Below are positions 1 to 43,039 of a DNA stretch of 43,039 bases, piece after piece (position 1 is the first letter of the stretch; the number at the start of each line of letters is the position of its first letter). Location: positions 1 to 43,039 of the IMG/VR virus record IMGVR_UViG_3300020214_000038, one strand, 5' to 3'. The DNA is from a virus. A model generated the notes under the pieces. That model made no database searches. It worked only from the letters and a program-made list of their open reading frames with translations, and was not told the origin of the DNA. Position numbers and translations under genes: made by a program.

Positions 1-181
1 TGATAAAGTTTTCATCATATCTCTTTACCTCACGGGAAAGAGTTTCCATAGGATACATTCTTCCATTACGGTTGCAAATATTCCCCTGAAGGAAAACACC
101 TTCGATGTACATCTTTTTAGATGCACCTTTACCTTCGGTGATAAACTTTACCTGTTGTACTTCTTCTGTGATGAGTTTCAT
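1..181 (-). CDS. 21: Prohead protease gp21, N-terminal part (runs off window)
   Basis: This is the first 60 codons of a gene whose 3' end lies outside the window. The ATG is at 181, four bases after the stop of the preceding 88-aa gene. The N-terminus reads MKLITEEVQQVKFITEGKG and continues with a GVFLQGNICNRNGRMYP segment, the conserved start of the T4-like prohead core protease. The family is a serine protease that cleaves scaffold and capsid proteins during head maturation and then digests itself. The catalytic residues lie beyond the visible part. Its position after portal gp20 and a gp67-like peptide matches T4 order (20-67-68-21), which supports the call as much as the sequence does. 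Confidence 0.85.
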   Translation of the reverse strand, partial: MKLITEEVQQVKFITEGKGASKKMYIEGVFLQGNICNRNGRMYPMETLSREVKRYDENFI

Positions 182-185
182 TTTT

Positions 186-452
186 CTAGTTCGTAAATCC
201 TACTTTTGTTCCTCTAACTAAAGCACTATTAGCAAAAACACAATGACTTGCTGTTTTTACTAAATGTTCAACAGTATTTGGAGGAATAGTCATTGATCCA
301 ACTCCAGTTCCACCTTGTGTCTCAACTACTGTTACAATATGAGAACTAGAATCTGTATTTACAAGACGAACAACAGTTGCTGAGCTAAAACTAGTTGCAG
401 TTCCAGTTGTTGTTGGCAGATTAATTTCATCTGCTAAAATCTTTGTTGTCAT
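186..452 (-). CDS. Small beta-rich conserved phage protein (88 aa), function unknown
   Basis: This 88-residue protein starts MTTKILADEINLPTTTG and is dominated by alternating Val/Thr/Ser stretches, suggesting a small all-beta fold. No catalytic motif, signal peptide or membrane segment is visible. Its ATG overlaps the stop of the upstream 55-aa gene in an ATGA junction, and gp21 starts four bases after its stop, so it is translated as part of the head-assembly unit. Proteins of similar appearance sit between portal and protease genes in marine T4-like phages. A small virion or head-decoration protein is a reasonable inference, but the sequence alone does not prove it. Confidence 0.7.
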   Translation of the reverse strand: MTTKILADEINLPTTTGTATSFSSATVVRLVNTDSSSHIVTVVETQGGTGVGSMTIPPNTVEHLVKTASHCVFANSALVRGTKVGFTN

Positions 453-616
453 GCTTTTTCCTGATCTATTTCTTCTGCACTGAATAAAGAACCAGCAACT
501 TCTGGACGAAGTGCTTCAATTTTTTCTGCAGCTTTTGTAAAAAGTACATTTTTAATTTGTGCTGAGATATCTGATGGAGAAGTATCAGATACTATCATGT
601 TAATGAATTCTTCCAT
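449..616 (-). CDS. 67: gp67-like prohead core peptide (55 aa)
   Basis: This is a 55-residue ORF from the ATG at 616 to a TGA overlapping the next ATG (ATGA). The protein starts MEEFINMIVSDTSPSDIS, has an amphipathic helical middle containing KAAEKIEALRPEVAGSLF, and ends with an acidic EE-DQEK tail. Length, the N-terminal Met-Glu, the K...I..lRp.VA pattern and the acidic end resemble the small T4 prohead core proteins gp67 and gp68, which lie at the same place between genes 20 and 21. In T4, gp67 is a scaffold component cleaved by gp21 and left as an internal peptide. A late promoter motif lies 22 bases upstream. The homology is inferred from position plus a weak pattern. Confidence 0.6.
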   Translation of the reverse strand: MEEFINMIVSDTSPSDISAQIKNVLFTKAAEKIEALRPEVAGSLFSAEEIDQEKA

Positions 617-638
617 TTTTTTAATATAGTGATGTTAT

Positions 639-646
639 TATTTATA
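639..646 (-). promoter_or_regulatory. Late promoter motif TATAAATA
   Basis: The minus strand reads TATAAATA, identical to the T4 late promoter core. It overlaps the last codons of gp20, with 22 bases between it and the ATG at 616. It would drive the gp67-like, 88-aa and gp21 genes. Confidence 0.7.
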
Positions 647-648
647 TT

Positions 649-2343
649 TTAGATCTTCCCAACCTTTGGTTCTGGTAAAACTCCTGCTTCCATTGGATCC
701 CCATCTGGTGCCTGCGGTTCAATTGGAACTTGTCCTAATTGTCCGTTTATTTGAGTTTCATCTGTGGGTTGTTGTGGTAATGGCTCACCAGTAATTGGAT
801 CAATTTGAGATGGATCTGGAATAATTCCTTTTTTAATTTCATCTTCAATTTGCTCATCAATTTCAATAATTTCGGTATCAGTCTGACGAAGAATTTTTCT
901 TCTTACATATTCTGTTGAATAATATTTACCAATGTAAGGTTCTATTGTTGCAAGAATACCAAGTCTATTTTGCAAAAGTTCTGCTTCTTTAAGTTCTGCA
1001 AATTGGTTATCATATAAGAAATCATATTGAATATGATCACTAATTTTTTCCCAATCTTCTGCTGCAATGATATTTTTGAGAATTAATTGCGTTTTTAGTA
1101 AGTCATTGAATAAATTTGAAAATCTTTTTCTGAGTCTCCCTACAAATTTAGCAAAATTCAATTCGTCTCTAAGAATTTCTGATGAGCGTCCCAGATTGAA
1201 TCCATCTCCACCGCCAGGTAATCTTGATTCTGGAACTCCAAGTGATCTATAGAGTTTTTTCTGAAAATAATCAATATCAGTAATTTCTCCAAGATTTTGG
1301 CCACCAGGAAGAGTAGTGATTTCTGTGCCTCTACCACCTTCACGGCGAGGAAGCCAAAAATCTTCAAGCATAGACATCATTTTTTTATCATCACGAATCT
1401 CACCAGTATTTGCATCATAAACTAGTTTATTGCGATAACGCATCATCACATCTCTAAGATATTGTTCGGCCTTTACTTTGGGCAAATTGCCAACATCAAT
1501 ATAGAAAATTCTTCTTTCTGGTGCTCGTGATAAACGGTATATGACTAAAGAGTCTTCAATCATTCTCAATTGATTAAGTGATTTAATTGCTTTATGCAGG
1601 TAAGATAAAACTGTATTTTTATTTCTATCAATTAATCCTGATGTGCAATAAACAATTGAGTCCTTTGCAATTTTGATTGTATTTTTTGAATTGGAAAACC
1701 CAGAATATCCATATGAACCCTTAGAATCTTGAGAATATGAAAAATACTCTTCAATTTCAGGATAATTGATAAGTGTTCTTGAATCTTTAACTAAATTAAC
1801 ATTAGTGGGTTGAAGTTTATTAGGATTTTGTTTCTTTTCTTGTCTAATATGTTTAATTTTTAATGGGTCGATGTATCTTAATTCCTTTATACCTTCTGAT
1901 GGATTTTTAACATCGATTACTTTTAGATAGTAAATTCTTCCATCAACATACCAATTCCTAAAAATTTCATGGCACTTTTTATCAAAATCTAAAATTTCTT
2001 TAAGATATTTAAACTCTTCTCTAATTGCAGATTTTAATCTATCACTAGCATTTAAATTTGAGAGTTCAATCTCTACAGGAGAGTCGTATAGATCACTAAC
2101 GATTGCTTCATTTACAACATCTTCAATAGCTTTATCACACTCTGGGTGAAGTGCCATTTCACGATATCTTTTAATTAATTCAGATTCATTTTTATAGACA
2201 CCTTCTATGTCAACATATTGCCCATAAAATCCAGATTGCAGATAGAAATCAACCCCGTCCTCGTTATTAGGAGGAACGGGGGAAACTATAGAACTGGATT
2301 TTTCTTCTGTATCGTCAATCGAAAAACCAAAAAGTTTCGCCAT
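649..2343 (-). CDS. 20: Portal vertex protein gp20
   Basis: This 564-aa protein forms the dodecameric portal through which DNA is packaged and to which the neck attaches; T4 gp20 is 524 aa. Family features visible are the N-terminal YREMALHPECDKAIEDVVNEAI block (about residues 60-85), the RIYYLKVID and YIDPLKIKHIR strands, the YRLSRAPERRIFYIDVGNLPK block around residue 270, and the LGVPESRLPGGG loop around 370. The C-terminus carries a Pro/Gln-rich low-complexity tail (about 505-564) longer than the T4 equivalent. It follows gp19 with a short spacer holding a variant late motif. Identification is secure from sequence and from the 17-18-19-20 order. Confidence 0.96.
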   Translation of the reverse strand: MAKLFGFSIDDTEEKSSSIVSPVPPNNEDGVDFYLQSGFYGQYVDIEGVYKNESELIKRYREMALHPECDKAIEDVVNEAIVSDLYDSPVEIELSNLNASDRLKSAIREEFKYLKEILDFDKKCHEIFRNWYVDGRIYYLKVIDVKNPSEGIKELRYIDPLKIKHIRQEKKQNPNKLQPTNVNLVKDSRTLINYPEIEEYFSYSQDSKGSYGYSGFSNSKNTIKIAKDSIVYCTSGLIDRNKNTVLSYLHKAIKSLNQLRMIEDSLVIYRLSRAPERRIFYIDVGNLPKVKAEQYLRDVMMRYRNKLVYDANTGEIRDDKKMMSMLEDFWLPRREGGRGTEITTLPGGQNLGEITDIDYFQKKLYRSLGVPESRLPGGGDGFNLGRSSEILRDELNFAKFVGRLRKRFSNLFNDLLKTQLILKNIIAAEDWEKISDHIQYDFLYDNQFAELKEAELLQNRLGILATIEPYIGKYYSTEYVRRKILRQTDTEIIEIDEQIEDEIKKGIIPDPSQIDPITGEPLPQQPTDETQINGQLGQVPIEPQAPDGDPMEAGVLPEPKVGKI

Positions 2344-2373
2344 TTTATAACTTAAATTTGTCTATTATCCTAT

Positions 2374-2381
2374 TATTTAGT
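2374..2381 (-). promoter_or_regulatory. Variant late promoter motif ACTAAATA
   Basis: The minus strand reads ACTAAATA followed by ATAGG, one base off the NATAAATA consensus. It overlaps the gp19 stop, with 30 bases to the gp20 ATG. The same N-C-TAAATA form recurs upstream of two other genes (9460-9467 and 17874-17881), which supports it as a real variant. Confidence 0.45.
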
Positions 2382-2967
2382 TAATATCGTCTCCACCTGC
2401 TGCTGAAGCATTACCTCTGATAGCTTCCCACCAATGCACTTGCATTTCAACTGTAAATTCTTGAATACCTTCGGTATCATATGAAAGATTAATTGGAGCA
2501 ATATTAGTTGGGAAAAGATCATAGAAGTGATATGCCCTTAGAGTCTCTCCACTACGATCTAACTGATAAACATATGCATCTGCTTGATAAGATGCGGGAT
2601 CAGTTGAACCAGTGTTATCGGATACTCTATTAATTGAATTCATCCACTTTTCAAAAGCAGAACGAATAGCAAAGTCAGTATCGTTAATAATAGTGATTGT
2701 CCAGCTATCAAATGTTCTGTCACCTGCAACATGAAGAACACGACCTCTAAATGGAACAGTAACATCAGAAATATTTGAAGCAGGTAAGTTTGCTGCCTTG
2801 ACTAAAAATCTTGATTTGTCAAGAACCTCTGAAGTCGCTGGAGCAATGTCTGGGAATGCAAGCACAACTTCAAATAAGTTACTTCTAGCACCACCACCAG
2901 ATAATTTACTTTTGAAATCAGTAATCTTTCTCAGTGGGGGTGGATTTAATTGAGTTCTGGTAGACAT
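2377..2967 (-). CDS. 19: Tail tube protein gp19
   Basis: This 196-aa protein polymerises into the inner tail tube through which DNA passes; T4 gp19 is 163 aa. Characteristic features are the N-terminal DFKSKLSGGGARSNLFEV, the FLVKAANLPASNISDVTVPFRGR segment around residues 54-78, the DRTFDSWTITIINDTDFAIRSAFEKWMNSIN block (about 83-114), and the C-terminal EFTVEMQVHWWEA strand. A GAGG sequence about ten bases before the ATG is a plausible ribosome binding site. It lies directly after the sheath gene with only 22 bases between them, as in T4. No separate promoter is visible in that spacer. Confidence 0.96.
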   Translation of the reverse strand: MSTRTQLNPPPLRKITDFKSKLSGGGARSNLFEVVLAFPDIAPATSEVLDKSRFLVKAANLPASNISDVTVPFRGRVLHVAGDRTFDSWTITIINDTDFAIRSAFEKWMNSINRVSDNTGSTDPASYQADAYVYQLDRSGETLRAYHFYDLFPTNIAPINLSYDTEGIQEFTVEMQVHWWEAIRGNASAAGGDDIN

Positions 2968-2989
2968 AGTTTTAAAACCTCTAAGTTAA

Positions 2990-5161
2990 TTAAACAGTAC
3001 CGATTACTTCTTCAAAAGCAACACCAGTTCTTGTAGCGACAAAGGTTAGACCAATGAAGTTAATTGAACGAGCTGGTTTAATAAAGATGTCAGCGACAAA
3101 TTCATTAGCATCAATGACAGATGCTGTGTTATTTGTCTCATCACAAATAACAACATAATCAAAGATGCCTCTTTTTGCCTGTACGTCACGTAAGAATGGT
3201 TCAACGATATTTACAAAGTTGGTTCTTGTAATCTCATCATTAAACTCAAATAGTTGATCTCTAGCAGCTGCTGAGATTGCATCCTCTAGATAGAGGAATA
3301 GTCTGCGAACATTGATTCTATCAAATGCAGAGGATCTAGACAGAGCAGTTTTATCACCAAATAGAATGATTCCAGAACCAGGTGAGAAGATTACTGGATT
3401 AACTCTTGCAGAATAAAGACGATCTCTTTGTGCTTTTGATGGATTATATGCAAGTTTAATTGCATTTAAGATTGTTCCTCTTGCAGTTCCAGCAGGTGAG
3501 AACCAAGGGAAGTTATTAATATCATTGCGAGCACATAAACCTGCCATATCACCGTTTAGAGGGACATATCTAAAAGTATTATTAAATCTATCAAACATGT
3601 ACTTGTAACCACTATCAAATACCGCATATGATGAAGAGGTTAATGGAGCGTAGAAACTAAGTACGTTATCAGTGATTGTTGAAGTGGAATTTACAGTGGC
3701 ATTTCCTACCGCAGTTTCCGTAATAAACGCACCTCTGTATGGTGAAATGAATGCAATAGCATCTTTTCTTATTTCAGCCACTGCAATTAGTTTAGCAGCT
3801 AACGCTTGTGCTTGTTCTTTACCATATCCTGCTGAACCCATTAATAAGAAGTCAATATCATATTCTTCAGTATTTTCAAATAATTCATATCCACCAGCGA
3901 TGTCTGAAATTGACGAATTAAGAGCACCAGCAGTTGTGATTCCGCTACTATAATCATAATTAAATCCCCTTTCAAGAGTTAGTAAATTATTACCAGTTGC
4001 TGAAAAAATTATTCCTTGAGCCTCTTGATCCCAGTCATCATCTGCTTGAAGTGTAAAGTCACTACTAAACCCAGTTGTTACAATTCCAGCTGGTTGTGAT
4101 CCACCAAAGATATATGCTGAGTTATCTGCTAAAAATCTCCTCCAGTATGAGGGAGAACCTACAGAAAATTCTGCATCAGATGCCTTTGAAAGTGAAAGAT
4201 ACTTTTCAAGAATTGTCCCAACAGTACCAGTAATTTCTCCAGTGCCATCAAGCACGACAACATGAATTTCATCATTTCTTGAATTTCTTGTTTCTGCGTA
4301 TGTGCTTGTACCAGGTCTATTTGCAATTGAGTTCCAAGAAAGTGTTACAGTTGCAATACCAGCAGAAGAAATTACAATATTTTGACTATCGAACCAATCT
4401 ACCCTTCCGCTATAAGTAGATACTGCGTATGAAACATTTGAACCATTCGTATGGAAACCAACTGATCCAGATGAATTAAAAGCATAAACACCATTTGGAG
4501 TATAATCTACTGGTGTTACAACTGACGCAGGTGAAACTTTACTTTGAATTTTAACCTCTACAGTGCTTTGTCCAATCCCAGTAACAACTCCTCTCAATGT
4601 GAAACCAGTCAGTAAAGAAGTTGTTCCTGCCCCAATATCGACTTTTCCTGAAAGAGACTGAGTAACTCCATATCCAACAGATAAACCTGCTGTACTGATT
4701 CCAGTCAGAACTTGATCTGCTTTAGAATCAATAAGTGCAATTTTTAATCCATTTCCCCATGAACCAGGATTTTTAGCAACGACTGTAACATTGGGAATAA
4801 TATTATCATCGTATTGCTTATTAGTATAATCATCGAGACTGTTGATTGTTATGCTAGATGCTGCTCCAGCTAGAGCATTTGTTAATGAGGGTCCTGCTGC
4901 TCTCACCACTCTTAAATTGCCACCATACGCCAAATATGATGAAGCAGTTAGCCACTGCTCATAATGCTTATCAATTGTATATGGTTTTCCAAAAATATTT
5001 AAAAGTTCCTGTTCATTTGTAACAATCGTTGGTAAATTAACAGGGCCTTTAGCAAAGGTTGCAACGATTGCACCAGTTTTATCTGTAGTTGGATCAATCC
5101 TTCCATTAGTAAGATCAACTTCTCTTACTACAATTCCAGGAGATGCTAAATTTATAGGCAT
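2990..5161 (-). CDS. 18: Contractile tail sheath protein gp18
   Basis: This 723-aa protein polymerises around the tail tube and contracts on host attachment; T4 gp18 is 659 aa. The N-terminus (INLASPGIVVREVDLTNG) and the KGPVNLPTIVTNEQELLNIFG segment are typical of sheath proteins. The conserved C-terminal domain (about 590-723) contains the LYLEDAISAAARDQLFEFND block and the final strand FIGLTFVATRTGVAFEEV, which donates to neighbouring subunits in the known sheath structure. The central region (about 150-330) is Ser/Thr/Gly-rich and is likely the variable surface-exposed insertion. A GGAG ribosome site lies seven bases before the ATG, and an exact late promoter motif lies 34 bases upstream. 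Confidence 0.97.
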   Translation of the reverse strand: MPINLASPGIVVREVDLTNGRIDPTTDKTGAIVATFAKGPVNLPTIVTNEQELLNIFGKPYTIDKHYEQWLTASSYLAYGGNLRVVRAAGPSLTNALAGAASSITINSLDDYTNKQYDDNIIPNVTVVAKNPGSWGNGLKIALIDSKADQVLTGISTAGLSVGYGVTQSLSGKVDIGAGTTSLLTGFTLRGVVTGIGQSTVEVKIQSKVSPASVVTPVDYTPNGVYAFNSSGSVGFHTNGSNVSYAVSTYSGRVDWFDSQNIVISSAGIATVTLSWNSIANRPGTSTYAETRNSRNDEIHVVVLDGTGEITGTVGTILEKYLSLSKASDAEFSVGSPSYWRRFLADNSAYIFGGSQPAGIVTTGFSSDFTLQADDDWDQEAQGIIFSATGNNLLTLERGFNYDYSSGITTAGALNSSISDIAGGYELFENTEEYDIDFLLMGSAGYGKEQAQALAAKLIAVAEIRKDAIAFISPYRGAFITETAVGNATVNSTSTITDNVLSFYAPLTSSSYAVFDSGYKYMFDRFNNTFRYVPLNGDMAGLCARNDINNFPWFSPAGTARGTILNAIKLAYNPSKAQRDRLYSARVNPVIFSPGSGIILFGDKTALSRSSAFDRINVRRLFLYLEDAISAAARDQLFEFNDEITRTNFVNIVEPFLRDVQAKRGIFDYVVICDETNNTASVIDANEFVADIFIKPARSINFIGLTFVATRTGVAFEEVIGTV

Positions 5162-5195
5162 CTTTGTTCTCCGTTATCCAGAATTATTCTAGAAA

Positions 5196-5203
5196 TATTT
5201 ATT
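5196..5203 (-). promoter_or_regulatory. Late promoter motif AATAAATA upstream of gp18
   Basis: The minus strand reads AATAAATA in the 83-base gap between the zinc-ribbon gene and gp18, with 34 bases to the gp18 ATG. It is an exact NATAAATA match in non-coding DNA and the clearest promoter in this part of the window. Confidence 0.75.
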
Positions 5204-5244
5204 AAAAAGGGTATTTTCAATGGGGAATCCATGCATGAGTCTAA

Positions 5245-5475
5245 TTACCAATCTGGATATTCCCAACTCACTATTTTTTTACATTTACTTTTATTTTGTG
5301 AAGTTCTTTTAATAGTGCATTTTTTACATTCATATGAATATGCCGATGGAAATGATCCTCTATCTTTGCGAGTTAAATAAAAATCTTCCAGCAAATTTTT
5401 AACTTTTCCACAAACTCTACATCTTCTATCATAAAATAATAAATGTTCTAATTCTATCTCTTTATCTAAATCCAT
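5245..5475 (-). CDS. Small CxxC...CxxC zinc-ribbon-like protein (76 aa)
   Basis: The ATG at 5475 shares its first base with the gp17 stop (TAATG), so this start is preferred over an in-frame GTG 15 bases upstream. The 76-aa protein has two cysteine pairs, C19-xx-C22 (RRCRVCGK) and C50-xx-C53 (YECKKCTIK), spaced as in a zinc ribbon, with aromatic and basic residues between and a lysine-rich C-terminal part. This suggests a small nucleic-acid-binding fold. The HNH pattern of homing endonucleases is absent: there is no conserved His-Asn-His arrangement. Its place between terminase gp17 and sheath gp18 suggests co-expression with packaging genes. The function is unknown. Confidence 0.8.
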   Translation of the reverse strand: MDLDKEIELEHLLFYDRRCRVCGKVKNLLEDFYLTRKDRGSFPSAYSYECKKCTIKRTSQNKSKCKKIVSWEYPDW

Positions 5476-7172
5476 TAGAGATAGTCCCACATATAAGATC
5501 TATCACCATACTCATCAATATTCCATATTTCTAAAGTTTCTTGTCTATTCGATTTGTTTGCAATCATCCAACGATCACCAGTATTCTTATCAATAATACT
5601 TTCCATATCGTCCAACCCATCCGATAGAAATCCAAATGGTGACATATCTTGTTCTATTTGATTTTTTTGCTCTTCGTATATTCTTTTTCTTATATCATTA
5701 TCAGTCATTTCTTTAAAATAATCTTGAGCAACAATCCAAGCAAAAATAACCAAACACATCGCTAGGTCATCGTTACATCCCTCTTCTGCTTCAAAAGATC
5801 TATTTTTTTGTATGAATGTTGTTAATTCTGAAATAATATCATAATCATAAATTATTAGTTTATCATCTTCAATAAGAGTTTTTAAATTAGAACATCCTAA
5901 TTTTTTCACGGATGCTGTCATTCTAACTCCTAATTGAGATTTTTTCCCACTAAATCCAGATCCAACGATTTGTCCTGCTCTTCCTCTCATGGAGCACATT
6001 AAAATGTTGTCATACTCTAAATCAAAATGAAGAATATTTGCTACCTGATCTCCAATGTCATTAACTTCAATTAAAACCCAAGAATCATTATAACCCTTTG
6101 CCACTTCATGTATTATGCTTGGAAATAACATTGGTTTAATTTCATTATTTTTATACTTACCAATGATTCTATATGGGAATTGTGTAATGTCAAAAATTAC
6201 GAAAGCGGAATAATCATTACCAATTCCACGTGCTACATCAACAGTTATCAAGTAGTTGTGTTCCTCCATTGGTTCTTCATAGATATCAAGACCTTTATTT
6301 CTCTTTATCGGATCATTATATACTAGTGTCTTTAACTTACTTGGATTAACTAGAGTATCAACAGATCCTAAGAATTCACATTCAAACTCAACTTTGAATT
6401 GTTGCTCTGATGTATTGGCGATTGTTTGTTCTTTCCATTTGGAGTCTCTACCAGGAACCTCCGACCAATGTACGTCAGTTGGAACATATTCATTTCTACC
6501 ACGCTCAGAGTCATGCCACATACGATAAAAATGATTCATACCACGTGGAGTGGATACAACAATTACTTTTGTGCTTTGTCCAGAAGAAATAGTAGGATAA
6601 ACAGAAGCAAAGAAGTCATCAGCAATGTGATTTGGAATAAAAGCAAACTCATCAAGAAATATGATATTATAAGATCCTCCTCTAACAGCAGATGAAGAAG
6701 TAGAGTTAGCTGAAATCTTGGATCCGTTTTCTAATTCTAAAGATCCTTTATTCCATGATATAATGCCTTGTTGCATCCATTTTGGTAAGTTCTCATATGC
6801 AAGTTGTAACCTTTGAAGAAGATCTCTTGCCGTAGATGCTTTGTTTGCTAGAATAGCTATATTAACATTATCATTAAAAACTGCATAATGTAGTAAATAT
6901 GAAACAACAGTTGTTGATTTACCTGTTTGACGAGGCATCTTACAAATGTTAAATCTATTTTTATGAAAGTTATCGATTAATTTTTCTTGAAACGGATATA
7001 GTTTAAATGGGACTAAACCATGATCTAGAGAAACAATCTTAATGTAATTTTTAGCAAAATAAACTGGATTCTCCTTACATCTTAAGAACTCAATAATTTG
7101 TTCTTGTGTAAATTCAATTGCAGTATTTGCTTTTTTTAAATTTGGATTACCAAGATATACATTATCAGTCAT
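5475..7172 (-). CDS. 17: Terminase large subunit gp17 (packaging ATPase and nuclease)
   Basis: This 565-aa motor protein translocates DNA into the prohead and cuts the concatemer; T4 gp17 is 610 aa. The N-terminal ATPase shows a Walker A-like PRQTGKST (about residues 80-87), Walker B with catalytic glutamate IIFLDE (about 170-175) followed by FAFIP, and the coupling motif VSTPRG (about 206-211). The C-terminal RNase H-like nuclease shows acidic residues in ITVDVARGIGNDYSAF (D312, D320), in LIEVNDIGD (E369 region) and in CNDDLAMCLVIFAW (D468/D469). All catalytic residues expected for an active enzyme are present. It starts eight bases after the stop of the 751-aa mosaic gene and is translationally coupled to the zinc-ribbon gene downstream. 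Confidence 0.98.
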   Translation of the reverse strand: MTDNVYLGNPNLKKANTAIEFTQEQIIEFLRCKENPVYFAKNYIKIVSLDHGLVPFKLYPFQEKLIDNFHKNRFNICKMPRQTGKSTTVVSYLLHYAVFNDNVNIAILANKASTARDLLQRLQLAYENLPKWMQQGIISWNKGSLELENGSKISANSTSSSAVRGGSYNIIFLDEFAFIPNHIADDFFASVYPTISSGQSTKVIVVSTPRGMNHFYRMWHDSERGRNEYVPTDVHWSEVPGRDSKWKEQTIANTSEQQFKVEFECEFLGSVDTLVNPSKLKTLVYNDPIKRNKGLDIYEEPMEEHNYLITVDVARGIGNDYSAFVIFDITQFPYRIIGKYKNNEIKPMLFPSIIHEVAKGYNDSWVLIEVNDIGDQVANILHFDLEYDNILMCSMRGRAGQIVGSGFSGKKSQLGVRMTASVKKLGCSNLKTLIEDDKLIIYDYDIISELTTFIQKNRSFEAEEGCNDDLAMCLVIFAWIVAQDYFKEMTDNDIRKRIYEEQKNQIEQDMSPFGFLSDGLDDMESIIDKNTGDRWMIANKSNRQETLEIWNIDEYGDRSYMWDYL

Positions 7173-7180
7173 AAAAAAAT

Positions 7181-9436
7181 TTAATTACAATTCCAACGAC
7201 GTAGAGCTTTATTGATTCTTGAATCTGGGTCTCTTGCAGTTTTTGCAGAGGTTAGTTTTGCTTTCATACCTTTCATACGACGGCAAAAGGACTTGCGACG
7301 ATCAGCCCTTTTGCCAGTAGGCTTTTTTTCGGTTACTGCAGTTTGAAGTTTTGAACCTGGATTTTCACGACGATAAGCATCCACTGTTGATTGACTTAAT
7401 CCATCAACTCCATCTTTACGATTTTTTTCTTGCCAATCTTCTAGTAATTTTGAAATATGTAGTTCAGATCTCCAATTAGAGAATCCTTCTTTCTTTACAC
7501 AGTTTGGATATCTTTTTCCAAACATTGTCTTCATTCCTTTTTTCTTATAACCAGGCCAGCACTTCTCATCAATTACCTCAATTTCCTCCCTTATTCCAGC
7601 AGCTTGTTTTGCCTGTCTAAGTTGCTGCATATTTCCACCAGTTGCTAGTGGAAGATTAGCAGAGTTAGTTGCATTATCGAGTGCTTTTTTTACTGATTTA
7701 CCAGCAACTGCATTGGCAATCGCTGGAGCTGCAAGAAGGGCAGCACCTGCAGCAAGAGGAATAATAGGCAGTTCACTAAGTTGTTCACCTTCTGGTTCGT
7801 AAGAGTTGTATTGCATTTTATCAACTGCCCTTGCAAATGGATCACCTGCTCCAGAAATACGACTCTGCCTTGCATAGTTTACTAAAGGATTTCCTCCACC
7901 AGATGGCTTCCCATTTAACGGGATTTCACCCTTATTCTTGAGGTTGGTTCTTATCTTTTGTATCAAACCACCAAGAAATTCATCAAGTTGTTCGCCATTA
8001 GATTCGCTTGGTTTCAGTGGTTCTGGTTTAATAATATTTACTGTCTCAATCTCAGTCGGAAAGAAATCATCTCTCCAATTAGAAAGCACATATGCCTCAC
8101 TCTTGTTACCCCAGTTAGCAGCACCTACCTTACGACACTTTACCAGTGCTCCAGAGGCATATGCAGAGGGCCAGACGCTATATCTCGACTTGACCTTATG
8201 GTAGCAAGCGTCTTTTGTGCCACTACCCTTACCCTTTCTGTCTGATTCTTCGTTCATTTCTCCACTGTCAACGTAATCTGCTGCTGTATCTATGTAGTCA
8301 GCGGCTTTTGTGATCTTTGATTGCACCCATGCTTCTACGTTTCCTTCACCTTTTGCCATTTTTTTTCTCAGTCTCTTGGCAGCACCAATTATTGTAGATA
8401 GTTCTGAACGAGCCATAGAATACTCGTGATCTCTTGTATTTGACACTGTTGGGCACTCCTCATTTCCGTGACATGGGCAGTATGTGCCCTTTTTAGTGTG
8501 ATTGCAAAGTTTTTTCTCAATCAGTCCTACTAAATCAGTTTCCTCTTTACGTGTTTTTCTTTTCCGTCTTTTTTTACTTGGTGAATCAGTTGAAACATAA
8601 GTTGGTTTTGCAGCACCAGTTTTTGCCTGTTGTCCAGGATCTGCTGCTTTCTTTCTTCTTGCAGCAGATAACCTTTCTGCTTTCGTCATGCTTGCTCTTT
8701 TTGCAGAAGAGACACACTTGGGAGTTCCTTCTCCTGGTTCATCACTTGCACAAGTTCCACCTGTTACAACATTAACCCAACCACCTTTACCATCCTTTGA
8801 TTTCGACTTGCCAAACCAGTCACGGAGACCTTCTTCAGATATACTAGAACCATTTCCATTTCCATTAGAACCATTGCCTTCAGAATCATCTTCCTTATCA
8901 AGCATACCATCACGACCTATCACATATCCAACAGGAATTGGTTTACACTTTTTATCTGTATAGCAATAATAGTTTCCTGGTTCACACTTATTCCTCTTTT
9001 TTTCCTCGTTCATTTCTTCTGTTTTTCTTTTCATTGAGTTAATAAATTTTCTAAAAATAGCAGCTTCAGAAGTCTTTCCCATCACTCTTGCTCTTTGTTC
9101 CATCGCAATTGCTGCTTGAATTTTGTGAGCATGAGATCTTCCAGAATTTTTTATTTTAGAAACACTTTCTTTTGCGGTTGCAACATCCTTAAATCCCAAT
9201 CCGTGAATTGTTCCTTTTGGATCTTCATCTGTATAGAGATCAGAGTGTTTATCAGACTTATCTGGTTGTCCTGGTTTCTTTGGAATACGAGGATTATTCA
9301 TTTCATTGAAAGGTGACTTTGATTTTGTGTCTTCACCCTTTGCTCTTTTTTTACGAGCAGCACAATGAGCTTTCTGAGAAAATCCACTAGGATTATCGCA
9401 GTTTATTGATCTTTTATATTTGTCAGACCAACTCAT
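7181..9436 (-). CDS. Mosaic Cys-containing basic protein between the terminase genes (751 aa)
   Basis: This large protein sits between gp16 and gp17, which adjoin in T4. It looks like a string of short modules. They include a Cys-containing SWSDKYKRSINC start (residues 1-30), a helical GTIHGLGFKDVATAKESV...HKIQAAIAMEQRAR block (about 75-135), a Gly/Asn-rich linker (about 185-200), and a KDGKGGWVNVVTGGTC segment (about 215-245) resembling DUF5872. A helical HEYSMARSEL...WVQSKITKAADYIDTAADYVDSG block follows near 335-395. Later come DACYHKVKSRYSVWPSAYASG (about 410), a hydrophobic Ala-rich stretch PLAAGAALLAAPAIANAVAG (about 555-580), CWPGYKKKGMKTMFGKRYPNC (about 628-650), and a final RRKSFCRRMKGMKAKL...ALRRWNC module. 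Such modules recur in marine cyanophage proteins. The function is unknown. Base composition looks less AT-rich than its neighbours. Confidence 0.85.
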   Translation of the reverse strand: MSWSDKYKRSINCDNPSGFSQKAHCAARKKRAKGEDTKSKSPFNEMNNPRIPKKPGQPDKSDKHSDLYTDEDPKGTIHGLGFKDVATAKESVSKIKNSGRSHAHKIQAAIAMEQRARVMGKTSEAAIFRKFINSMKRKTEEMNEEKKRNKCEPGNYYCYTDKKCKPIPVGYVIGRDGMLDKEDDSEGNGSNGNGNGSSISEEGLRDWFGKSKSKDGKGGWVNVVTGGTCASDEPGEGTPKCVSSAKRASMTKAERLSAARRKKAADPGQQAKTGAAKPTYVSTDSPSKKRRKRKTRKEETDLVGLIEKKLCNHTKKGTYCPCHGNEECPTVSNTRDHEYSMARSELSTIIGAAKRLRKKMAKGEGNVEAWVQSKITKAADYIDTAADYVDSGEMNEESDRKGKGSGTKDACYHKVKSRYSVWPSAYASGALVKCRKVGAANWGNKSEAYVLSNWRDDFFPTEIETVNIIKPEPLKPSESNGEQLDEFLGGLIQKIRTNLKNKGEIPLNGKPSGGGNPLVNYARQSRISGAGDPFARAVDKMQYNSYEPEGEQLSELPIIPLAAGAALLAAPAIANAVAGKSVKKALDNATNSANLPLATGGNMQQLRQAKQAAGIREEIEVIDEKCWPGYKKKGMKTMFGKRYPNCVKKEGFSNWRSELHISKLLEDWQEKNRKDGVDGLSQSTVDAYRRENPGSKLQTAVTEKKPTGKRADRRKSFCRRMKGMKAKLTSAKTARDPDSRINKALRRWNCN

Positions 9437-9448
9437 TGAAAAAAGATA

Positions 9449-9862
9449 TTACTCTTTATTATTTAGAAAACCTTGTTTAAGTATCTTTGACAAATCAGCT
9501 GTAGATCCAACAAATAGTGCATTATTATTAGTGACATTTGCTGTTTTTACACTATCTTCCTCTACCTCTTTTAATTTTTTTTGGAGATCAATCAACTTAT
9601 CAGTTGTATCAGCGACACTTTTAATTAACTGCCCTGCAACTTCATATGCCCTAGGACTTCCACCCTCACCAGCAAGTTCCATGATACCGTTAATTGCCTC
9701 CTGACCTTTTTCAATTAAAGAATATAAATTGGCACGAGTATATTCGTAATCTTTTTTAATATCATCTTTATTTCCATCAACAATTTTAACATTCGTTGAT
9801 TGTTTTTCAACAATGCCAGAATCTGTATTGAAAGTTAAATCTAAATTTTCATATCCAGACAT
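9449..9862 (-). CDS. 16: Terminase small subunit gp16
   Basis: This 137-aa protein recognises phage DNA and regulates the gp17 motor; T4 gp16 is 164 aa. Family marks are the DYEYTRANLYSLIEKGQEAI helix, the conserved GSPRAYEVAGQLIKSVADTTDKLIDLQKKL helical hairpin (about residues 67-97) that forms the central oligomeric coiled coil, and the C-terminal NNALFVGSTADLSKIL motif. It begins seven bases after the gp15 stop. Unlike in T4, its 3' end does not overlap gp17: the 751-aa mosaic gene intervenes. A variant late motif (TCTAAATA, 9460-9467) lies within its last codons and would serve the mosaic gene. Confidence 0.93.
   Translation of the reverse strand: MSGYENLDLTFNTDSGIVEKQSTNVKIVDGNKDDIKKDYEYTRANLYSLIEKGQEAINGIMELAGEGGSPRAYEVAGQLIKSVADTTDKLIDLQKKLKEVEEDSVKTANVTNNNALFVGSTADLSKILKQGFLNNKE
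9460..9467 (-). promoter_or_regulatory. Variant late promoter motif TCTAAATA upstream of the mosaic gene
   Basis: The minus strand reads TCTAAATA followed by ATAAAG, inside the 3' end of gp16, with 23 bases to the ATG at 9436. It matches the variant sites upstream of gp20 and of the 111-aa gene. Confidence 0.45.
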
Positions 9863-9868
9863 AATGAT

Positions 9869-10714
9869 TTATGAGTCCCCACCCTGACCAATATTATATC
9901 TTCTAGAATCTGTAAAAAATTCAAAAGTTTCTGAAAATCCAAAATTGTCATCTGGACCAAGAAGTGCATCGTCAATTGATGATATAATGCCATCATTGTT
10001 AAGATCCTCAACAGCTTTTGGTACAACTGTATATCTCATTTCTCGTTTAGCTGAAATTTGATTTGTACCACTATATGTATCAACTTGAACTTTTCTAATT
10101 AGGCCATCTCCAGATTCAGAAATAGCACCAAACAGATAAGTTTTAGCTGTAAATGATAGTGTATAAATTAAAGCTCTTCTTGTGCTGAAATCTCCTTCAT
10201 AATCATCTTGAAAAGAGACATTATTTAAAATTATTGGTATATCTCGTTTTTCTCCAATTGAATTTACTAAATCAATTGTCAAATTAAATGCTGGTTGAAA
10301 ACATGGTAAAATTTGTTCAACAATTTGAAGTGCATCATCGTTTAACTTGCAATAAATTGATAGATCAAATCCAATATTATATGGAACTGGCATAAAAACT
10401 TTTTTTAATTTAGGCCCATCAGAGGCTTTAAATGTCTGAGTTATTCCCGCTTTTCTACTCGCATCATAACTTAGAGATACCATTTCAAACGACATTCTCG
10501 GCAAAGTTACCGCAATCTGTTTATTTAATTCTGACTGTTCAGATAATCTGGCAAAAAACTTTTGCTTAGGTCCATATGATATTGGTACTCTAAGTTCATC
10601 AACTATATTAGAATCATTTTTGTCATAATGCCTAATATAGATTTGATTGAATAGAGTTCCAAATCCTATAATAGTTTTTCTGATAATTTCGTGATAATGA
10701 TACGATCCTAACAT
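9869..10714 (-). CDS. 15: Tail sheath stabiliser / tail terminator gp15
   Basis: This 281-aa protein caps the tail after sheath polymerisation and joins tail to neck; T4 gp15 is 272 aa. Recognisable are the LGSYHYHEIIRKTIIGFGTLFNQIYIRH start, the ITVTLPRMSFEM-like strand (VTLPRMSFEMVSLSYD), the MPVPYNIGFDLSIYCKLNDDALQIVEQILPCFQPAFNL block (about residues 120-160), and the DYEGDFSTRRALIYTLSFTAKTYLFG strand near 195-220. The ATG overlaps the gp14 stop in a TAATG junction. The last gp14 codons (GGA GGT TAT) double as its GGAGG ribosome binding site. Position gp14-gp15-gp16 matches T4. Confidence 0.96.
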   Translation of the reverse strand: MLGSYHYHEIIRKTIIGFGTLFNQIYIRHYDKNDSNIVDELRVPISYGPKQKFFARLSEQSELNKQIAVTLPRMSFEMVSLSYDASRKAGITQTFKASDGPKLKKVFMPVPYNIGFDLSIYCKLNDDALQIVEQILPCFQPAFNLTIDLVNSIGEKRDIPIILNNVSFQDDYEGDFSTRRALIYTLSFTAKTYLFGAISESGDGLIRKVQVDTYSGTNQISAKREMRYTVVPKAVEDLNNDGIISSIDDALLGPDDNFGFSETFEFFTDSRRYNIGQGGDS

Positions 10715-13700
10715 TAATAACCTCCAAATGGATTTGATTCCGAAAAGTCTATGATTTGATCCGCTTCAAATTCAATTTCATCATTTTGCTCAAAGTCATC
10801 TAAGTTTCTTAATGAAGCATTTGCAGGAACTTCATCTTTAGTTAAATACTCATCAATAACATATATAGCCGACGATGCAGCACCAACCAACAGTTCTCCA
10901 GATCTAAACTTACCATTTTCAATGGAAATCTGAATTATTCTTTCGTTAGCATCCCAACGCTTAACTCTTGCACGTGTGCTTGAGATAGATCCTGTAACAA
11001 CCTCATTAAACCAATAAGTACCAACTCCAGTAATTTGTGGAGGTGATCCAACTGTAACTGTTGGCGGTGATTGATATCCAGCACCTGGGTCATCAATTAA
11101 GATATAATCGACTTCATTAGTGACAGAGTTCAATACTGCTCTTCCTCTTGCAGTTGCAAATCCTGCAGTAAAGTCTCTATCAGTTACCGTATTTGCGATA
11201 CTTACTGTAGGTGCGATTGTGTATCCAATACCTGGTTTTGTAATAACAACTGAAGTTATAGTGCCAGAAACTCCAACAACACCATAACCCGTTGGAATTT
11301 GTCCTAGAGGTGTAGAAATAGTTACTGAAGGTGGTTCTGTATATCCGAGACCAGCATTTGTTACTAAAAGTTGATTCAATCTTCCTGAAGATCTTAAATT
11401 TGCAATAGCAGTCGCTTTAAAATTCGATGCTACTCCAGTGGGATTAGATACAGTTACATTTGGAGAAGTTATATAACCATAACCACCATAAGTCAACGTT
11501 ACTGAAGTAACAACTCCAGAACTAACACTTGCAATTCCAGTCGCTCTAAAATCAGAAGGAGTGCCTGTAGGTGCCTCAATTGAAACGGATGTGATTGCTG
11601 TAATAATTCCAGAAAGCGTGGTGCTATTATTGTCTATGGATATTACTCTTCCATTTGATATTGAGCACCCAATACTAATCGAGTTTGGATTTCCTATGGC
11701 ATCTTCAAAACTATCAAAAATAACAGTATTTGCATTTGGTGTTGGTGTTGATATTGGAATTGAAGTTGTTCCAGTTGATATAATTGTTCCAAAAATATCA
11801 TCAAGTAGGATTTGACTATTTGTAGAATTTTTGATAATTGGTGGAGTTATATTCGAGTTTGTAATTAAATCAATAAGTGTAACTGTGGCTGGGAAAAAGA
11901 ATCCAACTCCATCTGTACCATCAACTGTTAGTTGAATTAATTGACTTGCTCCAGTATATGAACTCTCAATATAAAGATAGTGCCAAGTATCATCTAATGC
12001 ATATGTTGATGATGTTAATGAAATAGTGCCAACACCAACCTCAAAATAACCAGAATCATTAATCCTAACATTGACATTTTTAGCATATCCACCATTTGAT
12101 ATCTTGTTCAATTCTAAAAATGTTGTTATTCCAGATAAATTAGATGGAACTTTAGCGAACATTTGTATAGATCCACTAGTTCCAATTGAAACTACTCCTG
12201 CACCAGATACTGATGGTCTAGTGACGTTTCGATCTGCAGATGTGGAAATTAATTTCCAAGAGTTTGAACCAAACCTTGGTTCATTTACAAATCCAGATTC
12301 TAGAGATAAGAAATCAATATTTAGAGATGGTTCTACCGTATAGTATCTACCAGAACTCAGTAGAGAATATGTGATTGTAGATATACCGCCAGATACAATT
12401 AGTGAAGAAGATGTTGTAGCAGTTGATGCTATTCCTGTAGGATTGTCAAAGGTTAATATTGGATTTGTAATGTAAAATTGTCCAGATGATGCTATCGAAA
12501 TACTAGAAACAGATTCTCCATATCCAACTCCACCAATTGCGGTGACTGTTGCAGTCGAACCAACACCAGTTGGATTGCTAATAGTGACAGTTGGATTTTG
12601 ACTGTATCCAATACCAATATTTGTAATATTAAATGAAGATAATTGTTCATTTGCAATATTTGTAGTAGCAGTAGCCGTTACAAATCCAATTGGATTTGGA
12701 GCACTAAATGTAACCCCTATACTAAGTTTTGGGGAATAACTAGATCCACCATTATTGATTACCACTCTATCTAATGCTGTATCAACTATGACTGCGGTTC
12801 CAGCTGCACCAATAAAAGTTGGACCTGAGAAACTAATATTTGGCGCTGTGGCGTATCCTTGTCCGCCAGAAGTTACAGGTGCAAATGATACTCCTTTTCT
12901 ATGAATATCAATTGAACATGTTGCAGCGGCACCTGCTCCGCCACCACCACTAATTGTTATCTTTGGTATTGAACTATATCCAAATCCAGCATCTGTTAAA
13001 ATAATTTCTTTAATTGAACGAGTACCAGCAATTGACGTTGTGATTGCAACTGCTTTTGCAGTTCTTCCAAATGCTGGGGCACTGGAAAAAGTTACAGTTG
13101 GAGTTGATGTAAATCCATACCCATCATTATTCAAATAAATTTTTCTAATATAATTGCTATTAATATCAGCACCAACAATTGCCGTTTGTCCAAACCCAAC
13201 TAACTTAAGTGATATAATTTCACCTTGATTTGATATTGTCGAATCAATTTCAGAATTACCAGTATCAATAACTTCATTTTCGTATTCAAAAAGTTCACAC
13301 GATAATTCATAAACATAGGTTTTACCTAGTTGATAAAAAGGTTTTTCGTGCTCAACAAATTTAACTTCAAATAATCTTTGTCCAAATGGGAAGTATATTA
13401 AATCACCCTCTCTTGGTCTAAGAGACACTTCTACTTCATATGGATCTTGCTCGGAAATAAATGGGGTAATGAAGTCTTCATATCTTTCTGTTGAAATTAC
13501 TAAACTTAATTCATCTTTTAAGTTCATTCCAAATTTTGTTAAAATATCACCACCGCCAGTATATCCATCATAATTATTTACATATGCTTCTAAATGATAA
13601 TACTCATCAAATTTAGAAGTTTGAACCTCTTCAATAATTGTTTTTCTATTAACAAAAAATCTAGGAATATAAACAATATCAACACCATGTATCTCTAAAT

Positions 13701-13773
13701 GTTCATTAATCAATTCTTGAATTAATCTTTGTTCTCCTGGGGAACCTTGTAGAAAAAAAGGATTTAATGCCAT
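10714..13773 (-). CDS. 14: Neck protein gp14, greatly expanded (1019 aa)
   Basis: The ends of this protein are a neck gp14 (T4: 256 aa). The start is ALNPFFLQGSPGEQRLIQELINEHLEIHG, followed through about residue 180 by the REGDLIYFPFGQRLFEVKFVEHEKPFYQLG block. The last 100 residues (about 915-1019) run from TYWFNEVV to FSESNPFGGY. Between them are about 730 extra residues. About seven GxGY-type beta repeats (194-485) come first, then a LamG-like lectin domain (about 490-660, with DTWHYLYIESSYTG and LTVDGTDG strands), then four more repeats (about 750-912). The ATG at 13773 is chosen over an in-frame TTG 12 bases upstream. It lies four bases after the gp13 stop. The insertion probably projects from the neck as an adhesin-like extension. 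Confidence 0.93.
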   Translation of the reverse strand: MALNPFFLQGSPGEQRLIQELINEHLEIHGVDIVYIPRFFVNRKTIIEEVQTSKFDEYYHLEAYVNNYDGYTGGGDILTKFGMNLKDELSLVISTERYEDFITPFISEQDPYEVEVSLRPREGDLIYFPFGQRLFEVKFVEHEKPFYQLGKTYVYELSCELFEYENEVIDTGNSEIDSTISNQGEIISLKLVGFGQTAIVGADINSNYIRKIYLNNDGYGFTSTPTVTFSSAPAFGRTAKAVAITTSIAGTRSIKEIILTDAGFGYSSIPKITISGGGGAGAAATCSIDIHRKGVSFAPVTSGGQGYATAPNISFSGPTFIGAAGTAVIVDTALDRVVINNGGSSYSPKLSIGVTFSAPNPIGFVTATATTNIANEQLSSFNITNIGIGYSQNPTVTISNPTGVGSTATVTAIGGVGYGESVSSISIASSGQFYITNPILTFDNPTGIASTATTSSSLIVSGGISTITYSLLSSGRYYTVEPSLNIDFLSLESGFVNEPRFGSNSWKLISTSADRNVTRPSVSGAGVVSIGTSGSIQMFAKVPSNLSGITTFLELNKISNGGYAKNVNVRINDSGYFEVGVGTISLTSSTYALDDTWHYLYIESSYTGASQLIQLTVDGTDGVGFFFPATVTLIDLITNSNITPPIIKNSTNSQILLDDIFGTIISTGTTSIPISTPTPNANTVIFDSFEDAIGNPNSISIGCSISNGRVISIDNNSTTLSGIITAITSVSIEAPTGTPSDFRATGIASVSSGVVTSVTLTYGGYGYITSPNVTVSNPTGVASNFKATAIANLRSSGRLNQLLVTNAGLGYTEPPSVTISTPLGQIPTGYGVVGVSGTITSVVITKPGIGYTIAPTVSIANTVTDRDFTAGFATARGRAVLNSVTNEVDYILIDDPGAGYQSPPTVTVGSPPQITGVGTYWFNEVVTGSISSTRARVKRWDANERIIQISIENGKFRSGELLVGAASSAIYVIDEYLTKDEVPANASLRNLDDFEQNDEIEFEADQIIDFSESNPFGGY
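11030..11520 (-). repeat. C-terminal set of beta repeats inside gp14
   Basis: Four consecutive protein repeats of about 35-45 residues share the pattern [VIL]xxVxVxxxGxGYxxxPxVTV. Examples are TSVTLTYGGYGYITSPNVTV, NQLLVTNAGLGYTEPPSVTI, TSVVITKPGIGYTIAPTVSI and DYILIDDPGAGYQSPPTVTV. The DNA copies have diverged, so the repeat is best seen at protein level. Confidence 0.8.
11790..12305 (-). other. LamG / concanavalin-like domain embedded in gp14
   Basis: Residues about 490-660 of gp14 contain a beta-sandwich-like segment: NSWKLISTSADRNV, then SGSIQMFAKVPSNLSG, DDTWHYLYIESSYTG and IQLTVDGTDGVGFF. The W-H-x-hydrophobic strand followed by a VDG turn is typical of laminin-G / concanavalin A-like lectin domains. 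It interrupts the tandem beta repeats. The assignment is by pattern only. Confidence 0.5.
12319..13194 (-). repeat. N-terminal set of beta repeats inside gp14
   Basis: About seven repeats, some degenerate, of the same GxGY type begin at residue 194 of gp14. Examples are RKIYLNNDGYGFTSTPTVTF, KEIILTDAGFGYSSIPKITI, SSFNITNIGIGYSQNPTVTI and SSISIASSGQFYITNPILTF. Each is followed by a Gly/Ala-rich turn such as NPTGVGSTATV. They lie directly after the conserved gp14 N-terminal domain. Confidence 0.8.
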
Positions 13774-13777
13774 ATAT

Positions 13778-14623
13778 TTAACCAATCATATCCATTGGAG
13801 GTAATTCATATTCTGCTCTCATCCTTCTTTTAATATCTTCGAGCTCTCTATTGGCATCATCATATAGTTCTCTACCATTTAATTCAATACCACCTGGAAG
13901 TTTAACTCCACGGAACTTAATTAAATTTTGTCCCCATTGCCGTTTCATTAAAGAAGTAAGATAAAGTTTCAAAAAACTATCATTATATACATCAGTAAAA
14001 GTATTTGGATCTAAAATTCTATGGCAATCTATAACAATAAAATCTCCAACAGATTGTGACCCCCAATCTAAATCTAAATATAATCTATTCTGATTTTTAT
14101 TAAATCTTATTTGTTTATCTGTTGTTAGTAAAAAATCAATATCTTCTAAGTATCTTTTAACCATTGAATATTGTAAAAGTTCTATAGAGTTGAAATAATA
14201 TAGATCATTTAAAAATAATTGATATTTAATATTAAACATTCCACCACTAATTGAACTACTATTAAATTTAAATATTCTTTCAATACCAATTACCGAATCT
14301 GGAATTTGAATAAAATTAGAATTTTCATAAAATTTAGAGATCGTTGTTCCATACCCACTAATATTTGTAGAGGTTGCACTTGTAGTTACGATTCCAACTC
14401 CAGTGGTGTTTTGTGCTCGACCTCTATCGACATCGCTTTGTGTTAATTCATATTTTAAATACATTCTTTCAACACCGTCAAAATGTCTTTCTTGAAATAT
14501 TTGTAAAGCATCATCAACTAGATCGTCTATCTGATCATCATCTATATTAATTTCTAATACTGGAGCACCTAAACGCCTTAAACAATAATCTATAAGTTGC
14601 TGACGTGTTGATGGTTTTGCCAT
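13778..14623 (-). CDS. 13: Neck protein gp13
   Basis: This 281-aa head-completion protein binds the portal and, with gp14, forms the collar to which the tail attaches; T4 gp13 is 309 aa. The N-terminus (PSTRQQLIDYCLRRLGAPVLEINIDDDQIDDLVDDALQIFQERHFDG) is the conserved gp13 signature. The middle ELLQYSMVKRYLEDIDFLL and the C-terminal FLKLYLTSLMKRQWGQNLIKF with REL-D-A-RELEDIKRRM helices also fit. Its ATG overlaps the stop of the upstream coiled-coil gene (TAATG), and gp14 starts four bases after its stop, so the three are translated together. Confidence 0.96.
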   Translation of the reverse strand: MAKPSTRQQLIDYCLRRLGAPVLEINIDDDQIDDLVDDALQIFQERHFDGVERMYLKYELTQSDVDRGRAQNTTGVGIVTTSATSTNISGYGTTISKFYENSNFIQIPDSVIGIERIFKFNSSSISGGMFNIKYQLFLNDLYYFNSIELLQYSMVKRYLEDIDFLLTTDKQIRFNKNQNRLYLDLDWGSQSVGDFIVIDCHRILDPNTFTDVYNDSFLKLYLTSLMKRQWGQNLIKFRGVKLPGGIELNGRELYDDANRELEDIKRRMRAEYELPPMDMIG

Positions 14624-14988
14624 TAGATTTTCCTCTCATTGAGAGTAGTATTTGTTATTAATTCAACATCCTCAACTGCCATTTCTTTTTTAGTTCTTTT
14701 TTTCGGAGGCATGGAAACTAATCCAAATTCCATTTCTGATTCTGAAGTTTGTGATAACTTTTCTTTTTCTTTTTCCAACCTTTCCAACTCAGCAATTTTA
14801 AGTTCAGTGATAACTGTTTTTGCTTTTTCTAATTCAATAATAAAATCTTGATTTCTTTTGTTTAACTCATCAATAGTTTGATTACTAGATGCAACACGAG
14901 CTTCTAGAGCAATCACTTGACTCAATAGATCAAAAGATTTTTGTTGATAAGATCCTAATAAAATTTTATAATCTATCTCTGAAGCCAT
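14623..14988 (-). CDS. Coiled-coil protein before gp13 (121 aa)
   Basis: This 121-aa protein is mostly predicted helix. Residues about 18-78 form a heptad-rich coiled coil (LLSQVIALEARVAS..., then IDELNKRNQDFIIELEKAKTVITELKIAELERLEKEKEKL). A short tail with a basic PPKKRTKKE patch follows. It lies exactly where T4 has the neck-whisker gene wac, also a coiled coil, but it is far shorter (T4 Wac is 487 aa) and has no visible foldon. A role as a neck-associated or assembly coiled coil is inference from position. It has an exact late promoter motif 22 bases upstream and is translationally coupled to gp13. Confidence 0.8.
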   Translation of the reverse strand: MASEIDYKILLGSYQQKSFDLLSQVIALEARVASSNQTIDELNKRNQDFIIELEKAKTVITELKIAELERLEKEKEKLSQTSESEMEFGLVSMPPKKRTKKEMAVEDVELITNTTLNERKI

Positions 14989-15010
14989 ATTAATAATTTT
15001 ATAATAAAGT

Positions 15011-15018
15011 TATTTATC
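15011..15018 (-). promoter_or_regulatory. Late promoter motif GATAAATA
   Basis: The minus strand reads GATAAATA in the 32-base gap after the fibre gene, with 22 bases to the ATG at 14988. It would drive the coiled-coil, gp13, gp14 and gp15 unit. Confidence 0.7.
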
Positions 15019-15020
15019 TA

Positions 15021-17144
15021 TTAGAACGAACCACCGTCAATTGTAATATTTTGAAGAATTCTTTCACCACTCACACATGTAATAACTTCCGATTGTCCAG
15101 CACAATCATTGACCCAAAGAGATCCAATTTCAATAGGTGCGAAAACAACTTGTGACATAACACTCGAAGATTCTGTCACAGAAGACGCAATAGCGACTCT
15201 ATTTACTGATTCGTCCCAATAAATTGCAGCTTTTTTAGCTGATGTTGTATAATAATGCATTACAATACCAATATCAATATTTTGATCAGTTGATGGTGCA
15301 ACTAAACTTCCACCACTATTAACTAATCCGAGTTCAACAATGCTATCCTCTACTTTAAGTTGCTCAGTATTAACAATTGTTTGAGTTCCAAGTACAGTGA
15401 TATCACCAGTGATTGTTACACTACTTGCAAAACTTACATTACCTGTAGTGTTTGAAATTGTAATTGAAGAGGAACCATCACTTGCTTTGATTGTCCCTGT
15501 TTTGATAGTTGGAGATGATAAAGTAGATGTATTTGCATTATACGATAAATTTGAATCTACAAATGCAGTTTGTCCTAATCCAGCAGTAGAAGAATCAACA
15601 AATGTCATGTATCTTGTATTAGCATCAACTACTGCTGAAACATCAATTGTTTGTGATCTGGTTGCTGTTGAAATTGTACCCGTAATTGTACCAGTTATTG
15701 TACCAGTAACTACGAGGTCATCTTCGACACGAACTGTGGTTGCAGCTTCTCCAGATTTTAGAATTAAGTGTCCAGAGTTTGTGCTAATAATATTATTACT
15801 TTCAGTTCCAACACCTATGTTGCCAATTAACGCCCCACCGCCAGTTACTTTGATGCCTGATACAAATGTTGAAAATCCTGTTGTATTTGTTTGAGCAGTA
15901 ATATCAATTGTATTTGTTGCAGCATCAAGTTTTAGATTACCCGAAGATGTATCAATCTGCGTTGAACTATTAACTCCTATTTGAATATTTTTAACAGATG
16001 CACGACCAATAATAGTAGCTGCTCCTTGCACATCAAAATCAGTTAATACACTATGCTCACCAACTGTTACTACTTTTGAATCCGCCGATGCTAAGAATAA
16101 AGATCCCGATGTTGTATTGAGTGTCCTTTGTGACGAAATACCAATCGTGACGTTGTTAGCCCTCAATCCGCTTGTAGCCGATACAATGCCACTAAAACTA
16201 CCATTTAACCAAGTTTTACCTTGGGTTGCATCCCCAATATTGTAAGCATTGTCGATATTTGGAAGCCAGTTTCCCTCTACATCTCCATTGACAATGATGT
16301 TATCCGTCTCAGCATTTCCGAGAGTAACATTACCATTAAAAACTGCATTGCCATCAAATGTTGATGTTTGAGATACGCTTAATGCAGCACCTACATAAAG
16401 GTTTTGTGCAATACTAGCACCACCTTTGACATCTAAAGCACCTTGTCCAAGATTATCTGTATTAACAGTGCTAGCAATCGTTGTAACGCCCGTAATAGAG
16501 GCACCAGCACCGACAAAAAGATTTCTAGATAATCCTATTCCACCATTAACGACAACAGCTCCAGTGCCAGTAGAAGTGGAATCTGTAGTGGATGTGACTT
16601 TAATACCAGATACAAATGTTCCTAATCCAGCAACTTGAAGTTGATTGCCAAAATTTACATTTTTTTCTACTCCCAAACCACCATCTACTATTAGAGAACC
16701 CGTGTCTTTCGAGAACGAATCAGTAGTATCGGAAACATAAACTGCAGACTGAAATGTACTGAATCCAGTAACATACAAACTGTTCAAATTAACCTGTGTT
16801 AATGCACTTGACCATGATAACTGACCAGTTGCATCAGATTGAAGTAGACCACCAGCTACTGGAGTTGCTGGTAGAACATAAGTTGTTACACCCGCTAATA
16901 CGTTAGGTGATTTAAGACTTATTCTATTCGAACCATTTCTGTCTACTAAATTTAAATATGCAGATTCAATCCCATCTTCTCTTGTCCAATATCTCTGACT
17001 TCCGAAGAATTTATTATTGCCAATAGTATTATCAAAACCAATATAAAAATCATATTTGTCAGTGGTAAATCCTGGTTCCCCCGCATCTAGTGCTGGTAAT
17101 CCACTATAATTACCTCTTTTAAACTGAATTACGGCGGCTGTCAT
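15021..17144 (-). CDS. Tail-fibre-like structural protein (707 aa)
   Basis: The N-terminus (AAVIQFKRGNYSGLPALDAGEPGFTTDKYDFYIG, residues 3-37) is the particle-attachment type found on marine phage tail fibres. The body (about 105-560) is built from repeated units such as TGSLIVDGGLGVEKNVNFG, TGAVVVNGGIGLSRNLFVG and QGALDVKGGASIAQNLYVG, each followed by a short strand pair, which suggests a trimeric beta-helical shaft. Near 595 comes a GTQTIVNTEQLKVEDSIVELG segment, then a small C-terminal domain ending TIDGGSF. It lies where T4 has gene 12 (short tail fibre) and is a good candidate for host contact. No collar, lectin or chaperone domain is recognised, so the exact role is open. Confidence 0.8.
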   Translation of the reverse strand: MTAAVIQFKRGNYSGLPALDAGEPGFTTDKYDFYIGFDNTIGNNKFFGSQRYWTREDGIESAYLNLVDRNGSNRISLKSPNVLAGVTTYVLPATPVAGGLLQSDATGQLSWSSALTQVNLNSLYVTGFSTFQSAVYVSDTTDSFSKDTGSLIVDGGLGVEKNVNFGNQLQVAGLGTFVSGIKVTSTTDSTSTGTGAVVVNGGIGLSRNLFVGAGASITGVTTIASTVNTDNLGQGALDVKGGASIAQNLYVGAALSVSQTSTFDGNAVFNGNVTLGNAETDNIIVNGDVEGNWLPNIDNAYNIGDATQGKTWLNGSFSGIVSATSGLRANNVTIGISSQRTLNTTSGSLFLASADSKVVTVGEHSVLTDFDVQGAATIIGRASVKNIQIGVNSSTQIDTSSGNLKLDAATNTIDITAQTNTTGFSTFVSGIKVTGGGALIGNIGVGTESNNIISTNSGHLILKSGEAATTVRVEDDLVVTGTITGTITGTISTATRSQTIDVSAVVDANTRYMTFVDSSTAGLGQTAFVDSNLSYNANTSTLSSPTIKTGTIKASDGSSSITISNTTGNVSFASSVTITGDITVLGTQTIVNTEQLKVEDSIVELGLVNSGGSLVAPSTDQNIDIGIVMHYYTTSAKKAAIYWDESVNRVAIASSVTESSSVMSQVVFAPIEIGSLWVNDCAGQSEVITCVSGERILQNITIDGGSF

Positions 17145-17180
17145 CTAGATTGCCTCGCTTTTGATATTCTTTCTTTTAGA

Positions 17181-17188
17181 TATTTATA
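17181..17188 (-). promoter_or_regulatory. Late promoter motif TATAAATA upstream of the fibre-like gene
   Basis: The minus strand reads TATAAATA in the 48-base gap between the 104-aa gene and the 707-aa gene, with 36 bases to the ATG at 17144. Confidence 0.75.
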
Positions 17189-17192
17189 TTCT

Positions 17193-17507
17193 TCACCAAG
17201 TTCCACCATCTAAATCAATATTATATGCTGCGGAAAGATCAGTATCCAAAGCATTAATAAAACTACTTGGTAATCCAACAGACGAAGATGTATTCACAGT
17301 TGCAGCAGCTGCCACTAGAACTTGATCTGGATCAACAAATACATATTTGTTTAAAGATGCATTATAAGTCATAACAAATTTATCAGATCTACCTGTTATA
17401 TCTACATCAGATATATCAGATAACTTAGTTCCAGATCCAGCGATTGAATTGCTTGCAATTACCCTAACTACATTTTGTTGCCCTACTCTAGCCTTTATTG
17501 ATGCCAT
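17193..17507 (-). CDS. Small structural protein (104 aa), function unknown
   Basis: The start is ASIKARVGQQNVVRVIASNS, followed by KLSDISDVDITGRSDKFVMTYN and KYVFVDPDQVLV, then an Ala/Ser/Thr-rich part. It ends IDLDGGTW, echoing the TIDGGSF end of the neighbouring 707-aa protein. This suggests a small beta-rich virion component of the fibre module. Its ATG overlaps the stop of the 111-aa gene (TAATG) and is preceded by an AAGGAG ribosome site. Similar small proteins accompany fibre genes in marine T4-like phages. No enzymatic motif is visible. Confidence 0.75.
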   Translation of the reverse strand: MASIKARVGQQNVVRVIASNSIAGSGTKLSDISDVDITGRSDKFVMTYNASLNKYVFVDPDQVLVAAAATVNTSSSVGLPSSFINALDTDLSAAYNIDLDGGTW

Positions 17508-17842
17508 TAGGTTACTCCTTCCCTAACTAAAACAGTTCCTTCAATAGCTCTTGTTTTAAATCCAGTAGAACTAGTAATCACAATATCATAAATGTATCTC
17601 CCTGGTTTTAAAGATGTGGTTTGTCCAGATGTTAGACCAATTCCTATTGTACCATTGACGGCGTTAATTATTGACGACGTAAATGATGTTGATGAAGAAC
17701 TGGCAGAATGTTTTTTAATTTTTGATGCTATAGAATAATTTGTAAGGTTAAAAGCGGAATCACCTTGAGTATTAGATAAGTTAAATGTTTGAAAAAAGTC
17801 AGTACCAGCGTTTATTATTAAATTTGATACATATACTGCCAT
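17507..17842 (-). CDS. Small beta-rich structural protein (111 aa), function unknown
   Basis: The protein starts AVYVSNLIINAGTDFFQTFNLSN and continues with FNLTNYSIASKIKKHSASSSS, then SLKPGRYIYDIVITSSTGFKTRAIEGTVLV. The alternating hydrophobic strands and the PGRYIYDI...EGTVLV ending suggest an immunoglobulin-like or small beta-sandwich virion protein. It is followed without gap by the 104-aa gene. A variant late motif lies 31 bases upstream. It is part of the cassette that replaces T4 genes 9-12. Confidence 0.75.
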   Translation of the reverse strand: MAVYVSNLIINAGTDFFQTFNLSNTQGDSAFNLTNYSIASKIKKHSASSSSTSFTSSIINAVNGTIGIGLTSGQTTSLKPGRYIYDIVITSSTGFKTRAIEGTVLVREGVT

Positions 17843-17873
17843 CTACTTTTTTAAAAATAACATCTCATGCTAT

Positions 17874-17881
17874 TATTTAGT
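17874..17881 (-). promoter_or_regulatory. Variant late promoter motif ACTAAATA
   Basis: The minus strand reads ACTAAATA followed by ATAG in a non-coding gap, with 31 bases to the ATG at 17842. Its sequence context is nearly identical to the site before gp20. Confidence 0.5.
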
Positions 17882-17892
17882 TGCTAGTAATT

Positions 17893-18063
17893 CTAAAGAT
17901 CTAAAGAGATAATGTTCTCTTGCATTTTCAAAAATAATTTAACGTAGCATTTTGCTATGTCTCTTAATTTTTCCAAATCATCGCATACATCAATTTCTCT
18001 TGAAATTAATGTGTATTCAAAATTTTTATTTAAATTTTCTAAAGTTAGTTCGTCAGGATTCAT
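17893..18063 (-). CDS. Small hypothetical protein (56 aa)
   Basis: This ORF begins with an ATG at 18063, inside the last codons of the 69-aa gene, and ends with TAG at 17893. It encodes a 56-residue, mostly helical protein starting MNPDELTLENLNKNFEYTLI and containing CDDLEKLRDIAKCYVKLFLKMQ. Such short proteins, overlapping the preceding small gene, occur in marine T4-like phages. The function is unknown. The 11-base overlap with the upstream gene suggests translational coupling and argues against it being a chance ORF. Confidence 0.65.
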   Translation of the reverse strand: MNPDELTLENLNKNFEYTLISREIDVCDDLEKLRDIAKCYVKLFLKMQENIISLDL

Positions 18064-18262
18064 TTTTTAAAATTTGTGCTAGTAATATTTTAATTTCGTT
18101 TAATTCATTTTTTAAATCGGAAATTTCTTGTTTTTCTTTTTTTCTTTTTTCTCTCTGAGAAATATACCGTAAATATTCATTAGTGTCTGTATTAACTATT
18201 GCACCAGAATTAGAATCTCTATAAAGATTTTTAGAACCTTCAACCCTAATTAAATTATCCAT
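18053..18262 (-). CDS. Small conserved coiled-coil protein (69 aa)
   Basis: The N-terminal half (NLIRVEGSKNLYRDSNSGAIVNTDTNEYLRYI) looks like a small beta motif. The C-terminal half (about residues 36-66) is a highly charged helix, KRKKEKQEISDLKNELNEIKILLAQIL, with heptad spacing suited to a coiled coil. It starts two bases after the stop of the 2362-aa gene and overlaps the start of the 56-aa gene. Proteins of this shape are recurrent in T4-like cyanophages. No function is known to me. Confidence 0.75.
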   Translation of the reverse strand: MDNLIRVEGSKNLYRDSNSGAIVNTDTNEYLRYISQREKRKKEKQEISDLKNELNEIKILLAQILKNES

Positions 18263-18263
18263 G

Positions 18264-21200
18264 TTATGCTAGAGCAATTGCTCTAATATCCTTAAACTTT
18301 GGTGCTTTAGCTTCATTTGTCCCACTCATAACAATTTTGATTGAATATCCAGTAAATTGCTCTAATTCATCAACACTAAATTGATATTCTAAGAATTCAT
18401 TTTCAGCACTTGACCGAACAAATTTATCTGGTTTTCCGTTATTCTTAGATATATTAACAATATCGTCACCAAAACCGTCATTATTTGTGTCAATTAGATT
18501 ATCGAATCCTGGGAATAAATTATACGCTTGTTCAATACCAGTAGAACTTGTTTTGAATAATCTATAAAGAACTCTAAAATCAGCAGAACTATCTCTATAT
18601 GCAGAAACAAATACTTTTAATGAACTTGCAGGTTTAACAAGATTAACTCTTTGTGAAACGTAAATTGCACAATGTGGATCTCCACTTAAATTATTAGATC
18701 TAGAATCTTCTGCGTAATCTGAAATTGGGTTGTTAATACGATTTCTAGATAATGTTACAAATGCTGTTTGAGTGTCAATAACTGGTGATAAATTTTTATC
18801 GTCAGATTCTAAATTAATTCCAACAGTTAATGAACGATTTCTTGGTAAAGTGGTTAATCTAGCAGTTTCATTAACATCAGAACATACTAGTCTAGTGGTT
18901 GACAAACGATTAATTTGATTTAATTCAACTGGTTCAAATCCGTTATCTAAGAATGAAACTTCTGATCCTCCAGCACTAGTCCCAGTAACTGTCCTTATTG
19001 ATCCAGATACCTTTGATCTTTGCCCAGGTGTAATCACATTAAATTGTGGAATAATTGAATTATATTGAAGATTTTGAGTAACAGTTACATCATTTCCTCC
19101 AAGTTGAGATTCGTTCAAGAAGTTTAATTGAGATTCCCCACTACCACGAGGTGTCCTATCGATCTCTAAATGATACTTATCAATATCATTTAAATTTCTT
19201 AATGTGGTATCAGAAGACATATCATGAGTCTTATTAATTCTAGTTAAAGATACTTGTCCTATTTCATATTTGTTAACCACAGAGTTTATTGGATGCTTTC
19301 TAATAAATGACCCATCAACACCTCTTGTTGCAATTCCGATTACACCACTTCCAATGCTATTATAGAAAATAATCTCATTATTTACCTGCATATATCCAAA
19401 TGAAGTTGTAATACCTTCAAATTTAGAAAATCCTGTAGTGTCTGCTAAAGAAACAGTGGTTGCATTCAAGTCTAACTCAACTGTTAAAGTTGTTGGGATT
19501 GTATCTGGTTTAATATTACTTATAATAACCTTATTATTATTTGAAGTCATTCCGTGATTAAATTGATTGACTTCAATTACATTACCAGCATAAACTCCAC
19601 CAAAAGCTGTTGATGATGTAATTAAGGTATTGGCATATGATACTAGGGTTGTATCATTAGAATAAATTTGTAATACCCCACCAGGAACTATTTCTTCACC
19701 CTGAACATTTGTTAGATATAAAGTATCAAAATCGGCAATATTACTGATAGAAACTTTAGCTCCTGTTCCTTTAGCACCCACGTTGGCAGTTGTAATACCA
19801 ATAACGTCTCCAACTGAAAATCCATTTCCAGTTGATAATCCAGTTGTATTGATAACAATCTGGCTTAATTTTCCTGATGCAATAGTAACTGATTGTGCAA
19901 TTAAATTTTTTCCTCTGCCAGATATTGAATATAACGGAACATTGGAATATGTACCATTAGCGTATCCAAAACCCTGTGAAATTGTACCAATGCCAGTAAA
20001 TGATACCCCACCACCAACTCTTTCAATGTATCCATTTGCTAGAGAGTTGTTTGCTTTTACCCTTCTACCTGGTCTCAATTCGGTTTTAATTTGTGGTAAA
20101 GATACCGTTGTGATACCAACATCAAGTTTTCTTGGGAAAATCTTTATTGAGTCGGGTATCAATTTAGGTATGGATGTATCACCTAATCGCAATCTTGGAT
20201 TGTAGAAAAATGCTGTCCCTTTTTTCTCAGTAAATTCTGCCTTATAAAGTTTAAACTTCATGTCTTCAAATTGATTAGCCGTCCAAATAGTTCCATTTTG
20301 AGATTTGAACAAACTTCCACCAATATATTGTTTTGTCACCATCACAGATTCTGCATCTGGTAGTTTCTGTGCATTGACAGTTTTTTCTCCCATTCTTGCA
20401 ATCCATAATTCATAATTCGTAGTTGTTGGGGCAATAACAACTACAGCATATTCTCTCTGTGGTTGTAAATATATTGGTGATGGGAAAGTTACTTTTGTTG
20501 CAACAGAGGCATCCCTAGATGTTTTAATATCAGATGGGAATAATACCGCTCTTGAAAAATCTTGAACCAGTTGATTTGTTGGAGTACCAAGTTCAACAGT
20601 TCTAATTTCAACATAACATTTTTCGACTTCATCTTTATTTGCAAAGAATAAATCAACTGCTGTCAAGAAAGCACCAGTTTCATCGACTGTAAATGATTGT
20701 GCTAATGGATCTTTACCACCTCGACGCTGTGGTGGTGGAGGAGGTGGTATTCTAACAATAACGGTATCCTGTCTATAGGTATCAACTATACCACTTGCAT
20801 GATATGTTGTTTCTCCGCTACTAATTAAAAGACTTCCAGGTAATGGAACGGCATTGGTTGAACTGGAAGTTAGTTTAAATGTTCTATCTCCAGTTGTAAT
20901 TCTTACAGTCGGTGGTGGATTTGTAAGGGGATCTCTAAGGAAAAATGTTCCGATTAGATCACCAAAAGTATCTGCAACTAGTCTAACGTTAGTTATTCTA
21001 CAAGTTGCTTTACTTCTGTGTCCAACAAGAGTCATATTTTTTTCTACATATCCATTAAATGCTCCATTTGCTTCATCAGAAAGGGATGCTGTATCGACAT
21101 TTAATAATGTTGATGATGCCGAATATTTTGAACTTAATGCTAATGAAGTGTTGTATGGATTTGCATTATATGTTGCAGTTGGAGTCGAGTATGGACCAGC

Positions 21201-24200
21201 TTTATGATTTGGTTGTGCTATTCTAAATGTGATTAGTCTCTTAGAACCAACGTATCCATCCACCGCTTCTCCTATATCAAAAGTTCCAGAATCCATTTCA
21301 ATTTCTAGAAGTTTTGGAACAACATCTATTCCAGATATTCCATCCATGAAAGGATAATATCTAGCAAGAGGTTGTAATCCACCAGAAGAGAATTGTACAT
21401 TTCTAGAACGCATGTATTTTTCTGGTTCGGAACTGATTAAGATATTTTCAATATATGAACCATTCCAACCACCAAAAATTGTTCTAGTGCCACCAGGAAC
21501 ATAGACATTCCTTACCCAGTTATCTGATGCTGGACTAAGAACTATTCTTCCAATGTACTCAACCATTAAGAAAGGATTTACATTTTCAACTCTAGATGCA
21601 AGTGGTTGTTCTATCCATTCTTTTTCTTTATATTTTAAAGTAATTAAATCTCCAGTTTTTTGTACTTTTTGATCGAGTAAAAGAAAATTACTAGTAAAGT
21701 CAAGACTGTTCATATTAACATCTTGAGCAGCCGCTGGTTGTACAGGTAAAGAAAAGAAATCTATGGGAGTGTTTAGTGTTTTATCTTTTTTATCTACGTC
21801 TGATTTTGAATCAAAGTTCTTTAAATCTATTCTTCCATTATCAGAAAAATCGTCAACAAAAAATCCAGACTTAAATCTAGAGAAACCATCAGCATCTTGG
21901 ATTTGTAAAGTTTTTGTATCTAATTCGAGTAAAGATAATGATGTAAGCACTTCCAGATTTTCTATCCTATCCTCCAGTACTCCAATATCTCTCATAGTAT
22001 ATCTTCTATTATCAATTAGATTAATTTTTACATCTTTTACACTATAAAGATAAGGTGGATATGTTAAAGTAGCAATTGTCATTGCTTCTTCAACGTTCAA
22101 TGGTTCTTTTGGTTCTACTGCGGAAGAACCTTTTATAATAGAGAAATTGCCTAACTTATCTAAAATTATTTTATCTATTCTGGATAGATAAAACTTATAT
22201 CCAACTATTGAACTTTCGTTTGGTGCGACAACAAGAGATGTATTTACAGCAGATGTGCCAAAAGTTCTACTTGAAAATGCAAATGGAGATTTGTCTGTTG
22301 AAGTGAAATCTGCCACTCTTGGTCTAAAATCTAAAACATCTGAAGATCTTACATTTTTTTCTAAAATAGGGATATCTTTTGTATATCTTTCATTATCATA
22401 TGAATTTACAGTGTAAAAATCTCCAGTATCATTGGAGGGAACTTTATAAAAATCAAATATAATTAAAAGTTTTCTAGATGGTGCAACAGATCCTTTTCTT
22501 CTTACTATTCTAGAATAATCATAATATTGTTCTCTCTGACCCTTATCTAAGGTATATCTATCAGATATATTTAAATAAGTACCTGATGTTATTGCTTGAA
22601 TAGACGTAATGATATTAGACTCTACAAATTCTACATTTTCCCCAAGAATAAACTGATTAGAATTTAGATATACAAATCCAATATCAGTTGATGAAATTCT
22701 AGTTACAACTTGACCAACAGATCCACTAACTTTTCCAATTATTTTTTCACCAACTACAGTATTAATATCAAGACCTAATCCACTAACAAACTGTAAAGTG
22801 TCTAATACTGGGGTATCTTTTGATAATGATTCATAAACCGCTAAAACTTTTACAGCATCTGGTACATTAAGAGAAATTTCTCTATCTTCAACTCTTAAAC
22901 CATAGTATGAACTTGTTGATAATCCTGTTATAACAGTTGAAACACCTACTTGGGTTGAACTTACTACGACTTGAGCACTTCTAACGTAATCTTTTCTTTT
23001 ACTTCTTACTGATTGTCTTTTAATCGTTGTATTTACTGTTACATTACTATTAGAATTACGTAATCCAAAAAAGTTTATTTGAGTATTATTTGAAGTTAAT
23101 GTTATTTGATCTGAAGATAATTCCTCAAAAGTTCCATCACTATAAACAATAGAATATCTATCAGAATCATATGGTTCAAAAAATGCACTAGTGAATCCAA
23201 GTGTATTTGTATTGAGACTTAAATTACCACTAGGACTTGTTGATTGTGCATTTACTTGTTTTACTATTGTTACATTAGAAGACGCTAAATCTACAGAAGA
23301 TACATTTTGAGATGATAATTTTGCATACAAAAATGCATTATCTTCATTTTCAACTTTTGGTGCTCCAATTGTAAAGGTAGTATCAACTGTTCCAGATCCA
23401 GGAACTCCACCATCACAAACTCCAAAAACTGAACTCACACCTGTTAAATTTAAATATTGTAAGTCTGAGGAAACTGAAGTTACTCTATTATAAGTTTCTG
23501 TTGTAAATCCAGGTCTTTGATATCTAATTATTGTATTTGACGAAATTCCACTAAATGTTTTTCCAGCACATGTTGCAATGCCAATTGCATTAACTGTAAT
23601 CTTATCAGTTAAATTAAATCCTATTGGTTTTTTTCTTTCAAGGATAGTATCCGCACAAAAATCTGTAGTAATTCCAGAAACAGTACTGTACGCCTGATAA
23701 ACGGATTTTACATTCTCAACACCATGAGGTTCTACTGCAACTATTGATCTTTTATATTCTGATGATTCATTGATTAATATTTGTTCACCAACAATAAAGT
23801 TTCCTGAAACTTGGGACAAATAAACTCCTGTTGTCCCCGAGGGTCCTGGAACTTGAGTAACATATCCAGTTGCTCCACTACTTATTCCTCTTATTAAACT
23901 AGTCTCTGGACAAAAAGCCGCAAATAGTAATTCATTCACTACAACTTTTGTGTAAGTTTGTATATCAAATAAGTATAAATCAAACGCTGATGCAACAGTT
24001 GTGTAATCTGAATTTGCTAGTGCAAAAGAATATACTCTTGCCTCACCTATTGTTTCACCAGATGGGGATGTATTTGATGATTTTCTAAGCGATTGAAGTT
24101 TAACTACATTATTTGTATTGTTTATACCTATAAAAGGACATCCACTTGCATTATTTACCTTAAGTAAATTTCCCATTTCGAATGGGATTGCTGCAGATAC

Positions 24201-25352
24201 AACAGTTTCAGTATCCCTAGGTTTTTCCGAATCAAGAATTGTTGTTCCTGGAAAATCTATATCAAATCCTCTAACGTAAGCTTTTCCTGGAGAAATTTTT
24301 ACACAAGACAAATTTTCGCTTGGAGTATTATTTTCTTCTGTTTTTTGATCGTCTGTATAAATTCCATCATTAGAAAGTTTATCATTCAAAGATTCTGCAA
24401 TTTCTACGCTGAAATTTCCTACTGAGTAATCTCCAGATTCTTCAAAAGTTCTTTTTGCAAAATAATCCTTAATAAGTGAATACTGTGATTTATTTTGTAA
24501 TTTTTTAATCTCCCCATTATCAAGTCTGATTAACTCTACAAAATTTTTATCATCGTAATCTGTTAATAATTTTTTTGAAAGAAAAACAGAAATTTTTAAT
24601 CTATCTGCTCCTGGAGCTGCAAAATTAGAAAATCCACGAGCATTATCATATAAACTAGAATCATCCCCAGAAGAAATTAATTCTTCTAAAATAGTTAAAC
24701 CAACTCTGTATGAAGGTGAATTTGAATATGGGTCTAATATTATAGTATCTTTTTGAACTTGTACAAAAGTACCTCTAATAAAATAAACACCTTCTGAAAT
24801 ATTAACACTTGAAGCCGTTGCGGTTGAATTAACACTAATACTTGATGCAAAACTGTCTCCAGCCTGAATGGTTGTATTACCATAAGTGATAGATTCGTCT
24901 AATATTAAAGTTTCATCGTTTTCAAATGTTGCAGGGTTAAAATCAGAATTTGAATTAATATATTTTACATAAATTGTTGGAAACTCAACCCCAAGTTTAG
25001 GTGGCAGTGATACGTTTTGAACAACTGCAGTAACAGATGAACTTGCCCCTCTAATTTTTTTACCAATAATTTTGTTTATATAAATTGAAATATCAATTCC
25101 AAAATGCTGAGGGTTTAATTTAACTGAACTAAGAAATCTATCAAAAGTTATTCCTCCAGGAATAACCATGGAACCTTCTTTGAAAATATGACTACCAAAA
25201 GATTCAATTTGATTTTGTAATATTGACTGCAGTGTTGTTAGTTCTCTAGCCTGTACTGGAGTTCCTGGTTTAAATAAAACGCGATAAAAATTATTATTTT
25301 TATCAAAATCATCAAAATATGGATTAATATCTAAATTAGTTTTTTGTGGCAT
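18264..25352 (-). CDS. Very large DUF4815-like virion / baseplate protein (2362 aa)
   Basis: The N-terminus (LDINPYFDDFDKNNNFYRVLFKPG, then PVQARELTTLQSILQNQIESFGSHIFKEGSMVIPGG) matches the DUF4815 family of large marine phage structural proteins. The first half is that domain plus Ser/Thr-rich beta segments. Around residues 1537-1548 there is a PPPPPPQRR linker followed by GKDPLAQSFTVDETGAFLTAVDLFF, a recurrent adhesin-like beta domain. A GxGY-like repeat region lies near 1780-1875. A VNNEIIFYNSIGSGVIGIATRG module near 1980-2010 also occurs in the gp7-like giant. The gene follows gp8 after two bases and occupies the T4 gene 9/10 position. It is probably a peripheral baseplate or tail-fibre-anchoring protein. 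Equating it with gp9 or gp10 is not supported by sequence. Confidence 0.85.
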   Translation of the reverse strand: MPQKTNLDINPYFDDFDKNNNFYRVLFKPGTPVQARELTTLQSILQNQIESFGSHIFKEGSMVIPGGITFDRFLSSVKLNPQHFGIDISIYINKIIGKKIRGASSSVTAVVQNVSLPPKLGVEFPTIYVKYINSNSDFNPATFENDETLILDESITYGNTTIQAGDSFASSISVNSTATASSVNISEGVYFIRGTFVQVQKDTIILDPYSNSPSYRVGLTILEELISSGDDSSLYDNARGFSNFAAPGADRLKISVFLSKKLLTDYDDKNFVELIRLDNGEIKKLQNKSQYSLIKDYFAKRTFEESGDYSVGNFSVEIAESLNDKLSNDGIYTDDQKTEENNTPSENLSCVKISPGKAYVRGFDIDFPGTTILDSEKPRDTETVVSAAIPFEMGNLLKVNNASGCPFIGINNTNNVVKLQSLRKSSNTSPSGETIGEARVYSFALANSDYTTVASAFDLYLFDIQTYTKVVVNELLFAAFCPETSLIRGISSGATGYVTQVPGPSGTTGVYLSQVSGNFIVGEQILINESSEYKRSIVAVEPHGVENVKSVYQAYSTVSGITTDFCADTILERKKPIGFNLTDKITVNAIGIATCAGKTFSGISSNTIIRYQRPGFTTETYNRVTSVSSDLQYLNLTGVSSVFGVCDGGVPGSGTVDTTFTIGAPKVENEDNAFLYAKLSSQNVSSVDLASSNVTIVKQVNAQSTSPSGNLSLNTNTLGFTSAFFEPYDSDRYSIVYSDGTFEELSSDQITLTSNNTQINFFGLRNSNSNVTVNTTIKRQSVRSKRKDYVRSAQVVVSSTQVGVSTVITGLSTSSYYGLRVEDREISLNVPDAVKVLAVYESLSKDTPVLDTLQFVSGLGLDINTVVGEKIIGKVSGSVGQVVTRISSTDIGFVYLNSNQFILGENVEFVESNIITSIQAITSGTYLNISDRYTLDKGQREQYYDYSRIVRRKGSVAPSRKLLIIFDFYKVPSNDTGDFYTVNSYDNERYTKDIPILEKNVRSSDVLDFRPRVADFTSTDKSPFAFSSRTFGTSAVNTSLVVAPNESSIVGYKFYLSRIDKIILDKLGNFSIIKGSSAVEPKEPLNVEEAMTIATLTYPPYLYSVKDVKINLIDNRRYTMRDIGVLEDRIENLEVLTSLSLLELDTKTLQIQDADGFSRFKSGFFVDDFSDNGRIDLKNFDSKSDVDKKDKTLNTPIDFFSLPVQPAAAQDVNMNSLDFTSNFLLLDQKVQKTGDLITLKYKEKEWIEQPLASRVENVNPFLMVEYIGRIVLSPASDNWVRNVYVPGGTRTIFGGWNGSYIENILISSEPEKYMRSRNVQFSSGGLQPLARYYPFMDGISGIDVVPKLLEIEMDSGTFDIGEAVDGYVGSKRLITFRIAQPNHKAGPYSTPTATYNANPYNTSLALSSKYSASSTLLNVDTASLSDEANGAFNGYVEKNMTLVGHRSKATCRITNVRLVADTFGDLIGTFFLRDPLTNPPPTVRITTGDRTFKLTSSSTNAVPLPGSLLISSGETTYHASGIVDTYRQDTVIVRIPPPPPPQRRGGKDPLAQSFTVDETGAFLTAVDLFFANKDEVEKCYVEIRTVELGTPTNQLVQDFSRAVLFPSDIKTSRDASVATKVTFPSPIYLQPQREYAVVVIAPTTTNYELWIARMGEKTVNAQKLPDAESVMVTKQYIGGSLFKSQNGTIWTANQFEDMKFKLYKAEFTEKKGTAFFYNPRLRLGDTSIPKLIPDSIKIFPRKLDVGITTVSLPQIKTELRPGRRVKANNSLANGYIERVGGGVSFTGIGTISQGFGYANGTYSNVPLYSISGRGKNLIAQSVTIASGKLSQIVINTTGLSTGNGFSVGDVIGITTANVGAKGTGAKVSISNIADFDTLYLTNVQGEEIVPGGVLQIYSNDTTLVSYANTLITSSTAFGGVYAGNVIEVNQFNHGMTSNNNKVIISNIKPDTIPTTLTVELDLNATTVSLADTTGFSKFEGITTSFGYMQVNNEIIFYNSIGSGVIGIATRGVDGSFIRKHPINSVVNKYEIGQVSLTRINKTHDMSSDTTLRNLNDIDKYHLEIDRTPRGSGESQLNFLNESQLGGNDVTVTQNLQYNSIIPQFNVITPGQRSKVSGSIRTVTGTSAGGSEVSFLDNGFEPVELNQINRLSTTRLVCSDVNETARLTTLPRNRSLTVGINLESDDKNLSPVIDTQTAFVTLSRNRINNPISDYAEDSRSNNLSGDPHCAIYVSQRVNLVKPASSLKVFVSAYRDSSADFRVLYRLFKTSSTGIEQAYNLFPGFDNLIDTNNDGFGDDIVNISKNNGKPDKFVRSSAENEFLEYQFSVDELEQFTGYSIKIVMSGTNEAKAPKFKDIRAIALA

Positions 25353-25354
25353 TT

Positions 25355-26932
25355 TTAAAATTCCAGGATAATTTTAACGTCTTCTTTTTGTCTAGAATTT
25401 CTTGATACAAGGGGTCGATTATCTATGTAGATAACATCTCCTGACCCTTTATTTATCTCTGATTCAGCAATCCCAGAATTGAACTGAACTCCAAGATTTA
25501 TATTTTTATTCCCAGTTGGATTTGTCGTAATACCACTATAATTATTATTAACAGATCCACTAAAACCATCAACTGTAGTTATGGACCCACCAGTAGGAGA
25601 AAAATCATATTTTTTTCCTAAACTACTAACCCCAACATAATCTTGTTGATCATATTGAGATGGATGATAAAATAAAGATCGATCCGAAAAATATTTAATA
25701 ACTTTTGTTTCTTCATCATATGAGGCCACATATCCAACGGCTGTCACATTAACACCATTAACTACAACACTTTGAGATATTTTTTTCCCAACTGTTAGAT
25801 AGTTTTCTCCGCTGATTGTGCCATCATTTTTTAACATAATTGCATTTGTAGAAGAAAATTGATTTTCATCATATATGGTTGTTGAATTGGATCTTAATGG
25901 ATTTTTAATTACTAAAATTTGTGCAAAAGATGTATCAGTTGGAAAATCTTTATTAGAATCATCAAATCTAGAATATAACAATACCTTGTCAGTTCCAAGT
26001 TCTTTGTATATATCGTATCCATGTCCTCTTGAGGGTGGTATTATTGGAATTAATTTTGCTGGTGAAGAAATATTACCAGCTGGTTGTAATGGTCCCAGAT
26101 CAACCATTCCAAATGTATAATTTTTTCCTCCAGAAGAAACTAGAGCAGATGTTATCTTTCCAGCACTATCTACAGAAATAACAACCTTACCTCCACTACC
26201 ATCTCCAACTATATCAACTTCTCCAGAAGCATAATTTTGACCAGGATCTTCTATATAAACTTTTTTAATTTGATTTTCATTTACTGTAGAATCACCATTT
26301 TCTCGAATTGCTTGTATTTGAGAATCTGTGGATGTACTCCAACCAGAGGGAACCGAAATATATTCTGTAGAATCAAATTTAACGATATCACTGGGTGCAA
26401 CTGTAAATAAATATTTCCAGATATAACCATCTCCACTAGCGCCAGCCACAGATGGTTCTAAATCTGTAAAAAGAGGCTCATCTTGCGAAGTATTTCCTGT
26501 ACTATTAATTCCAGAGGATGCATTATCTATACAAATATAAACTCTAAAATCAGAGTTCATTGCATAATAGTTTGCATCATATAAACGACTAGATGAGGTT
26601 ATAGGTGATAAATTGGTGATGCTGTAATCATGCCTATACATCTCATATCTAGTTCCTCTAATCCAATCAATTCTTCTAATCAATCTTCTTGCATTTGCAG
26701 GAGTTACCTTTTTGCCAAATAAAGAAGTATCCACAATGTGAGATAGATAATTTATATTATCACTTGGTGTAGGAACATTACTGTTCCAATCAGAAACTCT
26801 ACCAAAACCAACTGGAGCTGCAGGATTTGGTAAACCCACAACAATGTAGTATGAGTTATTTGCATTATCTACAGACTCAATAAAATTATTTGCATTTAAT
26901 ATTCTAAACTGATCAGTTACAATTGCCGACAT
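25355..26932 (-). CDS. 8: Baseplate wedge protein gp8
   Basis: This 525-aa baseplate wedge subunit (T4: 334 aa) carries the family pattern from end to end. It has IVTDQFRILNANNFIESV, then a WN...PTPSDN segment, RRLIRRIDWIRGTRYEMYRHDY (about residues 78-105), the diagnostic GDGYIWKYLFTVAPSDIVKF (about 165-190), and a C-terminal IYIDNRPLVSRNSRQKEDVKIILEF. The extra 190 residues lie centrally. They include a GxxY beta-repeat pair (about 231-285: KKVYIEDPGQNYASGEVDIV and ITSALVSSGGKNYTFGMVDL) of the same type as in gp14 and the gp7-like protein. A late promoter motif lies 18 bases upstream. Confidence 0.93.
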   Translation of the reverse strand: MSAIVTDQFRILNANNFIESVDNANNSYYIVVGLPNPAAPVGFGRVSDWNSNVPTPSDNINYLSHIVDTSLFGKKVTPANARRLIRRIDWIRGTRYEMYRHDYSITNLSPITSSSRLYDANYYAMNSDFRVYICIDNASSGINSTGNTSQDEPLFTDLEPSVAGASGDGYIWKYLFTVAPSDIVKFDSTEYISVPSGWSTSTDSQIQAIRENGDSTVNENQIKKVYIEDPGQNYASGEVDIVGDGSGGKVVISVDSAGKITSALVSSGGKNYTFGMVDLGPLQPAGNISSPAKLIPIIPPSRGHGYDIYKELGTDKVLLYSRFDDSNKDFPTDTSFAQILVIKNPLRSNSTTIYDENQFSSTNAIMLKNDGTISGENYLTVGKKISQSVVVNGVNVTAVGYVASYDEETKVIKYFSDRSLFYHPSQYDQQDYVGVSSLGKKYDFSPTGGSITTVDGFSGSVNNNYSGITTNPTGNKNINLGVQFNSGIAESEINKGSGDVIYIDNRPLVSRNSRQKEDVKIILEF

Positions 26933-26950
26933 TTTTAACGGTTTTCTTTC

Positions 26951-26958
26951 TATTTATT
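26951..26958 (-). promoter_or_regulatory. Late promoter motif AATAAATA upstream of gp8
   Basis: The minus strand reads AATAAATA in the 29-base gap after the gp7-like gene, with 18 bases to the gp8 ATG. It gives gp8 and the DUF4815-like gene a promoter separate from the 12.5-kb gene before them. Confidence 0.7.
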
Positions 26959-26961
26959 AGT

Positions 26962-29900
26962 TTAATCTGGTAGAATTTTTCTAATAGATCCATTATCTCT
27001 AAAACCATATCCTCGTCTTTGAATAGTTGGGAAAGTTGTAAGACCAGCATTGACTGTTCTACCAGAAACACCAATGGAAATTTGTGTGTCTGCCCTTTGC
27101 AAGGATGATAGTCTTCCCCAAGAATAATATCCATTTGGATTATATATGCTTGTTCCAAATGTTTGAATCCCTGTGGTCACTGTATTAGAACTAATGTTAC
27201 ATACAATTTCATTAAATCCAGGTAGAGCATGAACTTTGTATATGTTATCGACATACTGTGTGCCAACTCCAATTTTACTACTATTGGATGTATCAATGGA
27301 AGTTACTCCACTTCCAACATTTGTTCCCGATACAAATATGTAATAATTAACCTGTAAATCGGTATCTGCATTTACAAAGAATTTAAGTGCCAAAGAAGTT
27401 CCAATTCCAGCAGTCGTGGTTATGCCAGTAATTATACCCGAAAAACCTTGAACAACTGTTATATTTTCAACTAGCTCTGAAATTATTTTTGGTTGTTCAA
27501 TAATAACTTGTGGTGGATTGGTATTTGTATATCCAAATCCTGGATTTACAACTGAAACTGAAGATACTGATCCATTAATAATTGTTGCAGTACCAGTTGC
27601 GATTGATGCTGAATTTTGTGGTCCCACAGTTGTTCCAACTCCAACATTTGACCTTCTTGGGGCAGAGAATTTAAGTGGTCTAGATGCGACGGTATATCCA
27701 AATCCAGGATTTGTTATTGTTAATGCAGAAATTGTACCAGCAATTGACACTGTAGCAGTTACTCCAGATGAAACTGGATTGATTTCATCTAGTATAATCG
27801 CATCAACTGAAGGGGTAACCAAACTAGATTCATTTTCCTCATAGTTAAAGAATTGTGCATTATCGACAAAAATTTCGTTGTCACCAAGAGCAAAATCTTT
27901 AATAATTCTTGCCGTTGGGAAAACTAAAGTTTCAATAGAATCTCTATCCTTAAAAACGATTTGACCGTTAATGAATAAATCTCTTTTCTGTTTAGCCCAA
28001 TCAACACCCCTAAAGAAGAATTCATCTATACCAGGACCATTATAAAGATTAGTTTCCAATTTATCTGAGGAAGAAATATCATAAACTATTCTATCCTCAT
28101 CTTGATTGACTGATGTTGATATCCCATTATTCCTACCAACTGATAGCGTATCTCCAATCTTTATTGTTTCTAAAATATCTTCTTGCTCACTATCTACACC
28201 TCTTGTTCCATTATAGAAGAAAATTGAAATATTATCCTCTATTTTTGGAGCTTCTACAAATTGAATAGAGGAACCTCCATTGAATATGTATGATTTCTTA
28301 GGTTCTTGTAGCACTCCATTTAAGAATACTAGAAGAACTAAATCTAACTCTATTAAACTAGAATCTACATCTTTTTGGTCTTTTTCAAAACTTACAAGTT
28401 CAGAATTATATCTGAGTGGAAATACTGAACGAGTTCCATTCTGAAGATTTTTAATAGAATCAATAAAATCTAATTCACCAAATTGCCAGGATGAGAATTT
28501 ATCATAATAAACATCAACAACAGTTAATTCAAATTCTGATACTGGAGAAACTAGTCCTTTGGCAGTCACTAATCCAACTGGTTTAAATACGTCTCCAATT
28601 TCAAATGCATATCCAGGTCTATTGATTTTAAAATTACTAATTTCAAATAGAGATCCTGGTGCGATGGTCCTAGGTCCTGGGATTGTGCCTAAACCAACAG
28701 CATTAGTTACAATACCAACAAATGTTGTAATTGCAGAGGTAACGTCTGCACAATCACCAGCAGCATAAACTCCAGGTAATCCAGAAATATCTCCAGTAAT
28801 GGTGTAGTCGAATACTTGTGTTCTACTCGAATATCCACCTATTGCTATAACTTCATTTTTCATAGCTTGTATTGCCATGTCTCTCGCTTCATTAAAAGCA
28901 TAAATTGATTGAGTCTCTTCTCCAGACAGATATGGATTATCGATATAAATTTTTGCAGCATCATATACTGAATCATTTCCACCAAACTTTAGATTATAGG
29001 ATATAGTCTTAAGTATATCTACAATATCATCGATACATTCTTGATTACCACCAGGAACTGAGAACGCTGGGAATGCCGCTAACATTCTACCAACAGCAAC
29101 CTCAGCAATTAAATCTTTATTTGCAAGAATTAAAGATGCAGCATCCGCTGATTTATTTGATACAAATGGATCGGCATTTGGACTAACCTCAACCGAAATC
29201 AATGCATTTACACCACTAGTGGTTGTTGATCCAATCCCCAATCTTGATACTCCAGTAATCTGTAGATTTTCATAACTTGGTTCAGAAACTAATACATCTG
29301 GATTTGCAGTATATCCACTACCTCCACTAATAATTGTAAATGACAGACTCCCTCCTGCACCAACATTAGCTGTAATTGAAGCTGCAGTGCCTACATGTCC
29401 TACTTGATATACACTAACTCCAATAGCAGTTAGTCCATTATAACCTGATCCAGTTATATCGGTGCTTCCTAATCCGACTGATACAATTGATCCACCAGCA
29501 CCTACAACAGCAGTTACAGACGCTCCAACTAATGGTGCGTATCCAACGCCAGTAGTCGATCCAAGAGAAACAATTAGACCCCCTCTTGGAAACTGATTTT
29601 GATTTACATCTTGAATTGAAATAACTTTAGTTCCATCTGTAGATGTAATACCAGTAAATGTAATACTGCTAATACCAGCACTCTCTTTATAGAAGAAATT
29701 ATTTCCAGAATTATTTAAAGTAGTTGGTGTTTGGAATAGACCATTAATTAAGACTATTCCACTACCAGTCTCAATACCTGAAGTATTAACTCCAGATATT
29801 GATAATGTAAATGTTTGCCCAACTCCAGTAAAGTTTTGTGAAATATCATCATAAATTAAATTATTTTCATAATTTTGTCTTAAGAAAATTCTACCATTGA

Positions 29901-32900
29901 ATTTTGAAAAGGGTCTTGGCAAACCACCCTCATTTTGAACTACTAATCCACTCCCTTTTGGTGGTTCAGTAAAGTGAATTTTACTACCAACAATATTATA
30001 AGAACCTTTGTAAATTCTAGCTGTGGAGGGTTCAATATGAGAAGTTGCTATAGTCCCAACAAATCCTCGTTTAACGCCGACTAGTTTAATTGTTCCAGTT
30101 GTGATTGGACCAACATTTGTTGTTCCTAAACCAACACCAGAAACTTTCATGTACTCATCATCAATTTCAATAATATCACCAACTGTGATTGATGAAATAC
30201 CACTCAATGCAAAAATGGTTGATGCAGTGCCAATTGATCCACCATTACCAGATACAGTATATACAATTGGAGACCAAGCTAATGGCGATTGAATTACATC
30301 ATCAATTGCAATAATAGATTTTTCATTCTTTTTCACCATCTCAAATGTATGACTATTACCACTACCTAAGGACGTAAATGTTACACTAATGCCAGCATTA
30401 ACATATTCTGGTCTGGTTGATATTGTAAATTGATCATTATTTATTTTTTTAGCCCATACCCTATATGGTAGTTTATTAGTTACTATTCCAATAGAGTCGG
30501 CAGTAGATCCAATTCCAACAGGTGCCGAAGAAAGTCCAGCAACCGTTGATCCAGCTGTATAAATTAACTCTTCTCCAGTACTAAAAAAGTGATTTTTGAT
30601 ATTGAATACGCCTGTTACTGGATTTAAAACAGACCCATCTTGTGGATTAAAAGATTTACTGAAGATAGGAGTTTTATCATATTTTAAATCAAAAACGGTT
30701 TTATTAATTCTAACACTGTTTAAAGAATCAAATAATGAAATTCCCAATTCTTGTTTTCTTTGGGATCCATATGTAATATCTGGGTATGTATTTTGTAAAT
30801 CTAATTCAGTATAAATTAATTCATTATAAGATTTAACTGTAACAATTCCAGTCACAGAGGAATCTGGATAAAATTCAATTAGGAAATCGCCAGAATTAAT
30901 ACGAGATCCAAATGTTCCGATTCCAGTGGTGCTTCCAACTGATAAGAATGGGAATTGGCTAGTATAAGTCTCAGTTGAGTTTAAATTAATACTTAATAAT
31001 TGATGTAATGCATATGTTGATCCATAACTTACATTGATAGTAGATTTGATAGATGCTATTTCTGATGCATTGCATTTAATGACGGTTGTTTTGCCAACTC
31101 CAACTGCATATGAGGATTCAAATCTGGCACTTCTTTCACTTCCGTCTGGTTGGAAAGTATTTCCAAATCTAATTGTACCAATGCCAAGATTTGTTGATCC
31201 AAATCCAATTGAACTACTTTGAACTCTTAAACTATTATTTAAAGTATTAGTATATTTTAATGCCAATGTCCCATCTATTAATGATGCATCAAAATTTTCT
31301 AATCCGTTAAAAGATACAGAATCTGAAGAGTTTGAATCAAAATAATAGTCTGCCAAATAAGTGTTCGTTCCATCATGACTGAGATATATTTCTACAAAGT
31401 TTTGAGTATTTTTATTTGTATCTGTTACATGTAGGATCGAATGAACAGCATCAATTTGATTTGCTGGAAACTCAAAAATAGTTGCGGTCGAAGCGATTCC
31501 AACGATTGTACTAAATCCTACAAGTGTATTTGAAGAAAAACTTTTTATTAAACCTATTGATGTTGATGCTAATCCAACTACATTATTATTAAAAGTTTCC
31601 TTGATAAACTTAATATCATAATCACTATCAAATGGATCATTTGGAGTAAATCTTAGCGATAAAATATCAAATACATCAATATTTCCAGTAAGTTGGCAAA
31701 AATCTTGTTCCTTCCAAAAAGTAGTTGAAGAGAGAGTTTCTGATCCTGGAGAGTATGTGATTCCAATTCCAGTATTTGATAGGTATGATTTTCTAAGCGT
31801 AAAAACATCCTCTTGGTTTGAATCATATAATGTAATCAATTCATAGACTGCTAACTCATTCCCCTTAGTATTTCTAATCTGCACTAAGAATCTGCAGAAT
31901 GAATCCTCAAATTCATCAATATCTATAAAAGTATCACTTAAGTTATCTTTATTAGTAAATTGACCACTTACATCATCTATTGATAGAACTCTATTAGTTT
32001 TGCAAATTAATCCATCAACAAACTTTTTATTAAATGACTTTAAGAACTTAGATGTGCCTGCTTGAGTCTCAATATCTTTCATCAAGATAAATCCGTAGAT
32101 ACCATCTGCTCTTTTTTCTTCAATTATATCACGAAGTGCAAGAGATTCAACGGAAGATGCACCGACTGAGACATTAGAATTAGATATAATCTCAGTATCT
32201 GCAAAATTTTTAAGACCCGTGGTATGAAGAAGGCGATTAACCGAGTCAATGGAATCTTTATATTGAATTGTGCTCTTCACAGAGTACGCTAAATTTTGAT
32301 AATAATCATTATCGGGTAACACTTGAATATCATTATTAAGTTGGCCAACGTTAGATTTCCATCCAAAATTGGAAGTTACCCCAAATCCTACATTAAATTT
32401 AGCTCTACTCTTAATTATATCAGAGATAGTGCCTACAGAACCAGACTGAGTGCCTCTTATCACATCCGATAGACTTAATTTATTTCTACCAGAAACTTTA
32501 ATATAATCTTGAAAAACTGCAGAAATAATTAAATTAGATGGTTGATTATTTAAATCTATTTTCTCTCCCGCAGTGAAATTTGATTTTGTTTGAGTTATTT
32601 TAAATTGTGGATAATTGGAATATTTTACAATTGTTGCGTATGAACCTTGTATTGTATCTGCAATCCCAGGATTTGTTGTGTATTCTGATAAATTGAATCT
32701 AAGGATGGCGGGAATTAAATTTTCATAAGATTGAACAGTGAAGAATCTATATCCATAATCTTCAGAATTAAATCCACTTCCAATAGTTCCACTTTTTGAA
32801 ATCCCTTCAACAAAAATTATATCACCTGCATTAAATGCATTTGTTGTAAACCCAAGTAATGGTGTTGTCAAGAAACAGGTAACCACTCCAGAACTGGAAG

Positions 32901-35900
32901 ATTGCATTGTTGATATACCGACACCATTTGAATTGTTAGTAGCAAATAAAGTTTTTCCATTAAAACTAAGTCCCACAGGGGGTTGAATTATTTCAACCTT
33001 GGATATTGAATTTGTCTGAATTTTTGCTTCTAAAATACCAGTATTATACTTTTCACGACTTACATCATCAACAATAATAATATTTGGTTTATCGTTGTAG
33101 TTTTTCCCCCCACTTATAACTTCAATTTCACTAATTGTAAATGTATCTTTTAGTTTAATTGTTGGAGGAATATTTGCTTCTGGTCTAAGAGTTACATCTG
33201 ATGAATATTCAAATGCTTGATCTACAACTCTTATCTCATTAACTTTTCCAATGTTAGATGATTCTAAGAATAAATTAGCATTTTTTCCATTAGACGTTAT
33301 GATACTTGTAATGCCAGGTAAAGATTTATAATTTTTACCCTCAGAAAGTAAAAGAATTTTATTTATTTTTCCAGAGGATGTTTCAGAAGTAGTAGAATAT
33401 TCTAATGTAGAAGTGTTACTTTGATTATATAAAGAATTTTCTGGTATTTGAGAGAGTGATATTACAAAATTAGTGGTTCCAATACCTATGATATTATAAT
33501 CTCGATTATAAAAGCTATCAAAATATGAAATTTCACAATAATTTTTTACATCTGTATCTACTGTTGATATAGATCCAGATTTTTCTAAATTATAGAATAG
33601 TCTATCGGGTAGAAGATCGGAATAATTTAAAGTATATTTTGCTGTACTCGCTATTCCAACCGTACCCACTCCAGAAGTTGAAAAAGTAGTTGTATTTGCT
33701 ATAGATACGAATTTGTTAATAAATTTATTATCAGTGTATAAATTAAAACTATACCCAGACAATGAAGGATTGCCAACATCAAATACAAGATTATTTCCCC
33801 TAGTTGGTTGTAATTTTGGATTAATGAGGGAAATATTTTGTAACTCGCCACCAGTCGAAGCTATGGAAACTAATACTGGTGGGAAGGATGATGCATCTTT
33901 ATCTGATAAACATAGACTAATTGTATTTTTATCAATTTTAAATACATAATAAATTCCTGTAGTTAATCCAGATGAAACTAAATCTGATGAATTATAATAA
34001 ACTTTATCTCCAGTAGAATAAATGTGAGATGGAATTGTGATTGTATCAGAGTTTATATTTACTTGTGAAGATGTAAATCCAACGGGATTTACTAATATTT
34101 TTTCAATACTAGGTTCATATTTTAGCGTAATAAATGCTGAAGTGCCAATACCAACAGATTGATTTGGGATGATATTTAATCGAACAAGATCATTATTTGT
34201 TAAATCATGTGCAGTAGATATTGATACGACAGCAGTATTTCTTTGAATTGTACATTTAATTTGATCCTTAGTTGGTTCTAATGAATATTCATAATTATCG
34301 GTTCCAAAGTTAAGGAAAAATAATCCATTGGTATTTGTTGTAAGTCCAACTTGAGTTGCAATACCAACATAGTCTTTTGACTTATTGATGGCATAAACAT
34401 ATTCAAATGATGAATTTAATAAATTAAATGCCGCTGAAGTTTCAGTATTTGATACTGAAATTGGATCTCCATTTTGTTTTCTAATAATTAATCTTTGACT
34501 TGTTTTAAAAGGATGATTTGGCAAATATATGCTTTGAGTTGGAATATTAACACTGTAATTTAACTCACCCAATGAATAAGTAACTGCTACTCCAACACCA
34601 GAAGTTGTTCCTATTCCAATAGATTGTTTTGGATTAAAATAATATCTTTCATTTAGATAAGAATCAAAATATTCTGTCTGTAAAGCAATGTCGATGAAAT
34701 TTGGATACGCAAATGCAAATACATTTAATGTATGCCCTGCACCACTAATTCCCCGTTTAACTCTAAGAATTTTTTTATCTGAAAATACATTTAGCACTGA
34801 TAAAATTTCAGTTCCAATACCAATGGTTGATCCTACCGAGATAATATTGGGTATAGAAGAAACGTATATGTCAGTAACAATTCCAGGGGTAGAGTTTGGT
34901 GGTATTTCTTTAAATATATTAAGTCTTTCCGTAGATATCGATACTGTTCTATCACCTACAATTTTTGGAACAAATGTAGATAACCCAGATATAGAAACAA
35001 TCTCAAAATTATTTAATTCATGAAATGGATTGATATAAACTCTTATTGTATTTTTATCGTGCCAAGTTAAAACAGATTGGGAGTACTCTAATGTTGATGA
35101 CGCAACTGATACTATATCTTTTCCACCAATAGATTGTACAATAGCAGAAGCTCCTCCACCATTAGTATTTTCATTATTAAATGTGATAATATCATTAATC
35201 TTGAAATTATCACCACCATTTAAAATTTGAATGCCTTCAATACTTCCTTTACTAGCGGAAGATACAATTGATTCTTGATTGAATTGTGATTCATATTCAA
35301 TTAAGAAATCATTTCGAGAATATGGATCTGAAACTTTGTATGGTAAAGTATTTCTAACTAAACTTAATTTTGAAAAATCAGAATCTTGATCTAAATTACC
35401 ACTAACATATAAAGATTTAAAATTATTACCAATAAAATATGGAAATTGGGGATCATAAAGACCATCTGTTGTTATGCCTGCAAAATATGCATAAATTCCT
35501 TTTGGAAAATCTGGAGTTTTACAGAATCTACCATTGTGAACATCTAATTTTCCAATATCTGTAAATTTATAGTCATTTACAAAAAATCCAGGAACAAATC
35601 CAGATGGTCTATCAATTATATTAGATGTGTCTATTTCATATCCAGTTTTTAGTATTTCGATACCAGAAGATGAATCTAGGGGATTTTTATATCCATAAGG
35701 TCCATATATTGGATTTCCATCATAAGCCCATCCAACAATTGGTGAGTGAATAGATCCGTTATCGTTAAAATCATTAACAGCTATTTCATATGAATATGCA
35801 ATATTAGTATATTGTAACCCAAGATTAGACGGATTTAAATATTCTGCTCCAAATCTCTCTCCATCATTTATATCCAAGGATCTAACTGTTGCATCCAACT

Positions 35901-38900
35901 TTAAATTTTTACCTGCAGGTATTACACTAACAGAGGTATTATTTTGGGAATACCCAATTCCAGAATTGATTACTATAACATTAGTAATTTGTCCATTGCT
36001 TATAACTGGTCTTAATGAAGCACCAGTTCCTTGACCTTTGACAACGATGGATGGTGTAGAAAAATATTCAGTACCTCTTGATCTTACATCAACTCTAACT
36101 ATTCTTCCATTAAAAATTATTGGATAAAGAGAAGCATTTTTTCCAGTCTTTATCGTTATATTTGGTTTTCTTTCAAAATTTAAAACATTAGTTCCATATC
36201 CTGTTCCCTTATCATAAAGATATGCATCTATTACTTTACCTCGAATGATAGGAGTACATGTAATTATACCAGTATTAGTTGAACCATAAGAAACATTTAA
36301 AGTGATAGAAATATCAGAATACTTAAAAATATGATATCCACTACCAGTATTAGTTAATTTTTGGAATAGATTTCTGGTGTAATTTGACGATATTGTTCCG
36401 CCTATTCCAGCATCAGATAATTTAAATGAATTATCATCTATTTTTGTTATATAATATTGATTGCTAGTTGTCAGTCCAGAAAGTGGAGTTCCAGTATATT
36501 GATACTCAACCAAATCACCATCATTAAATTTGTGATTTTCAAAAGTAATTAAATTTTCTACTGTAGAAATTCCAGTTGAATTAACGTAAAGTTTTCTATT
36601 TTGATACCCAGATCCAGGATTTAAAACTTTTATAGATTTTAGAGTTTTTTTACCATCATACACTCGAAACTTGTGGATTCCAGCGTTTGAAGTAGTTGTA
36701 AATCCAATTGTATTAATTCCAACAAAAAAGTCATTAAAAGTTTCAAATAGTCGAACTGTTTTACTATTTAAAACCTTGACAAAATATCTTGCATCTTCGA
36801 GTAAAAATCTATTTTGATCTGCGTTTGAACCTAAGAAAGTTCCTATTCCAAGAGGAGGATTACCATTTGTTTTATAAACTACTGCTTCACCATTACTAAA
36901 TCCATGATTTGATAAAAATGTTATTGTTTCTGCAGTTTCTCCAATTCCTCCAAAATTACTAAGTAATCTTGCATCAAAATCAACCTCTTTAAATACTTTT
37001 TCAACAACTGGTTCCAAAATACATCCAGAACCATTTCCACCTTGGATACTTAAAGATATTACTTTATCTAACTCAATAGTTTGTGGATCTACAAAAACTT
37101 CTTTAACAGAACCACTTACAACTGGTTGTACAAATGCAGTAGTCCCAGATCCTGGTCCAGCAATTGATATAATTGGAGGATTTATAACATCGTAATCTGT
37201 TCCAGAATTCAATAATTTTATTGAAGATAGTGGTCCATAATAAATTTTATCTTTTGATTTATAGTTTTTTATTTCAACACCATTAACTAACATTCCAATA
37301 AATTCTTCATTATTAGAAGTTTTATTATTATCTTGAATATTTTCTTTTAATGGAAATTTACTAAGCAGTTTTTTAGAAATAATTTTTTTGTTGTAACTTG
37401 ATGCTAATGTAAAAATTTGTTTTCCACCATCTGGTATAAATTTCTTATAATCATCGGGAGCAATAAAAGAGTTGGACGAATATAATTTTATTTGTTTTGG
37501 ATCAGATAGGACCTTTACATAATATGTTGTACCACTTGATAGTCCGATAATTTCTCTTTCTACTGCTTCATAAACTACAGCATCACCTGTTAGAAATGGA
37601 ACCGCAGTTGGGAATGATATGATTGAAAACTCATCATCATAAGACTCTTTTTGTACTGCTCCACTTTGAGTTGTTGCTGCACCAATAAAAGTTGTAGCTG
37701 TCCCAACAAGTATTGATGATAATCGTGGCACAGAGTTGGTTCTAAATGAAAATGATGGTAAGGAATTAGAGGCCACATACATGACATTATCCAAATCATC
37801 AGAATATACATTTTGCACATCTGCGGAAAATAAATTATTTCCATATAATAATGGTGTATTTTCGCTAGAAGTTTTTTTAATGACTCTTCTAAGTGAGTGG
37901 GGTAATAGTGTTGAGGTAGTTCCTACCCCAACTGCATTCAATGTTACTTGTTTAGTATTCGGGTTAATATTAGAAACTCTAACGTTAGAAGCCCTAACCT
38001 CTTTAGTTATTTCATTAATTATATCTACATTATCACCAATTTTTAAACTAGAAGAATCTATATTTGATTTTAGTACAAAATTTTGAAATATATAATCAAA
38101 TGATTCTACTTCAAAAGTAGAACTAGTATTATAAATCCAAGAATTTGCAAAAATTTGCTTATATGTTTTATCATTAATATTTGTTGGATTTTCAATTAAA
38201 TCCCCCAAATTTTTAATGTAAATTTTTTCGCCTTCAAAATTCAAACCCTTATTGTCTATAATATCTAAATTTGATAAAATAGAACAAACTTTTAATTCTA
38301 CTTTTTTAGTTAAATCCCCATCTTCATATCCAAATATAGTATCATCAGATCTTATAATTTGTTTTGTTCGTATCACTTCCGTGATACCACTACAATTCAA
38401 AAATTGATTTATAGTTTTATCAGAATAAGTAATTGATTTATTGCCAGAATAAAAAGTTCCTTTTGCACTAAACCCAATTGTAGAATCAACAGTAACAACT
38501 GAAGAACCAATTGAAACATCTCCAATTGCTTTAGTATTTGCAGTTGTTGTAAATCTACCTTCAATAACAGACTCTTCATCATATCCGATGAATAAACCAA
38601 TTTTATAATAAATTTTATTATTCCTAGTTAAAATTTCAACTTCAGATACTGCTGCTTTAGTTTGAGTATCAATCGACCTATAAACTGTTTGTCCAACTAA
38701 CTTATTCGGATCTCCAGAAATTTTTTCTACAATGAGAATTTTTCTTCTTAAATAATCTGAATCAGAAGGTTTTAATAGAAATTTTTCTAAATCAATAACT
38801 TTTGGTACAACACCGAATAATACTTTGTAAAGGATTTTAAATGACTCTTCTGTTCCCTTTGTTTGATAAAAACTTCTAATCTCCTTTAAAAAATTACCAA

Positions 38901-39471
38901 CATTTAATTGTGATACAAACTCTACATTTTCTAATCCAGGGGCAATTGAATACTTTATCTTATTACAAAATTCTTTTAAAAATAGTGAACTAAGATTTTG
39001 TACTGAAGAATATTGAGCATGTGAAGATGATTTTGTCTCTTTAAAAACAAGTTCTTCTGGATTGTTCGCATCTCTATAACTTGATATTCCAGAAAATCCT
39101 CTTACACATCCAGTGAATGATGTAGATCCAATACCAGTATATGTAATTATTTCATCGTCTATCTTCAATAATCCATATTGTTTTGGAAATCCCTTTGTAC
39201 TTAGAACATTAATGGTAGTAGAAGTCGAAGAGATTCCTGAAGATGTTAGTGAAGTAAATCCAACAACGACTTCTGGTGTTAGATTATCGAGTTTAATATA
39301 TTCAATAAAATTTTCCGAAATATCAGATGGTCCGCTTTGATATTCTTGAGAAATATAATATTGTTTTAAAAAATCAACTATCTTTGGACTTTCATCTAAT
39401 ATGAACGAGGGTAACTGATTTTCTATAATTTGATATACTTTTACTTTTGATTCGATACCAGTTTGAATCAT
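26962..39471 (-). CDS. 7: Giant gp7-like baseplate wedge protein (4169 aa) with YHYH and helical inserts
   Basis: This one ORF is 12.5 kb long; T4 gp7 is 1032 aa. The N-terminal region carries a gp7 signature near residues 189-262: LKEIRSFYQTKGTEESFKIL followed by YKVLFG and later LVGQTVYRS, matching a block from the C-terminal half of T4 gp7. Downstream are GxGY beta repeats (e.g. 747-790, 1080-1193, 2034-2157, 3912-3997), H-x-F-x-x-G-D modules (about 619, 845, 970, 1808, 2953), a YHYH domain (about 1240-1330), and an all-helical island (about 3430-3597). V-G-I-G-T/S pentapeptides are scattered throughout. An AGAGGA ribosome site precedes the ATG, two bases after gp6. It is likely a wedge protein with long external extensions. 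Function beyond the gp7 part is inference. Confidence 0.85.
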   Translation of the reverse strand: MIQTGIESKVKVYQIIENQLPSFILDESPKIVDFLKQYYISQEYQSGPSDISENFIEYIKLDNLTPEVVVGFTSLTSSGISSTSTTINVLSTKGFPKQYGLLKIDDEIITYTGIGSTSFTGCVRGFSGISSYRDANNPEELVFKETKSSSHAQYSSVQNLSSLFLKEFCNKIKYSIAPGLENVEFVSQLNVGNFLKEIRSFYQTKGTEESFKILYKVLFGVVPKVIDLEKFLLKPSDSDYLRRKILIVEKISGDPNKLVGQTVYRSIDTQTKAAVSEVEILTRNNKIYYKIGLFIGYDEESVIEGRFTTTANTKAIGDVSIGSSVVTVDSTIGFSAKGTFYSGNKSITYSDKTINQFLNCSGITEVIRTKQIIRSDDTIFGYEDGDLTKKVELKVCSILSNLDIIDNKGLNFEGEKIYIKNLGDLIENPTNINDKTYKQIFANSWIYNTSSTFEVESFDYIFQNFVLKSNIDSSSLKIGDNVDIINEITKEVRASNVRVSNINPNTKQVTLNAVGVGTTSTLLPHSLRRVIKKTSSENTPLLYGNNLFSADVQNVYSDDLDNVMYVASNSLPSFSFRTNSVPRLSSILVGTATTFIGAATTQSGAVQKESYDDEFSIISFPTAVPFLTGDAVVYEAVEREIIGLSSGTTYYVKVLSDPKQIKLYSSNSFIAPDDYKKFIPDGGKQIFTLASSYNKKIISKKLLSKFPLKENIQDNNKTSNNEEFIGMLVNGVEIKNYKSKDKIYYGPLSSIKLLNSGTDYDVINPPIISIAGPGSGTTAFVQPVVSGSVKEVFVDPQTIELDKVISLSIQGGNGSGCILEPVVEKVFKEVDFDARLLSNFGGIGETAETITFLSNHGFSNGEAVVYKTNGNPPLGIGTFLGSNADQNRFLLEDARYFVKVLNSKTVRLFETFNDFFVGINTIGFTTTSNAGIHKFRVYDGKKTLKSIKVLNPGSGYQNRKLYVNSTGISTVENLITFENHKFNDGDLVEYQYTGTPLSGLTTSNQYYITKIDDNSFKLSDAGIGGTISSNYTRNLFQKLTNTGSGYHIFKYSDISITLNVSYGSTNTGIITCTPIIRGKVIDAYLYDKGTGYGTNVLNFERKPNITIKTGKNASLYPIIFNGRIVRVDVRSRGTEYFSTPSIVVKGQGTGASLRPVISNGQITNVIVINSGIGYSQNNTSVSVIPAGKNLKLDATVRSLDINDGERFGAEYLNPSNLGLQYTNIAYSYEIAVNDFNDNGSIHSPIVGWAYDGNPIYGPYGYKNPLDSSSGIEILKTGYEIDTSNIIDRPSGFVPGFFVNDYKFTDIGKLDVHNGRFCKTPDFPKGIYAYFAGITTDGLYDPQFPYFIGNNFKSLYVSGNLDQDSDFSKLSLVRNTLPYKVSDPYSRNDFLIEYESQFNQESIVSSASKGSIEGIQILNGGDNFKINDIITFNNENTNGGGASAIVQSIGGKDIVSVASSTLEYSQSVLTWHDKNTIRVYINPFHELNNFEIVSISGLSTFVPKIVGDRTVSISTERLNIFKEIPPNSTPGIVTDIYVSSIPNIISVGSTIGIGTEILSVLNVFSDKKILRVKRGISGAGHTLNVFAFAYPNFIDIALQTEYFDSYLNERYYFNPKQSIGIGTTSGVGVAVTYSLGELNYSVNIPTQSIYLPNHPFKTSQRLIIRKQNGDPISVSNTETSAAFNLLNSSFEYVYAINKSKDYVGIATQVGLTTNTNGLFFLNFGTDNYEYSLEPTKDQIKCTIQRNTAVVSISTAHDLTNNDLVRLNIIPNQSVGIGTSAFITLKYEPSIEKILVNPVGFTSSQVNINSDTITIPSHIYSTGDKVYYNSSDLVSSGLTTGIYYVFKIDKNTISLCLSDKDASSFPPVLVSIASTGGELQNISLINPKLQPTRGNNLVFDVGNPSLSGYSFNLYTDNKFINKFVSIANTTTFSTSGVGTVGIASTAKYTLNYSDLLPDRLFYNLEKSGSISTVDTDVKNYCEISYFDSFYNRDYNIIGIGTTNFVISLSQIPENSLYNQSNTSTLEYSTTSETSSGKINKILLLSEGKNYKSLPGITSIITSNGKNANLFLESSNIGKVNEIRVVDQAFEYSSDVTLRPEANIPPTIKLKDTFTISEIEVISGGKNYNDKPNIIIVDDVSREKYNTGILEAKIQTNSISKVEIIQPPVGLSFNGKTLFATNNSNGVGISTMQSSSSGVVTCFLTTPLLGFTTNAFNAGDIIFVEGISKSGTIGSGFNSEDYGYRFFTVQSYENLIPAILRFNLSEYTTNPGIADTIQGSYATIVKYSNYPQFKITQTKSNFTAGEKIDLNNQPSNLIISAVFQDYIKVSGRNKLSLSDVIRGTQSGSVGTISDIIKSRAKFNVGFGVTSNFGWKSNVGQLNNDIQVLPDNDYYQNLAYSVKSTIQYKDSIDSVNRLLHTTGLKNFADTEIISNSNVSVGASSVESLALRDIIEEKRADGIYGFILMKDIETQAGTSKFLKSFNKKFVDGLICKTNRVLSIDDVSGQFTNKDNLSDTFIDIDEFEDSFCRFLVQIRNTKGNELAVYELITLYDSNQEDVFTLRKSYLSNTGIGITYSPGSETLSSTTFWKEQDFCQLTGNIDVFDILSLRFTPNDPFDSDYDIKFIKETFNNNVVGLASTSIGLIKSFSSNTLVGFSTIVGIASTATIFEFPANQIDAVHSILHVTDTNKNTQNFVEIYLSHDGTNTYLADYYFDSNSSDSVSFNGLENFDASLIDGTLALKYTNTLNNSLRVQSSSIGFGSTNLGIGTIRFGNTFQPDGSERSARFESSYAVGVGKTTVIKCNASEIASIKSTINVSYGSTYALHQLLSINLNSTETYTSQFPFLSVGSTTGIGTFGSRINSGDFLIEFYPDSSVTGIVTVKSYNELIYTELDLQNTYPDITYGSQRKQELGISLFDSLNSVRINKTVFDLKYDKTPIFSKSFNPQDGSVLNPVTGVFNIKNHFFSTGEELIYTAGSTVAGLSSAPVGIGSTADSIGIVTNKLPYRVWAKKINNDQFTISTRPEYVNAGISVTFTSLGSGNSHTFEMVKKNEKSIIAIDDVIQSPLAWSPIVYTVSGNGGSIGTASTIFALSGISSITVGDIIEIDDEYMKVSGVGLGTTNVGPITTGTIKLVGVKRGFVGTIATSHIEPSTARIYKGSYNIVGSKIHFTEPPKGSGLVVQNEGGLPRPFSKFNGRIFLRQNYENNLIYDDISQNFTGVGQTFTLSISGVNTSGIETGSGIVLINGLFQTPTTLNNSGNNFFYKESAGISSITFTGITSTDGTKVISIQDVNQNQFPRGGLIVSLGSTTGVGYAPLVGASVTAVVGAGGSIVSVGLGSTDITGSGYNGLTAIGVSVYQVGHVGTAASITANVGAGGSLSFTIISGGSGYTANPDVLVSEPSYENLQITGVSRLGIGSTTTSGVNALISVEVSPNADPFVSNKSADAASLILANKDLIAEVAVGRMLAAFPAFSVPGGNQECIDDIVDILKTISYNLKFGGNDSVYDAAKIYIDNPYLSGEETQSIYAFNEARDMAIQAMKNEVIAIGGYSSRTQVFDYTITGDISGLPGVYAAGDCADVTSAITTFVGIVTNAVGLGTIPGPRTIAPGSLFEISNFKINRPGYAFEIGDVFKPVGLVTAKGLVSPVSEFELTVVDVYYDKFSSWQFGELDFIDSIKNLQNGTRSVFPLRYNSELVSFEKDQKDVDSSLIELDLVLLVFLNGVLQEPKKSYIFNGGSSIQFVEAPKIEDNISIFFYNGTRGVDSEQEDILETIKIGDTLSVGRNNGISTSVNQDEDRIVYDISSSDKLETNLYNGPGIDEFFFRGVDWAKQKRDLFINGQIVFKDRDSIETLVFPTARIIKDFALGDNEIFVDNAQFFNYEENESSLVTPSVDAIILDEINPVSSGVTATVSIAGTISALTITNPGFGYTVASRPLKFSAPRRSNVGVGTTVGPQNSASIATGTATIINGSVSSVSVVNPGFGYTNTNPPQVIIEQPKIISELVENITVVQGFSGIITGITTTAGIGTSLALKFFVNADTDLQVNYYIFVSGTNVGSGVTSIDTSNSSKIGVGTQYVDNIYKVHALPGFNEIVCNISSNTVTTGIQTFGTSIYNPNGYYSWGRLSSLQRADTQISIGVSGRTVNAGLTTFPTIQRRGYGFRDNGSIRKILPD
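28680..29190 (-). other. Predicted helical domain inside the gp7-like giant
   Basis: Residues about 3430-3597 break the beta-rich pattern with helix-type sequence: DAASLILANKDLIAEVAVGR, then CIDDIVDILKTISYNLKFGGND, VYDAAKIYIDN and FNEARDMAIQAMKNEVIAIG. The Cys at ECIDD and another at AGDCAD could pair. The function is unknown. It is flanked on both sides by Gly/Ser/Thr-rich repeats. Confidence 0.6.
35490..35760 (-). other. YHYH-type domain inside the gp7-like giant
   Basis: Residues about 1240-1330 contain HSPIVGWAYDGNPIYGPYGY, then VPGFFVNDYKF, LDVHNGRFCKTPDFPKGIYAYF. This closely follows the YHYH family pattern (SPIxGxAxDGxPIYGPYGY ... LDxxNGxxxxTPxxPxGxYxY). The eponymous final YHYH is here YAYF. 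The role of this domain in virions is not established. Confidence 0.75.
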
Positions 39472-39472
39472 A

Positions 39473-41404
39473 TTATCCTCTCTTTAACTCTCCATTTGAA
39501 TAACTTGAGGTTACTTTATATCCAACTCCAGAAATTTGTTCGCCAGAAGAAATTGTATCTTTTACCATATTTATGATGCTATTTGAAATATCAAACTCAA
39601 GATATAAATCTTTTAATCCAATAACATCATTTGATTCTGGGAATGCTTGTATTTCAACAACATCATTTTCTTTTTCTGTTTCTGTAATTACAACTGTAGA
39701 TAATATAATTTCACCCTCTATATAATCAACAGTTCCAGCTGATTTAATAATAACTCTATTAACAGAACTAGGACCACCATTCGCAGCATCAATATCAATA
39801 ACTGGTTTTACGATAGATATAATTCCTGTTTTTTTATCTGGATTTGGAATATCAGTCAAATAAACCGTATCTACCTCATTTTGTATTTTAAATCCTGTAC
39901 TTTTAATATTAAATCCAGCTGGATTCACATGAAATTCATTTCCGAAGCAAAGTTCATATTGTGCAGGTTTATTAGTTAAAGCTTTTAGATTTCTTCTAAT
40001 TCTAACTTTTGTAATATTTGACGTAATCGCCCTATCAACATTGTCAATTACATTCAAAACTTTACTGTATTTAAATCTACCACCAAACCTGTTAATTTCA
40101 ATCGAGTCTGAATAAGAACGTAATAAATTGACTATGTTAGTTTTTAGTTGATTAACGTTGCTTACCTGAGATGAGTTATAATAAACATTTGAATCAATTT
40201 CAACAAAAAGAACTTTAAGATCTACAATTTTTTGATTGATTCCAGTTAAAGAATAATTTTTTAATTTACTAAGAATTAAATTTTTATCAAAATCAGAAAT
40301 AAGATCTCCATTTTTTGGTTTTATACTAATTTGAACTGTCCCAAATTGTGGTGGTTTAAGTTCTTCTCCTCCAACTACAGATACTGACTCAGTATTTGGG
40401 TAAATTGACTGAATGATCGCCTCATAATCTCTGGATGTTACTGCTCTATATTGTGCAGAATATAATCTAGGAGCAAAATATTTAATAGATTCTACAGGTT
40501 CAATAGAAGTTCCATTAGCAGATTTAGATATTACATTTAGAGTAACTGAAGATACTGTTGCAAAACCATTTAAAGAATCAATAAATGTTCCTGCAAATGC
40601 AAAATTAGATGCACCATTCCCTTCTTCTCCATCAGTTACAATGTATGTAACAGTTACAATTGTTCCATTTTCAAGTTTTTTTCCGAAAAAGTTATCTCCG
40701 AAGAGAAGTTCATACTTCTCATCTTGAATTTCTTGGAGTAAATAAATTTCAGAGTTTTTATCAATCTTTAAAATATTATCAACTCTTTGATATTCTGAAC
40801 CTTCCCCAGTGTCTGCGGCACCCTTTACCTTTACAATAATAGTTTGAGTATCGATGAATGAATTATCTAATATAAATCTTTGATCTAGACTACCATCAAC
40901 TACAAAAGTTTTTTTTAGTAAAGCACCTTGATAGATTTCTATTGGATTTTCTGCGGTTCCAAAAGTTGCCGAATAATTTTTAACTGTTGTAGTTATATTT
41001 TCTGGTATTGAAAAGATATATGAGTTTTCATTTGATGCTGTTCCAACGCATACAGGACCTCTTGCTTCTAGAGTTAGACTGGGGCTACTAAATGCACTAC
41101 TAAGACCAACCTGAAGGGTTACAGACGCTCTGGAGCATGTTCTGGAGCGAGGAACGTATCCTATGTTTCTAGCAAGAGATATAACATTTTCTCGAAGAGT
41201 TGCTGAATCTAAAAATGCTTCATTCGCTACCATATTTGCATTAAATGCATTAATATAGGTGTTGTACGCCAGAGTATTTAAAATGATAGAAAAATTAGAT
41301 CCCTCAAAATCAAAGTCCGTAAAATTACTATTAGAACGGAGATAATCCTTGATGGAGGTTTTAATCTGATCGAAATCTAGATTTGTAAATTTAGTGAAAG
41401 GCAT
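39473..41404 (-). CDS. 6: Baseplate wedge protein gp6
   Basis: This 643-aa baseplate wedge protein (T4: 660 aa) forms the inner ring of the baseplate with gp7 and gp53. The N-terminal block (about 45-95) reads LNTLAYNTYINAFNANMVANEAFLDSATLRENVISLARNIGYVPRS, the conserved start of the Baseplate_J-like family. The central block AVTSRDYEAIIQSIYPNTESVSVVGGEE...PPQFGTVQISIKPK (about 315-360) is the second diagnostic segment. It starts one base after the gp25 stop, with a GAGG sequence in the last gp25 codons as probable ribosome site. The 25-6-7-8 order is exactly that of T4. Confidence 0.96.
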   Translation of the reverse strand: MPFTKFTNLDFDQIKTSIKDYLRSNSNFTDFDFEGSNFSIILNTLAYNTYINAFNANMVANEAFLDSATLRENVISLARNIGYVPRSRTCSRASVTLQVGLSSAFSSPSLTLEARGPVCVGTASNENSYIFSIPENITTTVKNYSATFGTAENPIEIYQGALLKKTFVVDGSLDQRFILDNSFIDTQTIIVKVKGAADTGEGSEYQRVDNILKIDKNSEIYLLQEIQDEKYELLFGDNFFGKKLENGTIVTVTYIVTDGEEGNGASNFAFAGTFIDSLNGFATVSSVTLNVISKSANGTSIEPVESIKYFAPRLYSAQYRAVTSRDYEAIIQSIYPNTESVSVVGGEELKPPQFGTVQISIKPKNGDLISDFDKNLILSKLKNYSLTGINQKIVDLKVLFVEIDSNVYYNSSQVSNVNQLKTNIVNLLRSYSDSIEINRFGGRFKYSKVLNVIDNVDRAITSNITKVRIRRNLKALTNKPAQYELCFGNEFHVNPAGFNIKSTGFKIQNEVDTVYLTDIPNPDKKTGIISIVKPVIDIDAANGGPSSVNRVIIKSAGTVDYIEGEIILSTVVITETEKENDVVEIQAFPESNDVIGLKDLYLEFDISNSIINMVKDTISSGEQISGVGYKVTSSYSNGELKRG

Positions 41405-41405
41405 T

Positions 41406-41807
41406 TTATCTTGTTGCCTCTAATATAAATGTGTATTCTTGTGTAGGTAAATCTTGTCCAATAATATCAAAGGTAACGGTTACATCAAAAGCGTTTTCGT
41501 CTATTCTTGTTTTTACAATTACAACTATATTTTCAATTCTTGGTTCATAATTAGAAAGTGCTTCTGAAATTTCACCCTCAAGCACTGATGCAGTACCAGC
41601 ATCAATAAATTCGAATAATGTAGAGTAAATATCAGATCCAAAGAGAGAGTCGAAAAATCTCTCTCCTTGGATTGTTTGTACAATATTTCTCACTGAACGG
41701 CGAATGGCAGCTTCATTTTTTAATGCAGGTAAGTCCTTTGTAACGGGATGAGGTTCAAAGGACAAACTAATATCTTTAAATCCTCGTGAAATACGTTGAA
41801 CTGCCAT
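41406..41807 (-). CDS. 25: Baseplate wedge protein gp25
   Basis: This 133-aa protein belongs to the gp25 / GPW family and connects the sheath to the baseplate; T4 gp25 is 132 aa. It starts AVQRISRGFKDISLSFEPHPVTKDL, then AIRRSVRNIVQTIQGERFFDSLFGSDIYSTLFE, followed by the conserved NYEPRI motif (about residues 90-95) and a C-terminal strand pair. The family name mentions lysozyme, but there is no glycosidase active site and none should be inferred. A TATAAATA late promoter lies 21 bases upstream, so the gp25-6-7 unit has its own promoter. Confidence 0.95.
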   Translation of the reverse strand: MAVQRISRGFKDISLSFEPHPVTKDLPALKNEAAIRRSVRNIVQTIQGERFFDSLFGSDIYSTLFEFIDAGTASVLEGEISEALSNYEPRIENIVVIVKTRIDENAFDVTVTFDIIGQDLPTQEYTFILEATR

Positions 41808-41828
41808 TTAATGATTATTTCTTCACTT

Positions 41829-41836
41829 TATTTATA
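41829..41836 (-). promoter_or_regulatory. Late promoter motif TATAAATA upstream of gp25
   Basis: The minus strand reads TATAAATA in the 30-base gap between the 81-aa gene and gp25, with 21 bases to the ATG at 41807. It would start the long baseplate transcript. Confidence 0.75.
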
Positions 41837-41837
41837 C

Positions 41838-42083
41838 CTATTGCCAGAGAGAACCATATTGTGGTTCTGTACCATATTCCCAGTCATCATAATTTTCATC
41901 ATTACGAATTTTTTTATGTAAATTGTTTTGTTCTGTAAGATTATGCTTTTTTTTAACGTCATCATGCATAATTTCTTGAATAACTCTTGGTTTTTTATCC
42001 AAAGAATAATCTGTTACCAATTTATCTGTACCCCACATTTGGTACATATAATTCGTATCCCTATCGACAGATGAATCAGACAT
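41838..42083 (-). CDS. Small hypothetical protein (81 aa)
   Basis: This is an 81-residue charged protein starting SDSSVDRDTNYMYQMWGTDKLV, with KPRVIQEIMHDDVKKKHNLTEQNNLHKKIRND in the middle and a Trp/Tyr-rich end (YDDWEYGTEPQYGSLWQ). No domain, signal or membrane segment is recognised. T4 gp53 could be expected near gp25, but it is about 196 aa and no similarity is visible, so that name is not used. A GGAG ribosome site lies eight bases before the ATG and adjoins an eight-base-pair hairpin, which may influence translation. It is separated from speD by two hairpins and from gp25 by a late promoter. Confidence 0.75.
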   Translation of the reverse strand: MSDSSVDRDTNYMYQMWGTDKLVTDYSLDKKPRVIQEIMHDDVKKKHNLTEQNNLHKKIRNDENYDDWEYGTEPQYGSLWQ

Positions 42084-42092
42084 TTTTAGCTC

Positions 42093-42113
42093 CTGTTTTA
42101 ATGAATAAAACAG
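42093..42113 (-). promoter_or_regulatory. Hairpin adjoining the ribosome site of the 81-aa gene
   Basis: On the minus strand CTGTTTTA pairs with TAAAACAG around a TTCAT loop, giving eight base pairs. The 3' arm shares its last G with the GGAG ribosome site. It could modulate translation or protect the transcript. Confidence 0.45.
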
Positions 42114-42123
42114 AACTTTTATA

Positions 42124-42143
42124 AAGGAGGTTGCTATCTCCTT
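42124..42143 (-). terminator. Possible weak terminator after speD
   Basis: On the minus strand AAGGAG and CTCCTT form a six-base-pair stem around an eight-base loop, eight bases after the speD stop, followed by TTAT. The stem is short and the T-run poor, so termination would be partial at best. Processing or no function is equally possible. Confidence 0.35.
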
Positions 42144-42151
42144 GTTGTTAT

Positions 42152-42478
42152 TTAACGAATTACCTCTCTAATTTTATAATCATTGGAATTTAAGTATTTT
42201 AGAATATCTAAAGCGACTAATTTAGGACTTTTTTCGCCACATGTATAAACATCTATAGCAACACATCTATTTTCTGGCCAAGTATGACAAGAAACATGAC
42301 TTTCTGCGAGTGCAATGACGATTGTACACCCATATGGTTCAAAATGATGCGAAAATGTATTCAAAATTTCCATTTTTGCACGTTTAACGCCTTTGATCAT
42401 TGCATTTTGAAGCAATTGTATGTTGTTAATTGCTTCAAACTCAACATTATACACCTCTAGGAGCAGGTGTTTGCCCAT
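42152..42478 (-). CDS. speD: S-adenosylmethionine decarboxylase proenzyme SpeD
   Basis: This pyruvoyl-dependent enzyme makes decarboxylated AdoMet, the aminopropyl donor for spermidine synthesis. The protein is 108 aa from the ATG at 42478, chosen because MGKHLLLEVYN is the usual SpeD start; an in-frame TTG lies 15 bases upstream. The self-cleavage site is E59-S60 in LAESHVSCHTWPE, where Ser becomes the pyruvoyl group. H65 and C80 (in VYTCG) occupy the processing and catalytic positions known in bacterial class 1b enzymes such as that of Thermotoga. All are present, so the enzyme is probably active. An exact late promoter lies 36 bases upstream. No spermidine synthase is seen in the window, so host SpeE would be needed. 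SpeD is a known auxiliary gene of T4-like cyanophages. Confidence 0.95.
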   Translation of the reverse strand: MGKHLLLEVYNVEFEAINNIQLLQNAMIKGVKRAKMEILNTFSHHFEPYGCTIVIALAESHVSCHTWPENRCVAIDVYTCGEKSPKLVALDILKYLNSNDYKIREVIR

Positions 42479-42513
42479 TGAATACTGTTCCAATTCAGTT
42501 TTTTATAAAAAAT

Positions 42514-43039
42514 TTATTTATTTTCTCTTTCTTCGGGTGTTGTGTAGAAATATTCATCACAATCACCTAAACGATCCCATTCAAGATCATTTTCAACCTC
42601 AAACCATTGCGTTGAAACCTTAAAATCTGGTGTTTTTGCCTCTGATGGAGTCAAAGACACGTCATAAATGCGACATCTATTGTTTGGATAGAGTGCATAT
42701 TGACCATTTTGAAGTTCTAACAGGTTAAATGACTTGTGTTCTTGAGGAATTTCGCTCGTACTGTAGTCAATTTCGTCTACGGACTCATGATAGTTATCAA
42801 GTGTGCAAATATAAAACCCATTGATCTCACCAAAATGACGAGTACGCACAACCCAACGCATGGATCCTGTAAATTGCTTATGAATATTGGTAATTCCATA
42901 GTCCATACAGTTCCAAAACTGTAAATTTGAAAGATCTAAGTCAGGAGTTGGAGTTTCTGGAGATGCAACAAATGCTGATATCGGTAGTTTATCAAACATT
43001 GCTCCATATTCAGGTAAATAAGTTTCAAAATAAAAGGCA
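42514..43039 (-). CDS. Hypothetical phage protein, 5' end outside window
   Basis: The reading frame is open to the window edge. Upstream of an internal Met (42999) the frame continues as AFYFETYLPEYGA, and no well-spaced ribosome site precedes that Met, so the true start is probably just outside. At least 174 residues are visible. They include LPISAFVASPETPTPDLDLS, MRWVVRTRHFGEINGFYICTLDNYHES, NGQYALYPNNRCRIYDVSL and a C-terminal acidic STQWFEVENDLEWDRLGDCDEYFYTTPEE. The mixed strands and aromatic content suggest a soluble globular protein. No known domain or catalytic motif is recognised. It precedes speD with a late promoter at its 3' end. Confidence 0.75.
   Translation of the reverse strand, partial: AFYFETYLPEYGAMFDKLPISAFVASPETPTPDLDLSNLQFWNCMDYGITNIHKQFTGSMRWVVRTRHFGEINGFYICTLDNYHESVDEIDYSTSEIPQEHKSFNLLELQNGQYALYPNNRCRIYDVSLTPSEAKTPDFKVSTQWFEVENDLEWDRLGDCDEYFYTTPEERENK
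42515..42522 (-). promoter_or_regulatory. Late promoter motif AATAAATA upstream of speD
   Basis: The minus strand reads AATAAATA overlapping the stop of the preceding gene, with 36 bases to the speD ATG. An AT palindrome (TTTTTTATAAAAAA, 42499-42512) follows at once. If used, speD is expressed late together with structural genes. Confidence 0.6.

Follow-up and report, generated by a model that had tools for sequence, protein, structure and literature searches.

A phycobiliprotein-like cassette in the C-terminal arm of a giant gp7 baseplate wedge protein

The whole stretch of viral DNA analysed here (43,039 nucleotides, IMG/VR record IMGVR_UViG_3300020214_000038; referred to below as the window) encodes a gp7 baseplate wedge protein of 4169 aa whose C-terminal arm carries a phycobiliprotein-like cassette. 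Giant gp7 proteins are already known in cyanophages, where the size of this one is ordinary; the new part is the phycobiliprotein-like insert. We show that the conserved gp7 core lies in the N-terminal ~400 residues, together with two inserted copies of a small beta module, and that the remaining ~3750 residues form a collinear conserved arm in which beta repeats are joined by a YHYH domain and a single hotspot for optional cassettes. We think it probable that, in a T4-like cyanophage, this protein joins two gp6 chains as the third member of the (gp6)2-gp7 wedge, with its arm at the periphery and a phycobiliprotein-fold cassette that has been reused structurally.

A single giant gene between gp6 and gp8

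The following genes are listed in their order of transcription.

41406–41807, minus strand: probable gp25, 133 aa (length and position as in P-SSM2 gp25)
39473–41404, minus strand: gp6 baseplate wedge (Pfam Gp6-like_1st, E 2.1e-14; PHROG 219, E 5e-190)
26962–39471, minus strand: gp7 baseplate wedge protein, 4169 aa (stop-free ORF, PHROG 2885, gene order)
25355–26932, minus strand: gp8 baseplate wedge (Pfam Phage-Gp8, E 1.3e-13; PHROG 438, E 1e-148)
18264–25352: VriC-like giant, next after gp8

The single 12.5-kb gene of the preliminary description is indeed a stop-free ORF, now placed on the minus strand: it runs from an ATG at 39471 to 26962 with zero internal stops. It matched the PHROG 2885 profile 'baseplate wedge subunit' at 3643 bits and sits between gp6 and gp8. 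The order gp25-gp6-gp7-gp8 is common to the window, P-SSM2, S-SRM01, P-HM1, ACG-2014j and HTVC008M. The preliminary description had also raised the concern that an assembly artefact might have fused several genes. This is extremely improbable: we found no supporting point for it, and it is contradicted by collinear giant gp7 genes in several cultured phages and in nine IMG/VR orthologues (3860–4727 aa) from independent contigs. As these nine are collinear with the window gene at ~47–73% identity along the whole length, the giant ORF is one gene and not an artefact. Two shorter orthologues (2791 and 2793 aa) could be aligned to it only partly. In L229 (genome G006), the gp7 open frame of 2791 aa lies within a 236-kb contig and misses the last ~970 residues; it may be a split gene or a true short form.

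The N-terminal gp7 core

The N-terminal part of the protein contains four features.

39262–39471, minus strand: N-terminal helices, residues 1–70, presumed to form the core bundle with two gp6 chains (low-confidence AlphaFold helices; role from XM1 gp17, PMC10457771)
39022–39258, minus strand: first beta module, residues 72–150, between the N-terminal helices and the core (module HMM; beta fold in the model)
38599–39006, minus strand: gp7 core with motifs FYxxKGTEESF and LVGQT, residues 156–291, homologous to T4 gp7 ~722–812
38317–38544, minus strand: second beta module, residues 310–385, which splits the domain matching T4 gp7 765–854 (module HMM)

The block that had been likened to the C-terminal half of T4 gp7 is present at residues 201–219 (FYQTKGTEESFKILYKVLF) and 258–264 (LVGQTVY), and is followed by ~3900 residues as claimed. 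In BLASTP, residues 201–219 were 63% identical to T4 gp7 734–752 (pair E 4e-4), and a weak collinear segment paired residues 34–46 with T4 gp7 618–630. When an N-terminal alignment of 36 sequences was compared with a T4 gp7 alignment of 17 sequences, profile against profile, residues 200–292 matched T4 gp7 733–812 (E 1.2e-5), with LVGQTVY aligned onto LVGQTIY. The likeness exceeds chance, with a score of 52.6 against a best score of 30.4 among 100 column-shuffled control profiles.

The structural comparison of residues 1–400 with T4 gp7 that had been proposed also favoured homology. T4 gp7 (chain 5iv5_BJ) was the top Foldseek PDB match to an AlphaFold model of residues 1–457 (mean pLDDT 66, under 50 at residues 33–67), and the sole one under E 1e-3, though a sequence search of the PDB with the N-terminal alignment profile found zero chains. 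The structural match is confined to residues 241–411, which VIA-align superposed on 5iv5_BJ 765–854 (Z 9.4, rmsd 3.1, 89 residues aligned); a Klebsiella phage gp7-like chain gave Z 9.5 against the N-terminal model. As these Z values are modest, they back up the sequence evidence and are not independent proof. Sequence, profile and predicted structure together confirm that the N-terminal block is homologous to T4 gp7 ~733–854. The N-terminal helices are poorly modelled, so their putative role in the core bundle is drawn by analogy.

The HMM of the small beta module matched residues 77–125 (39097–39243) and 313–361 (38389–38535) of gp7, as well as one copy in VriC (1954–2011) and copies in other giants. 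In short orthologues, the core begins ~95 residues earlier than in the window gp7. The module resembles a baseplate domain of JBD30 (Z 10) and, at Z ~7, the beta barrel with which F1-ATPase subunits begin; kinship with F1-ATPase was set aside, as this is a common beta-barrel arrangement.

An N-terminal core is the usual arrangement

With an iterated HMM for the gp7 core, we searched the gene at this place in each genome. These genes encode proteins that range from the short (KpS110 283 aa, ACP17 482, RHph_I1_18 528, Melnitz 896, phiN3 1006, HTVC008M 1016, DLP6 1288) to the giant (S-PM2 3048, ACG-2014j 3494, S-SRM01 3895, window 4169, RN05-S 4337, P-HM1 4446, P-SSM2 5195, S-CREM1 5422, Syn19 6483, S-SZBM1 6619, P-SSM4 7312). 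The core was found in every one of them and started within residues ~60–172 in most, including the short orthologues of 482–1288 aa from Rhizobium, Sinorhizobium, Stenotrophomonas, Acidovorax, Methylophilales and Pelagibacter phages (~60–166). The exceptions are T4 (~722) and the group of Syn19, P-SSM4, S-CREM1 and S-SZBM1 (L126, L127, L251 and L403; 654–665). In KpS110 the core starts at 163, past the midpoint of the 283 residues. In Vibrio phage XM1, the core-bundle helices of gp7 (gp17, 242 aa) occupy residues 1–48 (PMC10457771).

The preliminary description had proposed that the core moved and that the N-terminal portion was lost. An ancestral T4-like gp7 that shed its N-terminal ~600 residues and then gained the C-terminal arm would fit the ~590 residues that precede the core in T4 gp7 and its Straboviridae relatives. 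We regard this as very improbable, as the core is at or near the N-terminus in the short gp7 of several other phage groups and in XM1 gp17 (PMC10457771), and as the Syn19 and P-SSM4 fronts (core at 654–655) carry GxGY repeats, which T4 lacks. Since the N-terminal position is usual, nothing need have moved or been lost. The different contents of the fronts likewise suggest that front additions arose more than once. In this unrooted comparison, the most economical interpretation has core-first as the usual arrangement and the ~590-residue front extension of T4 as an exception, with T4 and the Syn19 group having acquired their front additions separately. The GxGY repeats of Syn19 and P-SSM4 lie within ~500 extra front residues, apparently an independent front expansion. 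A fusion of gp8 into gp7 in these two phages was ruled out, as gp8 is a separate gene further on.

In databases, such genes are named gp7 or 'baseplate wedge initiator', and the PHROG 2885 profile has 4179 positions. A study of pelagi- and cyanomyophages stated that T4 gp7 is absent from them and replaced by VrlC (PMC7029224); the N-terminal homology to gp7 contradicts this statement.

A repeat-rich arm with one length-variable hotspot

Four features were mapped in the C-terminal arm.

35926–36642, minus strand: GxGY repeat cluster, residues 944–1182 (iterated repeat HMM)
35473–35799, minus strand: YHYH domain, residues 1225–1333 (Pfam PF14240, 86.8 bits, E 2.4e-24)
28654–29481, minus strand: length-variable hotspot, residues 3331–3606, between conserved anchors (orthologue comparison)
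28672–29157, minus strand: phycobiliprotein-fold cassette, 162 residues, 3439–3600 (PF00502, PDB profile search, AlphaFold, Foldseek and VIA-align, hhalign, conservation)

The huge C-terminal extension of beta repeats that had been described is borne out as a repeat-rich arm, and the two domains said to be inserted in it correspond to the YHYH domain and the phycobiliprotein-like cassette. BLASTP self-comparison of gp7 returned no internal repeats; these were found instead by iterated HMMs, which counted 11 GxGY copies in gp7, two in gp8 and ten in a 1023-aa protein that resembles the head-closure protein Hc2. Outside the cluster, further repeats of gp7 lie at residues 746, 1409, 2112, 3373, 3912 and 3967. 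The ORF of the Hc2-like protein (10714–13785, minus strand) has a TTG start, and the PHROG profile for it covers only 385 positions. The gp7 orthologue of HTVC008M (L119:5983–9033) carries the annotation 'head closure Hc2'. As the GxGY repeats are shared, the name of PHROG 460, 'head closure Hc2', probably leaks onto gp7 genes such as this one.

The hotspot is the main site of length variation in gp7, with 98–1176 aa between the anchors at residues 3330 and 3606 in the orthologues. It is a baseline of ~107 aa in S-SRM01, G003, G004, G005, G009, L151, L157, L181 and L186, and consists of the helical cassette in the window, G001 and G012, of helical plus other material in G002, L142, L143 and L146, and of beta-repeat arrays in G007, G008, L148, L150 and P-SSM2. 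As its contents differ among orthologues, the cassette is an optional insert. The residues just upstream of the cassette form a baseline module that is also found in cassette-free orthologues. A 1490-aa gene just upstream of a probable gp25 (L145:2270–6742) contains a cassette copy that is 67% identical to that of the window, whereas the gp7 N-terminus of the same phage is only 43% identical. This difference suggests that the cassette has likely been exchanged between lineages.

The cassette has a predicted phycobiliprotein-like fold

Searches with sequences led to a single family. The cassette alone matched PF00502 (Phycobilisome) at 25.5 bits, above the cut-off of 22.2, and 10 of 18 members of the cassette family matched it at E 0.5 or better. 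All 50 PDB matches of the cassette family profile were phycobiliproteins (best E 2.4e-4), which a broader cassette profile again found, more weakly (E 0.0025); the whole gp7 yielded sub-significant PDB matches only, nearly all of them phycobiliproteins. In a profile–profile comparison with hhalign, the cassette matched cyanobacterial beta subunits at E 7.1e-5 with a score of 35.2, whereas 60 shuffles scored at most 20.1. A template-free AlphaFold model from a phage-only alignment (pLDDT 80.4, pTM 0.81) predicts the globin-like phycobiliprotein fold. The top 50 Foldseek rows for this model were all phycobiliproteins (E 1.3e-3 to 2.5e-2, probability 1.00), and all 50 VIA-align rows were phycobiliproteins or relatives at Z 15–17, with phycoerythrin beta at Z 17.0 and rmsd 2.3 over 141 residues.

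In the alignments, Cys3479 pairs with beta Cys84, Asp3482 with Asp87 and Cys3574 with Cys155, so that the bilin-attachment cysteine Cys84 with Asp87, and beta Cys155, all have equivalents in the cassette. These are conserved at 96%, 98% and 99%, respectively, where present (115 distinct copies, up to 98 scored). The N-terminal X-Y helices, which pair alpha with beta, are missing, and the cassette model begins at about residue 35 of the phycobiliprotein chain. The bilin-pocket loop before Cys84 is not intact, with a ~7-residue deletion in the alignments (YPNRRMA region).

A helical cassette unrelated to phycobiliproteins, whose likeness stems from convergence or modelling bias, seems improbable to us. 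The identity to phycobiliproteins is low (16–23%), the Foldseek E-values are only those given above, and Z is inflated for helical bundles; however, the sequence-only searches reach the same family with matching cysteine motifs, and Z 15–17 spans the whole domain with all 50 rows from one family. Of 14 control genomes, a single one exceeded the PF00502 cut-off, and Synechococcus elongatus was among the two that had matches. We take the cassette to be distantly homologous to cyanobacterial beta-phycobiliproteins and most likely acquired from an antenna gene of the host. As the link to phycobiliproteins is made by 16–23% identity and one predicted model, we call the cassette phycobiliprotein-like and not a phycobiliprotein.

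gp7 and fibre genes of cyanophages carry the domain

A tblastn search found the phycobiliprotein-like domain at 953 places in 357 of 50,697 phage records, which bear Synechococcus, Prochlorococcus or other cyanophage names, except for one marine virus. Its carriers are gp7 and giant 'short tail fiber' genes. PF00502 did not find the domain in T4, HTVC008M or Melnitz, and the family profile was also negative for the latter two. In S-SZBM1, the gene at the gp7 place (S-SZBM1_208, 6619 aa) contains about seven domain copies, and virions yielded 71 peptides of its product at 13.5% coverage (PMC9146016). The domain is therefore probably in the S-SZBM1 virion, with cleavage of the protein possible at a coverage of only 13.5%. 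Peptides are also reported for S-CREM2 ORF122 (1938 aa, 91 unique peptides; PMC10665884), and the cluster into which the gp7 gene of Syn19 falls, T4-GC969, was detected in S-SM1 virions (PMC3037559). In the open-access literature that we searched, a phycobiliprotein fold in virion proteins is unreported.

Structural reuse or bilin attachment

The purpose of phage CpeT has so far been read as boosting host light harvesting. The conserved cysteines raise the alternative that the virion domains bind bilin: the phage T-type lyase CpeT would attach phycoerythrobilin to the Cys155 equivalent, and perhaps to the Cys84 equivalent, giving pigmented baseplates or tail fibres in which the bilin-bearing domains could serve, for example, in photoprotection, light sensing or stabilisation. 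Cyanophages have CpeT as their T-type lyase (PMC10452541), and lyases of this type join bilin to beta Cys155 (PMC2327270). The attachment cysteines and the Asp87 equivalent are conserved in Prochlorococcus phages too; Prochlorococcus is without standard phycobilisomes, and why its phages carry bilin genes was called unclear (PMC2984593).

We found cpeT (PF06206) in 15 of 21 domain-bearing records and in 1 of 11 others (Fisher p 0.001), and, among the 19 named phage records, in 9/12 with the domain and 0/7 of the others (p 0.002). These 32 records are uncorrected for phylogeny and the second batch alone gave p 0.14; with records that share ancestry, some of them fragmentary, the p-values are too optimistic. 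Moreover, four genomes have cpeT shortly upstream of a fibre gene that carries the domain. In ACG-2014e, cpeT (18240–18764) is directly followed by the 4075-aa fibre gene (19130–31357), and in ACG-2014j it lies at 17514–18038 ahead of the fibre gene at 18328–30501; one ORF separates the two genes in S-CAM1 and three small genes do so in S-PM2, where the copy in the fibre protein spans residues 1323–1485. In the S-PM2 region 160500–178500 (L655), the annotation places many tRNA genes within the fibre ORF of 3779 aa, where ARAGORN finds zero; nine ARAGORN tRNAs precede this ORF, around cpeT, so that the annotated tRNA positions seem displaced or questionable.

Against bilin attachment, the pocket residues before Cys84 and the X-Y helices are absent, cpeT is missing from six domain-bearing records and may act on host phycoerythrin, and the bilin reductase (PF05996) showed no association with the domain. 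As both attachment-site cysteines are retained and there is a link to the lyase, we leave bilin attachment a minor share of the probability. That the domains bind bilin is accordingly unlikely in our judgement, and so is the version in which CpeT attaches bilins to virion domains instead of, or besides, host antenna proteins and the virion is pigmented. We lean, by a modest degree, towards a role of the phycobiliprotein fold in assembly or surface contact, for which it would provide a compact module. Nevertheless, within the collection searched the domain, with its conserved bilin cysteines, is confined to cyanophages and linked to cpeT, and would be a possible client of the phage lyase that the phage itself encodes; it also bears on why Prochlorococcus phages carry bilin genes (PMC2984593).

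Proposed role and comparison with known systems

By analogy with XM1 gp17, the N-terminal helices of gp7 would bundle with two gp6 chains, and six gp7 copies would form the wedge ring. The arms may extend outward to make up the periphery of the baseplate, where they would carry host-contact elements or themselves serve as such; the short gp7 of XM1 holds tail spikes via a loop and its C-terminus (PMC10457771). The hotspot may be an exchange site for host-facing or structural modules, and the cassette most likely a stable module that virion proteins have adopted for structure or binding.

The closest counterparts are the gp7 of P-SSM2 (5195 aa), that of S-SRM01 (3895 aa) and PHROG 2885, which share the gene order, the N-terminal core and 43–50% identity over the full length, and the YHYH motif is common to the window and P-SSM2 proteins. 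Their hotspots differ: that of P-SSM2 is ~1176 aa of mostly beta repeats and that of S-SRM01 the ~107-aa baseline, whereas the window has the phycobiliprotein-fold cassette. With T4 gp7 (1032 aa), the window protein shares the core block and the following beta domain (T4 733–854). It differs from T4 gp7 in being without the ~590-residue front and in having two beta-module insertions and a C-terminal arm of ~3750 residues. XM1 gp17 (242 aa) offers a putative parallel in its wedge role, expected N-terminal core and expansions at the inter-helix loop and C-terminus; it is of minimal size and, unlike the window gp7, has no repeats or inserted domains. Finally, the cassette shares with the phycoerythrin and phycocyanin beta subunits (for example 7ap5_BBB and 6jpr_B) the fold from the helix at ~35 to the C-terminus and the Cys84-x-x-Asp87 and Cys155 positions. 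Unlike these beta-phycobiliproteins, it has no X-Y helices, carries the ~7-residue deletion before Cys84 and is embedded in giant virion proteins.
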